Source: Candidatus Thiodiazotropha endoloripes
Lineage (GTDB): Bacteria > Pseudomonadota > Gammaproteobacteria > Chromatiales > Chromatiaceae
Direction: 5' to 3'
DNA: 64,000 nucleotides
Assembly: GCA_001709035.1 (NCBI GenBank)
Contig: LVKA01000023.1
Location: forward strand, 1-64,000
Of the stretch, positions 1-64,000 are shown one piece after another (position 1 is the stretch's first letter; each line of letters begins with the position of its first letter). Both the position numbers and the translations under genes were made by a program. A model generated the notes under the pieces. It was given only the letters and a program-made list of their open reading frames with translations, was not told the origin of the DNA and searched no databases.

Positions 1-89
1 AGGAGCTGCTTTCTTTGCCATACCCCATTATATCAATTTCAATAATTAGTTTGTGAACTTTCCGCATGACCCACTAGATAGCATCTGTA

Positions 90-338
90 ATGAGAAAGAA
101 GTACATCGCCTTCAACAATCCATTGAGTTTTCTGATACTGATATGCGGTATGGCCATGATGTATATTGGCGTACCGATACTGGCCAGCCTATGGCGCGAG
201 GGTGATTTTGCGGTTGCTTTGTTTATTGGATGTGTTTCTGTGATTATGGTTAATTTGATCTTCGCAGCTGAAAACAGGCTGGCAAACAAAACTGAATTCA
301 AGACTGATAATAACCTGAATGACCCTGACGGACCCTGA
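90..338 (+). CDS. Small membrane protein, unknown function
   Basis: An 82-residue ORF with two hydrophobic stretches (about residues 10-32 and 40-60) separated by a short charged loop, and a polar C-terminal tail rich in Asn and Asp. This is the layout of a small two-helix inner-membrane protein. I recognise no family. The gene lies alone at the window edge, so its operon context is not visible. It could be a spurious ORF, but the hydrophobic pattern and a basic N-terminus (MRKKY) favour a real product. Confidence 0.5.
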   Translation: MRKKYIAFNNPLSFLILICGMAMMYIGVPILASLWREGDFAVALFIGCVSVIMVNLIFAAENRLANKTEFKTDNNLNDPDGP

Positions 339-388
339 ATATCCGATAATCAAGCCGGGTAGGCTACAGGTTTACCGAGAGACATAAT

Positions 389-511
389 ATGGCAATGGGG
401 ATTTTCGATACCACTGATGAACAGTCGATTATGGGTGGCTCTACTTATCGGCTTTCAGAAGCGATTGATCGTGTGAAAAGTTACCACTGTAAAAAGGATG
501 GTGGTGGTTAG
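389..511 (+). CDS. Possible 40-residue small protein
   Basis: A short ORF starting MAMGIFDTTDEQ and ending in a Lys/Gly-rich tail. A GAGAG purine stretch lies about 8 bases before the ATG. It sits downstream of the small membrane protein in the same direction and ends just before the convergent ferritin-like gene. There is no recognisable domain. It is listed because the start context is plausible; it may equally be a chance ORF. Confidence 0.3.
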   Translation: MAMGIFDTTDEQSIMGGSTYRLSEAIDRVKSYHCKKDGGG

Positions 512-519
512 AATGCAAT

Positions 520-1023
520 TCAAACGCCACCACTGTGAATGGTTTCGTAATAGACCTTTTCCAGTTGGTTCTTATGTTCCGTCTCTTCATTGGCAAGGAA
601 TTGAAAAAGCTCCTTGATCGGACCATCCTCGGTGCTCTGGGCGAGGGCATGGTACTGTTCCATGGCCGCATGTTCACGACCTAATGCATATTGCAGTACC
701 GACTGGTCGTCGGGTCTGTCACCCAGTTCGGGAAGATGGATGGCATCGGAAAACTTTTTATCACTTGCCGGGATCTCCACCAGGGTTTGAACCTGCTGCT
801 CCAGGCCGGGACGGTTTTTCAGTTCGCTGAACAGATCAAAATGGCGTTGCTCCTCTTCCGCCAGCTCCTCCACCAGATAGCGTATCTGTTTACTGACTTT
901 TGGAATCAGATCCGTGTAGAAATCCCGGGCAGTACGTTCGAACTCAATCGCGACTTCAAGAATCTCCGCCAGGCTTTTTTTCGATTTCAGTCTGTCGTAA
1001 CCGCTGCTATGACCTTCAGACAT
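520..1023 (-). CDS. Ferritin-like (rubrerythrin-type) di-iron protein
   Basis: A 167-residue protein predicted to be a four-helix bundle. Carboxylate/His pairs are spaced as in rubrerythrin: EFERTARDFY (about 27-36), EEEQRHFDLF (about 56-65), REHAAMEQYH (about 116-125) and NEETEHKNQL (about 145-154). There is no C-terminal rubredoxin domain, so it is a ferritin-like domain protein, not a classical rubrerythrin. It begins 20 bases after the stop of the last subunit of the Mbx-like operon and is probably co-transcribed with it. A role in peroxide or iron handling next to oxygen-sensitive Fe-S proteins is inference. Confidence 0.85.
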   Translation of the reverse strand: MSEGHSSGYDRLKSKKSLAEILEVAIEFERTARDFYTDLIPKVSKQIRYLVEELAEEEQRHFDLFSELKNRPGLEQQVQTLVEIPASDKKFSDAIHLPELGDRPDDQSVLQYALGREHAAMEQYHALAQSTEDGPIKELFQFLANEETEHKNQLEKVYYETIHSGGV

Positions 1024-1042
1024 GGCGATGCCACTCCTGCTG

Positions 1043-2899
1043 TTATTGCTGATTCAACCACTCATCGATGCTGGCGGCCACGCGATGACCATCCGCTACC
1101 GCATGAACTACGTCCGGTCCGTTGACACAGTCACCGGCGGCCCACAACCAGTCGGCCGAGGTGCGACCCTGTTCATCGATACTGAGGCGGCCCCGTTGCC
1201 AATCCAGGATTTCTGTCAGTTCGTCACCGAGCAGGTTGTTGTCCGACATCTGACCGATGGCTTCAATCACCATGTCTGCTGCATGAATCTGCTCATCCTG
1301 TTCGTCATACTTCGGTGCGAAGCGACCTTGCTCATCGAATATGGAACGGACCTTCCAGGTCTTCAGTCCGACCAGCTTGTTATTTTTGATGATACACGCC
1401 TGGGGACCTCTTGCATCATAGATCTCGATGCCTTCCTCCAGACATTCTTTGATCTCCACCGGGTCAGCCAGAAAGTGAGCCATATCTTCCAGCGCTGTGA
1501 CCGTGACCTGTACTTTGCCAAGCTGCTGTTGCTGTTGCCGGGCGAGGGTTCTGGCAATGTCCATCGCCACGTTACCACCACCAATGACCACAGCCCTATG
1601 TGGAATCTCATAATCTTCATCATCGGTGGTTCTACGCAGTAGATCGATCGCTTTACGGACCTGTTTGTGGTCGGCGCCGGGAACCCGGGTGGAGCGGCCA
1701 AGATGCAGACCGATGGCTAACACCACCGCATCAAAATCCGCTTCCAGCTGGGTCATAGTGATATCCTTGCCGACCTGAATACCGGTCTGGATCTTCACCC
1801 CCATGGAGGTGATCACATCGATGTCCCGGTCAAGCATATCGTAGGGCAGGCGGTATTCAGGAATGCCGTAACGGGGCATACCACCCGCTTCCTTACGGGC
1901 TTCGAATACCGTCACCTGATGACCTTTGCGTATCAGGTCATAGGCGGCAGTGAGACCAGCCGGCCCGGCACCGATGATGGCGATCTGTTTGCCACTCAGA
2001 TAGTCCGCTTTACCTTCCGCAGCAATCTGTTTGATCCGTTCATGATCCACCGAATCCATGGCGTAGCGTTTCAGCCAGCGGATGGAGACCGGTTCACCCC
2101 GCCGGCCGATCGAACAGGCGTCCTCGCAACGATGGGTGCAGACCCGGCCACAGACATGGGAGAAGGGATTGCTTTGATAGATCCAGCGTACCGCCTCTTC
2201 CAGATTACCCTGCCAGATCGAGCGGATGTACTCGGGAGCGTCCATATGGGTGGGGCAGGCATCATGGCACATGCCGCACTGAACGCAGCGTGAGGCTTCG
2301 ATCACCGCCTGCTGATCGGTATAGCCGGCAACGATCTCATTGAAGTTATCGATTCGCTCCTCGGCTTCCAGCTCGGCCATCGGCTGACGGTTCAGATCGA
2401 GCAGGTCGGAGTCACTGGTCTTCTGCCAACCCTCACCGTAATACTCGCCATGGATACCGGTTTCGTTCGGTAGAATGAAGTAGCTGTCGATCTCCTCCTG
2501 GGTACAGGTATGAACATATTCACGGGAGAGGGAGATGGCACTGGTCGGACAGATGTCCACACACAGGGCGCACCAGCAGCAACGGCCATAATCGATCGCC
2601 GGTCGCAGATTGCGTATCCCGTTGATCGGATCTTCCGGCAGATGGGGAACCTTAACCATGGTGATGGCGGCGTTGTCACAGACTTTCTGGCAGGAACTGC
2701 AGCCGATGCACTTTTCATGATCGTTGAGGTGAAAGCCCCGGTAGTTGTCTGCTGCCGGGCGGGGTTCCAGCGGAACTGTGACTGGTTTGCGCATGAAAAA
2801 CTGCAGCGCCTTGAGCGGGCTGAGGATAGAGCCGGCCTCCTCATGCTCGATAGTCACATTCTGTTTACTCTGTTTTGCATTATCAATCGGTTTGGACAT
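1043..2899 (-). CDS. Fusion of NuoI/MbxN-like ferredoxin and GltD/NfnL-like NAD(P)H oxidoreductase
   Basis: A 618-residue two-part protein. The N-terminal part has two 4Fe-4S motifs of the NuoI type: C64-x2-C67-x2-C70-x3-C74 and C107-x2-C110-x2-C113-x3-C117-P. From about residue 203 it continues as a GltD/NfnL-type module: a further Cys-rich segment (RCVQCGMCHDACP, then VCGRVCTHRCEDAC), an FAD dinucleotide fold (GAGPAG near 312), an NAD(P) fold (GGGNVAMD) and a C-terminal AAGD flavin motif. It is the last subunit of the Mbx-like operon, 19 bases after the large subunit gene. In archaeal Mbx the equivalent MbxN is a separate ferredoxin-like protein. The fusion suggests electron entry from, or delivery to, NAD(P)H at this subunit (inference). 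Confidence 0.85.
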   Translation of the reverse strand: MSKPIDNAKQSKQNVTIEHEEAGSILSPLKALQFFMRKPVTVPLEPRPAADNYRGFHLNDHEKCIGCSSCQKVCDNAAITMVKVPHLPEDPINGIRNLRPAIDYGRCCWCALCVDICPTSAISLSREYVHTCTQEEIDSYFILPNETGIHGEYYGEGWQKTSDSDLLDLNRQPMAELEAEERIDNFNEIVAGYTDQQAVIEASRCVQCGMCHDACPTHMDAPEYIRSIWQGNLEEAVRWIYQSNPFSHVCGRVCTHRCEDACSIGRRGEPVSIRWLKRYAMDSVDHERIKQIAAEGKADYLSGKQIAIIGAGPAGLTAAYDLIRKGHQVTVFEARKEAGGMPRYGIPEYRLPYDMLDRDIDVITSMGVKIQTGIQVGKDITMTQLEADFDAVVLAIGLHLGRSTRVPGADHKQVRKAIDLLRRTTDDEDYEIPHRAVVIGGGNVAMDIARTLARQQQQQLGKVQVTVTALEDMAHFLADPVEIKECLEEGIEIYDARGPQACIIKNNKLVGLKTWKVRSIFDEQGRFAPKYDEQDEQIHAADMVIEAIGQMSDNNLLGDELTEILDWQRGRLSIDEQGRTSADWLWAAGDCVNGPDVVHAVADGHRVAASIDEWLNQQ

Positions 2900-2918
2900 C
2901 AGCGATTACCCATAGATC

Positions 2919-4061
2919 TCAACGGTCAACTTCCGGTGGACAGGCATCCAGAGAGAACATGGTCTGGGCAATGTCCTCGATACGTGATCCAACGGACATC
3001 TTCTCCAGTACCTGTACCGCATGCATGGATGATGGCCCCCGCACATGCACCCGATAGGGCTTGGGGCCACCGTTGGAGACCACGTAGTAGCAGAGTTCAC
3101 CTTTGGATGATTCAACCCGGGTGTAGGTCTCTCCAGCAGGGACATTCCAGGCCAGAGGATTGGGGATCGGCGCTCGAATCGGACCATGGATGTCGGGCAG
3201 AATCTCCACTACCTGGCGAAGGATGCGAATACTCTCCATCAACTCTTTACGGCGAACCAGGGTGCGTGCCCAGGCATCACCGCTCTCTTCAACCGGGATA
3301 TCGAACTCCAGTTGATCGTAGACCAGATAGGGGTCATCCCGACGTACATCGAAGGCCAGTCCGGTGGCCCGTAGATTGGGTCCGGTGACACCCCACTCGA
3401 GCGCCTGTTCACGGGACATCACTCCGGTGCCTTTGGCCCGCTTGACGAACACTTGGTTCTTGAAGAAGAGGTTGTCGTAGTCGGGCAGTCGTGACTCGAT
3501 GTAGTCGAGAGTTTCTGTCAAGCGTTGCAGGAAACCGTCAGGCAGTTCCCGGCGCACTCCACCGGGAATGTTGTAGATGCTGTAGACCCGACCGCCAGTG
3601 AACTCCTCGAACAGATCGAGCAACAGATCCCGGTCGGCCACCCCCCAGTACATGGTACTGTACATGCCGGTGGTCGCCGCATGACCGCCGAAGGTGAACA
3701 GATGGGCCGCGATGCGCGACAGTTCCAGCTGCATCACCCGTAACCACTGAGCCCGTTGCGGCACCTTCAGTCCGCACAACTCTTCAACCGCCATCGAGTA
3801 ACAAAGCTCCATCGGTGAAGGGTCAGGCACACAGATACGAGGCACCAGGGCGATGTTCTGAATCCACAGCCGCTGCTCCATCAGTTTTTCAAACCCCCGG
3901 TGCAGATAACCACCATCCGCCTTGGCCTCCAGCACGATATCACCATGCAGTTTAACCTTAAGTGCATAGTTGCCTTCGATACCCGGATGGTTCGGACCGA
4001 AATTGAGTTCATACTCATTACTCGGCGGCTGGCGCTGGGCTTCGTAATTCTCAGGTCTCAT
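2919..4061 (-). CDS. mbxL: MbxL/NuoD-like large catalytic-site subunit
   Basis: A 49-kDa-type subunit of the complex I/group 4 hydrogenase superfamily, about 380 residues. The usual NiFe-binding motifs are changed. The N-terminal site reads RICVPDP, with Cys77 only (the second Cys of a CxxC is missing). The C-terminal site reads DACPPEVDR, with Cys374 only. A hydrogenase would have CxxC at both; complex I NuoD would have none. One cysteine at each site is what I recall of MbxL from archaeal sulfane reductase. I start at the ATG 13 residues before the conserved YELNFGP block. An in-frame ATG at 4142 would add 27 residues; neither start has a strong ribosome site. The symbol is by homology. Confidence 0.8.
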   Translation of the reverse strand: MRPENYEAQRQPPSNEYELNFGPNHPGIEGNYALKVKLHGDIVLEAKADGGYLHRGFEKLMEQRLWIQNIALVPRICVPDPSPMELCYSMAVEELCGLKVPQRAQWLRVMQLELSRIAAHLFTFGGHAATTGMYSTMYWGVADRDLLLDLFEEFTGGRVYSIYNIPGGVRRELPDGFLQRLTETLDYIESRLPDYDNLFFKNQVFVKRAKGTGVMSREQALEWGVTGPNLRATGLAFDVRRDDPYLVYDQLEFDIPVEESGDAWARTLVRRKELMESIRILRQVVEILPDIHGPIRAPIPNPLAWNVPAGETYTRVESSKGELCYYVVSNGGPKPYRVHVRGPSSMHAVQVLEKMSVGSRIEDIAQTMFSLDACPPEVDR

Positions 4062-4252
4062 ATCGTTTCGCTTGTTTTTTAATTTGGGGTCCGCGGATGA
4101 GTGCGAATGTTCTAAGAAGCTTGCTTTTGACAAAGCAGGCATCGTTATCTTCAGCTAAGAACAACTGATGCACTCGGTGAAAATGTCGCAATCCAATAAC
4201 CATCAATAACATTTGTGTTTATCAGCATTCATTCGCGGACAGATAAAACTCT

Positions 4253-4822
4253 TCATTTCTTCTTTTGACTGAAGCGTTGCTCTTCCGGCGGGATGATCAC
4301 ACCACCACCTTCGGCAACCAGTTCCTGTAACCACTCCGGGTTGTACTCCTGCCAGCTCAGGTGTTCGTTGATATAGGCTTCGCTATCAAACTCTTTGCGC
4401 ATCGGCGGTGGACCGTCCCATTCGGTGAGGATGAACTTCTCCATATTGGGACTGCCTTCGAATTGTATGCCGTACATCTCATGGATATCCCGCTCGAAAA
4501 AGCCGGCGGGTTGATAGAGGTCGTATACCGAGAGATAGACACCGGGTTCACGAGCGATACGAATATGTGCTGAAACCAATGAGTGATTCTCGTAGGACCA
4601 GACGTGATAGACCAGTTCAAATTCGTCATCATCGATCCAGTCGACACAACTGATGGCGGATAGGTGAATATAGCCGGCTCGTCCCTGCAGCAGCTCCAGC
4701 AGGGCGGGCAGGGCATCCGCCGGCACATCGACCCGAACCCGGCGACTGCTTTTACGACGAACTTCGATGCCTTCGATCTCCTTCAGGAGATTGTCCAGCC
4801 AATGGGTGACTTCCTGAGTCAT
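4253..4822 (-). CDS. mbxK: MbxK/NuoC-like 30-kDa subunit
   Basis: A 189-residue protein with the complex I 30-kDa signature: ERDIHEMYGIQFEG followed by a W-D-G-PPPMRKEF segment (about residues 110-145). It forms the peripheral arm with the NuoB- and NuoD-like subunits. Its ATG overlaps the stop codon of the preceding NuoB-like gene by four bases, indicating translational coupling. A C-terminal extension of about 45 residues, ending in a Lys-rich tail, follows the conserved core. Confidence 0.85.
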   Translation of the reverse strand: MTQEVTHWLDNLLKEIEGIEVRRKSSRRVRVDVPADALPALLELLQGRAGYIHLSAISCVDWIDDDEFELVYHVWSYENHSLVSAHIRIAREPGVYLSVYDLYQPAGFFERDIHEMYGIQFEGSPNMEKFILTEWDGPPPMRKEFDSEAYINEHLSWQEYNPEWLQELVAEGGGVIIPPEEQRFSQKKK

Positions 4823-5532
4823 TCAATTGGCTCCTTGATATTGTGACCGAGGCGCATCTCAAGGGCCTCCAGGGGATTCTGATGCTGCTCCAGCAGGCGG
4901 GTGTGTTCACCTAGGGTGCCTTCACCCATCAGCTCATAGTGTTTCGCTTCGGTGATGATGTCGGTGGGGGTCTGCCAATCTTCACCGAACAGTTTCTGTT
5001 GATTACCCAGGTAGTAGTCATAGTTTTGGTAGTAATCCTGCCAACTGTCGGCTTCACCACTCTTGATGCGGTCCATCAACTTCTGCAGGCCGCTGATCAC
5101 TGCCTCGGGTCTCGGCATGCAACCGGCGATATAGAGATCGACCGGCATATATTCATCGAGTTTTTTAGCGGTGGCATAGCTTTGCCAGTACATGCCGCCA
5201 TTGACGGTGCAGGAGCAGATACCCACCACATATTTGGGTGAACCCATCTGTTCATAGGTGAGGATCACCCGCTTCAGGGTTTTGATCGAGACATAGCCGG
5301 TTATCAACAGAATATCGGCCTGTCTGGGAGAGACCATGGGTTGAATGCCAAGGCGCTCCATATCGAAACGGGAAGTCATCGCCGGCGGCAGTTCGATTGC
5401 CCCACAGCCGGTACAATAATGGAGAATGAACAGGGAGCGCGAGCGGCAGAAGCGCACCAAGTCATCGAACACCCGGGCCAGGGGGTTACCCTTTTTCTCT
5501 TCGACTACCGGTATCTTTTGTATTCTGCTCAT
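4819..5532 (-). CDS. mbxJ: MbxJ/NuoB-like small subunit carrying the proximal 4Fe-4S cluster
   Basis: A PSST/NuoB-family protein of about 237 residues. Cluster ligands are visible as YCTGCGAIE (CxxC, as in hydrogenase-type subunits rather than the tandem CC of complex I), GICSCTVNGG and AGCMPRPEA. This cluster would face the large-subunit active site. The reading frame is open from a TTG at 5544; ATG codons follow at 5538 and 5532. I chose 5532 (MSRIQK), but the start is uncertain. The C-terminal 80 residues beyond the NuoB core are rich in Tyr and Gln and unusual for NuoB. A gap of about 134 bases separates it from the NuoH-like gene. Confidence 0.85.
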   Translation of the reverse strand: MSRIQKIPVVEEKKGNPLARVFDDLVRFCRSRSLFILHYCTGCGAIELPPAMTSRFDMERLGIQPMVSPRQADILLITGYVSIKTLKRVILTYEQMGSPKYVVGICSCTVNGGMYWQSYATAKKLDEYMPVDLYIAGCMPRPEAVISGLQKLMDRIKSGEADSWQDYYQNYDYYLGNQQKLFGEDWQTPTDIITEAKHYELMGEGTLGEHTRLLEQHQNPLEALEMRLGHNIKEPIE

Positions 5533-5677
5533 AACCATCACCAAAGTCGTTGGGTTAACTTGCCGGTAGTGTTTTCGCTACTGGCATGTCAGTCCGGCAT
5601 TGCCGGTATTCAATTGCCTTGAGAGTCAATCACTGTTTTACAAGGACTCGCCACACACTCTCCCGGTTGGCGTAAAT

Positions 5678-6574
5678 TCACATCACGAATGCCAAGCCGA
5701 TCAGTCCCAGCATCACCGGCCATTTCCACATCAGACGCAACAGATCCTCGGTGCGATAGCGGGGAAACAAGTAGGCAATACTCACCGGAATGGCCAGCAC
5801 CAGAAAACTCTTGATCAGAAAATCGAACCAGGTGGTGCCGCCACCAAGGAACAGACTCACATAGAGTACCGAGGTGGTGTAGAGCTGGAAACACTGCATC
5901 ACAAACAGGCCACCCAGATACTTACCACTCATCTCAACCATCGGCCCGGTGGCAATCTCAGCCGGGGCGATATAGATCTCGAAAGGCTGTTTACCCAGTG
6001 AGGCGTGCATGGCGATCAGGCCGGCGATGGCCAGCAGTGGCATCTCAATCACACCCCAGGTTGCAAAACCACCAGCCTGCTGTGTAGCGATGATCTCTAC
6101 CAGATTGGTGGTGCCGGCGGCATAGGCGACGCCAAAGATGACGATGACCAAGGGAATATCGTAGGCCAGCATGGCAGTCAGTGCGCGGGCAATGCCGATC
6201 GAGCCATTGGGATTGGCGCACTGACCGACACCCAACGCCAGGCCGAGGGACGGAATCATCATCAGATAGAGCAGGGTGATCAGTCCCCCCTTCTCCGCAA
6301 TGCCGTCCATACCGGGTACCGGTAGCAGGGTCTCTGCGGCAATGTAGCCGCCCATCGCCATGACTATTCCGATGTCATGAATCAGGCCGTGTGAGACCTG
6401 AGTGCGTTTACCGTGAAGCTTGACGATGTCGTAGAGCGGCTGAAAGAAAGGTGGTCCAATACGTCGTTGAATCTTTGCCGCGATACGCCGCATCATCAGC
6501 ACCATCATCATGCCGACGATAAAGGCAATTAGCGGCATCAGGGTCAGTTCTATGAGAAGTTCGATCGGTGCCAT
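5678..6574 (-). CDS. mbxM: MbxM/NuoH-like membrane anchor subunit
   Basis: A 298-residue membrane protein with about eight hydrophobic helices and NuoH family motifs: the RRIGPP segment near residue 38, DIVKLHGK, and an E-rich loop (QPFEIYIAPAEIATGP, about 200-215). It links the peripheral Fe-S arm to the ion-translocating arm. Its ATG overlaps the stop of the upstream NuoL-like gene (TGATG). It is about 30 residues shorter than typical complex I NuoH, which fits group 4 hydrogenase and Mbx anchors. Confidence 0.85.
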   Translation of the reverse strand: MAPIELLIELTLMPLIAFIVGMMMVLMMRRIAAKIQRRIGPPFFQPLYDIVKLHGKRTQVSHGLIHDIGIVMAMGGYIAAETLLPVPGMDGIAEKGGLITLLYLMMIPSLGLALGVGQCANPNGSIGIARALTAMLAYDIPLVIVIFGVAYAAGTTNLVEIIATQQAGGFATWGVIEMPLLAIAGLIAMHASLGKQPFEIYIAPAEIATGPMVEMSGKYLGGLFVMQCFQLYTTSVLYVSLFLGGGTTWFDFLIKSFLVLAIPVSIAYLFPRYRTEDLLRLMWKWPVMLGLIGLAFVM

Positions 6575-8451
6575 CAGAATACCACCCAGGCAATGATGAA
6601 GAGTGCTGTGCTTAACAGATAGAATTCAGAGTTGGCACGTCGGTAGATACCCTGCATGCCAAGGGAGAGAAATTCAACCAGCGAGGTAATGCTGTTTTCC
6701 AGCCACTGAAAGCTACCCCGATACCAACCCTTGATCAGATGCATCAAGCCGGAGTAGAAATTGTCACTGTATTGGTAGCGCACATCGGCAGTGAGAAAGT
6801 GACCACCGGCATAGTTGTCGAGCTGGTGAACCCGCTTACTGGGTCCGGCGGAGTAGAAGATCACAGCGCCGATACCAAAGCCGGCGAACAGCACGCCGAT
6901 CACCCAGATCATATCGAGGCTGCCGCTGGAGGATTCGATGCCACCTAGGGTGATCTCGGGACCAGTGAGGCCAATCGTCTGCAGTGCGGCGGTTACCCAA
7001 GTGAGTGGGATACCGGGCAGCAGTCCAGTGACGAAGATCGTGCCGGCCAGTATCAGCATCGGTATCATCATGCTCCAGGGGGCTTCGCGAACTGGTTCGT
7101 GCTCCACTCTCAGTTGGCCGAGAAACATATTGTGAATCAGCTTGTAGACCGACAGGATGGTGCCGAGCGTACCGATGATGGTGCCGAGGAAAAGCAGTGG
7201 CATACCGTCTTCCAGCAGTGAGCGATAGACCAGCCATTTGGAGACGAAACCGTTCATCGGGGGCAGGCCTGCCAGGCCGATGATACCGGTCAGCAGTACC
7301 AGAAAGGAGAGTGGCATTCGCGTGACCAGGCCACCCAGTTTGTTCAGATCAGCGGTACCTGTGCGATGCATGACAGCAAACACCGCCATCAACAGCGCCG
7401 CCTGACAGGCTGCATAGTTCAGAACATGAAGCAGACCACCGGCAGCCCCTAGGGAGTTGGCAGTGACCAGGCCGAGTAACATGTAGCCACCCTGACCGAT
7501 GCCATGCCAGGCCAGCAGATAGCGGGCGTCATTCTGTTTCAGGGCAGTATAGGTGGGAAAGATAATGGTAAACACCGCAATCCAGGCCAGCAGGTCCCGG
7601 GCATCGATGAGCGTGAAGGGGATCTTAAGGCTGTCGATGTTGACGATGCCGAACAGCTTCACCAATACCAGCAGTATGGCAAACAGACCCATACGGGATG
7701 AGATGGCGCCGAGGAAGGCGCTGCCGGGTCCTGGGGTCTCCGCATAGGCGGCCGCTTGCCAGAGATGAAAGGGCAGCAAACCCATCTTGATGCCGAAACC
7801 ACTACCGAAGAGTAGTACCAGCATCCAGAGCTGGCCGGTGCTCATTTTTTCAACCGCAATCAATATGGCTTCATACTGCAGTGAACCGGCCGCCGCATAA
7901 ACCAGTGCAATACCACCGAAGATCGACATCCCGCCGACAACCGCATAGGTGATGTAACGCATGGCTGCCTTGGTGGCAACACCTCCGGCAACGGCCATCA
8001 GCAGGAAGCCCGCCCAACTGACCAGTTCCCAGCCGATGAAGAGGGAGAGCAGATCGCCGCTGGCGAGCAGGATCAGCATGGTAAAAACATTCAACGCCAT
8101 CGCCAGATGAAACAGCCAGACATTGCCTCCCTGCTGTTTGAATTTTCGTTCCCACTCACCACAGGAGAACCAACTGGTGAGCAGTGCCGCTACCAGGGTG
8201 ATCAGTGCAAAGAACCAGCTCAGGGCATCGAAACGCCAGGAGAGATCCTGTCCCATCACCGAGAGGCTCAACTCGGAGGCGATGGGATCCCCGCCATAAC
8301 CCAGTGCGGCCATCTTGATCAGGACCAGCAGTTGTCCTGCATAGAGTATGGTGACCATCCAGCCCACCGCCAGACCGCGGCCCAGTACCAGGGCAACCAG
8401 CACAGTGGCAGCCGAAAAGATCAAAAGCTCATCCAATAGGCTGAAAATCAC
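6574..8451 (-). CDS. mbxH': MbxH'/NuoL-like proton or sodium antiporter subunit
   Basis: A 625-residue polytopic protein of the NuoL/MrpA-D family. The core has the family block KMGLLPFHLWQAAAYAETPG and the LPPMNGFVSKW segment. It is longer than the MrpD-like neighbour because of a C-terminal extension of about 150 residues containing further helices, as in NuoL. It is the second antiporter-like subunit of the complex, matching the position of H' in archaeal mbx. Start and stop overlap both neighbours (ATGA with mnhD-like, TGATG with mbxM). Confidence 0.85.
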   Translation of the reverse strand: MIFSLLDELLIFSAATVLVALVLGRGLAVGWMVTILYAGQLLVLIKMAALGYGGDPIASELSLSVMGQDLSWRFDALSWFFALITLVAALLTSWFSCGEWERKFKQQGGNVWLFHLAMALNVFTMLILLASGDLLSLFIGWELVSWAGFLLMAVAGGVATKAAMRYITYAVVGGMSIFGGIALVYAAAGSLQYEAILIAVEKMSTGQLWMLVLLFGSGFGIKMGLLPFHLWQAAAYAETPGPGSAFLGAISSRMGLFAILLVLVKLFGIVNIDSLKIPFTLIDARDLLAWIAVFTIIFPTYTALKQNDARYLLAWHGIGQGGYMLLGLVTANSLGAAGGLLHVLNYAACQAALLMAVFAVMHRTGTADLNKLGGLVTRMPLSFLVLLTGIIGLAGLPPMNGFVSKWLVYRSLLEDGMPLLFLGTIIGTLGTILSVYKLIHNMFLGQLRVEHEPVREAPWSMMIPMLILAGTIFVTGLLPGIPLTWVTAALQTIGLTGPEITLGGIESSSGSLDMIWVIGVLFAGFGIGAVIFYSAGPSKRVHQLDNYAGGHFLTADVRYQYSDNFYSGLMHLIKGWYRGSFQWLENSITSLVEFLSLGMQGIYRRANSEFYLLSTALFIIAWVVF

Positions 8452-9920
8452 AATTGGCCTCCGGGCGTTGCCGGTATCACGGTTTGTATGTAGAGCTCGG
8501 TATTTTTTGCCTCGGCCGCGACGGCTTGCAGTCCATCACCGATCGGGGCGATCAGAACTGTGGCCGTCAGCAGGGCGATGCCGAACAGTGAAGCCGTAGC
8601 CAGGGAGAGACCGGGCAATTGTTGATGCTCAGGCTGTTCGGATGTGGTCTCGGCTGAGCTGTAGAGTTTCACCACGATGCGAAATAGATAACTTGTCTCG
8701 ATTACCGTGGCCAAAAGAAATACCAGCAGACCGATCAGATAGAGTGGCTCGCTCTGGGCGGCCAGCTCGGTGATCAGGGTGAATTTGGCCCAGAAGCCGG
8801 GTAGGGGGGGAACCCCAACCAGGGAGAGGGCGAACAGGGTGAACAGTGCCGCACCAACCGGTGACCTTTTGGCCGCTCCGGTCAACCGCTCGAGCGATCC
8901 GCCCCAGCCATCGGCTAGCATGAAGAGTCCCGTTTTGATCACCAGATGGTGAAGCGACAGGGCCAGCAGGGCCAACAGCCCCCGCTCATCCGGTAAGGAG
9001 AGGGCGATAAAGATGATGCCCAGTTGACCGATCGAGGAGAAGCCGAGCATACGTCGCATATCCTTCGCCCGCCAGGCCGCGAATTCACCACTGATAACCC
9101 CCAGTATGCCGAGTATGAGAACAATCTGTACCGCTTCCGGCTGATCAAATATCAGCACCAGCAGCCGCAGTATGATCAGCAGTGCCAGTTTCGACAGCAA
9201 TCCGGCAAGGAAGCCGGAGAGCCGACTGGAGGCGGTGGCATAGATCTCCGGCACCCAGGCGTTGACCGGAAACAGTTCCGCTTTGACACCGATACCGATC
9301 AGGATCAGCAGGTAGGCGGTCAATCCCAGTCGATTGTTTAGCAGTTCCGGCGCCAGTTGTGCCAGATGGGCCAGGTTGAGGGTGCCGGTCTGGCTGTAGA
9401 TCAGTGCGATACCGAGCAGCGTCAACACGGAACCGATACCGCTCAAGATCAGATATCGAAAAGTTGCGGCGTAAGCGGCTGAGGTGCTGGAAGCAACCAC
9501 CAGCCCGAAGGTGGCCACGGCAGCCAGTTCATAAAAGACATACAGATTGAACAGATCGCCGGAGAGCGCCAGTCCGGTCGAGGCGGCAACCAGTAGCAGC
9601 ATCAGGGCCTGTCGTCTGGCCGTATCCTGATTCAAACCATAGGGCCAGCAGATCAATCCCAGCAGCTGTACCGCAAAGGCAAACAACAGGGCCAGTGAGT
9701 CCAGGTAGAGATTGATGCCATATGGGGCATCAAATCCACCAATCGCAACCGACAATGGCAGGCTGATGTCGCTAAACCAGAGATTGCCCAACAACCAACA
9801 ACCATAACCCAGAATGATCGGTCCGAGCCATAAGCCAAGAGCCTGGGAGAGACGCATCACCACAGGCAGTAAGAAGGCGCCAAGCAGAGGCAGGGCGATG
9901 GTCAGCACCAGGTTGTTCAT
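8448..9920 (-). CDS. mbxH: MbxH/MrpD-like antiporter subunit
   Basis: A 490-residue membrane protein with some 14 hydrophobic helices, of the MrpD/NuoN-like antiporter family. Visible motifs include GVKAELFPVNAWVPEIYATA and the LVGVPPLPGFWAK loop, which in this family carry charged residues of the ion channel. It starts with an ATGA overlap on the MrpC-like gene and ends with an ATGA overlap on the NuoL-like gene. Confidence 0.85.
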   Translation of the reverse strand: MNNLVLTIALPLLGAFLLPVVMRLSQALGLWLGPIILGYGCWLLGNLWFSDISLPLSVAIGGFDAPYGINLYLDSLALLFAFAVQLLGLICWPYGLNQDTARRQALMLLLVAASTGLALSGDLFNLYVFYELAAVATFGLVVASSTSAAYAATFRYLILSGIGSVLTLLGIALIYSQTGTLNLAHLAQLAPELLNNRLGLTAYLLILIGIGVKAELFPVNAWVPEIYATASSRLSGFLAGLLSKLALLIILRLLVLIFDQPEAVQIVLILGILGVISGEFAAWRAKDMRRMLGFSSIGQLGIIFIALSLPDERGLLALLALSLHHLVIKTGLFMLADGWGGSLERLTGAAKRSPVGAALFTLFALSLVGVPPLPGFWAKFTLITELAAQSEPLYLIGLLVFLLATVIETSYLFRIVVKLYSSAETTSEQPEHQQLPGLSLATASLFGIALLTATVLIAPIGDGLQAVAAEAKNTELYIQTVIPATPGGQL

Positions 9921-10396
9921 GCATCGCCTCCTCGGGATTCAGCGGTATGCGCCGGAAGCGGTGACAGGGGCCGCTCACCGAGTGGTGCATCCTGACTGAT
10001 GTCCCTGCGGATTCCCGCACTGGCGGCTATTTCAGCATCCATTTTTTCCGCCACTTCACGACGCTTCAGGTTGCCATAGCGCTGGCGGATACGAATCAAT
10101 ATGCTGACAGCCAGTGCCTGGATGCCGACGCCAATCACAATCGCGGTCAGCACCATCGCCTGGGGAACCGGATCGACCATCGCCGGTTGGTCGGTTCGTT
10201 GCATCAGAATCGGTGCCACCGCATCCCAGCGATAGCCGGAGAGCACCAGCATCAGGTTGGCTCCCGCTTCGGCAATCACCAGCGCAAGCACCATGCGGAA
10301 CAGGTGGCTGCTGAGCACCACACCGGCCAGGCCGATAATCACCAGCCCCAGGGCCGTGACATAGAGTATCAGTTCAAGCGTCACACCCGGGATCAT
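9917..10396 (-). CDS. mbxG: MbxG/MrpC-like subunit
   Basis: A 159-residue NuoK/MrpC-family membrane protein. Three hydrophobic helices occupy the first 100 residues, with the family segment PQAMVLTAIVIGVGIQALAVSILIR written here as two parts: PQAMVLTAIVIG then VGIQALAV. The last 50 residues are polar and charged and probably cytoplasmic; they are longer than in typical MrpC. It overlaps both neighbours by ATGA, consistent with one polycistronic message. Confidence 0.85.
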   Translation of the reverse strand: MIPGVTLELILYVTALGLVIIGLAGVVLSSHLFRMVLALVIAEAGANLMLVLSGYRWDAVAPILMQRTDQPAMVDPVPQAMVLTAIVIGVGIQALAVSILIRIRQRYGNLKRREVAEKMDAEIAASAGIRRDISQDAPLGERPLSPLPAHTAESRGGDA

Positions 10397-11079
10397 TGTT
10401 CAGACTCCGTTTGTGCAAGGTTGGAGAGCAGGCTTGCCAACTCGGCGCCGACCTTCAAACCCACAGCGATATAGAGCAGCGGCAGGGTGCCGGCGGATAT
10501 CAGTGCACCAAGGGTATCCTGATTGAGCATCGGTTGCAGAAATGCCTGGCCCTCCCCCAGGGCGGCAAGTCCGATGAGAATAAAGCTGGCACCGGCAAAG
10601 GCTTCGATGACACTCAGGATAGAGTGGTGCAGGCGCGCCCCGGGTCGAGCCAACAGAGGCAGGAAAAAGGCTGCGGCAAGAATCACACCGCCCTGGAATC
10701 CGCCACCCGGTGTCAGATGGCCATGAAAGATGATGTAAAAGCCGATCGTCAGCAGAAACGGAAAGATCAAGGCGCCGCCATGAAAGAGCACAAATCCGCC
10801 TTTGCGCTGAGTGCCTGTGGTGGTATGTCGACGACCCAGCACCAGCCCGGCGGCCGAGGCGGCGGCAAACAGGATGGCAAGCTCCCCGAGCGTATCGATA
10901 CCCCGGTAGCCCAACACCACTGAGGTGACAATATTGGCTGCGCCGACCTCCTGGGGAGAGGCGGACTGAATGGCTTCGCCGATGCGCATTGGCGGACTGC
11001 CGAAATCGAGGCCGCTGGCGATCGCTAGCAGCATGAAACCCAGGCCGCCGGCAAACAACAGGCCGGTGAGTTTACGCAT
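10393..11079 (-). CDS. mbxF: MbhE-MrpB fusion (MbxF-like) subunit
   Basis: About 228 residues. The first 90 resemble MbhE, the C-terminal piece of MrpA, with the motif VVLGYRGIDTLGE. The rest is MrpB-like, with HGHLTPGGGFQGGV and a GLKVGAELAS ending. I start at the ATG at 11079 (MRKLTG), preceded by AGGGGGA about 8 bases upstream; the longer frame from 11103 lacks such a site. The start overlaps the end of the MbhD-like gene. Fusing the E and F functions in one chain is noted as a variation on the usual arrangement. Confidence 0.8.
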   Translation of the reverse strand: MRKLTGLLFAGGLGFMLLAIASGLDFGSPPMRIGEAIQSASPQEVGAANIVTSVVLGYRGIDTLGELAILFAAASAAGLVLGRRHTTTGTQRKGGFVLFHGGALIFPFLLTIGFYIIFHGHLTPGGGFQGGVILAAAFFLPLLARPGARLHHSILSVIEAFAGASFILIGLAALGEGQAFLQPMLNQDTLGALISAGTLPLLYIAVGLKVGAELASLLSNLAQTESEQ

Positions 11080-11383
11080 CTTCTTTCCCCCTGGTTGAAG
11101 CACTCAGCAGATTGCTGTTGTCACTTCCACTGTCGATCTGCCACAAGCCCAGGCGTCGCAGCGCCAAAGCCAGGATCAAACTGCTCAGACCGGCACCGAC
11201 AGCGGCTTCGGTCATTGCTACATCCGGTGCCCGCATCAGGGCAAACAGCAGCGCCAAACCGAGCGACACCACGGATGCGGCGGCTACCGCAGCGAGATGG
11301 TTTTTGACCACCAGTGCCAACACCGCACTGCTTAACATCATGATCCCCAGGATCAGGGCGATCCAAAGTTCTACTTCACTCAT
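11072..11383 (-). CDS. mbxD: MbxD/MbhD-like subunit (MrpA C-terminal domain)
   Basis: A 103-residue protein of three hydrophobic helices containing RAPDVAMTEAAVGAGLSS, the signature of the hydrogenase subunit MbhD/DUF4040 family. This family corresponds to the part of MrpA beyond its antiporter core. The frame stays open to 11524, but the ATG at 11383 (MSEVELW) overlaps the stop of the MrpG-like gene by four bases and gives the family length, so the upstream extension is rejected. Confidence 0.8.
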   Translation of the reverse strand: MSEVELWIALILGIMMLSSAVLALVVKNHLAAVAAASVVSLGLALLFALMRAPDVAMTEAAVGAGLSSLILALALRRLGLWQIDSGSDNSNLLSASTRGKEDA

Positions 11384-11697
11384 CGGTCGGCCTCTCCAGT
11401 ATGGCTGACGGTAGCCTTGCTCCAGGGTTTTACTCCGGCCTTCAGCAGTGCCCGGGCAATAGTCGAAGAGCCGAGTGGATTGGTAATCAGAATCAGCACG
11501 CCGATCACCAACAGCTTCGACCACCAGGCAGGGTAGAGCAGAGCGATGCCGATCAATAGGCAGAGCGAGCCAAGGGTAACCGCCTTGGTACCTGCCTGGA
11601 TGCGGTTATAGACATCGGGCATTCGGATCAGTCCAATGGCACCGAACAGGGTGAAGGCGGCACCGATAACAAGAAACAGATCGGCAATCAGTCTCAT
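11380..11697 (-). CDS. mbxC: MbxC/MrpG-like subunit
   Basis: A 105-residue MrpG/PhaG-family protein. The diagnostic segment is GLIRMPDVYNRIQAGTKAVTLG (residues about 22-43: R-M-P-D-x-Y-x-R, then K-x-x-T-L-G), followed by two further helices. It is an accessory subunit of the Mrp antiporter module. Its ATG overlaps the stop of the MrpF-like gene (TGATG). Confidence 0.85.
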   Translation of the reverse strand: MRLIADLFLVIGAAFTLFGAIGLIRMPDVYNRIQAGTKAVTLGSLCLLIGIALLYPAWWSKLLVIGVLILITNPLGSSTIARALLKAGVKPWSKATVSHTGEADR

Positions 11698-11960
11698 CAG
11701 CCGTTCCCCTCAATCGTACGGGCAATGGCGACAACACCGACAAATGCCAATGTGCCATAGATCAGAGCTACATCCAGATAGAGCGGGCTGCCCAGCAGGG
11801 CAGCGAGGATCACCAATCCCGATGTCGTGATCACCGCCAGGGTATCGGCGGCTACCACCCGGTCCGGGGCTGTGGGACCCAGGATGAGGCGCAACAGACT
11901 GAGTAGTACCGCAGCACCCAACAAGCCCAGTGCCACGATCTCCAATAGGGTTAATGTCAT
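11697..11960 (-). CDS. mbxB: MbxB/MrpF-like subunit
   Basis: An 87-residue protein with three hydrophobic helices and the MrpF motif GPTAPDRVVAADTL (about residues 28-41), then a short charged tail. It is a membrane subunit of the Mrp module. It starts with an ATGA overlap on the MrpE-like gene. Confidence 0.85.
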   Translation of the reverse strand: MTLTLLEIVALGLLGAAVLLSLLRLILGPTAPDRVVAADTLAVITTSGLVILAALLGSPLYLDVALIYGTLAFVGVVAIARTIEGNG

Positions 11961-12484
11961 AACACGAAGCCTTTCAGATGTTGTTCAAATTTACTGGTGA
12001 TGGCCTGGGTGGTGGATGCCAGATCACTCCCCGGGGGACAGTCGACCCAATGCACCAACAGCACCTGATCCTGCACATCGACAGTCAGGGTGCCGGGGGT
12101 CAGGGTAATGCTGTTGGCCAGAATAAGCCGGCCTAGCGGTGATTTGAGATTGGTCTCCACCTCAACCACAGCCGGTTGCAAAGGCAGTGAAGGACTCAGG
12201 ACCCGTCGGGCCATATCGAGGTTGGCTTGGACCAGCGCTACAGTGAAGGTGCCAAGGTAGCGCAGCAATGGAAGCAGGGCGGTCGGTGAGATGATCAGCC
12301 CGGTGAGGATGCTGAGGTGAGGTCGGCTTGCCAGGGTGACAATCAGAGCGACCACCACACCGGCAGCCATCTCCGTTGTATCCAGATTGCCGACCAACAG
12401 CATCCAGAGTGCAAATACAAGCAGGAAGAGAAACAGTCCGTGGACAAAACCGGGTTCAGGTTGTTGTATGGACTTCGTCATCAT
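11957..12484 (-). CDS. mbxA: MbxA/MrpE-like subunit, first gene of the operon
   Basis: A protein of about 175 residues with two N-terminal hydrophobic helices and a C-terminal soluble part with the MrpE signature LANSITLTPGTLTVDV. The frame also has a GTG at 12496. An AAAGG sequence lies directly against that GTG but at workable distance from the ATG at 12484, which I prefer. The 112 bases up to the alpha-E gene must hold the operon promoter unless transcription reads through from the Anbu-associated genes. I see no convincing -35/-10 pair there. Confidence 0.8.
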   Translation of the reverse strand: MMTKSIQQPEPGFVHGLFLFLLVFALWMLLVGNLDTTEMAAGVVVALIVTLASRPHLSILTGLIISPTALLPLLRYLGTFTVALVQANLDMARRVLSPSLPLQPAVVEVETNLKSPLGRLILANSITLTPGTLTVDVQDQVLLVHWVDCPPGSDLASTTQAITSKFEQHLKGFVL

Positions 12485-12596
12485 ACTCGGAGTCACCTTT
12501 TTGTTGTGGTTGTGGGTACTATTGTACGCGTTATTTCGTTATCAAATCATCTTTATGTTACAACCCGATGACGCCACTCAATATTCCATTTGTCAA

Positions 12597-13541
12597 TCAT
12601 GCGGCTGACATCAGCGCAGGCGGGAAATAGGCTTTTGAAATCGCTTCATGCAGGGTGCCAAAATCGATCTGTAAATCGTCAATAAACTCATGCAGCTCAT
12701 TGTTATCCATCTTATCCGTCAACATCTCTGTCAGGCGGGTATCGATCTTTTTCAGTACTTTTAGCGGTGTTCTGTTTTTCGGTAGACGGGAGAGATTGAA
12801 ACGGATGTTTTCCGTGCAATAATTTATTGAACGGGGAAAACCCTGTGTTTTAAAGAGGAACTGTAGAACGTCCTTACGATTGATTCTGACCTGCATATGT
12901 TGTCGATACATTTGATAAGCACTGAGTGACTTCAACATACTCATCCATAGAATGTCTTCAAATGGCGCCAGTTCAGGTGCCTCTTCCGAGAGTGGATTTT
13001 CGGGTCGTACATCGATGATACGTGTTGTCATATCGGCACGTTCCAGTTTTCGTCCCAAATTGAGAAAGCGGTAGGCCATGTCGTGATTCATACTGCCGGC
13101 CAGTAGCCCGGTCATCAGCTGTGAGCCAGCAATGATATGTTCCAGGTAAGATTGGCGGCCCTGGCGGGAAAAGCTGCTCTGTTTTCGCTCCAGGGCAGTC
13201 TGGTAATAACTGTTGATCGACTCCCAGGCTTCCCGCGGTAATATGTCGCGTATGGTGCGGGCATTCTCTCGCAATGCGCAGAGGGTGCTGATGATGGAGC
13301 TGGAATTGTATTCATCGTTGATCAAAAAATTCGCCACCCGGCGCTCGGTAAATTCCGGATGACGTGCCAGATAGGACTCGTAACAGCCCAGCAGGTTGAT
13401 CAGTGCATCCCAGCCTGGGGCACCCTTGGGCGGTAGATCCAGCATCAGATTGGTGTTGACGGTGATCAGACGCGCGGTGTTTTCAGCCCGTTCCTGATAA
13501 CGTCCTATCCAGTATATGGTTTGTGCGACTCGGGATAGCAT
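12597..13541 (-). CDS. Alpha-E domain protein (DUF403)
   Basis: A 314-residue, almost wholly helical protein beginning MLSRVAQTIYWIGRYQERAE, the recognisable start of the alpha-E (DUF403) family. A GAGGAG ribosome site lies 6 bases before the ATG. Alpha-E proteins are known to be encoded with circularly permuted ATP-grasp enzymes and transglutaminase-like proteins in a predicted peptide-synthesis or protein-tagging system. Here it is the last of three co-directed genes, 21 bases after the ATP-grasp gene. Its biochemical role is not established. Confidence 0.85.
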   Translation of the reverse strand: MLSRVAQTIYWIGRYQERAENTARLITVNTNLMLDLPPKGAPGWDALINLLGCYESYLARHPEFTERRVANFLINDEYNSSSIISTLCALRENARTIRDILPREAWESINSYYQTALERKQSSFSRQGRQSYLEHIIAGSQLMTGLLAGSMNHDMAYRFLNLGRKLERADMTTRIIDVRPENPLSEEAPELAPFEDILWMSMLKSLSAYQMYRQHMQVRINRKDVLQFLFKTQGFPRSINYCTENIRFNLSRLPKNRTPLKVLKKIDTRLTEMLTDKMDNNELHEFIDDLQIDFGTLHEAISKAYFPPALMSAA

Positions 13542-13562
13542 TGTTTACTCCTCAAATAGGCC

Positions 13563-15008
13563 CTAACTGTCCACGATCCAGGTATCCTTGCTGCCGCCAC
13601 CCTGGGATGAGTTCACCACCAGGGATCCTTTACGCAGTGCCACCCGGGTCAGCCCACCGGTGGTCACCTCCATCGACTTGCCGCTGAGGATGAACGGCCT
13701 CAGATCAACATGTCTGGGTTCTAGCAAACCGCCATTGATTGTGGGTACCGTAGAGATCGCCAGGGTTGGTTGTGCAATGTAGTTACGGGGATTCTTCTCA
13801 ATCAGCTTACGAAAGGTCTCTCGCTCCTGTCGGGACGATGACGGACCCACCAGCAGACCGTAACCACCCGATTCGTTGGCGGGTTTTACCACCAGCTCTT
13901 TAAGATGATCCAGGATATAATCACAGGATGGTTTGTCGATACAGCGCCAGGTTGGCACATTCGGTACGATGGGTTCCTGGTCCAGATAGTAGCGAATGAT
14001 ATCGGGCACAAAGGAGTAGACCACTTTGTCATCCGCCACACCGGCCCCCGGGGCATTGGCCATCGCTACATTACCCGCTTTCCAGGCCCGCATCAGACCG
14101 GGAACACCCAGCATCGAGTCGGCATTGAATGCCTCCGGATCAAGAAACAGATCATCGATACGGCGATAGATCACATCCACCCGGGAGTGCCCTTCGATAT
14201 TGCGCATATAGACACAATCATCCTTCTCAACAACCAGGTCGCGTCCCTCAACCAGCTCACATCCCATCTGTTGTGCCAGATAGGCATGTTCGAAGTAGGC
14301 TGAGTTGTAGATACCCGGGGTGAGTACCACGATCTCCGGATTATCTCCGGGACGGGGTGACAGGGCAGAGAGAGTATCGAACAGTTCGGATGGATAGTCA
14401 TCGATGGGCAGGGGACTGTAGGTTTCGAACAGTTCCGGGAACACCCGTTTGGTTACCAGTCGATTCTCCAGCATATAGGAAACCCCGGAGGGGACTCTCA
14501 GATTATCCTCCAGTACATAGATCTCACCCTTGTCGTCGCGGACCAGATCACTGCCGCAGATATGCGCCCAGACACCCAGTGGTGGATTGACACCGATACA
14601 TTGTTCACGGAAGTTTTCGGAATCTGCCAGCACTTCCGCCGGAAACACCTTGTCCTTGACGATCTGCTGTTTGTGATAAAGATCATCAATGAAAAGATTG
14701 AGTGCTTCGACCCGCTGCTTAAGACCGGATTCGATCCGGTCCCACTCTTTTTTCGGGATCAGTCGGGGCACGATATCGAACGGCCAGACCCGATCGATGG
14801 AACCCTCCTCTTCGGTATAGACGCGAAAGGTAATGCCCATCTGTTTGATCGCCAGTTCGGCACCCAGCTGGCGGGATGCCAGCTCTCCCTTATCGAGCTT
14901 ACCCAGATAGCTGATCAGTTTACGGGCATAGCCTCTGGCATGACCGTTGGGTGTGATCAGTTCATCGAAGAATGGATGGTTTTCAAAGGACTCCCGATTG
15001 ATGGTCAT
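13563..15008 (-). CDS. Circularly permuted type 2 ATP-grasp protein (DUF404/DUF407)
   Basis: A 481-residue member of the circularly permuted ATP-grasp family. Recognisable segments are EDNLRVPSGVSYMLENR (about 170-190), RVDVIYRRIDDLFLDPE (about 272-288), NAPGAGVADDK and the phosphate-binding-like ESGGYGLLVGP (about 380-390). It would ligate a carboxylate to an amine using ATP; its substrate is unknown. The ATG overlaps the stop of the transglutaminase gene by four bases. Association with alpha-E, transglutaminase and Anbu is a known conserved neighbourhood. Confidence 0.85.
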   Translation of the reverse strand: MTINRESFENHPFFDELITPNGHARGYARKLISYLGKLDKGELASRQLGAELAIKQMGITFRVYTEEEGSIDRVWPFDIVPRLIPKKEWDRIESGLKQRVEALNLFIDDLYHKQQIVKDKVFPAEVLADSENFREQCIGVNPPLGVWAHICGSDLVRDDKGEIYVLEDNLRVPSGVSYMLENRLVTKRVFPELFETYSPLPIDDYPSELFDTLSALSPRPGDNPEIVVLTPGIYNSAYFEHAYLAQQMGCELVEGRDLVVEKDDCVYMRNIEGHSRVDVIYRRIDDLFLDPEAFNADSMLGVPGLMRAWKAGNVAMANAPGAGVADDKVVYSFVPDIIRYYLDQEPIVPNVPTWRCIDKPSCDYILDHLKELVVKPANESGGYGLLVGPSSSRQERETFRKLIEKNPRNYIAQPTLAISTVPTINGGLLEPRHVDLRPFILSGKSMEVTTGGLTRVALRKGSLVVNSSQGGGSKDTWIVDS

Positions 15009-18000
15009 CTTGAGCCTCCCGGGTTGGTGCGAAGATCCAGGGTATAGGGGAAATCCGGATTGATCCTCTCTTCACTCAAATTGATCGTGCCGCCGGTATG
15101 GCCATGGTCATGGAAGCGGGCCAGGCGCCGGGCTTCGGCTTCGTTTGCATTGACTGGAAAGGTTTCATAGTGGCGTCCACCGGGATGGGCGACATGGTAG
15201 ATGCAGCCACCCAGGGATGTGCGGTTCCAGGTATCCACGATGTCGAACACCAGTGGTGCATGACTGCCGATGGTGGGGTGCAAGCCGGAAGGCGGTTGCC
15301 AGGCTTTGAAGCGAACTCCCGCCACATACTCACCATGGGTGCCGGTATTGTGCAGTGGTAACGGCCTGCCATTGCAGGTGACCGCGTGTCGACCAGGCGT
15401 GATGCCTTTGATTCTGGTCTGCAGCCGTTCCACTGAGGAGTCTACAAAACGGGCGGTCCCCTGGACCGTCACCTCTTCTCCCAACACATTCCAGGGCTCG
15501 ATGGCGAAGCGTAACTCCAGCTCCAGATCATCCACATTGATGGTGCCGTAGCGGGGGAAGCGGAACTCCAGAAACGGATCAAACCATGGGGACTCAAATG
15601 CATAACCGGCGCGGTTGAGATCATTCACCACATCGGCCAGATCCCGGGCGACGAAATGGGGCAGCATAAACCGGTCGTGCAGTTCGGTACCCCAGCTGAC
15701 TGGTGCCCGGTCATAGGGGGTATCCCAGAAGCGGGCGATCAGAGCGCGTAGCAGCAACATCTGCAATGCACTCATCTGCGCGTGGGGTGGCATCTCAAAG
15801 CCACGGAATTCAACCAGGCCAAGACGGCCGCTGGGGCTGTCCGGAGAGTAGAGTTTATCGATACAGAATTCAGACCGGTGGGTGTTGCCGGTCAGATCCA
15901 CCAGCAGATGGCGAAGAATCCGGTCCACCAGCCAGGGGGCCGGAGTCTCCCCAGGGGGAATCTCGCTGAAGGCAATGCCCAGCTCACAGAGGGAGTCGTC
16001 CCTCGCCTCATCCACCCTGGGTGCCTGGGATGTGGGGCCGATGAAGAGTCCGGAAAAGAGGTAGGAGAGAGCCGGATGGTGTTGCCAATAGGTCAACAGA
16101 CTGCGTAGCAGATGTGGGCGTCGCAGTATCGGACTGTCAGCGGGATCGGCAGCACCGATGGTGACATGGTTGCCACCACCGGTACCCGAGTGGCGACCAT
16201 CGAGCATGAACTTCTCTGTGCCCAGGCGGGATTGTCTCGCCTCTTCATAGAGGGTCTGATTGAGCTGTACCAGATCCCGCCAACTGCTGCTGGGTTGAAT
16301 GTTGACCTCGATGACACCCGGGTCAGGTGTGATCTGCAGACGCTCCAGTCTGGGATCCTTGGGCGGTTCGTATCCCTCCATGATCACCCCGTAACCGGTC
16401 TCTACCGCTGCGGCCTCGATCGCATTGACCAGATCCAGATAGTGCTCCAGCTCAGTCAAAGGGGGCAGAAAAATATGCAGGTGACCCGACCTGGGTTCCA
16501 CACACAAGGCGGTCCGTATCAGAGCCTGGCCATCGATCTCGTCGTCCTGCTCAAACAGTGAGGGATCGTCGGCTGCCATGGGTGCTTCCGGCAGTGGGAT
16601 GGTCATACCACTTTGGGTCAGCCGCAGTCGATCTTTGATTTCCGGCTGTAACTGCCGTTCATCAAAGGGATCCCGGGGATGTATCTCCTGACGCTCCTCA
16701 GCCTTCTCCCAGCGTAGAGAGTCCAGTGGGAGTCGATAACCCATCGGTGAGTCGCCGGGTATCAGATACATATTGCCACGCCGGAAGTTCCAGGGATTGC
16801 TCACCCAGCTCTCCTGATGGTAGTCCCAGGCGATGGGCAGAGCGTAACCGACCACCTTCTGCAGACCCTGTTCAAAGACCCGGCGCAAGCGGCTCCGTTC
16901 CAGAGGATCCTTCAACTTGCTGTCGAGCACACCCACATTCGCCGGCAGGGTACCCTCTTTCCACAGATAGTAGATGTTGTCCTCCATGCCCGGTATCACA
17001 TAGCGGTCATCCAGCAGATTGAGGTGCTTCTGAATATGCCGGATCAATAACTGGGCATGGTGAGCATTGTATTCGCTCGATGAGTCGGGCTGGTCCAACA
17101 GTTCAGGGTGACTCCATACCGGTTGTTTGTCTTTGCGCCAGGCACAGGTCAGTGCCCAGCGGGGAAGGGGTTCTCCCGGATACCACTTACCCTGGCCATA
17201 GTGCAGAATGGCTTCAGTGGTAAATGCCTTTTTGAGCCGCTTCAGCAGATCCCCAGCCAGCGCCCGTTTATGGCGACCCAGGGCGGCGGTGTTCCATTCG
17301 GGGCTGTCCATGTCATCAATTGAGACAAAGGTTGGTTCACCCCCCATGGTGAGTCTTACGTCACCATACTGCAGTTGTTTATCCACAAAGTCACCTAGAC
17401 TGAGGATCGCCTGCCATTGGCTGTCACTGTAGGGTTTGGTGACCCGGGGATCTTCGTGGATCCGCTGAACATTGTTGGTATGGTGAAAAGTGACTTTGCA
17501 TTTATCCGTGGCGCCGACGATCGGGGCAGCACTGACCGGATCCGGTGTGCAGGCCAAGGGGATATGCCCCTCACCAGCAAACAGGCCGGAGGTGGGATCC
17601 AGACCGATCCAGCCAGCACCGGGTACGAACACCTCGGTCCAGGCATGAAGGTCGGTGAAATCCGCCTCAGGTCCGGAAGGGCCATCCAGGGACTTCTGGT
17701 CTGCCACCAGCTGAACCAGGTAGCCGGAGACAAACCGGGCTGCTAGTCCCAGGTGTCGTAAAATCTGAACCAATAGCCAGGCGCTGTCACGACAGGAGCC
17801 TTTGGCTTTGGTCAGGGTCTGCTCACAACTCTGAACACCCGGTTCCATGCGGATGGTGTAGTCGATATCCTGCTGCAGACGTTGGTTGAGTTCGACCAGG
17901 AAGTGGACAATATGGGGGCCCTGACCCGCTTCCTCCAGGGCTTGCGGTTTACCATCTGACTGATAACCGAAGCCGACCGGATCCGCCTTCAAACGCTTCA

Positions 18001-18391
18001 ACCAGGCCATCAGTCTGGGCCCACGCTCTTTCAACTCGAAATAGGGAAACAGCTCCTTTTTCAGTTGCGGCTCATATTTGAAGGGAAAGTGTTCACACAC
18101 CTCCTCGACAAAAAAATCGAATGGATTGATGGTCACCATGTCCGCAACCAGGTTGACCTCGATCACCAGCTTTTTGGCCTTCTCCAGAAACACACAACGG
18201 GCTATATAGTTGCCGAATGGATCCTGCTGCCAATTGAGAAATTTCTTCTGCGGTTCAATCTTCAGCGCATAGTGGTGCAAGGGTGTGCGGGTATGGGGCG
18301 CAGGACGCAGGCGAATCAGGTGAGGTGCAAGATTAACCGGGCGGTCAAAGTGGTATTCGGTACGGTGCTGTATGGCAATTCGAACTGACAT
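15005..18391 (-). CDS. Transglutaminase-like / DUF2126 (putative amidoligase) protein
   Basis: A protein of 1,128 residues. The N-terminal third is the bacterial transglutaminase-like domain with a visible Cys-His-Asp triad: C200 in KAKGSCRDSAW, H249 in DLHAWTEVF and D265 in GLDPTSG. The remainder (about 330-1120) is DUF2126, annotated in Pfam as a putative amidoligase, with the segments LRLTMGGEPTFVSIDD and HSGTGGGNHVTIG-like. Such proteins are encoded with ATP-grasp and alpha-E proteins and are thought to modify or hydrolyse amide bonds in peptides. It is the first gene of the minus-strand set and is divergent from Anbu, so the shared 194-base gap probably holds both promoters. Confidence 0.85.
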   Translation of the reverse strand: MSVRIAIQHRTEYHFDRPVNLAPHLIRLRPAPHTRTPLHHYALKIEPQKKFLNWQQDPFGNYIARCVFLEKAKKLVIEVNLVADMVTINPFDFFVEEVCEHFPFKYEPQLKKELFPYFELKERGPRLMAWLKRLKADPVGFGYQSDGKPQALEEAGQGPHIVHFLVELNQRLQQDIDYTIRMEPGVQSCEQTLTKAKGSCRDSAWLLVQILRHLGLAARFVSGYLVQLVADQKSLDGPSGPEADFTDLHAWTEVFVPGAGWIGLDPTSGLFAGEGHIPLACTPDPVSAAPIVGATDKCKVTFHHTNNVQRIHEDPRVTKPYSDSQWQAILSLGDFVDKQLQYGDVRLTMGGEPTFVSIDDMDSPEWNTAALGRHKRALAGDLLKRLKKAFTTEAILHYGQGKWYPGEPLPRWALTCAWRKDKQPVWSHPELLDQPDSSSEYNAHHAQLLIRHIQKHLNLLDDRYVIPGMEDNIYYLWKEGTLPANVGVLDSKLKDPLERSRLRRVFEQGLQKVVGYALPIAWDYHQESWVSNPWNFRRGNMYLIPGDSPMGYRLPLDSLRWEKAEERQEIHPRDPFDERQLQPEIKDRLRLTQSGMTIPLPEAPMAADDPSLFEQDDEIDGQALIRTALCVEPRSGHLHIFLPPLTELEHYLDLVNAIEAAAVETGYGVIMEGYEPPKDPRLERLQITPDPGVIEVNIQPSSSWRDLVQLNQTLYEEARQSRLGTEKFMLDGRHSGTGGGNHVTIGAADPADSPILRRPHLLRSLLTYWQHHPALSYLFSGLFIGPTSQAPRVDEARDDSLCELGIAFSEIPPGETPAPWLVDRILRHLLVDLTGNTHRSEFCIDKLYSPDSPSGRLGLVEFRGFEMPPHAQMSALQMLLLRALIARFWDTPYDRAPVSWGTELHDRFMLPHFVARDLADVVNDLNRAGYAFESPWFDPFLEFRFPRYGTINVDDLELELRFAIEPWNVLGEEVTVQGTARFVDSSVERLQTRIKGITPGRHAVTCNGRPLPLHNTGTHGEYVAGVRFKAWQPPSGLHPTIGSHAPLVFDIVDTWNRTSLGGCIYHVAHPGGRHYETFPVNANEAEARRLARFHDHGHTGGTINLSEERINPDFPYTLDLRTNPGGSR

Positions 18392-18585
18392 GGTGCGCTG
18401 GATGCTCCAGATTGGTGCTCTCGGGTGGTGTTGATAGCCATTTCAATACTTAAACAGGGTATAGAGCAGTTTTTATGCCAGCCAGGCGAAAACACTAATT
18501 ACGATTGAACCCGGAAAACGGTATCCAGGGATTTCAAATTTGTATTAAGATGCCTGGGTACACACTTAAACAGAAAGGTCGGTTT

Positions 18586-19386
18586 ATGACTTATTGTCTC
18601 GGTATCTGTGTCAAAGATGGCATGTTGTTCGCTTCTGACTCCCGTACCAATGCCGGTGTAGACTACGTGACATCCTATTCCAAGATGCATGTCTTCAACC
18701 CGGCGCCGGATCGTCTGTTTGTGATTCTCTCGGCGGGAAACCTGGCCACCACCCAGGAGATCATCAATATCATTCAACGGGATATCGACTACCCGAGCGG
18801 AGTCGACAGTCTGCTCTCTGCAAGGTACCTGTTCGAGGCAGCAGACTACGTGGGGCGGGTGAGCCAACAGGTTCAGCAACAGCACAACAGTGCGTTACAA
18901 CAAGCGGGTGTCAGTGGTGAGGTCTCGCTGATTATTGGCGGACAAATCCAAGGTCAACCCCATGGTCTGATGTTGATATATCCGCAGGGTAATCATATTG
19001 AAGCGTCAAAAAGCACCCCGTACCTGCAGATTGGAGAGACCAAGTATGGCAAACCGGTACTCGACCGGGTGCTCAGCCACGATCTGCCTTTGAATGATTG
19101 CGCCCGTTTGGCGCTGGTCTCCCTCAGCTCCACCACCATGTCCAATATCACAGTGGGACCTCCCTATGAACTGTCACTCTATCGGGCAGAAGATTTCCAA
19201 CTGGCCAGCCGCTGTAAATTTGAAGAGCAGGGGGAGTATCTGATGGAACTGCAACAAGCCTGGACCAATGGTTTGATCCAGTCGTTCAGCAACCTGCCGA
19301 GATTTGAATGGGAGGGTACAGCGTCCCAGGCGGCACTGGAACTCAATCAGAACGAAATCCATGCTTCTATCGAAAATATCGACTGA
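18586..19386 (+). CDS. Proteasome-type peptidase Anbu
   Basis: A 266-residue Ntn-hydrolase of the Anbu (ancestral beta subunit) family, related to HslV and proteasome beta subunits. I start at the ATG at 18586 because an AAAGG site precedes it and because Thr then becomes residue 1 after Met removal, as required for the nucleophile. Asp17 (ASDSRT) and a Lys at about 32 match the other catalytic positions. The frame is open upstream to 18505, but that extension would bury the Thr. It is divergently transcribed from the transglutaminase, ATP-grasp and alpha-E genes, the known Anbu neighbourhood. It probably forms a self-compartmentalised cytosolic assembly; its natural substrates are unknown. 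Confidence 0.88.
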   Translation: MTYCLGICVKDGMLFASDSRTNAGVDYVTSYSKMHVFNPAPDRLFVILSAGNLATTQEIINIIQRDIDYPSGVDSLLSARYLFEAADYVGRVSQQVQQQHNSALQQAGVSGEVSLIIGGQIQGQPHGLMLIYPQGNHIEASKSTPYLQIGETKYGKPVLDRVLSHDLPLNDCARLALVSLSSTTMSNITVGPPYELSLYRAEDFQLASRCKFEEQGEYLMELQQAWTNGLIQSFSNLPRFEWEGTASQAALELNQNEIHASIENID

Positions 19387-19461
19387 GGGGGTATCTCAGG
19401 TTGGCGGACGTTGATCCAGGCACTTCGCCATATGATTGAATTTAAACTTGAGCGACTGCCA

Positions 19462-19710
19462 CTAGCTAGCCTGTCGGATTTTGAGTTCAGTAGTGAGTCT
19501 GAGTATTCCATCCTCACCTAGAACGCCAATTGACTTTTCCTGACTGTTTTTCAGCACGGTAAGGGCGTGGCCCAAGCCCGGTCTTCTGATGCAGACCAGT
19601 TTCCAGCCAAATTTCTTCAGGATCGACATTCCCTCGACTTGTTTCTCGTTGATATACATCTGAGGTGAAGTTGGGACTGGCCCCATTCCTACCCGTTTAT
19701 CTGATGACAT
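19462..19710 (-). CDS. Hypothetical protein, about 82 residues
   Basis: A small soluble protein without a recognised family. The frame opens at a TTG (19743), but the ATG at 19710 has an AGGGGA ribosome site 8 bases upstream and is preferred (MSSDKRVG). The middle has a basic GWKLVCIRRPG segment; the C-terminus is an alternating hydrophobic/charged stretch. A good σ70-like promoter lies upstream on the same strand, which supports expression. Confidence 0.55.
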   Translation of the reverse strand: MSSDKRVGMGPVPTSPQMYINEKQVEGMSILKKFGWKLVCIRRPGLGHALTVLKNSQEKSIGVLGEDGILRLTTELKIRQAS

Positions 19711-19852
19711 AACATCATTCCCCTGGAAATTATTATTACTCAATCAGTTACTTCATTTATCGGTGGTTGCTGCGCAAGCTGAAGTATCCTTGATGTTCCC
19801 TACTTAAAAATGATAGCGCAATTAACTGCAAGCGCGTTTAATTAGATACAAA

Positions 19853-19881
19853 TTAATAGTTAATCAAGTGGCTCAAGTCAA
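19853..19881 (-). promoter_or_regulatory. σ70-type promoter candidate
   Basis: On the minus strand, TTGACT (19881-19876) and TATTAA (19858-19853) are separated by exactly 17 bases. It lies about 140 bases before the start of the 82-residue hypothetical gene. The rest of 19744-20100 is AT-rich, and I see no gene or other signal in it. Confidence 0.45.
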
Positions 19882-20100
19882 TGTTTTTTTAGATGTTAAC
19901 AATCTTGAGGAATAGAATATGATCAAATCAACAACGAATTGATACAGATTAAAAAAACCTTATGGAAGCAGGAGTTGCAACCAGATTTCAGTGAGCATTT
20001 CTGGGTAAAATGCCCTAGGCGTTTAATTCCCATTCGGTTTGTACTTGTTTTTTGGAACACCCTGGGTCGGGAGAGAAAGTTCTTCCGAAAGTAGTGAAAT

Positions 20101-20910
20101 TCAAATGCCGGCTAAAAAAGTATCGATCTCAAACCAGAATTTCTCGTGGCCATACAGGTCATTATGTCGGCCATTTATCAACACGACCAGTTTACCTTTG
20201 ATCCTGGCTAATCCTTCTGCTTGATCCAGAGGTATGATCCGATCGTCAGAGCCGTGTAGGATCAGAACTGGGGCCTTAACCCCATTCAGATAGCTGGCGG
20301 AGTCCATTGGGAACTTAAGCAGCAGATCCGAGGGTAACAGAGGGAAGTGGTAATCTGCCAAATCAGTTAAACTGTAAAAGGGAGCATACAGAATCATGCC
20401 TCCGAGATCGGCTTTTGAAGCCAGTTGGATGGCAACACCCGTACCGATCGAACGTCCATAAAGTATGATTTTAGAGCTCTCCCAGCCCGCTTTTTTCAGA
20501 TATTCAAGAAACAGTGCGGCATCGGCAAACAGATTCTCCTCACTCAACTCGCCACTGCTCTTACCATAGCTGCGGTAGTCCATCGCCAGGAAACTGTAGT
20601 TTCGATCGACAAAGGGTTCGGCTGCGTATTGCATCGACAACATATTTTCCGCATTACCATGAAAATGGAGAATTACCCCTTTTGGTTTTATTGCCCTGAA
20701 GAGTACTCCATGTAACCTGGCGCCATCAGGGGTATCGATAAAAAGTTCCTGGTGATCGATGGTGAAGGTAAACTCGGTGTCGGTATCGATCCGGCTTGCG
20801 GGAAAAATGATGTTAACCTGATTGAGGTAGTAATAGAGACACAAAATGGCATAGCCAAGGAAAATCGAAAGAATTGTGAAATAGGATTTTTTTAAGAGAG
20901 AAAAAAGCAT
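20101..20910 (-). CDS. Membrane-anchored alpha/beta hydrolase (ABHD13/Bem46-like)
   Basis: A serine hydrolase of about 269 residues. An N-terminal hydrophobic helix (YFTILSIFLGYAILCLYYYL) is followed by an alpha/beta hydrolase fold with an oxyanion-type HFHGNAEN segment, a nucleophile elbow GRSIGTG, an acidic residue in HGSDDRIIP and a His in GRHNDLYG. The frame is open from a TTG at 20979; I chose the ATG at 20910 because it leaves a short basic N-terminus before the membrane helix, but neither start has a clear ribosome site. Likely an esterase or acylhydrolase at the cytoplasmic membrane; substrate unknown. Confidence 0.75.
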   Translation of the reverse strand: MLFSLLKKSYFTILSIFLGYAILCLYYYLNQVNIIFPASRIDTDTEFTFTIDHQELFIDTPDGARLHGVLFRAIKPKGVILHFHGNAENMLSMQYAAEPFVDRNYSFLAMDYRSYGKSSGELSEENLFADAALFLEYLKKAGWESSKIILYGRSIGTGVAIQLASKADLGGMILYAPFYSLTDLADYHFPLLPSDLLLKFPMDSASYLNGVKAPVLILHGSDDRIIPLDQAEGLARIKGKLVVLINGRHNDLYGHEKFWFEIDTFLAGI

Positions 20911-20976
20911 TTTGAAAGAGTGGTGCCAGACAGATTTCTGTAAGTGTAGTCGCAATTTGAAAAATAAGTGATTCGT

Positions 20977-21012
20977 CAAAAAAAGCCCTGCCTAAAAATA
21001 AACAGGGCTTTA
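20977..21012 (-). terminator. Rho-independent terminator
   Basis: Inverted repeat AAAGCCCTG / CAGGGCTTT with a 12-base AT-rich loop. On the minus strand the stem runs straight into a T tract. It lies directly downstream of the decayed minus-strand gene at 21035-21497 and before the hydrolase gene. Confidence 0.7.
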
Positions 21013-21034
21013 TCACTAAGTACACTAGGATAAC

Positions 21035-21497
21035 TCAATATGAGCTTAGCTGCTGATGACTATTGAGTCGGTCTTTGCATGTGATATTGAGCGTATCAAG
21101 TACTGTATGCCAGCCATCTGATGCAGCAAAACCTTTTGTTTGTGTGACTGAATCAGGTATGGGATAGGTTCTATTTGCAACAGATTCAACATTACTCGAA
21201 ACAGATGTTGTCAATGCGTCACGATTTGAAATAGCTTACATTTAATAACCAAGTGCCATTTAAGAATAGTATGACTTCGCGTCTGCGCCACCCTATACCC
21301 AGAGGTTCGGGTAAGCCATCATCGCTAGCCGTTGCTGACAGCATAATACCGCTACACGTATACCCATACTGGGTGTTGAATGCGGTCACAATCTGATCGA
21401 TTCCTGCCTCAATAACCGGCGGTTCATTCGCATCAGCAGAACACTCATAACAGCTCTGTATCTTTGGGCCTGTTAAACAAAACAGTTGATGATTATA
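21035..21497 (-). pseudogene. Decayed gene remnant, unknown family
   Basis: Two long stop-free stretches on the minus strand in different frames join end to end. The first (21497 down to a TGA at 21219-21221) reads like protein, with GPKIQSCYECSADANEPP, then a stretch containing IEAGIDQIVTAFNTQ and GYTCSGIMLSA. The second (to a TGA at 21035-21037) includes NRTYPIPDSVTQTKGFAA and GWHTVLDTLNITCKDR. No ATG, GTG or TTG opens the first segment near its 5' end. I read this as one secreted or Cys-containing protein gene that lost its 5' end and suffered a frameshift around 21215-21235. A terminator follows its stop, supporting a former gene. Confidence 0.45.
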
Positions 21498-21976
21498 TTA
21501 TTTTATGGCTGCCAGACCGAGTAGATCCACTGGTCGTCTCAATTTTGTCTTGTACTCGATAAGCGCTATCCGATTCATCAGCGGGATCTCAGTACCCAAT
21601 AGAGATTTCGATTCAGTGGCGAGAAAGTCTAATTCCAAAGAGGTCCGTTTTTCATTTTTTTATCGAATATTTTTGCTCCATTTGGATTGCCGACTTCAAT
21701 TTTAATGCCACAATAGATGAATTGGATATATTCCAGTCCCCATCCTTCGCTGACCTCGCAATAGCGCTGTGGAGGCTTTCTGATCTGTTCATTTCCAAGC
21801 AAAACAACCTTTTTAAACAGTTTGCCAGGAACAAACAGATCGATATCATTCAGCTCTCGTTTTGATCCATACCCAATTGCCGCCAAGCCGCTACATATCA
21901 AAAATGGAATCTGATGCTGATTCAAAAGGGATACGATCCACTGGAGTGCTTCTGATTGGTTTTTATTCTTGATCAT
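21498..21976 (-). pseudogene. Nucleotidyltransferase-fold protein, frameshifted
   Basis: The first 105 or so residues (from the ATG at 21976) resemble a small nucleotidyltransferase-like protein, with the GSKRELNDIDLFVP segment matching the GS...DxD active-site region. The frame then stops at KNGPLWN. In the -1 frame the DNA continues with LELDFLATESKSLLGTEIP and then LMNRIALIEYKTKLRRP-VDLL, a plausible C-terminal helix of this family, to a TAA at 21498-21500. The frames meet at a run of seven T on the plus strand (seven A in the message, 21655-21661). One more A would restore a reading frame of about 158 codons. It could be a true mutation, a sequencing error or slippage. Confidence 0.65.
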
Positions 21977-22296
21977 TATTCACGAAAAGCGATTCTCAAA
22001 TGTAGATTGTAATAATTTGTGTGAATTTGGCTGACTTGTTGATCTATGTCATAGAATGTCTGATATCGAGCTCGGTATAAGGTGTAAATCATTCATAATA
22101 TACTAATAGAGATTGTTTGATTCACTCTGTTTTGATGAAACAATCGGCAAATGGAAAAGGGTAACTATCTGGCTCTCTTCCATGTAATTAGCAGTTCAGT
22201 CTGGGAATAGGTCATTAACACTCAACTATTTGTGTAGATATCAAGTATTTGCACGAAATACATGAGATTGATCGTCTGATGTGACAGGAGTTGACA
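21977..22296. other. Non-coding gap upstream of the PilZ gene
   Basis: About 320 AT-rich bases between the broken nucleotidyltransferase gene and the PilZ gene, which diverge here. I see no ORF or RNA gene. Promoters for both directions are expected, but I cannot place them with confidence. Confidence 0.4.
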
Positions 22297-22638
22297 GTGG
22301 AGAACCGCTACTATCCGCGTATTCGACTATCCATGAACGTGGACCTGATCCGAAGGGGGCAATCTATCGGTAGCGCTGTGACAAAAGATTTAAGTCTTGG
22401 TGGGCTCTCTCTGCAGCTAGACAAACTAACCCTTGTTCCGAACGATATCGTTCTAATAAAAGTATGGATGCATGGGGCGTTACAAACACTACAGGGATTT
22501 GTTGTCTATACGGATAGTCGTCAGAGTGGTGTCATGCTCATCGGTATGAGCAGAGAGGCAACACGCGCCTATTTCAATTTTCTGAGGGATATGGATATAC
22601 CACTCAGAATGGCACTCGATAAACTAGTCGCTAATTGA
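22297..22638 (+). CDS. PilZ domain protein
   Basis: A 113-residue single-domain PilZ protein. The N-terminal R-rich segment ENRYYPRIRL supplies the RxxxR c-di-GMP motif and TKDLSLGGLSL supplies the D/NxSxxG motif. I start at the GTG at 22297: an ACAGGAG ribosome site ends 6 bases before it, while the TTG at 22291 touches that site. It is likely a cytosolic cyclic-di-GMP receptor; the target process is not shown by its neighbours. Confidence 0.85.
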   Translation: MENRYYPRIRLSMNVDLIRRGQSIGSAVTKDLSLGGLSLQLDKLTLVPNDIVLIKVWMHGALQTLQGFVVYTDSRQSGVMLIGMSREATRAYFNFLRDMDIPLRMALDKLVAN

Positions 22639-22782
22639 AAGGCTTATCTGTTATGAACAGAGTTCCTGCCCAATTGGTTGTTTGCCCATCTATGACTCAT
22701 CTGACATCCTGATAGTCAGATTCTGTCTGTAACCGGTTTGGCATCAGACGGATTCTTGTCCGGCCCTAATATCCTCTGAATG

Positions 22783-23475
22783 CTATCGATAACAACTATT
22801 AAACTTATGGATCTCTTTATCCGCTTTGTTTCTGCAATCTTTTATGCGTTTCAGGCAGGCATTGGACGATTCTGTCTGTTGTAAACATTGCTTTATCTCT
22901 TGGAGAACGAATTCTTTGAATGTTGTCGTTTTTTGTTGAGTGGGCGGGCTTGTTTTTCTGCTGATCTTAAGAGCTCTTGAAATAGTGGTTTGCGCATCTG
23001 TCAGTGGAAATGAGCTCTCTTTATTACGGCCACTGCTCAGATAATATCTAACCACAAGTTTGTTACCATCCATTATCTGTACCAAGGTTTCTGAGAGCCC
23101 CTCGTTTTCCTTTCCATGCCAGATTAAAAATTCAACCTGTTGCTGTTGCCATTTATAGGCATCTACACCGACACCCATAATCTGCAGATCTTTCTGTCTG
23201 CTCAGGTTTATCGGTTTCTTGTTGTCAATGCGCAGTGTGGGTGGGGTATTCCAATCTACAGGATCGGAAAAATCCTCAGATGGTTTGAATTTGGCCCAAA
23301 CTTCACCGCTTCTTGAGATGCGATACAAGGAGAAGCTGTCACCCCGCCCGTTTTTTACCATAGCTGTATTGTCTGAGGTTTTTGATGGGCCGGTGCTGTT
23401 TTTGTCGACCTTCCAATCTGCCGGTGTGATGGAGGAAACAATTAATAAAGGTAAGAATGAAAAGAACCTTCTCAC
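22783..23475 (-). CDS. Secreted hypothetical protein
   Basis: About 230 residues starting at a GTG (23475) with an AAGGAG site 7 bases upstream, rather than the ATG at 23511. From this start, RR then FFSFLPLLIVSSITPA forms a normal signal peptide. The mature part has a β-rich, Trp-containing domain (about 25-165), then a Thr/Lys linker and a C-terminal helical segment with four Cys (CLQQ, CLKR, DCRN, SCYR), which may form disulfides in the periplasm. I recognise no family. It stands alone, convergent with the PilZ gene. Confidence 0.6.
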   Translation of the reverse strand: MRRFFSFLPLLIVSSITPADWKVDKNSTGPSKTSDNTAMVKNGRGDSFSLYRISRSGEVWAKFKPSEDFSDPVDWNTPPTLRIDNKKPINLSRQKDLQIMGVGVDAYKWQQQQVEFLIWHGKENEGLSETLVQIMDGNKLVVRYYLSSGRNKESSFPLTDAQTTISRALKISRKTSPPTQQKTTTFKEFVLQEIKQCLQQTESSNACLKRIKDCRNKADKEIHKFNSCYR

Positions 23476-23511
23476 TTGTATCTCCTTTGGATTGGTAGAT
23501 AGTGACTTCAT

Positions 23512-24057
23512 AGCTGAACTTAATTGGCTTTATGAATGAAAGTTTTTATCGTTTATTTACCTTGGTTTTTGATGTTATCGGCATTCACAAAACTAAATCT
23601 GAAATCAGGATTTGATGTTCTTATGCTTTAGTATAAGCACGATTTGGGATGTTAACTGGCGACAATCAGTGGTTTAGGATTCTATTGGACTGAGCTGACT
23701 GTCACAGGGTGTCTGCTTCGTTGTCTATCAATTGGCTCTCTACAGAAGTTGAGAGATTGCTTAAAGATACTGGTGTTGTATGGCGAGATTTAGTTGTTTT
23801 TCAGTCTACTAATTTGTTGGTCAACTCGACAGCAGACACGATATTCCCGCTGCAACTGTCTACCAAGAAATCCCTGGCCGCATGAAGCTGATACATCATT
23901 TTGGCTGAACGCCAAGTAGCTTGCTCTGAACTGCACTGGGTGGAATCGTGCATCTATTACTCGGCAAAATGGTGGCCTGGAGACCAGGAAGCGATCAAGC
24001 CGGGTTTCTGGCTGTGAGCCCTGCTTAAAAGCAAAAAGATGGTTGCTCCTGAAATAA
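23512..24057. other. Gene-poor stretch before the attachment site
   Basis: About 550 bases with no ORF I would defend on either strand and no RNA gene recognised. It ends at the hairpin terminator and truncated tRNA that mark the left edge of the integrated element. Confidence 0.4.
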
Positions 24058-24060
24058 AAA

Positions 24061-24088
24061 AAGCACTTAGGTTTAAACCTAAGTGCTT
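24061..24088 (-). terminator. Perfect 28-bp palindrome, original tRNA-Asn terminator
   Basis: A perfectly self-complementary 28-base sequence (centre TTTAAA) flanked by an A-rich run on its left, which gives a U-run on the minus strand. It lies eight bases from the displaced 3' end of tRNA-Asn and most likely terminated the tRNA gene before the element integrated. Confidence 0.75.
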
Positions 24089-24095
24089 GTTTTAA

Positions 24096-24143
24096 TTGGC
24101 TCCCCGGGACAGGCTCGAACTGCCGACCTAGTGATTAACAGTC
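24096..24143 (-). repeat. attL: displaced 3' part of tRNA-Asn
   Basis: Forty-eight bases identical to 42602-42649, covering the tRNA-Asn 3' end, T arm, variable loop and anticodon region. Identity ends at 24143; beyond it the sequence is not tRNA. This is the left attachment core left by site-specific integration. It lacks the D arm and 5' acceptor half and cannot be a functional tRNA. Confidence 0.92.
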
Positions 24144-24281
24144 CCTCCATAATAGTGTTTCCTGGTACTAGATGAAACCCAGTGAAATACCTTCAATGAT
24201 ATATTAACTCTATAAAAACAAACAAAAATCCTGTTATAATCCTTTCATGGGGTTTCATTAGAATTCACCCATTGCAAAGTC

Positions 24282-24312
24282 AAATCTGCTACCCCAATCA
24301 CACTCGGGGTAG
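24282..24312 (+). repeat. Arm-type integrase site candidate
   Basis: The sequence TGCTACCCCAA lies between attL and the integrase gene and includes an inverted partner (GGGGTAG) 10 bases on. The same TGCTACCCCAA is found just inside the right end (about 42548-42558). Short repeats near both cores are typical of integrase arm-binding or excisionase sites; the assignment is inference. Confidence 0.4.
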
Positions 24313-24328
24313 CGCTGGGGTAACACTG

Positions 24329-25576
24329 ATGAAGTTCACTGATCGAAAAATCAAGAACTTAAAGCCGAAATCTGAGCGATACGAAGTCTGGGAGGGTAAC
24401 GGGCTAGGGGTGCGAGTTACCCCAAAAGGAGTGAAATCCTGGGTGTTTATGTATCGTTTTCAGGAAAAAGCCAGGAGGTTAACACTGGGCCGATACCCAA
24501 AGATGACAGTAGCAGAGGCGCATTCAGAGCATGGTAAGGCGCTACTTGCATTGGAAAAGGGAATCGATCCTGGAAAGGTTGAGGTTGAGAAGAGGCGAGA
24601 GAACAGAAGAGCGCCGACAGTGAAAATGTTGGTAGACGAATACATCGAGAAGTGGGCTAAGCCCAGAAAGCGATCTTGGAAGAAAGACCAAAGCACACTA
24701 GATCGAGATGTTGTCTCAGAGTGGGGTAGACGCAAAGCCAAAGACATCACCCGGCGGGATGTGGTCATTATGTTGGATGGAATCGTAGAGCGTGGAGCTC
24801 CCATACAAGCCAACCGAACTTTGGCCGTTGTTCGTAAGATGTTCAATTTTGCCGTTTCACGTGACATTATGGCCTCTAATCCGTGCCTGCAGGTAAAGCC
24901 TCCAGCACCAGAGAATCAGCGTAATCGGACACTGAGTGCTGATGAAATCAAAATCCTGTGGAAAGCATTAGACCTGGTCGGCCTGAAATCAGGAAATGAC
25001 CAAGAAAAACCGATTTCTATGTCAAAAGGAACAGCTTTGGCTCTGCAATTTCAATTACTTACAGCCCAGAGAAAGGGGGAAGTTGCAGCCGCAGAGTGGT
25101 CTGAAATCGATATTGATGGGAAGGTTTGGACAATCCCGGCAGAAAAATCCAAGAATAATTTACCTCACCGGGTTCCACTCTCACCCCAGGCAGTCTCACT
25201 ACTTGAACTGATCAAGAAAGAGTCCAAGAAATCAATCTGGTTGTTTCCCTCACCAAGAGGGCAGGGGCAAAAACACATTCTCGAAACCGCGATTGATCAT
25301 GCTGTACGCTTGAATCAAGAGCCCATTGGGATAAATCACTGGGTACCACACGATCTAAGAAGAACGGCTGCTTCGATAATGACATCCATAGGGATCTCTC
25401 GATTAGTCGTATCCAAGATACTGAATCACGTAGAAAGCGGAATAACCGCTGTCTATGACAGGCATAGCTATGATGCCGAGAAACGCAACGCCCTGGAGGC
25501 CTGGGGGCGTAAACTAGACCAAATTCTAACCGGCGAAAATAAGGGTGATGTAATACCGATACACAAAGCCGGTTGA
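24329..25576 (+). CDS. int: P4-type tyrosine integrase
   Basis: A 415-residue tyrosine recombinase adjacent to attL. It has an N-terminal DUF4102-like arm-binding domain (MKFTDRKIKNLKPK, GVRVTPKGVKSW, LGRYPKMTVAEA), a SAM-like core-binding domain (about 95-185) and a catalytic domain. Catalytic residues: R248 in TAQRKGEV, Lys near 273, H341 and R344 in HDLRR, H367 and the nucleophile Y376 nine residues later. I start at the ATG that gives MKFTDRK; 19 further codons upstream are open but outside the family consensus. It would integrate and excise the element at tRNA-Asn. Confidence 0.93.
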   Translation: MKFTDRKIKNLKPKSERYEVWEGNGLGVRVTPKGVKSWVFMYRFQEKARRLTLGRYPKMTVAEAHSEHGKALLALEKGIDPGKVEVEKRRENRRAPTVKMLVDEYIEKWAKPRKRSWKKDQSTLDRDVVSEWGRRKAKDITRRDVVIMLDGIVERGAPIQANRTLAVVRKMFNFAVSRDIMASNPCLQVKPPAPENQRNRTLSADEIKILWKALDLVGLKSGNDQEKPISMSKGTALALQFQLLTAQRKGEVAAAEWSEIDIDGKVWTIPAEKSKNNLPHRVPLSPQAVSLLELIKKESKKSIWLFPSPRGQGQKHILETAIDHAVRLNQEPIGINHWVPHDLRRTAASIMTSIGISRLVVSKILNHVESGITAVYDRHSYDAEKRNALEAWGRKLDQILTGENKGDVIPIHKAG

Positions 25577-25671
25577 CAGAGTACGCCAGATCTAGGCTCG
25601 CTACCGAAAAGCCGACTCCCTCGTCGGCCTGATCTGGCATTTAATTGAGGGTGAACATTGGAGGGAATGTC

Positions 25672-27204
25672 ATGGCGTCAAAAGATGACGATTTTGATAA
25701 AGAGAGCCTTGAAGCGCTCAAGGGGAAGGGGAAAGAATCCTTTTTGGAGGAACGGAAACGGAAGAAAGAAGCGGAGTATACGGCAAAACTGCTAGAGCGA
25801 GATCCTTTAACAAGGGCATCTAATGATAAGCATGCTGATCTTGATGGTGACGGCATTACCTGGATCGATAAAGAGTATAATGAAAAGCTAAACGCGCGAC
25901 ACGAAATCGATCTTGAAGGCGATGGAATAACTTGGTACGACCTTGAACGTGATGAATCAAGACAATTTTTTAATCAACCTAACGCAAAAGCGGACTACGA
26001 GCATTGGGGAAAGGTGGCATTCTATAACCCAGAAGAGGCCACCGCTCTTCTATTGGGCAAGGCTCCCGAAATTGTAACACTTGAAAGTACTAAGCCACTA
26101 ATCCAAGAATTTGATTTCCCGAAAACATATAAAAAGATCTGCACTCTTATTGAGAGGGCAGTAATTGCAAAAGAGCTAAGATCACTAGAAAGCTTAATAA
26201 AACCGACAGACTTACTAGATTGGGCAAGGCTAAATCAACTAGATATCCCCAAAGAGCTGATCGACGCTATAGAGGGAGATTCTATATGTATGAAAACAGA
26301 AGAGTCTACGGCAAAAAAGTTAGAACGAGATCCTTTAACAAGGACATCTAATGAGAAGGTGATCAGGGAAGATATTGATCTGGACGGCGATGGACTTATC
26401 TGGATTGATAAAGATTACGATGAGAGGTTTGGCGAAGTTCCATTTTACGAAAAACCTAACGCAGCTGCAGACTACGGCCATTGGGGAAAGGTGCCATTGT
26501 GGACCTCAGCAGATGCAGCTTCCCTATTGTTTGGAAAAGACCCTCAAATAGTAACACCAGACAGTATCCAACCTTATATTCAATCCTCAGGCTTTCCAAA
26601 AAAGTACATGCAATTGTACACCCTAATTGATAGGGCTGTATCAGCAGGCGAGCTACAATCAGAATCTAATTTAATTAAGCCGATAGACCTACTAGATTGG
26701 GCAGGAAAACATAATATTAGTGTCCCTAATGAACTGTTAAGCTCGATTGGTGAATCAATTACGCCCAATGATGATGCTCCACCAGAGAATCCGTTCCCAT
26801 CAATGGAAAATCTTCAATGGAGAGAATTAAGCATGATCATTGTTGCTGATGAAAAAGCCCAACTGATGGCGAGAAAAAAAAGAGTGTTGGTTACATATGC
26901 TGAAATGGGGTTTAAAAACAAAAGGGACGCTAAGCCAACGAAAGCCTGGGAGGCGATACTCAATCAATTTGCCAACACCGATACAGGCGCTAAAAAGGAT
27001 TTTGACGTCAACTTAAAATCCAGAGTGAAGGAAATCAGAAAAGTATTTAAAAACTATTTCAAAATCGATAGTGATCCTTTTTTTCCGTACAAAGACGGCA
27101 AGTGGGTTCCAAGAATCCGGATCTATGACAATCGAGGCTCCATTGATTACCCGTTTGAATTCGAAGGCGATGCAGCCGATCAATGGTTACGTGACAACGA
27201 CTAA
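25672..27204 (+). CDS. Hypothetical protein with internal tandem duplication and DxDGDG motifs
   Basis: A 510-residue protein starting after a GGAGGG site. Residues about 38-201 and 214-360 are repeats of one module: LERDPLTR.SN, then DLDGDG.xWIDK.Y, then ADYxHWGKV...EAxxLLxGKxPxIVT, then TLIxRAV and LIKPxDLLDWA. The DxDxDG loops occur three times (57-69, 80-90, 236-248) and resemble EF-hand or dockerin-type calcium loops, without a canonical position-12 Glu. The C-terminal 130 residues are separate and Lys-rich. I do not recognise the family. It follows the integrase in the same direction, inside the mobile element, and may be involved in maintenance or cargo function. Confidence 0.7.
   Translation: MASKDDDFDKESLEALKGKGKESFLEERKRKKEAEYTAKLLERDPLTRASNDKHADLDGDGITWIDKEYNEKLNARHEIDLEGDGITWYDLERDESRQFFNQPNAKADYEHWGKVAFYNPEEATALLLGKAPEIVTLESTKPLIQEFDFPKTYKKICTLIERAVIAKELRSLESLIKPTDLLDWARLNQLDIPKELIDAIEGDSICMKTEESTAKKLERDPLTRTSNEKVIREDIDLDGDGLIWIDKDYDERFGEVPFYEKPNAAADYGHWGKVPLWTSADAASLLFGKDPQIVTPDSIQPYIQSSGFPKKYMQLYTLIDRAVSAGELQSESNLIKPIDLLDWAGKHNISVPNELLSSIGESITPNDDAPPENPFPSMENLQWRELSMIIVADEKAQLMARKKRVLVTYAEMGFKNKRDAKPTKAWEAILNQFANTDTGAKKDFDVNLKSRVKEIRKVFKNYFKIDSDPFFPYKDGKWVPRIRIYDNRGSIDYPFEFEGDAADQWLRDND
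25786..26755 (+). repeat. Intragenic tandem duplication of about 0.5 kb
   Basis: The segment starting near 25791 and that starting near 26319 open with nearly the same bases (GAxCGAGATCCTTTAACAAG-type block, one or two changes over about 30 bases) and encode the same protein module. The first unit carries an extra DxDGDG loop. The DNA-level identity of the unit starts suggests a relatively recent duplication or conservation by gene conversion. Confidence 0.7.
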
Positions 27205-27228
27205 CCCGCTTCTCCAGTTGGAGATATA

Positions 27229-27271
27229 GCGGGAAACATTATTTTTCCCGCACCCAGAGGGAAATTTCCCT
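27229..27271. promoter_or_regulatory. Paired operator-like palindromes
   Basis: GCGGGAAA (27229-27236) and TTTCCCGC (27244-27251) form an 8-bp inverted repeat with a 7-base spacer. Seven bases on is the perfect 14-bp palindrome AGGGAAATTTCCCT (27258-27271). Both share GGGAAA half-sites. They lie between the 510-residue gene and the AlpA-like gene. No T tract follows, so a regulator-binding site (for example for AlpA or a repressor) or a replication-initiation site is more likely than a terminator. Confidence 0.5.
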
Positions 27272-27298
27272 AACACCCCAAAAATTATTTTCAATCGT

Positions 27299-27319
27299 AA
27301 CCTGCTGATATGGCAGGTT
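27299..27319 (+). terminator. Rho-independent terminator-like hairpin
   Basis: AACCTGC / GCAGGTT stem with a 7-base loop, then TTATTGCTTTTG. It would stop transcripts from the integrase side before the AlpA-led operon. Confidence 0.5.
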
Positions 27320-27415
27320 TTATTGCTTTTGTGTGCGCGAATGGCGGGTTTTTCCCCATAGAAGGGTGAAAGCGCTTGAAACTTGAGGTTAATAGATTTA
27401 ATTCGAGGTACACAA

Positions 27416-27637
27416 ATGAATGTTTATGCTGATTTGTACTACACCAGGCCAGAAGCCCGCCGGATCGCAGGTGATAAATCTGACGTTACATTGTGGAGGT
27501 GGGAAAAAGCAGGGATCTTTCCCCGTAGGACAAAGCTCGGTCCAAACAGTATTGGATATAAGAAGTCATCTATCGATGACTGGGTAAAAGATCCGCAGGC
27601 GTGGGTCGAAAAAAACAGACCAGAACAAGCAGCTTAA
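27416..27637 (+). CDS. alpA: AlpA-like transcriptional regulator / excisionase
   Basis: A 73-residue winged-helix protein: TRPEARRIAGDKSDVTLWRW then EKAGIFPRRTKLGPNSIGYK and a SSIDDWV ending, the usual AlpA/MerR-like DNA-binding layout in phage satellites and islands. I start at the ATG at 27416, where GAGG precedes by 8 bases, giving MNVYADLYYTR. It heads the replication operon, as alpA does in Gram-negative phage-inducible islands. The expected role is activation of the island or direction of excision. Confidence 0.8.
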   Translation: MNVYADLYYTRPEARRIAGDKSDVTLWRWEKAGIFPRRTKLGPNSIGYKKSSIDDWVKDPQAWVEKNRPEQAA

Positions 27638-27649
27638 GGGGTAATTCTA

Positions 27650-27904
27650 ATGAGTAAGAGGAATACCCCTCCCGGCGTGGGCAGCGCCGGGGTATCTGGG
27701 GCAAGTGAGCGCGTTAATCTCAAAGAGAAATATAGCACAACTCCCAGCCCTGAAGCCAAAACTACCTTTTGTCATTGCATTGTTTGCGGTAGCAGGTTCA
27801 CACCTACCAGAGTTAATCATTCTCTTTGTAGACAATGCTGGTCATATCACCAGGTTGGTCGGGCGATCGAATCGATCCGGTACCTCATGCGTGAGGTGAC
27901 ATGA
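27650..27904 (+). CDS. Small zinc-ribbon-like protein
   Basis: Eighty-four residues. A CHCIVCGSRF knuckle and a LCRQCW knuckle (about residues 41-64) form a four-Cys zinc-binding pattern; the N-terminus is Ser/Gly/Pro-rich and likely unstructured. It sits in the AlpA-primase operon and its stop overlaps the next start. Function unknown; similar tiny zinc proteins are common in phage replication regions. Confidence 0.6.
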   Translation: MSKRNTPPGVGSAGVSGASERVNLKEKYSTTPSPEAKTTFCHCIVCGSRFTPTRVNHSLCRQCWSYHQVGRAIESIRYLMREVT

Positions 27905-28077
27905 TGTACAGCGTGTTTTTTGTACTTATTAATAGTGAGTCAGATGGTTTTGATTATCTAGCCTCATTAGAAGTAGATCGACTCGTTTTAGAAAATGAAC
28001 GACTCAAGGCTGAGAATCATGATTTGAAACTGGCCGCTATTGGTTTGAATCAGGAATTCAATGGTGGCTCTAGATGA
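27901..28077 (+). CDS. Small coiled-coil protein, 58 residues
   Basis: Starts MMYSVFFVLIN at the ATG overlapping the previous stop (a second ATG is at 27904) and ends in a helix LEVDRLVLENERLKAENHD that has a leucine-heptad look. Its TGA overlaps the ATG of the primase-helicase gene (ATGA). Tight coupling on both sides supports translation. Function unknown. Confidence 0.55.
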   Translation: MMYSVFFVLINSESDGFDYLASLEVDRLVLENERLKAENHDLKLAAIGLNQEFNGGSR

Positions 28078-30125
28078 GTAATTATCTTAATCAATTTGAA
28101 TCAGCGATGAGAGAAACTGGTATAGAACCACCAGAGAATCTCATTGCTGATGGTGAACTTCATCGATTTTCCTCTAACGGTAAGCCTACCGACTCAGCTG
28201 GTTACTACATTTTGCATGGAGATGGTATCCCAGCAGGTCATTTCGGTTGCTGGCGTACTGGTATTTCTCAGGATTGGCGAGCCGATACCGGACAAACCTT
28301 TAGTCCTGAGGAGAAACGCGAATATGCCCAACGGATGGAGATGATCCGAGAGAAGAGGGCGGCTGAAGATCAAAAACGTAAGGCCCTGGCAAGACAAAAA
28401 GCTGAAGAGAAATGGACTAACGCAAAGCCAGAAACCGGGATTCATAAGTACCTGTCAAATAAGGGTGTTTCAGGGCACGGATTAAGATCAGATGGATTCA
28501 ATCTACTGGTGCCTATGCGTGATGAAAATGGAACGCTCCACTCAATCCAGTCTATTGATCCCAATGGCAGCAAGAAATTCCTATCTGGTGGTCGCGTAAA
28601 GGGTTGTTATTACCCGATCGGAAAACCGAACGGTGCGTTGTGTATCGCTGAGGGTTTCGCTACAGGGGCAAGCATTCATGAGGCAACAGGGCAAGCGGTA
28701 GCGGTCGCGTTCAACAGCGGCAATCTAAAGCCTGTAGCAAAGGCCCTCAGAAAGAAACTGCCTAACATCAAGTTATTTCTGTGTGCTGATGATGATGTAA
28801 ACACTGAAGGGAATCCAGGGGTCACAAAAGCAACTGAAGCCGCCAAAGCGGTTGGTGGTGTTGTCGTGGTGCCTGATTTTGGTAAGAACCGGCCAGAGAG
28901 ATCGACGGACTTCAATGATCTTCACAAGCATAAAGGCTTAGAGGCGGTTAAGGCATCTTTCAAGAGCGCTAAATCAGTTACTGATGAGCAAGTGCAAGAA
29001 TCTGAGAATAGCCTCTCTGTGAAGCTCATCCAGGGCGACAGCCTTACACCTGAGCCCATTCAGTGGCTTTGGGATGGGTGGTTGGCTGCAGGGAAAATGC
29101 ACATCGTGGCGGGTGTTCCTGGTACAGGTAAAACAACCCTATGCATCGCTCTTGCGGCATCGATCACCACAGGCGGCAGATGGCCAGATGGCACCAAAGC
29201 AGAAAAGGGACATGTCTTAATCTGGTCTGGTGAAGACGACCCGCAAGATACCCTGATCCCTCGATTACATGCATGTGGTGCTGATCTGAGTCGGATTCAT
29301 TTCGTGTCCTCTGTTCATAAGGAAGGTGATAGCCGTCCATTTGATCCAGCTCACGACGTACCACATCTCAGAAAGCAGCTTGAGTCCATGAGAGTCCCAA
29401 TCAAGCTGATGATTGTTGACCCCATCGTATCGGCTACCTCAGGCGACAGCCACAAGAATGCGGAGACTCGGCGATCCCTACAGCCATTAGTCGATCTGGC
29501 TCAGTCAATTCGCTGTGCACTTATCGGGATTACTCATTTCACAAAAGGGACTGCAGGTAGAGATCCGCTAGATCGGGTTACGGGTTCATTAGCCTTTGGG
29601 GCATTAGCTCGTTTGGTCATGGTGGCTGCAAAGAACCCGGAAGATGAAAAACGGGTATTCATGCGAGCGAAATCCAATATCGGGGCAGATCATGGAGGAT
29701 TCTACTACGACCTGGAGCAAGTCGAGTTACCCAATTTCCCCGGTGTGAGTACCAGTCAGTTACTTTGGGGCGAGGCTATCGATGGCACCGCAAGGGAGAT
29801 GCTTGCCGAAACAGAAACATCGGATGATTCGGAGCATAAATCAGCCATGAGTGATGCCATGGAATTCTTGACCAGCTTACTCAAGGACGGGCCAGTTCAA
29901 TCGAAGCAGATTCGAAAAGATGTTGACCAGGCGGGACACTCCTGGGCAACCGTCAAAAGGGCAAAAAAACTACTCGGAATTGAGGCCAACAAGGATGGGA
30001 TGAATGGTAAGTGGTCATGGTCATTACCTCCGAAGGGGCTCAAAAACCCTGAAGGGTCTCACACAAATAGTATGAGAGCCTTCGAGAAAAATGAGCCCCT
30101 TCGGGAGAATTCGGAGAGTTTTTAG
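28074..30125 (+). CDS. Toprim primase / RecA-like helicase (RepA-type)
   Basis: A 683-residue replication protein. The N-terminal part (about 20-80) is a zinc-less primase-associated domain with FGCWRTGISQDWRA. A helical linker and a Toprim domain follow (E193 in IAEGFATGAS; DDD at 239-241 in LCADDD). The C-terminal half is a RecA/AAA_25-type ATPase: Walker A GVPGTGKTT (347-355), an SGEDDPQDT segment, MIVDPIVSA as Walker B and GITHFTKG as sensor. Primase and helicase in one chain match the Pri-Rep proteins of P4-like elements and phage-inducible islands. It would initiate element replication after induction. Start and stop overlap neighbours. Confidence 0.88.
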   Translation: MSNYLNQFESAMRETGIEPPENLIADGELHRFSSNGKPTDSAGYYILHGDGIPAGHFGCWRTGISQDWRADTGQTFSPEEKREYAQRMEMIREKRAAEDQKRKALARQKAEEKWTNAKPETGIHKYLSNKGVSGHGLRSDGFNLLVPMRDENGTLHSIQSIDPNGSKKFLSGGRVKGCYYPIGKPNGALCIAEGFATGASIHEATGQAVAVAFNSGNLKPVAKALRKKLPNIKLFLCADDDVNTEGNPGVTKATEAAKAVGGVVVVPDFGKNRPERSTDFNDLHKHKGLEAVKASFKSAKSVTDEQVQESENSLSVKLIQGDSLTPEPIQWLWDGWLAAGKMHIVAGVPGTGKTTLCIALAASITTGGRWPDGTKAEKGHVLIWSGEDDPQDTLIPRLHACGADLSRIHFVSSVHKEGDSRPFDPAHDVPHLRKQLESMRVPIKLMIVDPIVSATSGDSHKNAETRRSLQPLVDLAQSIRCALIGITHFTKGTAGRDPLDRVTGSLAFGALARLVMVAAKNPEDEKRVFMRAKSNIGADHGGFYYDLEQVELPNFPGVSTSQLLWGEAIDGTAREMLAETETSDDSEHKSAMSDAMEFLTSLLKDGPVQSKQIRKDVDQAGHSWATVKRAKKLLGIEANKDGMNGKWSWSLPPKGLKNPEGSHTNSMRAFEKNEPLRENSESF

Positions 30126-30127
30126 TG

Positions 30128-30463
30128 ATGAGTGATAGGCAAGTAAATGAGGTTATTACGCAGCTCGCCGGACTAGGGATCACCCTGGAAATCGACGGCG
30201 AATCAATCTGGGCGACCCCGAAATCTGCTATCACAGACGATGCCCGTCAGCTTATCCGTCACCACAAATCTGCTCTGATCGGTGTGCTGAGAGCAGGGCA
30301 GGATATCCGGATTTTAGCCAATGCCTTCTACAACCACTTATCTGGTGAAGCCAAACGAACCAATTGTTGCTACGCGAGAGCAGGGCGGTATTGCACAGAA
30401 GGCCAACGGCTGAAGGATGCGTACTATCTGGCGGTCAGGCAGGGCAATTCCCACATACATTGA
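30128..30463 (+). CDS. TubC N-terminal docking-domain-like small protein
   Basis: A 111-residue protein. The first 55 residues (VITQLAGLGITLEIDGE, then an IRHHKSALIGVL helix) resemble the TubC_N docking domain, which is common in phage and island proteins after primase genes. The C-terminal half has three Cys (NCCYARAGRYC) and might bind zinc. The preceding gene ends three bases before this ATG. The molecular role is not known. Confidence 0.55.
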   Translation: MSDRQVNEVITQLAGLGITLEIDGESIWATPKSAITDDARQLIRHHKSALIGVLRAGQDIRILANAFYNHLSGEAKRTNCCYARAGRYCTEGQRLKDAYYLAVRQGNSHIH

Positions 30464-30487
30464 TATCGAATATTTGGAGTTATTGAA

Positions 30488-31078
30488 ATGTCAGAAAATC
30501 AGCATTTATCTAAAGTAGACGAGAGTAGAGACCTGGTTCAGCAACCTAGCGCATTCGATCAGCTTAAACCGCAACAGCAGCAGTTTGTTCTTGAGCTTCT
30601 GAAACACAATTTCAACGCCACAAAAGCAGCGATTGAGGCCGGGTACAGTGAGAAATCGGCCAGATCACAAGCATCTCAGCTATTAACAAAACTAAACATT
30701 CAGGCGGCAATCTCAGAGCAGGTCAAGGCACAGCAGGAACGGATCATGGTTGATGCGGATTACCTCCTTGAGGTGCTCAGAGATGATGTTGAAGCAGATT
30801 TAGCAGATCTCTTTAAGGAAAACGGTAACCTGAAACCCGTGAAGGAATGGCCGCCTGTCTTCCGCCGTGGATTAGTTGCAAGCCTGAAGGTAGAGGCGAT
30901 TCAAGTCCGAGGTGATGACAAACAGAGTGAAATCGTTCAGGTAAAAGAGGTCAGGCTCGCTGATCGAACCAAGCTGAAAGAACTTCTAGGCAAGCATAAA
31001 TCTGTCCGGGCCTTTGAGAGAGAGGCGGATTCAAGTGAGATTCACATTCATATCGAGGGCAAGGATGCACTGCTCTGA
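30488..31078 (+). CDS. terS: Phage terminase small subunit
   Basis: A 196-residue protein with the small-terminase helix-turn-helix pattern: LKPQQQQFVLELLKHNFNATKAAIEAGYS (parts at about 27-38 and 42-55), KSARSQASQLLTKLNIQAAI, then the DYLLEVLRDDVEADLADLF segment. It would recognise the packaging site. No large terminase subunit is encoded next to it or elsewhere in the element. An isolated TerS is the hallmark by which phage-inducible islands redirect helper packaging; that this one does so is inference. Confidence 0.85.
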   Translation: MSENQHLSKVDESRDLVQQPSAFDQLKPQQQQFVLELLKHNFNATKAAIEAGYSEKSARSQASQLLTKLNIQAAISEQVKAQQERIMVDADYLLEVLRDDVEADLADLFKENGNLKPVKEWPPVFRRGLVASLKVEAIQVRGDDKQSEIVQVKEVRLADRTKLKELLGKHKSVRAFEREADSSEIHIHIEGKDALL

Positions 31079-31128
31079 TCATATTTTCCCTTTATACCTT
31101 TTATAGAATCACATAGGAGATGGTATCC

Positions 31129-34100
31129 ATGAGTTTTGCTGACTGTATTCGTAATTCTGATATTGGTGTTGATGAGCAGGACGTCACTGCTATTCAGGCG
31201 CTGATTGACTCTGGAATGGGTGAGAAAGAGGCTGTTGTGACCCACCTGAATAGCTTGAAAGAAGGTCAGGGCCTAGGTCAGGTAGATAAGGCATTTAGGC
31301 AGTCTGGAGAAGATGGAGGTCTGAAGAATAATGCCTTGGAGGGTGGAACAATCGCTTTCACTGATGTGCAAAGCATCATAAAACTCACTGAGCATTCCAA
31401 TCTTTCAACCTTTCTTCACGAAGCCGGGCATCTGTTTTTGGAAACTGAAGCGAAAATGTCCAAAATCTATGGGGCACCAGATGACCAACAGGCTCTATTC
31501 AACTGGTTAGAGATTGAATCTTTCGATCAGATTGAAAAACAGCATCACGAGAAATTTGCCAGGGGTTTTGAGGCCTATCTGAGAGAAGGTAAGGCTCCCT
31601 CGATTAAGCTCAGCGAGGCCTTTGCCGCGTTTCGTCGGTGGTTAATCAGTATTTACCAGAGTATCAAATCCATTGATGTCGAACTCAATGACGACATATG
31701 TCAGTACATGGATCGACTATTGGCCACTGAGGAGGAAATAGAACGGGCCTATGCCAATCCCGCCTATGACCAGTTCTTCCGTTCGAAAGAACAGGTTGGA
31801 ATGAGTGATAAGGAATGGGTGGCCTATCAAAAACGTCAGGCCAAGGCCAGGGATAAAGCGACTCAAACCCTCGATGAGAAGCTTCTAACTGAGCTTACAA
31901 AGCGAAGATCGAAGGAGTGGGCAACGGAAAAGGCCCCGATCATTGAAGAGGAAAAAGGGCGGCTTTCAAAAGAGCCTATCTACCAACTCATGGAGAACCT
32001 GAAGAAATCACCGATGGACTACGATCTAGTGAAAGATATCATGAACGGAGTTCCTGCAGGGCTCCTCAAGAAATCAAAAAAGGGTGGTGTCAATCCGGAT
32101 GAGTACGCCCAGGCCTATGGATTCGCCACGACAAAGGCAATGCTGGAAACGATCCTGTCCACACCCTCGCTGCATCAGGCCGCCGACACAGCAGCAGAAT
32201 TGCGGATGATAGGTAAATATGGCGATATACTCAATGATGGCTCTATCGAGGAGGAGATTCGCCAGGCTGTCCATAATGAGGAACAGGCCAAGCTTCTTCT
32301 AGATGAGATCAAGGCCTTAAACAAGCAGACTTCTGCTAAACGCCAGATCGATCGGGATTATCTGAAAGCCCACGTTCGTCAAATCGTCTCTCAGATGACT
32401 GTCCAGGAATTAAAACCAGGGAAATACTACTACGCTGAGATCCGGGCTGCTAAGAAGGCTGTGGCCGCTACAGATCCTCAGGATCAACTGGATGCCAAGG
32501 TCCAGCAGTTCATCAATCACTATCTGTATAAGGAAGTGTCTGAGACAAAGGTTAAAGCTGAGCGGATCAGAAAACACCTACGGACCATCCAGACCAAGAA
32601 ATATGATCCCAAACAGGTCCACAAGGATTACATCCATTATTTGAAACTACTGGTATCAGCCTACGATTTTCAAAGATCACACGGGGAAGAGCAGGATGCC
32701 ATCAGAAAGCTAAGGGAGCTGGCTAATTGGGCCAAAAACCAATTCGATCAGGAACAGGGTATTAGCGTTTCTCTCTATGATCAGAATCTGATCAAGATCC
32801 TGGATGCAGACAGTAAAGGCATACTGGGTAGTGTCAGCCTCCGGGAGTGGTCTGAAATGACCATCGAGGAACTGGAGGGCATAAATGCGATGGCCAAGCA
32901 TCTACGCTATGTGGGCGGAAAAATGGCTGAAGAAGCGAGAGGTGAATTTTCGCTGAAAGCGGATGCTGCAGGTGAATCAATACGACAAAACGCCGTCAAA
33001 GGGCCGAAACAGGGGGAGAGTGGCACCATCAAAGGAAAGGCCAAAAAGGCGGCCTACGAGTATGGCGCGAATGTTTTGCTACATGCTGATTCAGTGCTAC
33101 GGAGGCTGGATGGGTACAAAGATGGGCTGATGTATCAGTTGATTAAGCGCCGCATAGATGACGCCATCACAAAGAATCTCATGCCTGCCGAAGAAAAGGC
33201 TGGTGAAGAGATGGATGAGATCTACCACCGCTACTACAAGGACAGTGAGATGAGGAAAATGAACAAGAAAGAAGACTTTGAGGGAGTTTCTCTTTCAAAG
33301 TGGGAGCGGATCTCATTGGTGCTGAATTATGGAAACGAGTCTAGTCGGGAAGCGGTGCATGATAGCGTTCTCGATGGGGTCAAGCCTTACTCAGAGGGTA
33401 TGATGACCAAGGTCATTGATTCCCTGGATAAAAAGGATATGGATTTCATCCAGGCCGTCTGGGACAACATTGAGCAATATAAGCCTGCGCTATTTGCTCT
33501 AGAACGGAGGCAAAATGGTGTAGCTCCTCCTTCAGTAGAGCCTATGCCCTTACTGACCAAGCACGGAATCTATAAGGGTGGCTACTACCCCTTGATGTAC
33601 GATCGCAAGGCCTCGCTGAAGATACAGGAAAGCGAATACAATGAGATGTCCAAGGCTATGACTAGCGGGCGGTCAGCGCATGCTCATACCAAGGATGGCA
33701 TGACAAAGGAGCGTGTGGGCTCTGGAGGTAATCCTGTCCGCCTGGATATGATGGTCTGGCATCAGCATGTTCATGATGTTCTGAGGAGAATTCACCTCAC
33801 TGAGGCGGTCAATCAGGCCCAATCCATCATTGCCAGTAGTGCTGTAAGAAATGCAGCTGTAGAGACCGGCAATCAAGAGCTGATTACGGCTCTGGATGTC
33901 TGGATCAAAGACACGGCTGCCGGTGAACTGATGCCAGGTGATATCCTTTCCAGGGTTTTGCGTGGTATTCGCTCGGGGTTCTCCGTTTCGGTTATCGCCT
34001 GGAACGTCGGCACCATATTGATGCAGCCGCTTGGCCTGCTGCAGACCATGCCAGTAATCGGGTACAGAAACACCCTCAAGGGATTGATGGCGCTATCGGC

Positions 34101-34986
34101 TCATCCAGTGAAAGTGATTAAGGAAGTACAGGCACTGTCCCCATTCATGCAGAATCGAGGGAAGACCTTCAATAAGGATATCCACGATACCCTCAGGACA
34201 TTACATGGTGATCCCAACAAGCCATCCTTTATCCCGCCTGTGGTCCGAAAGTCCTATTTTGCCGGTATTGTCTATGTTCAGCGGTATGTCGATACCATCA
34301 CCTGGCTGGGGGCTTATGAAGCTGCGAAACAGGATACGGATAATCAAGCGGATTTGATAAACGCAGCCGATCGAGCTGTGGCCCGATCTCAGGCCTCTGG
34401 GGTGTGGTCTGATCGAACTCCGATCGAGCGGGGTAGTCTCAGCCCCACCATACGACAGGCCGAATTTGTGAAGATTTGGACAGCATTGGGTTCTTACTTC
34501 TTTGCAAAGGGTAATGTGGCCATGGAGCTTTTCGGGAAAACGGATTTCAGGAATCCTACTGAAATAGCCCGGTATGTCACTGACATGATGCTGCTCTTTG
34601 CTGTAGAAGCGATTTTGGTAGGTCTCATGCGCGGTGCATGGCCCGATGGAGACGACGATGAATCGCCAGCCGCTTATGTGGGTAAAGAGGTAGGTCTTTC
34701 AGTACTTGGTGCTTTCCCACTACTCAGGGAGATAGGTAGTGAAATTAATGGATTTAGAGGGGGATCGACAGCCGCTTCGTTTTATGAGGCAATTGGTAGT
34801 GCAGCCACACAGATCGGGCAGGGTGAGTTAGATGTTGCATTGATAAAATCTATCAATAAGCTTGGAGGGATAGCCTTTAAGTATCCATCGAGTGCCACCA
34901 ACAGAGCGTTCGACTCACTGGTGAAAGATATCGAGGGTGAAGATGTTGAGTTGATTGATTACCTCATGTATAGAGAGAAGGATTAA
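31129..34986 (+). CDS. Large phage polyvalent protein with HEAGH metallopeptidase-like domain
   Basis: 1,285 residues, the largest gene of the element. An AGGAG site lies 9 bases before the ATG at 31129; the ATG at 31120 touches it and is rejected. The N-terminal domain has LHEAGHLFLE (H97-E98-x-x-H101), then HEKFARGFEAYLREGKAPS and RRWLISIYQSI, a layout I associate with large polyvalent phage proteins. A long helical centre follows, then a predicted membrane-active region with hydrophobic helices (about 970-1010, 1150-1180), including a WPDGDDDESP loop. Such proteins are carried in virions and may act during DNA delivery. No homologous structural genes accompany it. Confidence 0.7.
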   Translation: MSFADCIRNSDIGVDEQDVTAIQALIDSGMGEKEAVVTHLNSLKEGQGLGQVDKAFRQSGEDGGLKNNALEGGTIAFTDVQSIIKLTEHSNLSTFLHEAGHLFLETEAKMSKIYGAPDDQQALFNWLEIESFDQIEKQHHEKFARGFEAYLREGKAPSIKLSEAFAAFRRWLISIYQSIKSIDVELNDDICQYMDRLLATEEEIERAYANPAYDQFFRSKEQVGMSDKEWVAYQKRQAKARDKATQTLDEKLLTELTKRRSKEWATEKAPIIEEEKGRLSKEPIYQLMENLKKSPMDYDLVKDIMNGVPAGLLKKSKKGGVNPDEYAQAYGFATTKAMLETILSTPSLHQAADTAAELRMIGKYGDILNDGSIEEEIRQAVHNEEQAKLLLDEIKALNKQTSAKRQIDRDYLKAHVRQIVSQMTVQELKPGKYYYAEIRAAKKAVAATDPQDQLDAKVQQFINHYLYKEVSETKVKAERIRKHLRTIQTKKYDPKQVHKDYIHYLKLLVSAYDFQRSHGEEQDAIRKLRELANWAKNQFDQEQGISVSLYDQNLIKILDADSKGILGSVSLREWSEMTIEELEGINAMAKHLRYVGGKMAEEARGEFSLKADAAGESIRQNAVKGPKQGESGTIKGKAKKAAYEYGANVLLHADSVLRRLDGYKDGLMYQLIKRRIDDAITKNLMPAEEKAGEEMDEIYHRYYKDSEMRKMNKKEDFEGVSLSKWERISLVLNYGNESSREAVHDSVLDGVKPYSEGMMTKVIDSLDKKDMDFIQAVWDNIEQYKPALFALERRQNGVAPPSVEPMPLLTKHGIYKGGYYPLMYDRKASLKIQESEYNEMSKAMTSGRSAHAHTKDGMTKERVGSGGNPVRLDMMVWHQHVHDVLRRIHLTEAVNQAQSIIASSAVRNAAVETGNQELITALDVWIKDTAAGELMPGDILSRVLRGIRSGFSVSVIAWNVGTILMQPLGLLQTMPVIGYRNTLKGLMALSAHPVKVIKEVQALSPFMQNRGKTFNKDIHDTLRTLHGDPNKPSFIPPVVRKSYFAGIVYVQRYVDTITWLGAYEAAKQDTDNQADLINAADRAVARSQASGVWSDRTPIERGSLSPTIRQAEFVKIWTALGSYFFAKGNVAMELFGKTDFRNPTEIARYVTDMMLLFAVEAILVGLMRGAWPDGDDDESPAAYVGKEVGLSVLGAFPLLREIGSEINGFRGGSTAASFYEAIGSAATQIGQGELDVALIKSINKLGGIAFKYPSSATNRAFDSLVKDIEGEDVELIDYLMYREKD

Positions 34987-35197
34987 CTCATTGTATTGAA
35001 TTTCAGTTTAAATACACATGGAATAAATATCGAGATAATGATATTCAATTGAATTAATGAATGGTTAACTAACCAGAGTGCTGGTATAAAAATATTTTTA
35101 CTAAACAGATTGAATATCATTATCGAAACCTTAGACGCTACGATTACTTTGTGCGTAAGTAACTTAATGGAATAGTAATCTTCAATACTGTCATCTA

Positions 35198-36151
35198 ATG
35201 TCAAAGCATAAAAAACAACATTTTGTACCTAAATGTTATTTAAAGGCATGGTGTGATCCTGGTTGTCCCAAAAAACAAACTCCATACGTATGGGTATTTG
35301 AAAAAGAATCAAAATCTGGTAGAAGAAAATCACCAGACAATATTTTTCATGAAAAAGATATGTACACTGTTAAGGATAAAGGAGGTAAGCGCGATCTTAA
35401 AATTGAGCATGGTTTGTCAGGATTAGAAAGGGACTTTTCAACAACCAGAATAAAAAAACTAGATCGTCGACGTGACCTTGATGATAAGGAAAAAGCGATT
35501 GTTACAATGTTTATTGCAGCAACTCACACGAGAACAAAAAGTCAATTATCACACATGGCAGATCAGTGGCGTGATATGTTGCAATCAATGGATCGACTTG
35601 CAGATCAAGCAAAAACAGCGACAGAAGAAGAAAGACGATATATGGCAGACATTTCACCAACTTCGAAATCACAAGGTGCTCATAGCCTAACTCATAATCA
35701 AGTGCGTCAGATAGTTGATGACCCTGTAGGAACAACACTTCTTCCTGCATTCGCAGCAGAAGCGGGGCTATTAGCGCATCTAGATATGGCAATTCTTTGT
35801 ACAACATGCAGGCCTGGTTTTATAACTTCCGATAGACCCTGTGTATGGTTTGACCCTGAAGCTTATAAGCGACCACCACTATTCAGCGCTCCAGCACTAA
35901 TTCATGACACAATTGAAATCACCTTACCTGTATCGCCGAAACAATGTATTCTTCTAAATCGCCAGGGGAGAACCGGCTATATAGATATTCCTGTCGAAGT
36001 AGTCCATGAATTTAATAGGAGGCAACGATTTCATGCTTCAGAGCATTATGTGGTATGTGAAAACAGCTCAAATGATTATTGGTTTTACGAATTCGAACTG
36101 CCGGAAGACAGTTGGGAAAAGCAACAAGGATTAAGAGAAAACCCCTCATGA
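35198..36151 (+). CDS. DUF4238 family protein
   Basis: A 317-residue protein. It starts with the DUF4238 signature KKQHFVPKCYLKAW and continues with a VWVFEKES strand, a FHEKDMYTV segment and, near 260, ITSDRPCVWFDPEA. DUF4238 proteins are scattered among mobile elements and defence-rich regions; no activity is established that I can name. Codons and base composition are AT-rich compared with the flanking chromosome. It follows a 211-base AT-rich gap and is likely cargo. Confidence 0.75.
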   Translation: MSKHKKQHFVPKCYLKAWCDPGCPKKQTPYVWVFEKESKSGRRKSPDNIFHEKDMYTVKDKGGKRDLKIEHGLSGLERDFSTTRIKKLDRRRDLDDKEKAIVTMFIAATHTRTKSQLSHMADQWRDMLQSMDRLADQAKTATEEERRYMADISPTSKSQGAHSLTHNQVRQIVDDPVGTTLLPAFAAEAGLLAHLDMAILCTTCRPGFITSDRPCVWFDPEAYKRPPLFSAPALIHDTIEITLPVSPKQCILLNRQGRTGYIDIPVEVVHEFNRRQRFHASEHYVVCENSSNDYWFYEFELPEDSWEKQQGLRENPS

Positions 36152-36259
36152 TCTACGACCGTCCGGCTCCAATTGCCATGGGTGGTTCAGCTCACGAGAG
36201 GTTCGTGATATTCTGGCTACATAAATAGATGTTGTCAATAATAGTGCGACTATAATTAT

Positions 36260-36520
36260 CTATAAGGACCAAGTAGCACTAAGTGATGGATGGGGTTCCC
36301 CCTTGAATTTCTTATGCAATGCATTAATTCCAAATCGTCCATAAAAAAATATTGCACCAGTTATTAAAAGTGCTATTAGTTTTACTGTAACTACGGCAAG
36401 TAATTTACCAGTAAATTCATCTGGTGTGGAAACTAATGTTAAAATTGGGAGCAAACCAATCACTTGCAAAGAAAAAATAAAACCAAAAATTACTCTTACT
36501 ATACGAAGTAGTAAATACAT
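36260..36520 (-). CDS. Small membrane protein
   Basis: 86 residues with two clear hydrophobic helices (about 6-30 and 44-62) and a basic C-terminal tail. No family recognised. It is AT-rich like its surroundings in the mobile element. Confidence 0.5.
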   Translation of the reverse strand: MYLLLRIVRVIFGFIFSLQVIGLLPILTLVSTPDEFTGKLLAVVTVKLIALLITGAIFFYGRFGINALHKKFKGEPHPSLSATWSL

Positions 36521-36665
36521 ATTAAAACCCCTTATAAGAAACTATCTGTATTGATGAAAAAGAAATCCTAAAAATATATACAAGTATTGTACTGTTAAAC
36601 AAACAGTAACCTAATCAATTCTAGATTCAAAAAATTGTTATAGAATAATTGGTTTATATGCTTTG

Positions 36666-37559
36666 TTAATTATGTCTAAAAACTTCCTTGTTACTGCGGT
36701 CATATAAACCACCATCAATTGCCTTATAGTTAAATCGATGTTTAATATACAAAATCGCTCCTTGATACAAAGGCATTCTGATATCACGATTAGAATTCCA
36801 TTCTGTAAATAGCTTTTCGATTGATTTATTAGAGAAATCAATTCCTGCAATGAAACTGTAAATAATCAATACTGAACTTGGTGAAATATCGGTATTTGGA
36901 AGATCAGACAATACTGTATATTCTCCATGAAATGCAGTACTACTATGACCAGTAGCTATTGTGGCAGCTAAATGTAAATCTTCTGTATAATCCTTAGAGT
37001 CTTCTAAAAAACCGAAAGGTGATTTGTTTGCGCTGAATGTCTTCCAGTCGTGAAGGCCGTAAAAAAAAGTAGGTGGTAAACTCTTTCTTATAGAAGAGTT
37101 ATGAACTGGTACAGTAAGTAACTTTTGTAATGTAGATCTTGTATGCTTTTCAAAAATATCAAGAGTATGTTTGAATTCATTTGTAAGTCCTTTTTGCTTT
37201 AAAAAGTCATAGTCTCGTATAATACTTGCTACTTGGCTCCATGTGACATAGTCATTATTGTTATCTTTAAGTAATTCTATGACTTGAGATAGGCCATGTT
37301 TTGCTTCATTAAATATGACTTGTGATTGGTGTCTTTTTCTATCCTCTGCTCTTCTCTCTTCAGCGCTTGTGTATGTGAAAAAAGCAATAACAACTCCGCA
37401 TCCGATAACAATGCTTGGTAGAAATGTCGCAAGGTTTACAGAGTCTGTTGTAGTGTTTTGTGAGAGAAAAAAATCAACTACACTTACTAGGCAAAGTAAA
37501 ATAATGAAAATAACAGTTAATAAAGCGAGCTTTATAGAAACTTCATGTAGAAAACGCAT
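36666..37559 (-). CDS. Membrane-anchored hypothetical protein
   Basis: 297 residues. Two N-terminal transmembrane helices (about 10-32 and 46-64) precede a charged RRAEDRKRHQSQ segment and a helical cytoplasmic domain of about 220 residues. The arrangement recalls small two-helix proteins with a DUF4760-like soluble domain found in islands, but I do not recognise the domain securely. AT-rich, cargo position. Confidence 0.55.
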   Translation of the reverse strand: MRFLHEVSIKLALLTVIFIILLCLVSVVDFFLSQNTTTDSVNLATFLPSIVIGCGVVIAFFTYTSAEERRAEDRKRHQSQVIFNEAKHGLSQVIELLKDNNNDYVTWSQVASIIRDYDFLKQKGLTNEFKHTLDIFEKHTRSTLQKLLTVPVHNSSIRKSLPPTFFYGLHDWKTFSANKSPFGFLEDSKDYTEDLHLAATIATGHSSTAFHGEYTVLSDLPNTDISPSSVLIIYSFIAGIDFSNKSIEKLFTEWNSNRDIRMPLYQGAILYIKHRFNYKAIDGGLYDRSNKEVFRHN

Positions 37560-37624
37560 TCCGTTTAGTCCATCCCAAGATAATTATTACTTGAAATATT
37601 ACTTTATTGTAGTATTATAAATCC

Positions 37625-37817
37625 ACTACTAAATCCGATAGCGGTTCCCGCATCCGTCAGACCTGCGGTTTTTTTGTGCCTGTGTTACAGGTGCTAACGA
37701 TTTCCTATGACGGGATGATAGGGCCAAATACAAGACCTTCGGGGAATAAGCCCAGCCGTCTATCGGCGGTAGTTGAGTCCCGTCGCCTTCAATAAGGTGA
37801 TACTACTAAACCGATAG
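37625..37817 (+). repeat. Direct repeat ACTACTAAA(T)CCGATAG flanking the leader
   Basis: ACTACTAAATCCGATAG (37625-37641) and ACTACTAAACCGATAG (37802-37817) differ by one inserted base. One copy lies upstream and one forms the ribosome-site region downstream of the structured leader. Both can pair with CTATCGG in the leader core. Such duplicated targets are expected for C4-type control. Confidence 0.6.
37648..37675 (+). terminator. Terminator-like hairpin with seven T
   Basis: CCGCA / TGCGG stem around an 11-base loop followed by a run of seven T. The stem is short. It lies between the first CCGATAG repeat and the structured leader and may end transcripts or be an attenuator of the downstream operon. 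Confidence 0.45.
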
Positions 37818-37822
37818 GAGGT
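37700..37822 (+). ncRNA. C4-like phage antisense RNA / structured leader
   Basis: A compact fold is visible: GACGGGA (37709-37715) pairs with TCCCGTC (37778-37784); GATAG (37717-37721) with CTATC (37760-37764); GGGC (37721-37724) with GCCC (37750-37753); a CC-TTCG-GG tetraloop hairpin sits inside. CTATCGG (37760-37766) is also exactly complementary to CCGATAG (37811-37817), which overlaps the TAGGAGG ribosome site of the next gene. This is the logic of the P1/P7 C4 antisense RNA, where complementary segments block the ribosome site of the operon. I did not compare it to the Rfam C4 model, so the family name is inference. Confidence 0.55.
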
Positions 37823-37826
37823 CATC

Positions 37827-38108
37827 ATGACCAGATCTTGCCATAATCAAGCTTCACTTGACCAAGCGCTCTTGAATGCCCAGCAGCAATTATTCGAGAC
37901 ACAGTCTCTATTATCCGTACTCTACACATCGACCTTTGATCTTGATGTAACCCCATACGGGGAGCCTATGGACCAGGCCGCATGGAGTGATGTAATGTTT
38001 ATTCTTCGTCGTGGTGTTCAATCTGCTAATGAGCAGATCGAGCCATTTTGCACAGAGGCTAGAGAAAGGGTACGGAATGCAGCGGAATCGAAGGAGCAAC
38101 AGAAATGA
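37827..38108 (+). CDS. Small hypothetical protein, first gene of C4-like operon
   Basis: 93 residues, soluble and helical (LDQALLNAQQQLFETQSLLSV). It has a strong TAGGAGGT ribosome site 5 bases before the ATG, and that site is the target of the complementary CTATCGG block. Its stop overlaps the next ATG. Position matches the small first gene (icd-like) of C4-regulated phage operons; sequence similarity is not visible to me. Confidence 0.6.
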   Translation: MTRSCHNQASLDQALLNAQQQLFETQSLLSVLYTSTFDLDVTPYGEPMDQAAWSDVMFILRRGVQSANEQIEPFCTEARERVRNAAESKEQQK

Positions 38109-38359
38109 CACTGGAAGAACTCGAAATGATGCAACGCTCCCTAAATGGCATTAACGGTATTAGTGAGGTTATGGATTTCATGCGGCTGTATCAAAAGGAC
38201 CGAGCTATAAGGGAGCAAAACCCAGATGTGGCGCATTACATTCACGTGAATAGCATTGATCTTAGACTTCGTGATGCACTTTCTACATTGTCAACGATGG
38301 CGTGTAGTGAAGCCATTAATATCAATGTAGAGAACCTCATGGAAGGAGCTGAGTCATGA
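38105..38359 (+). CDS. Small hypothetical protein, second gene of C4-like operon
   Basis: 84 residues, acidic and helical, no recognised family. ATGA overlaps at both ends (with 38108 and 38356) show translational coupling within the three-gene operon. Confidence 0.6.
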   Translation: MTLEELEMMQRSLNGINGISEVMDFMRLYQKDRAIREQNPDVAHYIHVNSIDLRLRDALSTLSTMACSEAININVENLMEGAES

Positions 38360-38763
38360 CAGAAGTAATCCAATTATCTGACTTCAGATGTGGCGTTGTT
38401 AGGCAGAAGAGTAAGCCGACTAAAAAGAATACAACTCGTCCTCAGAATGCCATTTCAAAGGCAGACAAAGCAGAACTCGATGAGCGCATTAATAAAGTAG
38501 TGAGGCGCTTTACAGACAAATGGACAGTCAAAGATATGATCAGGCGTGATATACGCAAAAGCTGTGGAGTATCAAGGTACTACCATATTACCCCGAGTCA
38601 GATGTCCAGCTATATCAATGAGATTGATAATCTAGATTACAAGGCTTACGTATTTCAAAAGCTGAGGTATGTCCTAGATCGCTGGGACGAAAGGACTCTG
38701 GAAAAACTATTCATTGATTGCGAATTTGATCTAGACCGGTTTATAGATCGGGTTGTAGAGTGA
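38356..38763 (+). CDS. Hypothetical protein, third gene of C4-like operon
   Basis: 135 residues with a Lys/Arg-rich N-terminus and a helical C-terminal domain (WTVKDMIRRDIRKS, then SGVSRYYHITPSQMSSYINE-like: GVSRYYHITPSQ, then YKAYVFQKLRYVLD). It might bind DNA. In C4-controlled phages the distal gene encodes an antirepressor; no such family is recognisable here, so this remains a positional hint only. Confidence 0.6.
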   Translation: MTEVIQLSDFRCGVVRQKSKPTKKNTTRPQNAISKADKAELDERINKVVRRFTDKWTVKDMIRRDIRKSCGVSRYYHITPSQMSSYINEIDNLDYKAYVFQKLRYVLDRWDERTLEKLFIDCEFDLDRFIDRVVE

Positions 38764-38847
38764 TTCTAATATAGGGAATACGTCACCAAGGAAGGTGCAG
38801 CGCAGCAACGAAATGCTTAGTACTAGAAATAAAGACATCAATCTGAA

Positions 38848-39942
38848 TCAGTATTGACCTGGATCACAGCGCCGCATTCCTTCATTTTCGATTTCTGATT
38901 GTAGCGAGTACATCTCATTTATAGACATATCGTCAATATTGGAAAGCTTTCGTTGTAGACTGGAAATTTTCCTTTCTTTTTCTTTTATGCATCTATCAAA
39001 TGCTGATTGGTTATAACTGTCATTATTACTTACTGCACTGTTTCGACTTCTTTTGTGTCTTTTATTTGAATTTTGTACTTTTCTTGTACTGATTCTAAAT
39101 GGCTCTCCAATACTATATTTAGCTAAAAGATTCTTCTTGTTTTCTTGAGTAAATCTGTTGAATATGTTTAGGGCTAACATTTTCTTATTATTAATTCTAC
39201 TCATTTCTGATGGGTTAAATGTTAATAATTTATATGATGCGGTATCGAATTGGTCAAATAGTTTAGAGTACACTCTGTTTAGTGAATTTAAAGAATGTTG
39301 GAAGATTGCTGATGTTAAATAATTATTATGTGAATATATCCCAGCGTTTTTAGATATATCAAACACGTTATCTAATTTCTGTTTGTTACTGATAGAAGGG
39401 TTTAACATACTATATATATTGCTAACTGTAGATATGCTTCTATCTAGGTTATTCATATGCTTGAAATAATTGCTTGTTAAAGCGAGGCCGGTTTTTGTGG
39501 TAATTACCGCATGATCCTTTGCAGTTGAAGTTAAATCGTGAATGTCTACTGGTAATGACTCTGTACGTTTAGCATCTGGTGAGTTTGACGTATTTGTTCT
39601 TGCCTGAATTAAACAGCTTTTAACTTCTTCATTTCTTCTTTTAGACAGCAAGCATTTATTTTGTGCTAATCCTGCACAATGAACATACGCAGTTTTGTTT
39701 TTATAATTTCTTTCACATGTTAAATAATTAACTGACCCATATCCAAATTTGTGTCTACTCTTCATGCATCTTGAAAGGTCCTCTCCAATTTTTCTTACAA
39801 CAGAGTCAAACTCATTTTTAAATTGCTTGCAAGATACGTCGTTTGGTTGAATGGGAAAAGAGGGGGTTGAGTAACTATTTGCGAGTAAAATCCATGGAAA
39901 TATAGAGCAGATAGTTAATATAATAACAGATATATATTTCAT
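38848..39942 (-). CDS. Secreted Cys-containing hypothetical protein
   Basis: 364 residues with a signal peptide (KYISVIILTICSIFPWILLA, cleavage near NSYS). The mature N-terminal part has a cluster of Cys (SCKQF, RCMKSR, TCERN, HCAGLAQNKC, SCLIQ), probably disulfide-bonded in the periplasm. The C-terminal half is Ser/Asn/Lys-rich and helical. It starts 8 bases after the ankyrin lipoprotein gene ends, so the two are co-transcribed. No family recognised. Strongly AT-rich. Confidence 0.6.
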   Translation of the reverse strand: MKYISVIILTICSIFPWILLANSYSTPSFPIQPNDVSCKQFKNEFDSVVRKIGEDLSRCMKSRHKFGYGSVNYLTCERNYKNKTAYVHCAGLAQNKCLLSKRRNEEVKSCLIQARTNTSNSPDAKRTESLPVDIHDLTSTAKDHAVITTKTGLALTSNYFKHMNNLDRSISTVSNIYSMLNPSISNKQKLDNVFDISKNAGIYSHNNYLTSAIFQHSLNSLNRVYSKLFDQFDTASYKLLTFNPSEMSRINNKKMLALNIFNRFTQENKKNLLAKYSIGEPFRISTRKVQNSNKRHKRSRNSAVSNNDSYNQSAFDRCIKEKERKISSLQRKLSNIDDMSINEMYSLQSEIENEGMRRCDPGQY

Positions 39943-39950
39943 ACATGTTC

Positions 39951-41954
39951 CTATTGGAAGGGTCCTGAAGTTACAAGATAGATTCTATATTTCTCATTAA
40001 TATATTTATTGATTGAGTCATTGTTTAAATTGTCATTAATAGTCCATACTTGAGATTTGATGTCATCGTTAATACTCATAATGACAAGCCAGTGATCCAT
40101 GCCATATGTTAAACAAGAAATGCTATACCCTTGATTTATACTGCTCTTAATAAAGTCAATTGGAAAATTAGATGATAGAGTGAATTTTTGGCTTGTATAT
40201 TTAAGATCGTTTGCTGTAACAAGTACTAATCTATCATATCCAAATTTGGCAGTTTCTATAAAATGACCATCTTTCGTTAAACTCTGAATTTTATTTTTAA
40301 AATTATTTAAATTATTAAGTACCTGATATTTTTGGCCGGCATCTCTTTTTTCAAATAATAATATCCATTGGCTAACCCATGTAGTTACGCTTTTTATTCT
40401 ATATCCTTCGTCCCATAGGTCTTCGATTTTTTCTATCGGCCACTCTACTGAAGGTGAAGGTGCAATTTTTTGAGGATGCTTTAGGCCTTCATGATATGAA
40501 ACATACCAAAGATCATTTTCATAATTTATAAATCTTAGTTGCTTATCCTCGCCCCATAATTTATTTACTATGTGGTCAATTGGATACTTTTCAGCATAAT
40601 ATGTGCCTGGATTCCATCCGTCATATTTATTAAGGATAAAAATTGTACTTTTAATTAGTAAATCATCATTTTGTACACCAAGTATGGTTCGTATTTTTTT
40701 TGACATAGGTTTGGCTATATCTTTTATGGTGTAATTGTAATCAATTTTCTGGTTGCTGTTAGCGCCGCTACTAATAAGTAATTTTAGTATATTGGCCTTT
40801 GTGTCATCATCTTTATCACTAACTAAAGTAAGTAATAAAGCAGACTTGCCTTGACTGTCAGTAATATTAGGATCTGCATTATTTTCAAGTAAATATTTTA
40901 CGCAACTAATATTACCCATATAGGAGGATGTCATTAACATGGACCAACCATTGTCATCAAGAAAATCAATATCTAGTCCCATATCAATTATCTTAGATAT
41001 TTTATCTGCATTGCATTCTTTTATTTGATCTATCGCTTCTTTCTTCAAGTGCAAAATATTTTTTTCGACTAAGGCAGAGTAGGTAGAAAAAGAGGGGATG
41101 CCATGTGCAGGTAATCCTGAATCAATTTGAAACTTAATTAAAGCATCAGTGCTTTTAGTATTTAGTGTCTCATGTGTTTTGTCTATATAACCTAAATATT
41201 TCAAATATGTATTGACATTTATAAGATAACTAATTGGTATATAATGACTAGTGTTTTTAAATAAGTCGATAGCCTCTATGTTGAGCAATGACTCACAGAC
41301 ATCAAAAGCAGATTTGCCATTCGTAATTCCAAGATGGGTGTTTTCGCCAACACTAAATGGATTAGCACCATAATCGAGTAAAACCATTATTAAGTTTAAA
41401 TCCCCTTTCAAGCATGCTAATGAAAGAGGCGTATAATCATCGTTATCTGCTGCGTCAACAATATAACCACTGTTTAGTAATTCATAGACAGCATCATTGT
41501 AACCTTGGAAAACAGCATGATGTAGTAGCGTCCATCCATTTGGAGTGATAACTGTATTAGGTTTAACTACCTTTATTAAGTTAACCCATTTATGATGCCC
41601 GGCTTCGATGCTCTCAGTAATTAATGATTTGTATTCGGTGCTTTCAAATAAGTCAGGCAAAGGAGCATTATACTCATATAGTAGCGCAGCAATTTTGGGC
41701 GTTGCTTCATCAATTAGATTGATAGTTTTATTATTTATATCAGGAGATATTCCAAGATCGAGCAACTCTTTAACACGATTATAATTAGAATTCTTCACAG
41801 CTATAATAAGGTCATTTTGATCTGGTATATTTTCTTTTAGATTAACACTGCTTTTAGAAGGAGTTTCGAGTGTAGACAAAGATATACAGGATGTAAGAAA
41901 ACTACATAGAAAAATAGTTAATAAAGCACTAGAGAGAAACTTTATAGGGAACAT
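39951..41954 (-). CDS. Ankyrin-repeat lipoprotein
   Basis: 667 residues. A lipobox LTSC with Cys23 ends the signal peptide. Ankyrin-type repeats are visible at about 45-80, 138-205 (GWTLLHHAVFQGYNDAVYEL, then YTPLSLACLKGDLNLIMVLL) and 330-390 (GWSMLMTSSYMGNISCVKYL). Between them lies a peptidoglycan-binding-like helix pair (about 265-300). The C-terminal 220 residues contain repeated W-V-S-x-W/D-x-W-L-V-I segments like the DUF7477 type. It is likely anchored to the periplasmic face of a membrane. The combination, in a mobile element of a possible host-associated bacterium, hints at protein-protein interaction with a host or phage, but this is inference. Confidence 0.75.
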   Translation of the reverse strand: MFPIKFLSSALLTIFLCSFLTSCISLSTLETPSKSSVNLKENIPDQNDLIIAVKNSNYNRVKELLDLGISPDINNKTINLIDEATPKIAALLYEYNAPLPDLFESTEYKSLITESIEAGHHKWVNLIKVVKPNTVITPNGWTLLHHAVFQGYNDAVYELLNSGYIVDAADNDDYTPLSLACLKGDLNLIMVLLDYGANPFSVGENTHLGITNGKSAFDVCESLLNIEAIDLFKNTSHYIPISYLINVNTYLKYLGYIDKTHETLNTKSTDALIKFQIDSGLPAHGIPSFSTYSALVEKNILHLKKEAIDQIKECNADKISKIIDMGLDIDFLDDNGWSMLMTSSYMGNISCVKYLLENNADPNITDSQGKSALLLTLVSDKDDDTKANILKLLISSGANSNQKIDYNYTIKDIAKPMSKKIRTILGVQNDDLLIKSTIFILNKYDGWNPGTYYAEKYPIDHIVNKLWGEDKQLRFINYENDLWYVSYHEGLKHPQKIAPSPSVEWPIEKIEDLWDEGYRIKSVTTWVSQWILLFEKRDAGQKYQVLNNLNNFKNKIQSLTKDGHFIETAKFGYDRLVLVTANDLKYTSQKFTLSSNFPIDFIKSSINQGYSISCLTYGMDHWLVIMSINDDIKSQVWTINDNLNNDSINKYINEKYRIYLVTSGPFQ

Positions 41955-42561
41955 TAAAATAGTCCTTTATGCTTTGATATTGTTTTTTTTAGATTGTGGT
42001 ATAAATGCAGCTCTAATTACAAGATAGGAGTCATATTTGTTCCTAAGAATATAGTATATGGATAGGTAACAATACAGTATGAATTTAAACGCTAATAGGA
42101 GAATTGATAGCAGATATAAAGAATAAATAAATGGTGATATGCAAGATTTGATCCTACATCTATCTTTTCTGTTGGATTGGTCAGTTCTCAGCTAACAGAT
42201 TACTTTCTGTACAGAGAACAACTTCCCACCCTCAATGGTCTCCATCGGGGTTTTTTTATGTCACAACTTGCGCTGCGTAGAGAGTTCTTAGTTGGGCTTC
42301 TGCGTTACTACATTACTGGGTAGTTCAAGATTCTCAAAGAGCGGAAATACGCGGGTGCCTTCGCTGGTTCCTAAGCTTCAAGTGATACTGGCGCATTTTC
42401 AAGGTGTGCTTTCGCCACAAAGTAAATACCATGACGATGGAACATCATATTAAATATGGCTAAAAGCTACTTTAGCAAATGATGTATGTAGGTTGAGTAA
42501 TCACTTCCGGCAATCTGCGCGTTTGAGGATAAGAACGCTACCCTATTTGCTACCCCAAACC
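41955..42561. other. AT-rich gap at the right end of the element
   Basis: About 600 bases without a defensible gene. A hairpin with CCC-x-TGG / CCA-x-GGGG pairing and a following T7 run (42228-42258, plus strand) looks like a terminator. An arm-site-like TGCTACCCCAA occurs near 42548. Otherwise nothing recognised. Confidence 0.4.
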
Positions 42562-42594
42562 AAAAAGGCCTACACCGTTACAGTGTAAGCCTTT
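42562..42594 (-). terminator. Terminator supplied to tRNA-Asn by the element
   Basis: AAAGGC-TT-ACAC / GTGT-AG-GCCTTT hairpin followed by T5 on the minus strand, just beyond the tRNA 3' end. Because it lies inside the element, it replaces the original terminator now stranded at 24061-24088. Confidence 0.7.
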
Positions 42595-42601
42595 GATTTA
42601 T

Positions 42602-42649
42602 TTGGCTCCCCGGGACAGGCTCGAACTGCCGACCTAGTGATTAACAGTC
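42602..42649 (-). repeat. attR core
   Basis: Forty-eight bases identical to 24096-24143. This copy restores the 3' half of the intact tRNA-Asn gene. Together the two cores delimit an element of about 18.55 kb. Confidence 0.92.
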
Positions 42650-42678
42650 ACCCGCTCTACCGACTGAGCTACCGGGGA
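42603..42678 (-). tRNA. tRNA-Asn(GTT)
   Basis: 76 bases including the encoded CCA. Acceptor TCCCCGG pairs with CCGGGGA, a D arm GCTCAGTCGGTAGAGC, an anticodon loop CTGTTAA with GTT, and a T arm CAG-TTCGAGC-CTG are all visible. It is the integration target of the element on its left. Confidence 0.95.
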
Positions 42679-42748
42679 ATTGTTCAAGAGGGGCGCATAA
42701 TAATGAGACTGAGCCCTAGCGTCAATAGTTTATCGATAAAAAGTACAA

Positions 42749-43312
42749 TCAGTGGCCACATTTGAGGGGGGCATCCCCAGCACCCCGCTTGGATATGCGG
42801 ATACGCCCCACGTTATTGACAATCAATGCCTTAGGCTCGATTCGCTCCTTTGGGTCACAAAAGGAGAGAGTCAGGTTGTAGCCGCTTGGGCGACCATCCC
42901 CATGGTAGACCACCCGTTTACGGTGCTCGCTTGATTGGATCGTCAGCTCTGAATGTTCAGGTAGTAGGTATTTCGCTAGTATCGGCTCGTCAGATCCCAG
43001 AACCCCGTCCCGTCTGCTGTCTTCGAAGATGATCAGTCCATCACTCCAGATCGCTTCCTCCCTGCAGCGCTCCCCACCTGAGGTCGGGCAGATGATGATA
43101 TGCTGTTCCTGCTGTATGGCCAGGCTTCTGGCAAGGTAGAAGTGACTGAGAAAGCCGTTGAGGCTGGTAGTCTGCTCGTTTCTTATGGAGAGGTTTGTCA
43201 GAGATGGGGCGCCAATGGCGATGAGTATGGTGAGCACCGCCAGGGCAAGAATCATTTCAAACAGGGTTATGCCGCAAATTCGATACGGACAGGCAAGACA
43301 CGAAGATGTCAT
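42749..43312 (-). CDS. GspH/FimT-type pseudopilin
   Basis: 187 residues from the ATG at 43312, which follows a GGAGGGAG ribosome site; the longer frame to 43489 has no support. A short basic leader ends in Gly14 followed by ITLFE, the prepilin peptidase site with Glu at +5, then a hydrophobic helix (MILALAVLTILIAIGAPSL). The C-terminal domain with two Cys-containing strands is typical of FimT/GspH minor pilins. No other pilin genes are next to it; it lies between tRNA-Asn and aspC-like, 88 bases from the latter. Confidence 0.85.
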   Translation of the reverse strand: MTSSCLACPYRICGITLFEMILALAVLTILIAIGAPSLTNLSIRNEQTTSLNGFLSHFYLARSLAIQQEQHIIICPTSGGERCREEAIWSDGLIIFEDSRRDGVLGSDEPILAKYLLPEHSELTIQSSEHRKRVVYHGDGRPSGYNLTLSFCDPKERIEPKALIVNNVGRIRISKRGAGDAPLKCGH

Positions 43313-43400
43313 GGGACTCCCTCCTTGGAGTATCTGTAGGGCGCTTCCTGCGCCGTTGTGTTTCAGGCCGAATCGATGATCCGGCCGGTATGCAAGCCGA

Positions 43401-44588
43401 TTAGCCTTTAAGCACGCCTTCGATGCGATCCAGCGCCTGTTCCAGCTTATCCTTGCTGGTGGCGATGGAGATACGCACATGGCCGGCAAGACCGAAGGCG
43501 GTTCCGGGCACCAGGGCGACCCCAGCCTCTGAAATCAGGTACTCGGAGAGTTCTAGGTCATTGCTTACCCCATCGATGCCGGCCAGGGCCTCTTCGACTT
43601 TAGGAAAACAGTAGAAGGTGCCGTCACTGGGCAGGCAGTCGATGCCAGCCATGCTGTTGAGCCGTTCTACCACATAGTCGTGACGCTCCTTGAAAGCGGT
43701 CAGCATCTCGGCGATGCAGGCCTGAGGGCCCTCCAGCGCCGCCTGAGCCGCCACCTGCGAAATAGAAGTGGGGTTGGAGGTGCTTTGGGATTGAATCTTT
43801 TTCATCGCCTTGATGATCTCAGCCGGTCCACCCGCATAACCGATACGCCAGCCGGTCATGGAGTAGGCTTTGGATACGCCGTTGAGTACCAGGGTGCGAT
43901 CCTTCAGCTCCGGGCAGGCATTCAGAATGTTGACGAAGCTGTTGCCGGGCCAGAGGATATGCTCATACATATCATCGGTGGCGATGATGATGCGTGGATG
44001 CTCCTTGAGTACCTCACCCAGGGCGGCCAGCTCCTCTTTGGTGTAGGCCATGCCAGTAGGGTTGGAGGGGCTGTTGATCACAAACAGCTTGGTCTTGTCG
44101 GTGATGGCCGCGGCCAACTGCTGGGCGGTGATCTTGAAATTCTGCGCCGCACCGGCCGAGACCAGTACCGGAACACCACCGGCCAGGATCGACATGTCAG
44201 GATAGGATACCCAGTAAGGGGCCGGGATGATCACCTCATCACCCGGATCTAGAATCGCCTGGGCCAGGTTGTAAAAGCTCTGCTTGCCGCCGCAGGAGAC
44301 CAGAATCTGATCCATGGCGTACTCAAAGCCGTTGTCCCGCTGGAATTTGTCGATGATCGCCTGTTTCAGGCCTGGCGTGCCGTCCACGGCGGTATATTTG
44401 GTGAAGCCATCGTTGATCGCCTCAACAGCGGCCTTCTTGATATGGTCGGGGGTGTCGAAATCAGGTTCACCTGCGCCCAGTCCAATGACATCCTTGCCGG
44501 CGGCGCGCATCTCCGCTGCACGGGCGGTGACTGCTAGAGTCGGTGAGGGTTTAACGGCTTTTACGCGGCTTGAAAGTTGTGAATTCAT
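43401..44588 (-). CDS. aspC: Aspartate aminotransferase (class I, PLP-dependent)
   Basis: 395 residues from MNSQLSSRV (44588). Family marks are GLGAGEPDFDTPDHI (about 38-52), SPSNPTGMAYTKEEL (about 177-191), and the PLP lysine in NGVSKAYSMTGWRIGYAGG (about 235-253). Ligand Arg near the C-terminus is in GHVRISIATSKD. It transfers amino groups between aspartate and 2-oxoglutarate. The frame extends 11 codons upstream without a ribosome site. Divergent from uvrB. The symbol denotes the family; the aspC/aatA distinction is not resolved here. Confidence 0.88.
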   Translation of the reverse strand: MNSQLSSRVKAVKPSPTLAVTARAAEMRAAGKDVIGLGAGEPDFDTPDHIKKAAVEAINDGFTKYTAVDGTPGLKQAIIDKFQRDNGFEYAMDQILVSCGGKQSFYNLAQAILDPGDEVIIPAPYWVSYPDMSILAGGVPVLVSAGAAQNFKITAQQLAAAITDKTKLFVINSPSNPTGMAYTKEELAALGEVLKEHPRIIIATDDMYEHILWPGNSFVNILNACPELKDRTLVLNGVSKAYSMTGWRIGYAGGPAEIIKAMKKIQSQSTSNPTSISQVAAQAALEGPQACIAEMLTAFKERHDYVVERLNSMAGIDCLPSDGTFYCFPKVEEALAGIDGVSNDLELSEYLISEAGVALVPGTAFGLAGHVRISIATSKDKLEQALDRIEGVLKG

Positions 44589-44751
44589 GGCGGTTATTGA
44601 TCCCAGCTGCTCAAACATCAACCCAATGGGTGACCATTGGATTTGTTAATGAAGGACATCCATTATGCCCTCAACCCGGTCGATCAAGGTAATATGATTT
44701 CGATGTCCGGATGCCATAATAGCCAATTAATTGACGATGAAGAATCCCTAA

Positions 44752-46758
44752 ATGAGTAAAGCGTTTAAATTAAGCTCAAAATTCTCGCCCTCAGGGGACC
44801 AGCCTGCGGCGATCGAACAGTTGGTGGAGGGGCTGGGAGACGGTGAAGCCGCGATGACCCTGCTGGGTGTGACCGGCTCGGGGAAGACCTTCAGCGTTGC
44901 CAATGTGATTCAGCAGGTGCAGCGACCGACCCTGGTATTGGCACCCAACAAGACACTGGCGGCCCAGCTGTATGGCGAGTTCAAGGAGTTCTTTCCCGAT
45001 AACTCGGTGGAGTATTTTGTCTCCTACTACGACTACTATCAGCCGGAGGCCTATGTCCCGGCCTCCGATACCTTCATCGAGAAGGATGCCTCGATCAACG
45101 ACCATATCGAGCAGATGCGATTATCGGCAACCAAGGCGCTGCTGGAGCGGGAGGACACCATCATCGTCGCCACGGTCTCATCAATCTATGGTCTTGGTGA
45201 CCCTCGCTCCTATCTGGGTATGATGCTGCATCTGAGTCGTGGTGAGCTGATTGATCAGCGGGCCATTCTGCGGCGCCTGGCCGAACTGCAGTACAAGCGC
45301 AATGATGTGGAACTGCATCGGGCAACCTTCCGGGTCAGAGGGGAGGTGATCGATATTTACCCGGCGGAATCTGATGCCGAAGCGGTTCGGGTTGAGTTGT
45401 TCGATGACGAGATCGAGCAGATCTCGGTATTCGATCCCCTGACCGGTGAGGTGTTGCGCAAGGTGCCACGCTATTCGATCTTTCCCAAGAGCCACTATGT
45501 CACCCCCAGGGAGACCTTGTTGGAGGCGGTGGATCAGATCAAGGTTGAACTGAAAGAGCGGCTGACCCAGCTTGAGTCGGCGCACAAACTGGTGGAAGCC
45601 CAGCGCCTGGGACAGCGTACCCGATTCGATATTGAAATGATCACCGAGCTTGGTTACTGCTCGGGGATCGAAAACTACTCCCGTTATCTGTCCGGCCGGT
45701 CGGCCGGTGAGCCACCACCAACCCTGTTCGACTACCTGCCCGATAACTCACTGCTGGTGGTGGATGAGAGTCATGTCACCATCCCGCAACTCGGTGGGAT
45801 GTTCCGTGGCGACCGCTCGCGCAAGGAGACCCTGGTGGAGTACGGCTTTCGGCTGCCGTCCGCCTTGGACAATCGCCCCTTGAAGTTCGAGGAGTTCGAG
45901 CACCGCGCGCCGCAGACCATCTATGTCAGCGCCACACCCAGGGAGTATGAGATCAACCGCTCCGGCGCCATCATCGAACAGGTGGTCAGACCGACAGGGC
46001 TGGTCGATCCGGAAGTCGAGGTGCGTCCGGCCAGCAGTCAGGTGGATGATCTGTTGTCCGAGATACGGCTGCGGGTTGCGCAAAAGGAGCGGGTGCTGGT
46101 GACCACACTGACCAAGCGCATGGCGGAGGATCTGACCGACTACCTGGGGGATCATGATGTACGGGTGCGCTATCTGCACTCCGACATCGACACCGTGGAA
46201 CGGGTGGAGATCATTCGTGATCTGCGTTTGGGTGAGTTCGATGTGCTGGTGGGCATCAACCTGCTGCGGGAGGGGCTGGATATGCCGGAGGTCTCGCTGG
46301 TGGCGATACTGGATGCGGACAAGGAGGGCTTTTTACGCTCCGAAGGTTCTCTGATCCAGACCATCGGCAGGGCGGCCCGTAATGCCAATGGCAAAGCGAT
46401 TCTCTATGCCGACCAGGTGACAGGTTCCATGCGTCGGGCAATCGATGAGACGGAGCGGCGCCGTGCCAAACAGCAGCAGTATAACGAGGCCAACGGCATT
46501 ACCCCGCAGACCATCCTTAAATCCATTGCCGATATCATGGAGGGTGCCTATCCCGGCGCACAGATGAACGCCAAAGGCTATGCGAAAGTGGCGGATCAGG
46601 AGGCGGAGTATGCCCAGCTGAGCCCCAAACAGATGGCGAAACGGGTGCAGCAGCTGGAGGAACAGATGTACCGGCATGCCCAGGATCTTGAGTTTGAAGA
46701 GGCGGCCAGAATCCGGGATCAGATCAAGAATCTTCAGCAAAAAGGGCTGATTGCCTGA
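44752..46758 (+). CDS. uvrB: Excinuclease ABC subunit B
   Basis: 668 residues, the usual UvrB length. Walker [10 protein letters not shown] near 39-47, the β-hairpin [12 protein letters not shown] (about 92-103), the [14 protein letters not shown] box (about 338-351), helicase motifs V/VI ([19 protein letters not shown]) and the C-terminal UVR domain ([16 protein letters not shown]) that contacts UvrC are all present. It performs damage verification in nucleotide excision repair. I see no clear LexA box in the 164-base gap to aspC. Confidence 0.97.
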
Positions 46759-47009
46759 TAACTAGCGCTCCGGGTGTGGACCTCTGATGGCTGTTCAGCC
46801 GATACCCTAATGCATCGATGACTGAGGTGAAAATGCATTTCTCAAGGGTAATTGGTGTGGTACGCCTATACAGGATGTCGAAAAAAATAATACTTACAAT
46901 TGATATATTTTTTGTAGATAGTTTGCGAAAGCCTTTAAAAATTCAGGTGTTATTCTAGAATAGAATGAATCTAAACTAGATTTAGCACTGGCGTAACCCA
47001 AGGTCGACA

Positions 47010-47663
47010 ATGGCAGATATTGAGGCAATGCTCCACGATATAGAGGCGGAGGCGAACTACGCATGTCGCATGACTGGCCGTAGTACCCTCAACGATCATG
47101 TTCTCGATGCGATGAGCCGGGTGCCCCGGCAGCGTTTCGTCCGAAAGAACTTCCGCCCTCATGCCTATGACAACAGTCCTTTGCCGATCGGCAAGGGGCA
47201 GACAATCTCCCAACCCTTTATCGTTGCCCTGATGACCGATCTGGTTTCCCCCAAAAGGGATGACAAGGTATTGGAAGTGGGCACCGGTTCCGGTTACCAG
47301 ACCGCCGTACTGGCCGAGATGGTCGATCGACTCTATACCATCGAGATTATTCCAAAGCTGGCTGAGCGATCCCAGCGACTGTTGGAGAAGCAGGGATACA
47401 ACAATATCGATTATCGAGTTGGCAACGGCTATTTCGGTTGGCCGGAAGAGGCGCCTTTCGATGCCATTATGGTGACAGCGGCCGCGGAAGAGATTCCCCA
47501 GCCACTGATTGATCAGCTGGCTCCGGGCGGCCGCCTGGTATTGCCGGTCGGCAAGCGCCACTACACCCAGGATCTGATGCTACTGCAAAAAGATCATTCA
47601 GGGGAGGTCCATACTTCAAACCTGCTTCCGGTCTCTTTTGTACCCTTGACCGGCGAGCGTTAG
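47010..47663 (+). CDS. pcm: Protein-L-isoaspartate O-methyltransferase
   Basis: 217 residues. The family segments are RVPRQRFV, GKGQTISQPFIVALMTDL and the SAM-binding motif VLEVGTGSGYQTAVL (about 88-102), then a PIGKRHYTQDL-like C-terminal part. It repairs isoaspartyl residues in damaged proteins using SAM. Monocistronic here, preceded by a 251-base gap and followed by tRNA-Val. Confidence 0.93.
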   Translation: MADIEAMLHDIEAEANYACRMTGRSTLNDHVLDAMSRVPRQRFVRKNFRPHAYDNSPLPIGKGQTISQPFIVALMTDLVSPKRDDKVLEVGTGSGYQTAVLAEMVDRLYTIEIIPKLAERSQRLLEKQGYNNIDYRVGNGYFGWPEEAPFDAIMVTAAAEEIPQPLIDQLAPGGRLVLPVGKRHYTQDLMLLQKDHSGEVHTSNLLPVSFVPLTGER

Positions 47664-47735
47664 TCAGGTCTCGATTGAGTTGTTGTGTTGAGGCTTGCAA
47701 TCTCCATATGGCTGCCTGTATGATTCGCCTCTTTC

Positions 47736-47812
<77 letters not shown>

Positions 47813-47820
47813 AATCTTAA

Positions 47821-47858
47821 AAAGGCGCCCAGATTCAGTTCTGGGCGCCTTTTTCTTT
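47821..47858 (+). terminator. Rho-independent terminator of tRNA-Val
   Basis: AAGGCGCCCAGA / TCTGGGCGCCTT, a 12-bp GC-rich stem with a 6-base loop, then TTTTTCTTT. Confidence 0.9.
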
Positions 47859-48173
47859 GGAGCCTGAGACCATCATTGATGGAGTCAACAACCGGCCTCC
47901 TTACCCATTCTTTTCCAAGGCTAATTCAAATAAACCTTTTCGCTGGGCCTGGTTGTGGAGGCTCTGCTTCTTTCTAATGTACACCATACTGCTTTGGGCT
48001 GATGTGTGTCATCTTATCGCTTTTCCAGGCTGCCTGCCTCGATACGTCGGCTAAACCACTTCGTATGTCTTTGTAGTCATTTGATTACTTATTTAGAAAT
48101 TAAAACCCTACTGAATGTCGATTTATTTTACACAGGTTTCAATTAGTGTGACGTAAGTCGTTGATTCTTAGTG

Positions 48174-48190
48174 TTGGCACAGGAAGTGCA
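48174..48190 (+). promoter_or_regulatory. σ54 promoter of the PEP-CTERM gene
   Basis: TTGGCACAGGAAGTGCA matches the -24/-12 σ54 consensus: GG (48176-48177) and GC (48188-48189) are exactly 12 bases apart, and only one T of the -12 TTGC is changed. It lies about 57 bases before the start codon, giving a short leader. The 47859-48173 stretch upstream holds no gene; activator sites are expected there but I cannot name them. PEP-CTERM genes are known to be controlled by the PrsK/PrsR system with σ54 in other proteobacteria. Confidence 0.75.
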
Positions 48191-48246
48191 TGTAGTTGTG
48201 CAACAGGGTTATTACCCTTCATTAGTTATAAAGCTTGGGAGCTATC

Positions 48247-48888
48247 ATGAAGAAGATGTTTGGTTTGTTTTTAGCTGCATGTCTCGGCATTTCGACAAAT
48301 GCCAGTGCACTCATTATTGACAATGGTTCATACACCACCGTCAACGATCTGGACTGGTTGGATCTTACCTTCACTGAGAACCGGACGGTTGAGCAGGCGC
48401 TGCTGGAAAATCCTGACTACACACTCGCCACAGTAAGTGAGTTCTGGTCCATGTGGACTGAGTTCGATACTGCCGGCGATGACGTACTGTTCGGTGAAAC
48501 CGCTGATGCTGTCTCCACAAACGGTAATACCGAGATTTTCACCGCCACCGGCTCCAGCTGGTATAACAACCCGTTCTTCTTTCTCTTCGGTATCACCTAT
48601 GATCAAGTTGCTGGTACTACCAACTTTCGTGGTAGCTTAGGCTTTGTTGATGATGAAGAGGGTGGTTATTCCCTCGCCGGTCTGCTGGTCGTTGACGGCA
48701 GCGTAAACGATAGTGCCTATATCAGTGACATGTTCTACAATCCGAACGAAGTGGACGATGATTTCGGCAGCTTCCTGGTCAGAGCTCATGAACCGGTATC
48801 CAGTGTGCCAGAGCCTTCAGCACTGTTGTTGCTGAGCACTGGGCTGATCGGTTTCGGTATCATGCGCAGACGTAAAGCCAAAAGCTAA
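48247..48888 (+). CDS. PEP-CTERM sorting domain protein
   Basis: 213 residues from the ATG following GGGAG (48247). A signal peptide (MKKMFGLFLAACLGISTNASA) precedes a β-rich domain containing DLDWLDLTFT and FRGSLGFVDDEEGGYSLAG. The C-terminus has the PEP-CTERM tripartite signal: VPEP, a hydrophobic LLLLSTGLIGFG stretch and an RRRK tail. An exosortase is expected to process it and release it to the cell surface or extracellular matrix. A σ54-type promoter lies directly upstream and a terminator directly downstream, so it is a single-gene unit. Confidence 0.92.
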   Translation: MKKMFGLFLAACLGISTNASALIIDNGSYTTVNDLDWLDLTFTENRTVEQALLENPDYTLATVSEFWSMWTEFDTAGDDVLFGETADAVSTNGNTEIFTATGSSWYNNPFFFLFGITYDQVAGTTNFRGSLGFVDDEEGGYSLAGLLVVDGSVNDSAYISDMFYNPNEVDDDFGSFLVRAHEPVSSVPEPSALLLLSTGLIGFGIMRRRKAKS

Positions 48889-48910
48889 AACATCTGAGCA
48901 ACCCATGCTG

Positions 48911-48944
48911 AAAAAGCACTCAGGATCATCCTGAGTGCTTTTTT
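48911..48944 (+). terminator. Rho-independent terminator after the PEP-CTERM gene
   Basis: AAAAAGCACTCAGGAT / ATCCTGAGTGCTTTTTT, an almost perfect long stem with T6. It is bidirectional and may also end the convergent subtilase transcript. Confidence 0.9.
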
Positions 48945-48974
48945 CATTTTCAGCCGAATGTTTGCCGCGAAATC

Positions 48975-51032
48975 TCAGGGAAAGCTGATTCTCCAGAAAT
49001 CGATATAACCTCTCCCTCGGTTGCCCAGATCCTTGACCTGCAGAGTCCATTCCCCTTCAGAAGGCTGTTTAGCCAGCTCAAGATGATAGGTTTCAAACAG
49101 ATCCACCCCAACGCCACCGAATCCCTTCAGGTTGTGTTTTACGCCGCTTGGATCGATCAGAGTGACTGAGACCTCCCGGATCGATTGATGGATGATTCCG
49201 ATTTCGACCTGGACGCTTCCCGAAGTACCGACCCGATCCACTTGGATCGGACTCAGAGCACCGCTCAGACTCGATTGCGGGATCTCATAATCCTCACTGT
49301 TTTCAAACTTCTCGCTACCACCAGGCTGAGGCTCATCCATAAGATAGTCGGCAACAAGAGTGAGGTCTGAGAAGGCACTATAACCGTGGAGCATCACATA
49401 GTATCTGCCTGCCGGGACGGGTCGGATGATGCACTCCTCGTCATTGCCATACAGATATGGACGGCAGTCGAACAAATCCAGATCGGGTTTGCCTGCACTC
49501 CGTACATAGAGGTCAGCATCGCCGCTGCCGGCAAAACTACGTACACTCAGACTGATGGCGTCGGGCGGTACATCAATGGCGAAAAACTGTTGGCTCATCA
49601 GCTCACCATTCAGCCCGGTTTCCGCCACACCATCATGAAGTATCGTTACCCCGGGTTCGGTGCTGGTCAGCATCTCCACAGCGGCATGGGCATCAAGAAT
49701 ACCGCTTCCGCAACCTGTGCACGCACTTGGAAATGGGCGAGTACTGCGGATCAGGATGTTAGCCACTTTATCCGGTGTTATCCCGGGATCAATGCCGTAG
49801 AGCAGGGCAGCCACGCCGCTCACATGCGGGGTGGACATGCTTGTGCCACTCATCAATCGATAGCTTTCGCTGCCAGGACCGATGACGCCATCGTTATGGG
49901 TCGACAGAATACGGGTGCCTGGCGCAGCCAAGTCGACTGAAGCGCCAAAATTGGAAAAGCTGGCGAGCTCACCGGCATCGTTGGTTGCGGCTACAGTAAT
50001 CACCCCAGGACAGTTGGCCGGGGCGAATCCAGAACTCTCTTCACCATTGTTCCCTGCCGCAACGACGATGGTGGCTCCCCTATGTCGTGCAATGTCGATG
50101 GCTGCCAACGCGGTTTCCGGGCAGCTGTCCGATCGCCCACCCAGACTCAGGTTGATGACTTGCGCCGGATTGGCATTGACCGGCGCACCAGCCACCTCCG
50201 CCCCCGCTGCCCAGACAATCCCATCGGTGATGTCCGACAGATAACCACCACAGCGACCCAGTACTCTCACCGGGACGACCTCGGCCCGATAGGCGACGCC
50301 GGCAACCCCAAGCGCATTATTGGTGACCGCGCTGACCGTCCCGGCAACATGGGTACCGTGCCAGTCACTGATGTACTCATTGCAACTTGGGGCATAGGTG
50401 CCGGGATCGGTGGCATCCCCATCACGGCCGTCACCATCGTTGGCAGCAAACCCATCGCTCACCATGTCATAGCCGGCCAACAGATTGGCATTCAGATCGG
50501 AGTGAGGCTGGTAACCACTGTCGATTACCGCCACCACGGTGGTTTCACCCTGGGCTAAATCCCAGGCAAGCGGTAGATTGATTCCACCAGCCTGTTGGAA
50601 GTAGTGCCATTGTTCACCGTATCTCGGATCATTCGGGGTGAGTTGCGGGGTCATGATCAGATCCGCTTCGGCATATTCGATATGCGGTTGCCGGGCTATG
50701 TCGTCAGTCAATGTCCACATAGCTTCAAGCGTAATCTGTCGATTGAGTTGGATAACATGGGCGCCGCTGAATGTCTCTCTGACAACGCTTGATGAAGCAC
50801 CGGTAAAGGCCTCTATCAGAGTGGTTAGATACTCTGGATCGCCATCCTTTCCGGCTGTCGATTTGAATTTGATGATCAGTCTGTCGGTAGTGTTGTTGGA
50901 GGTTGGATTATTTGTTGATGGGTCAAGTGCGGGATTAAAGAGTTGTCCTGACTGTGATTGGGAGGAGGCAAACAGAATTAATGCCAGTAGACTGACTTGA
51001 CGGATCAAGATAAACAATCTTCTTCTTTTCAT
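48975..51032 (-). CDS. Secreted subtilisin-like serine protease with PPC and P domains
   Basis: 685 residues. A signal peptide (first 25 or so) and an I9-like propeptide (about 50-130) precede the S8 catalytic domain: Asp171 (AVIDSGYQ), His225 (DWHGTHVAG), oxyanion Asn328 (AAGNNG) and Ser398 (MSGTSMSTPH). After it comes a PPC-type β domain (about 480-570) and a C-terminal P/homoB domain (about 590-685, SVTLIDPSGVKHNL, EWTLQVKDLGNR). It is an exported protease, maturing by propeptide removal. It is convergent with the PEP-CTERM gene. Confidence 0.92.
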   Translation of the reverse strand: MKRRRLFILIRQVSLLALILFASSQSQSGQLFNPALDPSTNNPTSNNTTDRLIIKFKSTAGKDGDPEYLTTLIEAFTGASSSVVRETFSGAHVIQLNRQITLEAMWTLTDDIARQPHIEYAEADLIMTPQLTPNDPRYGEQWHYFQQAGGINLPLAWDLAQGETTVVAVIDSGYQPHSDLNANLLAGYDMVSDGFAANDGDGRDGDATDPGTYAPSCNEYISDWHGTHVAGTVSAVTNNALGVAGVAYRAEVVPVRVLGRCGGYLSDITDGIVWAAGAEVAGAPVNANPAQVINLSLGGRSDSCPETALAAIDIARHRGATIVVAAGNNGEESSGFAPANCPGVITVAATNDAGELASFSNFGASVDLAAPGTRILSTHNDGVIGPGSESYRLMSGTSMSTPHVSGVAALLYGIDPGITPDKVANILIRSTRPFPSACTGCGSGILDAHAAVEMLTSTEPGVTILHDGVAETGLNGELMSQQFFAIDVPPDAISLSVRSFAGSGDADLYVRSAGKPDLDLFDCRPYLYGNDEECIIRPVPAGRYYVMLHGYSAFSDLTLVADYLMDEPQPGGSEKFENSEDYEIPQSSLSGALSPIQVDRVGTSGSVQVEIGIIHQSIREVSVTLIDPSGVKHNLKGFGGVGVDLFETYHLELAKQPSEGEWTLQVKDLGNRGRGYIDFWRISFP

Positions 51033-51961
51033 AAATACTCCATGTTTTCTGGTTCCATAATGTTATTCAAATACCACGATTTCGCTTTGGCTGAAAACAA
51101 GCGACAGTTCTCGATAGTTTAATGAAGCACGGAGAAGTGATGGGGGGGCAGGTTGCTAACAGAAAACGATAGTTTGGACACCACTGTGATGCAGACCCTC
51201 AATCGCGGATTAGGGCAACGGTGTGAAACTACTTCGATTGGTAAACCAAGCATCCATGACTTGTTCAGCGCTTCCTTGATAATGGATAGATCGTCGTAAA
51301 AAGTTAACGAACACCTTTCCTGTATCCAATTGCAAACTGTTTTATTTGGATTGGTTCAACTGAATAGTGAGAAAGCGGTTACAGTATACTGAACTCTCTT
51401 TTAGAGAGGTAGTAAATGTGTGATCGGAATATTAGTTTTTTGGAAATCAGTTAATCAGGTTATTAAATGATCATGGTTTATGATTGATCAGTATGTCTCT
51501 ATTTTCAGTTTACCGGTCAAAACTCGCCCATTAACTTAAGTCAGTAGGGTGTTAACGGATTACTTTTACTGACACGATTCAATTGACTATGACTATAGAC
51601 AAGGAGATCAACAACAGGACATTGCTTAATAAGCGCTCGTCAATCCGGCGAATGACGGAATCCACGGAACACGCTTCATACTCTGTATGTGTTGTGTGCT
51701 GGTATTTCCCAGGCACTGATCGGTAATTATTTTTTCCATAGTAGAGATTGTTATCACTGCTTATTGCCTGGACGACAGGTTTTGAATTATGTTTACTTTC
51801 AGCGATCCACAATTTCACTAATGCTGTTCAGAAAATAGGTCCTGTCGCCTTGATTTCGGTTAAGCCATTTGTCAACGGTCTCAGGTATAAGTCAGTTTCC
51901 AGTTGGATCGGTATTTCGTAACTTCAACCCCTTGCGTATCAGGCAGAGATCAACTGAATCA
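51033..51961. other. Intergenic region of about 0.9 kb
   Basis: AT-rich, between the subtilase start and the next plus-strand gene. A minus-strand frame at 51579-51818 would give 79 residues with no family, no ribosome site and unlikely composition; I do not call it. A small inverted repeat CTCTC-TTTTA-GAGAG lies near 51395-51410. No RNA gene recognised. Confidence 0.35.
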
Positions 51962-52297
51962 ATGAGTCGTCGAATCAAGCGTGAACAACAAACCATCGGT
52001 GCAATGATGGTGATCTACTGCCGGGATACACACGGTTCGGATGGCTCGCTCTGCGAGGCGTGTGAAAAACTCCTGGATTATGCGGAACGGCGGTTGGAGT
52101 CCTGCCCATTCGAAGATCAGAAACCGGCCTGCAATCACTGTACTGTCCACTGTTATTCGAAGCAGATGCGTACCCAAGTCCAGGATGTGATGCGCTATGC
52201 CGGCCCCAGGATGCTGCTGCGCCACCCACTGTTGAGTCTCTACCATCTGCTGGATAAATTTCGCAAAGTCCCTCAACTGCCCAAGGCTAAGAAATAG
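51962..52297 (+). CDS. Nitrous oxide-stimulated promoter family protein
   Basis: 111 residues from MSRRIKREQQTIGAMM, the recognisable start of this family; the frame is open 31 codons upstream, but that part is not conserved-looking. Family Cys/His pattern: MVIYCRDTHG, LCEACEKLLDYAERRLESCPF, then ACNHCTVHCY, likely a metal site. Named after a promoter in Pseudomonas stutzeri; the function is unknown. It stands alone. Confidence 0.85.
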   Translation: MSRRIKREQQTIGAMMVIYCRDTHGSDGSLCEACEKLLDYAERRLESCPFEDQKPACNHCTVHCYSKQMRTQVQDVMRYAGPRMLLRHPLLSLYHLLDKFRKVPQLPKAKK

Positions 52298-52631
52298 CCC
52301 CGATTCTTCTCGGATTCGACTCGCCCCGTCCGTCGGTGAGTCTCTCAAGTTCTGCTGAATCCGACACAAAATTTCATGAATCGGCTGCACTCTGCATACT
52401 ACAATTTCCCCTCGATCATGTTTCCGTAACAATTACCGGGCTAGAATGGGTTTTAAACCGGCTAGGATGAGTTAACGGGATAAGGTTTTGTAAGATTGCT
52501 GGTTCTCGCAGAGCATAGAGTGACTCAGGTACTGGTTTTCCTGGGTCCGGTGTTCGCCGGGATAACAAAACGGGATCCATGGGAAGAGCCAACAATCAGA
52601 GAATCGATCAATAATAAAAGAGGAGCGTGGC
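52298..52631. other. Intergenic region upstream of the sugar-metabolism operon
   Basis: 334 bases between the nitrous-oxide-stimulated family gene and the SDR gene. It must hold the operon promoter; I see no convincing -35/-10 pair or other gene. A GAGGAG ribosome site precedes the SDR start. Confidence 0.4.
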
Positions 52632-53447
52632 ATGAGTGGGCAACAGGCAGATCTGCTGAGCGGACAGCGGGCCATCGTCACCGGAGCCAATTCCGGTATC
52701 GGGGAAGCGGTAGCCAAGGGTTTGGCCGGGGCCGGTGCGAAGGTGGCGGTCAACTATGTGGTCAACGAGGCGGAAGCCCAGCGGGTGGTCAAGGAGATCG
52801 AAGAGCACGGCGGTGAGGCGATGGCGGTCTACGCCGATGTGAGTAACGAAGCGGATGTTGAGAGGATGTTCGAGCAGGTCATCGAGGCCTGGCAGAGTGT
52901 GGATATTCTGGTCAACAATGCAGGCATCCAGCGGGATGCGGCCTTTGTCGATATGCACCTCGATCAATGGAACAAGGTCATGGATGTCAATCTGACCGGC
53001 CAGTTTCTCTGTACCCGTGCCGCCGCCCGGGAGTTCCTGCGTCGCGGTGTGGATCAGAGCCTCTCCTGTGCGGCCGGTAAGGTGATCTGCATGTCGTCGG
53101 TCCATGAGGTGATTCCCTGGGCCGGTCATGTCAACTACGCGGCCTCCAAGGGTGGGGTGATGATGTTCATGCAGAGTGTAGCGCAGGAGCTGGCCCATCA
53201 GAAGATCCGGGTCAATGGGATTGCACCGGGAGCGATTAAAACACCGATCAATCGTTCTGCCTGGGAGAGGCCGGAGGCAGCCGCCTCGCTGTTGGAGCTG
53301 ATTCCCTATGAGCGTATCGGTGATCCGGAGGATATCGCCAAGGCAGCTGTCTGGCTCGCTTCGGATCAGTCCGACTATGTGACCGGCACAACCCTGTTCG
53401 TCGATGGCGGTATGACTCTCTACCCGGGATTCCGAGAGGGCGGTTGA
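52632..53447 (+). CDS. Short-chain dehydrogenase, glucose 1-dehydrogenase-like
   Basis: 271 residues. Classical SDR motifs: TGANSGIG (about 17-24), NNAG (about 96-99), catalytic Ser and the YAASKGG tetrad (Tyr about 172, Lys 176), and a C-terminal substrate region ending DGGMTLYPGF, as in glucose 1-dehydrogenases. The R-group at the cofactor pocket (NYVVNEAEA) suggests NAD(P) dual use. Followed after one base by the debranching enzyme gene, so it probably acts on sugars released by the two glycosidases (inference). Confidence 0.85.
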   Translation: MSGQQADLLSGQRAIVTGANSGIGEAVAKGLAGAGAKVAVNYVVNEAEAQRVVKEIEEHGGEAMAVYADVSNEADVERMFEQVIEAWQSVDILVNNAGIQRDAAFVDMHLDQWNKVMDVNLTGQFLCTRAAAREFLRRGVDQSLSCAAGKVICMSSVHEVIPWAGHVNYAASKGGVMMFMQSVAQELAHQKIRVNGIAPGAIKTPINRSAWERPEAAASLLELIPYERIGDPEDIAKAAVWLASDQSDYVTGTTLFVDGGMTLYPGFREGG

Positions 53448-53448
53448 T

Positions 53449-55437
53449 ATGTCCGATCTGGTTCGTTTCGGGCGTGATATCTGCGGGGATCTGGCTCAGG
53501 CGGAGCGTCGTGAGTGGTGGCTAACCAATGGTCTTGGCGGCTATGCCGGAGGCACCATCGCCGGCACCCTGACCAGACGCTATCACGGCCTGTTGATTGC
53601 GCCGATACATGGGGCGATGGACCGGCAGCTACTGATGGCCAAGGCGGATGCCACCCTGGATCTGGCTGGCAGAGAGTGGCCCCTGTTCACCAATCGCTGG
53701 TATGGGGATGTGGTGGAGCCAGCGGGTTACCGGAATATCGAGCAGTTCCGTCTGCAGGGGCGGATGCCTGTCTGGCGCTTCGCCTGTGCCGATCGCATTG
53801 TGGAGATGCGGATCTGGATGGTGGACGGTGAACATACCACCTATGTCGCCTATCGTTGCCGTGGCGGTGGCGATGATCTGGCCAGACTCAGGCTGAAGCT
53901 GCTGGTTAACCATCGTGACCACCATGGCAACATGCCGGTCAGAGGCACCACCGCCGCGCTCAACCAGAGAGACAACCATCTTGAGATCGAATGGCCTCAA
54001 GGGGGGCGACTCTACCTGCACTCCACACCAGCGGATATGGAACCCAGACAGGATTGGCACGAAGGCTTTCAATTGAAGCGGGAGGCGGAACGTGGGCTTG
54101 CCGCTATCGACAACAATCTCTCCCTGGGACAGCTGATCTTTACCTTGCAGGAGGGTGAGTGGGTCGGTTTTGCTGTCACTCTGAATGACCAGCTGCAATT
54201 CGATCTCCCCGCAGCGATGCAGAGTTTTATGGATCGGGATGAGAGTTTGAGTCAGCCGCCATCCGAAGGCTTCAGCGAACCCGATTGGATAGCGCAGATG
54301 CGTCTCTCCGCTGACAGTTTCCTGATCAAACGAGTACTGCCCTCCGGGGAACTGGGAGATTCGATTGTCGCCGGTTATCCCTGGTTTGGCGATTGGGGCA
54401 GAGACACCATGATCTCCCTCGCCGGACTGACTCTGGCAGTCGGTCGTCTGGAGAGTGCCCGCTCAATACTGATGAGTTATGCCAAGCTGGTGGATCAGGG
54501 ACAGCTGCCCAACCGCTTCACCGATCGGGGTGAAACCGCGGAATACAATACGGTGGATGCGGCACTCTGGTACTTCGATGCCTGGCACGCCTATCTCGAA
54601 GCCAGTGATGATACGGCTAGTCTGCAGCAGGTCTATCCGGTACTGCAGAACATTATCGAGTGGCACATCAATGGCACCCGATACGGCATCGGCATGGATC
54701 CCAATGACCATCTGCTGCGAGCTGGGGAGGCTGGGATTCAGTTGACCTGGATGGATGCCAAGGTTGGCAACTGGGTGGTGACACCGCGTACCGGCAAAGC
54801 CGTGGAGATCAATGCGCTTTGGTACAACGCATTGATGATCATGGCGGGATTCGCTGAACGCCTGGGTGAGCCGGCAACAGACTATGCTCAATTGGCAGAA
54901 GTGGTAAAAGTCAGCTTCAAGTGCTTTACCACTCCCGATAGGGAGGGCCTGTTCGATCTATTGGATGGACCGAATGGGGACGATTCCAGTATACGTCCTA
55001 ACCAGATTCTGGCCGTGAGTCTGATCCACTCACCATTGGATTCCGAACAACAGAAACAGGTGGTGGAGATCTGTTCCCGCGAGTTACTCACCTCACACGG
55101 GTTGCGTTCCCTGAGCCCACGCCACAAAGATTATGCCCACCACTACAAGGGTGGTGTTGCGGATCGAGATGGGGCCTACCATCAGGGTACGGTGTGGGCG
55201 TGGCTGCTGGGCCACTATGCCTGGGCAGAGTATCTGGTGAGTGGTGATGCGCAGGCGGCGCAACAGCGACTGGAACCTCTGGGGGATCATCTGAAGGATG
55301 CGGGGCTTGGCCATGTCAGTGAGATATTCGATGCGGATCCACCCCATCGGCCCAGAGGGGCACCGGCACAGGCCTGGTCCGTGGCAACCGTCCTGGTGGC
55401 ATGGCAACGATTGCAGCAGATCATCAATGGGCAGTGA
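53449..55437 (+). CDS. Glycogen debranching enzyme-like amylo-1,6-glucosidase (GH133)
   Basis: 662 residues. The N-terminal domain has the family opening NGLGGYAGGTIAGTLTRRYHG (about residues 27-47). The catalytic (α/α)6 part has GYPWFGDWGRDTMISLAG (about 305-322), and toward the C-terminus YKGGVADRDGAYHQGTVWAWLLG. Amylo-1,6-glucosidases hydrolyse α-1,6 branches after transferase action. Bacterial homologues of this length usually act without the transferase part. It lies in an operon between the SDR and the GH63-like gene. Confidence 0.88.
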   Translation: MSDLVRFGRDICGDLAQAERREWWLTNGLGGYAGGTIAGTLTRRYHGLLIAPIHGAMDRQLLMAKADATLDLAGREWPLFTNRWYGDVVEPAGYRNIEQFRLQGRMPVWRFACADRIVEMRIWMVDGEHTTYVAYRCRGGGDDLARLRLKLLVNHRDHHGNMPVRGTTAALNQRDNHLEIEWPQGGRLYLHSTPADMEPRQDWHEGFQLKREAERGLAAIDNNLSLGQLIFTLQEGEWVGFAVTLNDQLQFDLPAAMQSFMDRDESLSQPPSEGFSEPDWIAQMRLSADSFLIKRVLPSGELGDSIVAGYPWFGDWGRDTMISLAGLTLAVGRLESARSILMSYAKLVDQGQLPNRFTDRGETAEYNTVDAALWYFDAWHAYLEASDDTASLQQVYPVLQNIIEWHINGTRYGIGMDPNDHLLRAGEAGIQLTWMDAKVGNWVVTPRTGKAVEINALWYNALMIMAGFAERLGEPATDYAQLAEVVKVSFKCFTTPDREGLFDLLDGPNGDDSSIRPNQILAVSLIHSPLDSEQQKQVVEICSRELLTSHGLRSLSPRHKDYAHHYKGGVADRDGAYHQGTVWAWLLGHYAWAEYLVSGDAQAAQQRLEPLGDHLKDAGLGHVSEIFDADPPHRPRGAPAQAWSVATVLVAWQRLQQIINGQ

Positions 55438-55472
55438 TCGGCTTAACCTGAACATGAATGGCAGGAGTGGGG

Positions 55473-58163
55473 ATGAACGACCGGCAACTCAATGAAGAGC
55501 AACTGCGCCTGCAACAACAGCGCAATGGAGAAGAAGAGTGGAATCTGTGGGGTCCCTATCTCTCCGAACGGGCCTGGGGAACCGTCCGTGAGGACTACAG
55601 CCCTGGAGGCACCGCCTGGGAGTATTTCGATCATGATCAGGCCAGGTCCAGGGCCTATCGCTGGAACGAGGATGGCCTCGGTGGTCTCAGTGATGAGAAG
55701 CAGCGTCTCTGCTTTGCCTTGGGAATATGGAATGGGGTGGATCCGATTCTGAAAGAGCGTGCCTTCGGCCTCACCGGCAATCAGGGCAACCGGGGTGAAG
55801 ATGTTAAAGAGTACTACTTCTACACCGATGCGACCCCCAGTCATAGCTGGTTAAGATATCTCTATAAATACCCCCAGGCCGAATATCCCTACTCAAGACT
55901 GGTGGAGGAGAACCGCCATCGGGACAGACTCGCCCCCCCTTTCAATCTGCTCGACAGCGGAGCCTTTGACGAAAACCGCTATTGGGATGTCTCGGTCATC
56001 TACGCCAAGGCCGAAGCTGATCAGATTCATATCCGGATTACGATTCAGAATCATGCTGAACAGGGCGCTCAGCTACACCTGCTTCCCCAGCTCTGGTTTC
56101 GCAACGACTGGTCCTGGGGGGAAGAGACCAACAAGCCTTCAATAGAGAAGCACGACACCGGTCCGACAGCCAACTGGTGTGTTCAGGCATCGCACCAGGA
56201 GCTGGGGGATTACCATCTTTATGGTGAACAGCAGGCGGAACTTCTGTTCACCGAAAACGAAACCAATTCACAGAAGCTCTGGGGTGTTGCACCGCAGACA
56301 CCCTATGTGAAAGACGCCTTTCACCGATTGATCGTTGATGGAGAACAGGCTGCGGTCAATCCACAGCAACAGGGGACAAAATTCGCTGCCTTGTATCGGC
56401 TGGAAGTCCCCGCAGGAGAGTCAAGAAACATCGATCTGGTCTTGAGCCGACAACCGCTAACAGAGCCCTTTGCCGATATGGAGCGCATCATCGCCACGCG
56501 TCGCGGTGAGGCGGATGTGTTCTATGATGAGCTGCTGCCGGAGGGAGGACCCGAGGACCACCGCATCATGCGGCAGGCATTGGCGGGAATGATCTGGGGT
56601 AAACAGTTTTTCCATTTCGATGTCTATCGCTGGCTGCATGGGGATCACCACCAGCCACCCGATTCGCGCAAGCTTGGGCGTAACCATCAATGGCGGCATT
56701 TAAGGGCCGCAGATATTCTCTCCATGCCCGACACCTGGGAGTACCCCTGGTTCGCCGCCTGGGATCTGGCCTTTCACTGTGTGGCATTGGCATTGGTGGA
56801 TGTGGAGTTTGCCAAACAGCAGATCGAGGTGTTATTGGGAGAGAGCTATCTGCACCCCAATGGCCAGATACCGGCCTATGAGTGGTCCTTCAGTGATGTC
56901 AATCCACCGGTCCACGCCTGGGGAGCGCTGAAGGTCTACCGGGCGGAGCGGATCCAACAGGGTAAAGGAGATAAAAACTATCTGCAGCGGGTTTTCCATA
57001 AACTGCTGCTCAACTACGCCTGGTGGATCAATCGCAAAGATAAGCATGGTCAGAATCTGTTCGAAGGGGGCTTTCTGGGGCTCGATAACATCTCCGTCTA
57101 TGACCGTTCCAGGCCATTGCCACCCGGTTATACCCTAAAACAGGCGGATGCCACCGGCTGGATGGCCATGTTTGCCCTGAACATGACGGTGATGGCATTG
57201 GAGCTGGCCATCGATGACCCTGACTATGAGAATATCGCAATCCAGTGCTACGAACAGTTTCTTGCGATTGCCAAGGCGATCAGTGGCAGTGATGAGCACG
57301 GCCCCTCGTTATGGGATATGGAAGCGGGTTTCTTCAAGGATCTGCTGATCACTCCCTACGGCACCTACCACCGGATCGATGTCTATTCCTGGGTTGGACT
57401 GATTCCCATGTTCGCCACGGAAGTGGTGGATAAACGCTTACTGGAGAATGTCCCCAGATTCAGAGAGATGTTGAAGGTGCATAAAAAGGGGCTGTTTCAG
57501 GGCAGCTATGTCTGTGCCTGCCCGGATTGGGAAAATGACCAGGGTGAACATCTGCTGGCACTGGTCGACCACTCGATGCTGCCGCGTATTCTCAATCGAC
57601 TGTTGAATGAGGATGAATTTCTCTCATCCTATGGTGTGCGCAGCCTGAGTAAACTGCATCAACACTATCGGGATCTAGGCGAATTGCCGGGGATTGGCCA
57701 CATCGGCATCCAATATGCACCTGGTGAATCGGAGAGCCATCTGTTTGGCGGCAACTCCAACTGGCGCGGTCCGGTCTGGATACCGACCAATTATGCATTG
57801 ATACAAGCAATTGAGAAGTTTCACCGGTTTCTTGGTGATGGTTTCAAATATGAAGTTCCTGCACTCTCGGATGAACCCCTGACTCTACGCGACATCGCCA
57901 CGCTGATCTCCGAACGTCTGGTCAATCTCTACCGGCGTGATGGGGATGAACGCGTGCCTGCATTAAGACGTGACAGCCCATTCCAAACCGAAGAGGCCTG
58001 GCGTGATCTCAGCCTGTTTTATGAATATTTTCATGCCGAGACAGGGCAGGGACTCGGTGCTGCCCACCAGACCGGTTGGACAGGATTGTTGGCGAACTTA
58101 GTGATGCGTCGTTATCGCAAGGATATCCCCGTGTTTTTAGGTGAGGATGAGTCAGTGGGGTAG
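55473..58163 (+). CDS. GH63-family glucosidase
   Basis: 896 residues from MNDRQLNEEQ (a GGAG site precedes it; five extra codons upstream are open). It opens NLWGPYLSERAWGTVREDYS, typical of the bacterial GH63/glucosidase group. The (α/α)6 region has YPWFAAWDLAFHCVALA (about 430-446), WWINRKDKHGQNLFEGGFLGLDN (parts about 518-540) and near 750 HLFGGNSNWRGPVW with the catalytic-type acids in ESHLFGGN. GH63 enzymes cleave α-glucosides such as glucosylglycerate, or oligosaccharides; the substrate here is not fixed. Last gene of the operon. Confidence 0.85.
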   Translation: MNDRQLNEEQLRLQQQRNGEEEWNLWGPYLSERAWGTVREDYSPGGTAWEYFDHDQARSRAYRWNEDGLGGLSDEKQRLCFALGIWNGVDPILKERAFGLTGNQGNRGEDVKEYYFYTDATPSHSWLRYLYKYPQAEYPYSRLVEENRHRDRLAPPFNLLDSGAFDENRYWDVSVIYAKAEADQIHIRITIQNHAEQGAQLHLLPQLWFRNDWSWGEETNKPSIEKHDTGPTANWCVQASHQELGDYHLYGEQQAELLFTENETNSQKLWGVAPQTPYVKDAFHRLIVDGEQAAVNPQQQGTKFAALYRLEVPAGESRNIDLVLSRQPLTEPFADMERIIATRRGEADVFYDELLPEGGPEDHRIMRQALAGMIWGKQFFHFDVYRWLHGDHHQPPDSRKLGRNHQWRHLRAADILSMPDTWEYPWFAAWDLAFHCVALALVDVEFAKQQIEVLLGESYLHPNGQIPAYEWSFSDVNPPVHAWGALKVYRAERIQQGKGDKNYLQRVFHKLLLNYAWWINRKDKHGQNLFEGGFLGLDNISVYDRSRPLPPGYTLKQADATGWMAMFALNMTVMALELAIDDPDYENIAIQCYEQFLAIAKAISGSDEHGPSLWDMEAGFFKDLLITPYGTYHRIDVYSWVGLIPMFATEVVDKRLLENVPRFREMLKVHKKGLFQGSYVCACPDWENDQGEHLLALVDHSMLPRILNRLLNEDEFLSSYGVRSLSKLHQHYRDLGELPGIGHIGIQYAPGESESHLFGGNSNWRGPVWIPTNYALIQAIEKFHRFLGDGFKYEVPALSDEPLTLRDIATLISERLVNLYRRDGDERVPALRRDSPFQTEEAWRDLSLFYEYFHAETGQGLGAAHQTGWTGLLANLVMRRYRKDIPVFLGEDESVG

Positions 58164-58557
58164 AGAATTTCATCTGTAGCTGGGGCTAATTAATTTGCTT
58201 ATTTTTATTGTCTCTTGGTTTGTTCTTCTTCCTATGTAAACCCGATGGAATGATTGCTGGCAGATACAGAAATGAGCTCAGCGATACTATGCCTACATAG
58301 AACAGAAAAACCTATCAATCCAGTGTTCAATGGTCAGTTTAAAATCTCACTTCATGCAACTCACGGCGAGAAAATGATTTCGTATTTTCTTTCGTTCTTT
58401 TTCTAATCCATCAAATATTGAGTGCGCTGAATAGATTTCAAAACTCTTAATCAACAAAACTTAATTGAAAACTGCAGATTTAGATTGCTACTTAAACTTG
58501 AGTCGACATGGTTTGTTATCGAATAATAGTAGTAGGGCCTGTTAACACGAATTCAGC
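58164..58557. other. Intergenic region between convergent genes
   Basis: About 390 AT-rich bases between the GH63 gene and the end of the FGGY kinase gene, which converge. No gene, repeat or clear terminator recognised. Confidence 0.4.
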
Positions 58558-59829
58558 TTAAACTCTATTCAAGGCAAGCAGAGCTGCTCCATAAGCCGCT
58601 TCTTGTTGAACAGCGCTGAGTACCGGTACCTCTAATCGCTGTTCCCTCATTTGCCGCCATGGCTCATTAACAGCGCCACCACCAATCGAGAAAACCCTTT
58701 TGGGACTAGGCGCACCAAGCTCCTGCAATCGCTGATAACCCTGTTGCTCGATCTTGGCGATACCTTCGAGGATTGCCTGGAAGAAAATGCTGTCACTTTC
58801 TGGTCTGGGGCTTAATCTGGGTGCCAGGTCTGGATCGTTAATTGGAAACCGCTCCCCGGCTGACACGAGTGGGTAGTAGTTCAGGCCAGTGAGTCGATCG
58901 AGTTGCATCGCAGCGGTCAATCCGGGGAGTTCATTAGGTCTGAAGTAGTGACGCAATACAGCGCCACCACTGTTCGATGCGCCACCCACCAACCACCGGT
59001 CGCCAAGGCGATGGCTGTAAATACCATATCGTGAGTCGAAAATCGGTTTATCCGAGAGAATCTTCAATACCAGGGTGCTGCCAAGAGATGTAACCGCATC
59101 ACCGATCTCATTAGCTCCGGTTGCCAGGCAGGCTGCGTTGCTGTCAGTAGTGCCAGCCACTACAGTGATTCCACTTTTCAAGCTGGTAGCTTGGGCCGCT
59201 TCCTTGCTCAATTTCGCAACCGATGTACTGCAGGGGTGAACCTGGGGCAGGCAGTTGGTATCGATATCATGACTGTTGACCCACTCCGGCCATTGACGAC
59301 TGATCGGGTCGTATCCCATCTTCAGTGCATTATTCTCATCACTGATCCGGTAGTTTCCAGTCAGGCGCCCCACAATCCAATCCGCTTGGTGTAGGGCGTA
59401 GTAGTGTTCTGTCTGCAGTTTGCGGCTGAGATGCAGCAGCTTTGCCAGACTTGAACTGGCGCTCAATACCGGGCTACCTTCAGGTGCTATTTGTTTCAAC
59501 AGTTCCAGACTGTCACGGCTGCGACTGTCGTTGTACATCAGTGCCGGGGTGAGCGGCGTGCCCTGGTGGTCGGTCAGTAGCAGGGTTGAGGAGGTGCCAT
59601 CCACGGCAATCGCATCCACCGGTTTGTTACCGATTTTTGCTACGGTTTCCTGCAACAGCCCGGTGACCGCTTGCCACCAGTCCTGTGGGTTTTGTTGCTG
59701 CTCGCCTTTTGCTGACGAAACTGAATCCGGCAAAGGCCGGGTCAGGGTAGAGACCACATCGGCACGCTCATCGATTGCGATCACACGGCAACCTGAGGTG
59801 CCCAGATCGATGCCTATGCAGAGTCCCAT
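58558..59829 (-). CDS. FGGY-family carbohydrate kinase
   Basis: 423 residues from MGLCIGIDLGTSGCRVI (59829, AGGA site 4 bases upstream); the longer frame to 59934 overlaps the queF end and is rejected. ASKHA fold marks: phosphate-1 motif DLGTSG, an AVDGTSSTLLL segment, VVAGTTDSNAACL and the adenosine-binding SIGGGAVNEPW (about 365-375). It would phosphorylate a sugar or polyol with ATP; sequence suggests the xylulokinase-like branch, but substrate is uncertain. 28 bases from queF, same direction, probably co-transcribed. Confidence 0.85.
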   Translation of the reverse strand: MGLCIGIDLGTSGCRVIAIDERADVVSTLTRPLPDSVSSAKGEQQQNPQDWWQAVTGLLQETVAKIGNKPVDAIAVDGTSSTLLLTDHQGTPLTPALMYNDSRSRDSLELLKQIAPEGSPVLSASSSLAKLLHLSRKLQTEHYYALHQADWIVGRLTGNYRISDENNALKMGYDPISRQWPEWVNSHDIDTNCLPQVHPCSTSVAKLSKEAAQATSLKSGITVVAGTTDSNAACLATGANEIGDAVTSLGSTLVLKILSDKPIFDSRYGIYSHRLGDRWLVGGASNSGGAVLRHYFRPNELPGLTAAMQLDRLTGLNYYPLVSAGERFPINDPDLAPRLSPRPESDSIFFQAILEGIAKIEQQGYQRLQELGAPSPKRVFSIGGGAVNEPWRQMREQRLEVPVLSAVQQEAAYGAALLALNRV

Positions 59830-59857
59830 GATCCTGTCCCGGTGTTGATGGTTGCAA

Positions 59858-60247
59858 TCAGGGCAGGGTGACCGGTGCCGGTGGCTGCCAGTCTTCTGCT
59901 CTGTGGTCTGCCACCACAGTGGTATAAATGCCACCGCGAACGTTAAATTCGGCGGTCAGCCGCATATAACGGGGTTGGGTGGCGGCCACCAGATCCGCCA
60001 GAATCTCATTGGTCACCGCTTCGTGGAAAGCCCCCTGATCGCGGAATGACCAGATGTACATCTTCAGGGCTTTGAGTTCGACGCAAAGCTTCTCGGGAAC
60101 ATACTCCAGAGTCATTTCAGCAAAATCGGGCTGGCCGGTTTTCGGGCAGAGGCAGGTGAATTCAGGGATGTTGATGCGGATCGTATAGTCCCTTTCCGGT
60201 TGAGGATTTTCGAAAGTTTCCAGATCTTTGCTTGGTTGGCTGGGCAT
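59858..60247 (-). CDS. queF: NADPH-dependent 7-cyano-7-deazaguanine reductase
   Basis: 129 residues, type I QueF. Visible are the active-site Cys34 in [13 protein letters not shown], the paired Asp41 and the family motif [20 protein letters not shown] (about 57-76). It reduces preQ0 to preQ1 in queuosine synthesis. It lies upstream of the FGGY kinase gene and is divergent from smc. Confidence 0.94.
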
Positions 60248-60421
60248 GGTTTCACAGTCTCGTCAGTAAAATGGCGATGAATTATACGTGAGCCAGTGCC
60301 CAGTCTGAAACATTTCATTTATAAGCTTGTAAAAACAGTGAGTTATAAAAAAGAGTTCAGGTACAAATTTTTGCTTTTGTCCCCTGTAACATTGCCCCTC
60401 TTTGGTGTATCTTAGCGGCCC

Positions 60422-63400
60422 ATGCGTCTGGAGAAAATCAAGCTCGCCGGGTTTAAATCATTCGTCGATCCAACCACTGTGCCGATTCCCAGTAATCTGG
60501 TCGGCGTCGTTGGGCCGAATGGTTGCGGCAAATCCAATGTTATCGATGCGGTCCGCTGGGTGATGGGTGAAAGCTCAGCCAAAATGCTGCGCGGCGAATC
60601 GATGGCGGATGTCATATTCAATGGCTCGTCAGCCCGCAAGCCAGTCGGTACGGCCACCATCGAACTGCTTTTCGACAATGCGGAAGGGCGGGCCGGTGGT
60701 CAGTATGCCCAGTACAACCAGATATCGGTCAAACGTCAGGTCTCCCGTGACGGTCAATCCCTCTACTATTTAAACGGCGTGCGTTGCCGTCGTCGTGATA
60801 TTACCGATCTCTTCTTAGGCACCGGTCTGGGGCCACGCAGCTACTCGATCATTGAACAGGGCATGATCTCCCGCCTGATCGAAGCGCGACCGGAAGATCT
60901 GCGTACCTTCCTCGAAGAGGCGGCCGGTATCTCCAAATATAAGGAGCGTCGTCGGGAGACCGAGAACCGCATCCGTCATACCCGGGAGAATCTGGAACGT
61001 CTCACCGATCTGCGGGACGAAGTGGCGAAACAGCTGCAACATCTGCAGCGCCAGGCGGCAACTGCAGAAAAGTATCAAACCCTGAAACAGGAAGAGCGCC
61101 AGACCAAGGCGGAGTTGCTGGCACTGCGCTGGCGCACCCTGGACGAGAATCTGCAACAGCGCGAGCGCAACATCGCCGAGCTGCAGAACCATCTGGAAGC
61201 GGCTCTGGCGGAGCAGCGCAAGCTGGAGTCGGTGATCGAGGAGGATCGGGAGAAGCACACCGAAGCCAACGATCTGTTCAACGAGGTTCAGGGGCGGTTT
61301 TACAGTCTGGGTGCTGAGATCAGCGGTCTGGAGCAGGCGATCCAGTTTGCCCGGGATACCCAGAAACAGCAGCAACAGGATCTGGAGCAGGTCGAACAGG
61401 CCTTTCAGGAGTCGGAGGCCCATCGGGCGCAGGATGAGACCAGGCTGAATGAGCTGAATCAAAACCTGCAGACCGAAGAGCCACTGCTGATGGAGGCCCG
61501 TGAGGATGAACATAAACTCTCCGAAGCGCTGAACCAGTCCGAGCAGGCCATGCAGAGCTGGCAGGCGGAGTGGGAACAGTTCAATCAGCAGGCCGCGGAA
61601 CCGGCCCAGACCGCTCAGGTGGAGCGTACCCGGATCAACCATCTTGAGCAGCAGGGGGGCAATCTGGAGCGCCGTCTGCAGCGATTCGATGAAGAGCTGT
61701 CGCGCCTGGATGACAGCCGTCTGCTGGGTGAGATCGGCGAGCTGGAAGCGGAGGAGTCGGGCCAGAAAGAGTCGGTGGATATCCTGCACAATCAGTTGAG
61801 TGAGATGGTCGAACAGATCAATCAACAGCGGGAACTCAACAACCAGCAGGCGAATCATCTCGACCAGGCTCGGGCGGAACTGCAATCGAACAAAGGCCGT
61901 CAGGCCTCCTTGGAGGCGCTGCAACAGGCTGCTCTTGGTGAGGCGGAAAGTGATATCGCCGAGTGGCTGGAGCGTACCCAGTTACAGTCGGCCCAGCGTC
62001 TGGCACAACAGATCAAAGTCACCCCACGCTGGCAACAGGCGGTTGAGGTGGTGCTCGGTTTTCATCTGCAGGCGGTCTGCATCGAGAATCTCGATCAACT
62101 GAATGATGCATTACCTCAATTGCAGAAAGGCACGCTGACCCTGTGGGAAGGCCGCGCTGCCAGCACAGCCGCACCCCAGGCGGATGATCTCGCTACCCAG
62201 ATCGAGGCTCCCTGGAGTCTGCAGAATCTGCTGGACGGAGTGCGCATGGTGGATGATCTGCCGACCGCGCTGCATCGTCGCCACAGTCTCAATCCGGGCG
62301 AGTCGCTGATCACCCCCGAGGGGATCTGGCTTGGCCGCAACTGGCTGAGAATCACCCGCGAGGCGGATGAGCGGGCCGGTGTGCTGGGTCGGGAAGAAGA
62401 GCTGCGCATCCTGAAACAGACCCTGGAAGAGCAACAGCGGCAGGTGGACGAACTGACTGAACAGCTGGAGCAGGGGCGTGAACGACTGAATCATCTGGAG
62501 CAGGAGCGGGAGCAGTCTCAGTCCAGCTACAACCAGCTCAACCGGGCCCTGTCCGAGGTGCGTTCCAATCTGAGCAGCAAGCGGACCCGGGCCGTTCATC
62601 TGCGCCAGCGCCGCGAGCAGTTGCAGCAGGAGCAGCAGGAGATCGCCGAGCAGATCGAGAACGATCATCTGCTGATGGAAGAGACCCGTCAGCGCCTGCA
62701 TTTGGCCCTGGAAGCGATCGAGACCCTGGGCAGCCGACGGGAGTCTCTGGTACAACATCGTGATGAGTTGAGAACCCAGGTCGCTGAGGCCCGAGAGAAG
62801 CTTAATCAACAGCGTACGGCCACCCACCAGAGGGAACTGCAGGTCGAATCGATGCGCACGGTGCACACCTCGCTGACCCAGAACCTGCAACGGGCCCGCA
62901 GTCAGCTGGAGCAGTTGTCCCAGCGCCGGGGTGAGTTGAAGCTGAACCTGGAGAGTGCCGAGGAACCGATGCAGCAACAGCTGCAGGATCTGAATGTCAA
63001 ACTGGAAGCCCGCAGCGCTGTCGAGCAGGAGCTGAACCAGGTCCGCCAGGGACTGGAGGATGTGGATGGCCAGCTGCGTGAGAAAGAGCAGCAGCGGCAT
63101 CAGGCCGAGCAGCGGGTGCAACAGCGCCGGGACAAGCTGAACCAGGCTCAATTGCAAAGTCAGGAAGTCTCTGTACGCCGCAACACGCTGCAGGAGCAGC
63201 TGGACGAAGGTGGATTGGTTGTGGAAGAGCTGTTCAAGACCATGCCTGAAGATGCCGGCGAATCCCTCTGGCAACAGAAGGTGGAGACACTGGCCAACCG
63301 GATCCAGCGACTCGGACCGATCAATCTGGCGGCCATCGACGAGTTTCAGGAGCAGTCCGAACGCCTGAAATATCTTGAAGAGCAGCATGCGGATATCACC

Positions 63401-63925
63401 AGCTCCCTGGAAACCCTGGAAAACGCCATTCGCAAGATCGATCGGGAGACCCGTACCCGGTTCAAAGAGACCTTCGATAAGGTCAACTCCGGTATCAAGG
63501 ATCTGTTCCCCCGGCTATTTGGTGGCGGTCACGCTTATCTGGAGTTGACCGGTGAAGATCTGCTGGATACCGGTGTCACCGTGATGGCGCGCCCACCGGG
63601 CAAACGCAACGCCAGCATCCACCTGCTCTCCGGTGGTGAGAAGGCACTGACGGCGGTGGCGTTGGTTTTCTCCATATTCCAGTTGAATCCGGCGCCTTTC
63701 TGTATGCTCGATGAGGTGGATGCGCCATTGGACGATGCCAATGTGGGACGCTTTTGCGAGATGGTGAAATCGATGTCCGATCAGGTACAATTCATTTTTA
63801 TTACCCACAATAAGATCACCATGGAAATCGCTAACCAACTCTCTGGTGTCACCATGCATGAACCGGGTGTGTCGCGTTTGGTAACTGTCGATGTAGAGGA
63901 GGCGGCTCAGCTGGCCGCTCTGTAA
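60422..63925 (+). CDS. smc: Chromosome segregation protein SMC
   Basis: 1,167 residues, standard length. N-terminal ATPase half with Walker A GPNGCGKSNVIDAVRW (about 32-47), a long coiled coil (about 170-500), a hinge (about 510-650), a second coiled coil and the C-terminal half with signature LSGGEKALTAVALVFSIF and Walker B FCMLDEVDAPLDDANVGRFCE. It forms the SMC-ScpAB condensin that organises and segregates chromosomes. Several long minus-strand frames opposite it are shadows caused by its Glu/Gln-rich coiled coil. It is followed within 5 bases by zipA. Confidence 0.97.
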   Translation: MRLEKIKLAGFKSFVDPTTVPIPSNLVGVVGPNGCGKSNVIDAVRWVMGESSAKMLRGESMADVIFNGSSARKPVGTATIELLFDNAEGRAGGQYAQYNQISVKRQVSRDGQSLYYLNGVRCRRRDITDLFLGTGLGPRSYSIIEQGMISRLIEARPEDLRTFLEEAAGISKYKERRRETENRIRHTRENLERLTDLRDEVAKQLQHLQRQAATAEKYQTLKQEERQTKAELLALRWRTLDENLQQRERNIAELQNHLEAALAEQRKLESVIEEDREKHTEANDLFNEVQGRFYSLGAEISGLEQAIQFARDTQKQQQQDLEQVEQAFQESEAHRAQDETRLNELNQNLQTEEPLLMEAREDEHKLSEALNQSEQAMQSWQAEWEQFNQQAAEPAQTAQVERTRINHLEQQGGNLERRLQRFDEELSRLDDSRLLGEIGELEAEESGQKESVDILHNQLSEMVEQINQQRELNNQQANHLDQARAELQSNKGRQASLEALQQAALGEAESDIAEWLERTQLQSAQRLAQQIKVTPRWQQAVEVVLGFHLQAVCIENLDQLNDALPQLQKGTLTLWEGRAASTAAPQADDLATQIEAPWSLQNLLDGVRMVDDLPTALHRRHSLNPGESLITPEGIWLGRNWLRITREADERAGVLGREEELRILKQTLEEQQRQVDELTEQLEQGRERLNHLEQEREQSQSSYNQLNRALSEVRSNLSSKRTRAVHLRQRREQLQQEQQEIAEQIENDHLLMEETRQRLHLALEAIETLGSRRESLVQHRDELRTQVAEAREKLNQQRTATHQRELQVESMRTVHTSLTQNLQRARSQLEQLSQRRGELKLNLESAEEPMQQQLQDLNVKLEARSAVEQELNQVRQGLEDVDGQLREKEQQRHQAEQRVQQRRDKLNQAQLQSQEVSVRRNTLQEQLDEGGLVVEELFKTMPEDAGESLWQQKVETLANRIQRLGPINLAAIDEFQEQSERLKYLEEQHADITSSLETLENAIRKIDRETRTRFKETFDKVNSGIKDLFPRLFGGGHAYLELTGEDLLDTGVTVMARPPGKRNASIHLLSGGEKALTAVALVFSIFQLNPAPFCMLDEVDAPLDDANVGRFCEMVKSMSDQVQFIFITHNKITMEIANQLSGVTMHEPGVSRLVTVDVEEAAQLAAL

Positions 63926-63929
63926 ACTC

Positions 63930-64000
63930 ATGGATGCCACAACCCTGCGTATCGTTCTGTTACTGCTTGGTCTGGTATTTCTGGCCGCCATCTACTTCTA
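63930..64000 (+). CDS. zipA: Cell division protein ZipA, N-terminal part (runs off the window)
   Basis: The first 23 codons, starting MDATTLRIV, contain a hydrophobic membrane anchor (LLLLGLVFLAAIYF), as in ZipA. The order smc-zipA is conserved in gammaproteobacteria, which is the main reason for the name, since the FtsZ-binding domain lies beyond the window. No upstream stop problem; it starts 5 bases after smc ends. Confidence 0.75.
   Translation, partial: MDATTLRIVLLLLGLVFLAAIYF

Follow-up and report, generated by a model that had tools for sequence, protein, structure and literature searches.

A predicted Mbx/MBS-type complex with an N subunit fused to an NAD(H)-type flavin module in Candidatus Thiodiazotropha endoloripes

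The analysis of a 64,000-nucleotide stretch of Candidatus Thiodiazotropha endoloripes DNA (the window) supported the presence of a predicted ion-pumping complex of the Mbx/MBS type, the archaeal sulfur-reducing kind, in a sulfur-oxidising bacterium resembling clam symbionts. The Mbx kind itself was already known, and a "putative Mrp-Mbx complex" is reported for the Riftia symbiont in the accessible part of PMC11636981; what is new with respect to that report is an N subunit fused to an NAD(H) module. With an NAD-handling flavin enzyme fused to its electron-entry subunit, the complex may form a direct link between sulfur chemistry, NADH and an ion gradient.

Thirteen tightly packed ORFs were listed on the minus strand of the window, from 12496 to 1043 (Table 1), in the order A-B-C-D-F-G-H-H'-M-J-K-L-N, which we take to be the exact gene order of P. 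furiosus. The ORF listing and Pfam both agreed with the preliminary description, in which thirteen coupled Mrp-, Mbh- and Nuo-type genes had been given in this order, but its two ends had to be corrected: the first gene extends to 12496 instead of 12484, and the last, taken for plain NuoI-like, is a 618-aa fusion matching PRK13984 over residues 23-618. At nine of the 12 junctions the genes overlap: by 4 bases in six cases, by 1 base in two and by more at D-F, the length of this last overlap depending on the ORF starts as listed. The MbxD start was placed at the ATG overlapping the stop of C (the mechanical ORF starts at 11524), and the true start of MbxF lies perhaps a few codons further in than listed. 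Gaps were found between M and J (133 b), K and L (110 b) and L and N (19 b). Pfam assigned MNHE, MrpF, MnhG and MbhD to A-D; MnhB and a weak MbhE match (22 bits, under the cut-off of 27) to F; NuoK-like, two Proton_antipo_M and NADHdh to G, H/H' and M; Oxidored_q6, Complex1_30kDa and Complex1_49kDa to J, K and L; and Fer4, Fer4_20 and Pyr_redox_2 to N. According to Pfam, NCBIfam and PDB matches, the full MBS subunit set listed in the accessible text of PMC7684303 (A, B, C, D, E/F, G, H, H', M, J, K, L, N) was present in one unit. The two antiporter-like subunits, proposed earlier to be H and H', had MbsH and MbsH' as their best PDB matches.

Table 1. Features of the mbx locus, in window coordinates.
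Feature	Coordinates	Strand	Evidence
MbxA (MrpE-like), 179 aa	11957..12496	-	PF01899 MNHE 124.6 bits
MbxB (MrpF-like), 87 aa	11697..11960	-	PF04066 62.6 bits
MbxC (MrpG-like), 105 aa	11380..11697	-	PF03334 86.6 bits
MbxD (MbhD-like)	11072..11383	-	PF13244 69.1 bits
MbxF (MbhE + MrpB fused), 236 aa as listed	10393..11103	-	PF04039 73.0 bits; PF20501 MbhE 22.3 bits (cut-off 27)
MbxG (MrpC/NuoK-like), 159 aa	9917..10396	-	PF00420 69.7 bits
MbxH, first antiporter-like subunit, 490 aa	8448..9920	-	6u8y_H top PDB match 212 bits, next 148
MbxH', second antiporter-like subunit, 625 aa	6574..8451	-	6u8y_X top PDB match 170 bits, next 125
MbxM (NuoH-like membrane anchor), 298 aa	5678..6574	-	6u8y_M top PDB match 181 bits, next 70
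MbxJ (NuoB-like), C44-T-G-C47, C112, C142 (ORF-as-listed numbering)	4819..5544	-	6u8y_J 234 bits, next 125
MbxK (NuoC-like), 189 aa	4253..4822	-	PF00329 91.5 bits
MbxL (NuoD-like), 407 aa as listed	2919..4142	-	6u8y_L 400 bits; tree
MbxN + NfnL/GltD-like FAD-NAD(H) module, 618 aa	1043..2899	-	
Rubrerythrin/ferritin-like protein, ExxH motifs, 167 aa	520..1023	-	PF02915 49.8 bits

The earlier preference for Mbx over complex I was borne out by L and J, which matched P. furiosus MBS far above complex I and hydrogenases: the MBS score of L compared with 267 bits for complex I and 130 for MBH, and that of J with 125 bits for chloroplast NdhK, the next match, and 106 for MBH. In the L tree, window L and P. 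furiosus MbsL were grouped at 100/100, apart from complex I and group 4 hydrogenases, and the two groupings that the preliminary description had named as contrary to its reading were both rejected (type 1 with complex I, p-AU 0.0027; type 1 with hydrogenase, p-AU 0.0029). For the NuoB-like subunit the PDB scores were clearly those of MBS, but the phylogeny was weaker, with a p-AU of 0.035 for type 1 with complex I and an uninformative result for type 1 with hydrogenase, the tree being unrooted; the J tree adds little beyond the PDB scores. The CTGC motif of J, previously read as a sign of Mbx, is present where complex I has CC. Nevertheless, it does not by itself separate Mbx from hydrogenases, since these also carry CxxC; its first Cys is not a ligand in MBS (accessible text of PMC7684303). 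The three-Cys proximal pattern of MBS (MbsJ C28, C93, C123) was kept in 79/79 and 8/8 J sequences, the 79 being those from 80 loci that were long enough to align, and a three-Cys proximal [4Fe-4S] cluster is predicted in J; the position of the non-ligand MbsJ C25 is occupied by C in type 1 but by G in types 2/3.

Window L has E56 and V105 at the positions of the quinone-site residues H38 and Y87 of T. thermophilus Nqo4, and both residues were missing in 77/77 L sequences, with E/T and V in their place. Respiratory complex I was rejected, as J has no adjacent Cys pair, L has no H38/Y87 and the unit has no NuoEFG; a complex I containing NuoEFG sits at a separate locus of the same genome. A group 4 [NiFe] hydrogenase was also rejected, because the four-Cys [NiFe] ligand set is incomplete: two of the four ligands are missing, and MbxL retains just the first Cys in each MbhL pair (C104 and C401, equivalent to MbsL C85/C385). 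The position of C401 holds Y in 8/8 sequences of types 2/3, and, with the GPxHPG motifs matched up visually, MbhL E21 falls at G57 of window L.

MbxN consists of a NuoI/MbxN domain and an NfnL/GltD-like FAD module, and scored 820 bits with NCBIfam PRK13984 (NF010590, putative oxidoreductase), below the equivalog cut-off of 946, although the domain architecture is the same. MbsN (208 aa) matches only residues 23-144, and placement of the N-terminal domain relied on sequence alone, because the VIA-align rows cover mainly residues 178-617. Sixteen Fe-S Cys, from which four [4Fe-4S] clusters are predicted, and FAD and NAD Rossmann folds were recognised. At residues 469-471, where the NADP(H)-linked YRR would stand, ALE was found, and NAD(H) is therefore the predicted cofactor. 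The involvement of NAD(P)H suggested earlier thus acquires a predicted basis in the fused flavin module, which had been overlooked. YRR is missing from N of types 1 and 2, and a NAD/NADP switch between Mbx subtypes is predicted. The closest fold of the FAD module is the NfnI large subunit, whose family motif, GRVCPQExQCx3Cx13Gx2ER (accessible text of PMC6405883), has as counterpart in window N CGRVCTHRCEDAC...LKR. The extra Cys 250 was kept in 67/67, and a K, invariant in 30/30, stands where P. furiosus NfnI has the E of its ER pair. These two changes suggest a proximal cluster fully bound by Cys, unlike the unusual cluster of Nfn. A bifurcating Nfn was set aside, there being no NfnA partner in the operon and the Fe-S motif being altered. 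A DsrL orthologue was rejected as well, given the N-terminal NuoI-like domain and a gene located inside the mbx operon and not with dsrAB; the DsrL-like genes of the host genome are located elsewhere.

Among the best 80 loci of other genomes, 45 showed all 13 mbx genes and the ferritin gene in the same order and strand, so that the arrangement is not due to chance; contig-end cuts, splits or a short gene missed by BLAST accounted for the other 35. The fused N was present for 63/63 loci with enough sequence after J, including eight genomes with N elsewhere, and the NAD module is hence not optional. No N was found after J in 18/80 loci, five of which have tails below 2.1 kb (L056, L059, L087, L090, L094). 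The other 13 comprise ten from Thiomargarita, Parabeggiatoa and other Thiotrichales, two with other labels (L112, L123) and a single MAG of Chromatiaceae (L096). For the giant sulfur bacteria, among them Thiomargarita and Parabeggiatoa, the suspicion of an Mbx without NAD module found no support: the fused N lay elsewhere in 8/8 genomes, a count covering N-less loci with at least 4.5 kb after J, with L108, L112, L115, L120 and L123 outside it. Further mbx loci were found in Lamprocystis purpurea DSM 4197 and Parasulfuritortus cantonensis LSR1, and four Lamellibrachia and Escarpia symbiont loci carried the full operon with the fused N. In a Gammaproteobacteria sample of 274 genomes, DsrA was present in 14/14 fusion carriers versus 79/260 others, a test that ignores shared ancestry (13 families among the 14 carriers) and whose E-value limits were chosen after seeing the lists. 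Strong RuBisCO matches occurred in 11 of these carriers. Within the window's own family, DsrA did not separate carriers (29/35) from non-carriers (52/61; p 0.78).

The NAD(P)H of sulfur-oxidising autotrophs and chemosynthetic symbionts is usually accounted for by costly reverse flow via quinone and complex I. We propose, with our confidence evenly divided, that the window complex may be a reversible, ion-coupled NAD(H):sulfane-sulfur oxidoreductase, with the NADH-forming direction expected in respiring cells. The observations behind this proposal are the gene set, the family placement, the fusion, the conserved cluster and NAD-site residues and the DsrA association. From them we infer complex assembly, cofactor preference, substrate, coupling and direction. 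Electrons would be exchanged between NAD(H) and FAD, pass the four [4Fe-4S] clusters of fused N and reach the proximal cluster of J, where an S-S bond of polysulfide or persulfide would be formed or cleaved; L, M and H' would transmit the change to the two pumps, H and H', and to the Mrp-like distal module. When a respiring cell has a high ion gradient, electrons of sulfide or persulfide would be pulled uphill to NAD+ by ions flowing inward, so that sulfur oxidisers would obtain NADH independently of the quinone pool; under anoxia, with the gradient low, the complex could run in reverse and dispose of NADH onto stored sulfur.

Seven of the ten ion-pump residues listed for H and H' in the accessible text of PMC7684303 were identical, as read off printed alignments for the window sequence alone: E128, K217, H336 and K399 of MbsH' (K248 being R) and E138, K250 and K393 of MbsH. 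The replacement of MbsH H330 by L and E219 by K, leaving the pump residues not all kept, would speak against the proposed model. The known biochemistry of MBS, in the reductive direction with ferredoxin, counts against the proposed direction. In the part of PMC11636981 available, the network neighbours of Mrp-Mbx in the Riftia symbiont are rTCA, hydrogenases and sulfur globule proteins, not rDsr/Sox/CBB, a pattern no less compatible with a reductive or ferredoxin-linked role. A Mbx hard-wired to NAD(H) would offer a cheaper reversible route to NADH, or stored-sulfur respiration in anoxia. A wider reading, tentative and on the doubtful side, is that in sulfur-oxidising Proteobacteria it is an ion-driven sulfide/persulfide:NAD+ oxidoreductase that makes NADH directly from reduced sulfur and needs neither the quinone pool nor complex I for this; it would come in NAD-specific and NADP-specific subtypes, with a diiron protein attached that guards or serves the complex. 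If true, chemosynthetic symbionts would have a route of reverse electron flow that has so far gone unrecognised. The predicted NAD/NADP switch between subtypes offers a natural comparison. The complex would also add an intermediate to the MBH-MBS-complex I series, MBS-like and with NADH input gained independently of NuoEFG.

It is rather unlikely that the complex is mainly an NADH-dependent sulfane-sulfur respiratory reductase, with which symbionts and sulfur-storing bacteria would breathe their own globules in anoxia, making sulfide and an ion gradient. By the potentials of the two couples, NADH gives polysulfide little driving force, which makes it unlikely that the complex pumps against a high gradient, and the predicted NAD-type site, as opposed to an NADP-type one, is the sulfur-oxidiser variant in DsrL. 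This reductase role would nevertheless agree with the reduction of polysulfide by MBS (PMC7684303), with the 4.36-fold increase of T. maritima mbxA with S0 (PMC9431562) and, in the Riftia symbiont, with the proximity of Mrp-Mbx and Sgp genes to rTCA genes in the network and the response of sgpA and glycogen breakdown genes to O2 limitation (PMC11636981), as far as the accessible parts of these papers go. Improbable in our judgement is a third role, with ferredoxin as main soluble partner as in P. furiosus, the gradient moving electrons from sulfide to ferredoxin, or back, to serve rTCA or N2 fixation, with the NAD module as a side branch. The N-terminal domain of N is of the MbxN/NuoI type, which accepts electrons from ferredoxin in MBS (PMC7684303), the co-expression with rTCA genes in the Riftia symbiont points the same way (PMC11636981), and PMC6349859 repeats an earlier interpretation in which P. 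furiosus Mbx is a ferredoxin:NADP+ oxidoreductase, all in the portions available; the constant presence of the fused N, and RuBisCO in most class-level carriers, argue against it.

An Nfn-like bifurcation, in which NADH electrons would be split between low-potential ferredoxin and the sulfur site, would fit the fold of the flavin module, but the operon holds no NfnA-type FAD/[2Fe-2S] gene and the Nfn motif is altered at Cys 250 and the conserved K, which makes it very improbable. We give still less credit to a complex I variant passing NADH electrons to quinone through an alternative N-module. General complex I homology and the Pfam/NCBIfam names of the subunits (NuoB, NuoC, NuoD) are in its favour, while the missing quinone-site residues, the CTGC/GTGC of J in place of CC, the tree and the genome's own complex I stand against it.

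Compared with P. furiosus MBS/Mbx (PDB 6u8y), the window complex has the same subunit types, including H and H', the closest J and L by sequence, the three-Cys pattern, the L Cys pair and no quinone residues; it differs in the NfnL-like module that window N has in addition, and in its host, which is a sulfur-oxidising bacterium and not an archaeon that ferments. T. maritima Mbx, likened by description and not by sequence comparison, is a bacterial 13-subunit, S0-induced unit (accessible part of PMC9431562), and may have the same N fusion, as PRK13984 was above cut-off in one (not named) of 14 control genomes that include T. maritima. The Riftia symbiont Mrp-Mbx is very probably the same system, judging from the Lamellibrachia and Escarpia symbiont loci and not its own; in the available part of PMC11636981 it is described only as S0-reducing in other organisms, with no mention of the NAD module. 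DsrL, the NAD(P)H:acceptor oxidoreductase of rDsrAB, is likewise an FAD/Fe-S NAD(P)H oxidoreductase of sulfur oxidisers, with YRR present or absent, but has a C-terminal ferredoxin domain and a DsrAB partner, and the two DsrL-like proteins of the host lack the extra Cys (MGRVCPAPC). Unlike the Nfn large subunit, window N has no small subunit in its operon, an altered Fe-S motif and, in types 1/2, no YRR. A search of the open literature found no paper joining "Thiodiazotropha" and "Mbx" and, in the portions available, no description of an NAD-module-fused Mbx; by term counts, antiporter, Rnf and NADH were not mentioned in the main text of the 2026 Ca. Thiodiazotropha endolucinida transcriptome paper.

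Additionally, a ferritin-like gene, to which the proposed NAD(H):sulfane-sulfur model assigns no role, starts 19 b downstream of mbxN (520-1023). Such a rubrerythrin-like gene is usually the downstream companion of mbxN: it followed N in 59/62 loci having N, the other three being contig ends, and lay at most 1.5 kb after N in 4/8 genomes with N apart from J.

A bacterial Mbx has already been described in T. maritima (PMC9431562), and the Riftia symbiont is reported to have a 'putative Mrp-Mbx complex' (PMC11636981). As far as our literature search went, the recognition that the Mbx encoded here has its own NAD(H) module is new: subunit N is a 618-aa fusion of a NuoI/MbxN domain with an NfnL/GltD-like FAD-NAD(H) module, and its NCBIfam model (PRK13984) is named only 'putative oxidoreductase'. 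The same applies, within that search, to the cofactor switch predicted between subtypes, to the ferritin-like companion and to the association with DsrA.

Positions of the mbx operon and of neighbouring features in the window
Feature	Position	Strand	Content
mbx-type operon	12496-1043	minus	A-B-C-D-F-G-H-H'-M-J-K-L-N
Ferritin-like gene	520-1023		rubrerythrin-like ORF downstream of mbxN
Region adjoining mbxA	12597-19386		Alpha-E protein; circularly permuted ATP-grasp; divergent proteasome-type hydrolase; 1128-aa ORF, transglutaminase-like by eye
Low-GC stretch (0.36-0.48), ending at tRNA-Asn	24272-42678		tyrosine integrase; Toprim/AAA protein; Terminase_2 small subunit; DUF4238; ankyrin-repeat protein; 1288-aa protein without Pfam match

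Against the PDB, the NuoD-like subunit L scored 400 bits with the P. furiosus Mbx complex (MBS, 6u8y_L), 267 with T. thermophilus complex I and 130 with the hydrogenase MBH, and the NuoB-like subunit J scored 234 bits with MBS, 125 with chloroplast NdhK and 106 with MBH. The best and second matches of the membrane subunits reached 181 and 70 bits for M, 212 and 148 for H, and 170 and 125 for H'. A 32-row tree of L, including P. furiosus MbsL, the window type, two further types, complex I and hydrogenases, joined MbsL and the three types in one group (support 100/100), with complex I as a separate group (95/86) and the hydrogenases as a third (100/99); long-branch warnings in this tree concerned E. 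coli HycE and NuoD, P. furiosus MbhL and MbsL, and others. Placing L of the window type with complex I (p-AU 0.0027) or with the hydrogenases (p-AU 0.0029) was rejected. The preliminary description, which had favoured Mbx over complex I, was thus upheld by the phylogeny of L. The tree of J was poorly resolved (type 1, the window's own type, with complex I: p-AU 0.035).

The site residues of J and L agreed with those of MBS as described in the accessible text of PMC7684303. Residues were counted over the best 80 J relatives of at least 543 confirmed when bacterial and archaeal genomes were scanned, omitting 1 locus for J, 11 for L and 21 for N in which the gene was too short or missing. The three ligand cysteines of J were kept in 79/79 of these loci and in 8/8 sequences of types 2 and 3, and the quinone-site residues H38 and Y87 of complex I were substituted in L in 77/77. 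The MbsL cysteines C85 and C385 were present in 69/69 window-type sequences; in types 2 and 3, C85 was kept in 6/8 and the C385 position was Y in 8/8. In P. furiosus, mutants of MbsL C85 and C385 and of J C25 revealed no catalytic role (PMC7684303).

By record title, half of the best 80 loci (40/80) carried names of sulfur-oxidising genera, Thiotrichaceae/Thiotrichales, or lucinid or tubeworm symbionts, among them Ca. Thiodiazotropha, Sedimenticola, Lamprocystis, Thiohalocapsa, Thiolapillus, Parasulfuritortus, Thiomargarita, Parabeggiatoa and others, genera whose physiology we take to be sulfur-oxidising. The remaining 40 were labelled more broadly, for instance as Gammaproteobacteria, Chromatiales, Gallionellaceae, Hydrogenophilales or Hyphomicrobiales; 'Dichelobacter nodosus', 'Lysobacterales' and 'Alcanivoracaceae' among the 80 are MAG names, taken as given. 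At least 4.5 kb followed J in 63/80 loci, and N was found there in 55 and elsewhere in the other 8 genomes. The ferritin-like gene followed N in 59 of the 62 N-bearing loci, the contig ending in the other 3, and it lay within 1.5 kb after N in 4/8 genomes with N apart from J. This gene is thus tied more closely to N than to the other operon genes. In the Thiomargarita/Parabeggiatoa-type genomes (loci L109-L117), the mbx genes were scattered, with J-K(-L) at one site and the fused N at another.

Twenty regions fetched from the window's family fell into three types. Type 2 (loci L036-L041) kept the gene order of the window with 30-33% identity in M and H' and 54-57% in N, whereas N of type 3 (L042 and L043) was 39-40% identical; the fused N was found in all eight of these loci. 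The M, H and H' subunits of type 2 had diverged to about 30-35% identity with the window, while the ferritin-like protein (63-74%) and N stayed close, as if these two had been swapped between different Mbx membrane parts. In the accessible text of PMC7596348, a YRR motif holds the NADP phosphate in NfnB. At this position (N 469-471), type 1 had A in 59/59, then L/I/M, then E (55), D (3) or Q (1), and types 2 and 3 had ALE in 6/8 and YRR in 2/8, both of type 3. Read by the DsrL precedent, this motif predicts that types 1 and 2 use NAD(H) and that type 3 uses NADP(H).

In the class and phylum samples, which counted the window's own genome, the N fusion (E<=1e-80) was detected in 14/274 genomes from 13 families and in 6/299 genomes, respectively; in the window's family, a whole or partial fusion match above 300 bits was found in 35/96. 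At a threshold of E<=1e-60, chosen after the list was viewed, DsrA was detected in 93 class genomes (87 above the curated cut-off and 6 fragments). All 14 fusion carriers of the class sample had DsrA, versus 79/260 other genomes (p 1.3e-7, ancestry ignored), and 12/14 had it over the curated cut-off (p 3.0e-5 on the cut-off alone, ancestry again ignored). RuBisCO (E<=1e-100) was present in 11/14 carriers versus 117/260 others (p 0.014, ancestry ignored). Since none of the 47 RuBisCO-positive, DsrA-negative class genomes carried the fusion, against 3/12 DsrA-positive ones without strong RuBisCO, the presence of the fusion tracks DsrA more closely than RuBisCO. Within the window's family, this DsrA association was absent (29/35 carriers versus 52/61 non-carriers).

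Electrons would pass between NAD(H), the FAD and the four [4Fe-4S] clusters of N, the proximal cluster of J and an S-S bond, with coupling presumably via L, M, H' and H, as in MBS. Seven of the ten pump residues listed in the accessible text of PMC7684303 were identical in the window, as read from printed alignments. They were E128, K217, H336 and K399 of H' (K248 being R) and E138, K250 and K393 of H (E219 being K and H330 being L). Because the Nfn-type cluster motif was not found in N, where an extra conserved Cys stands in its place, and the mbx operon held no NfnA-like gene, we think that N would not bifurcate.

With NADH in place of ferredoxin, polysulfide reduction loses most of its driving force, and the opposite, oxidative reaction would be drawn forward by a high ion gradient. 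The accessible text of PMC7596348 likewise associates the NAD-preferring DsrL-1 with oxidation. Against this direction stand the co-expression data from the Riftia symbiont, in which Mrp-Mbx appears beside rTCA, hydrogenase and sulfur globule genes (PMC11636981, accessible text). Weighing the driving force and DsrL against these data, we give the oxidative direction only moderate weight.

The host genome (4.87 Mb, 25 contigs) is, judging from its J gene, that of a lucinid-clam-symbiont-type sulfur oxidiser, since the closest J genes among the matches listed (97% identical) come from records named gamma proteobacterium symbiont of Stewartia floridana, Candidatus Thiodiazotropha taylori, Candidatus Thiodiazotropha sp. 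'RUGA' and a Chromatiales bacterium. It has two dsrA genes above the family cut-off and one RuBisCO match, and apart from the mbx operon it encodes a complex I that includes NuoE, NuoF and NuoG. One dsr cluster, taken as oxidative type, holds dsrA, dsrB, two DsrE-family genes and DsrK-like, DsrL-like and NrfD-type genes. By eye, a dsrB-like ORF follows the second dsrA, on C14, and a second DsrL-like gene lies on C10 at about 698-699 kb (G000:C7, C14 and C10 being loci L138, L141 and L139).

The low-GC stretch of the window has the appearance of an integrated element of phage or satellite type, and the genes adjoining mbxA resemble what we take to be an Anbu-type peptide-ligase cluster.
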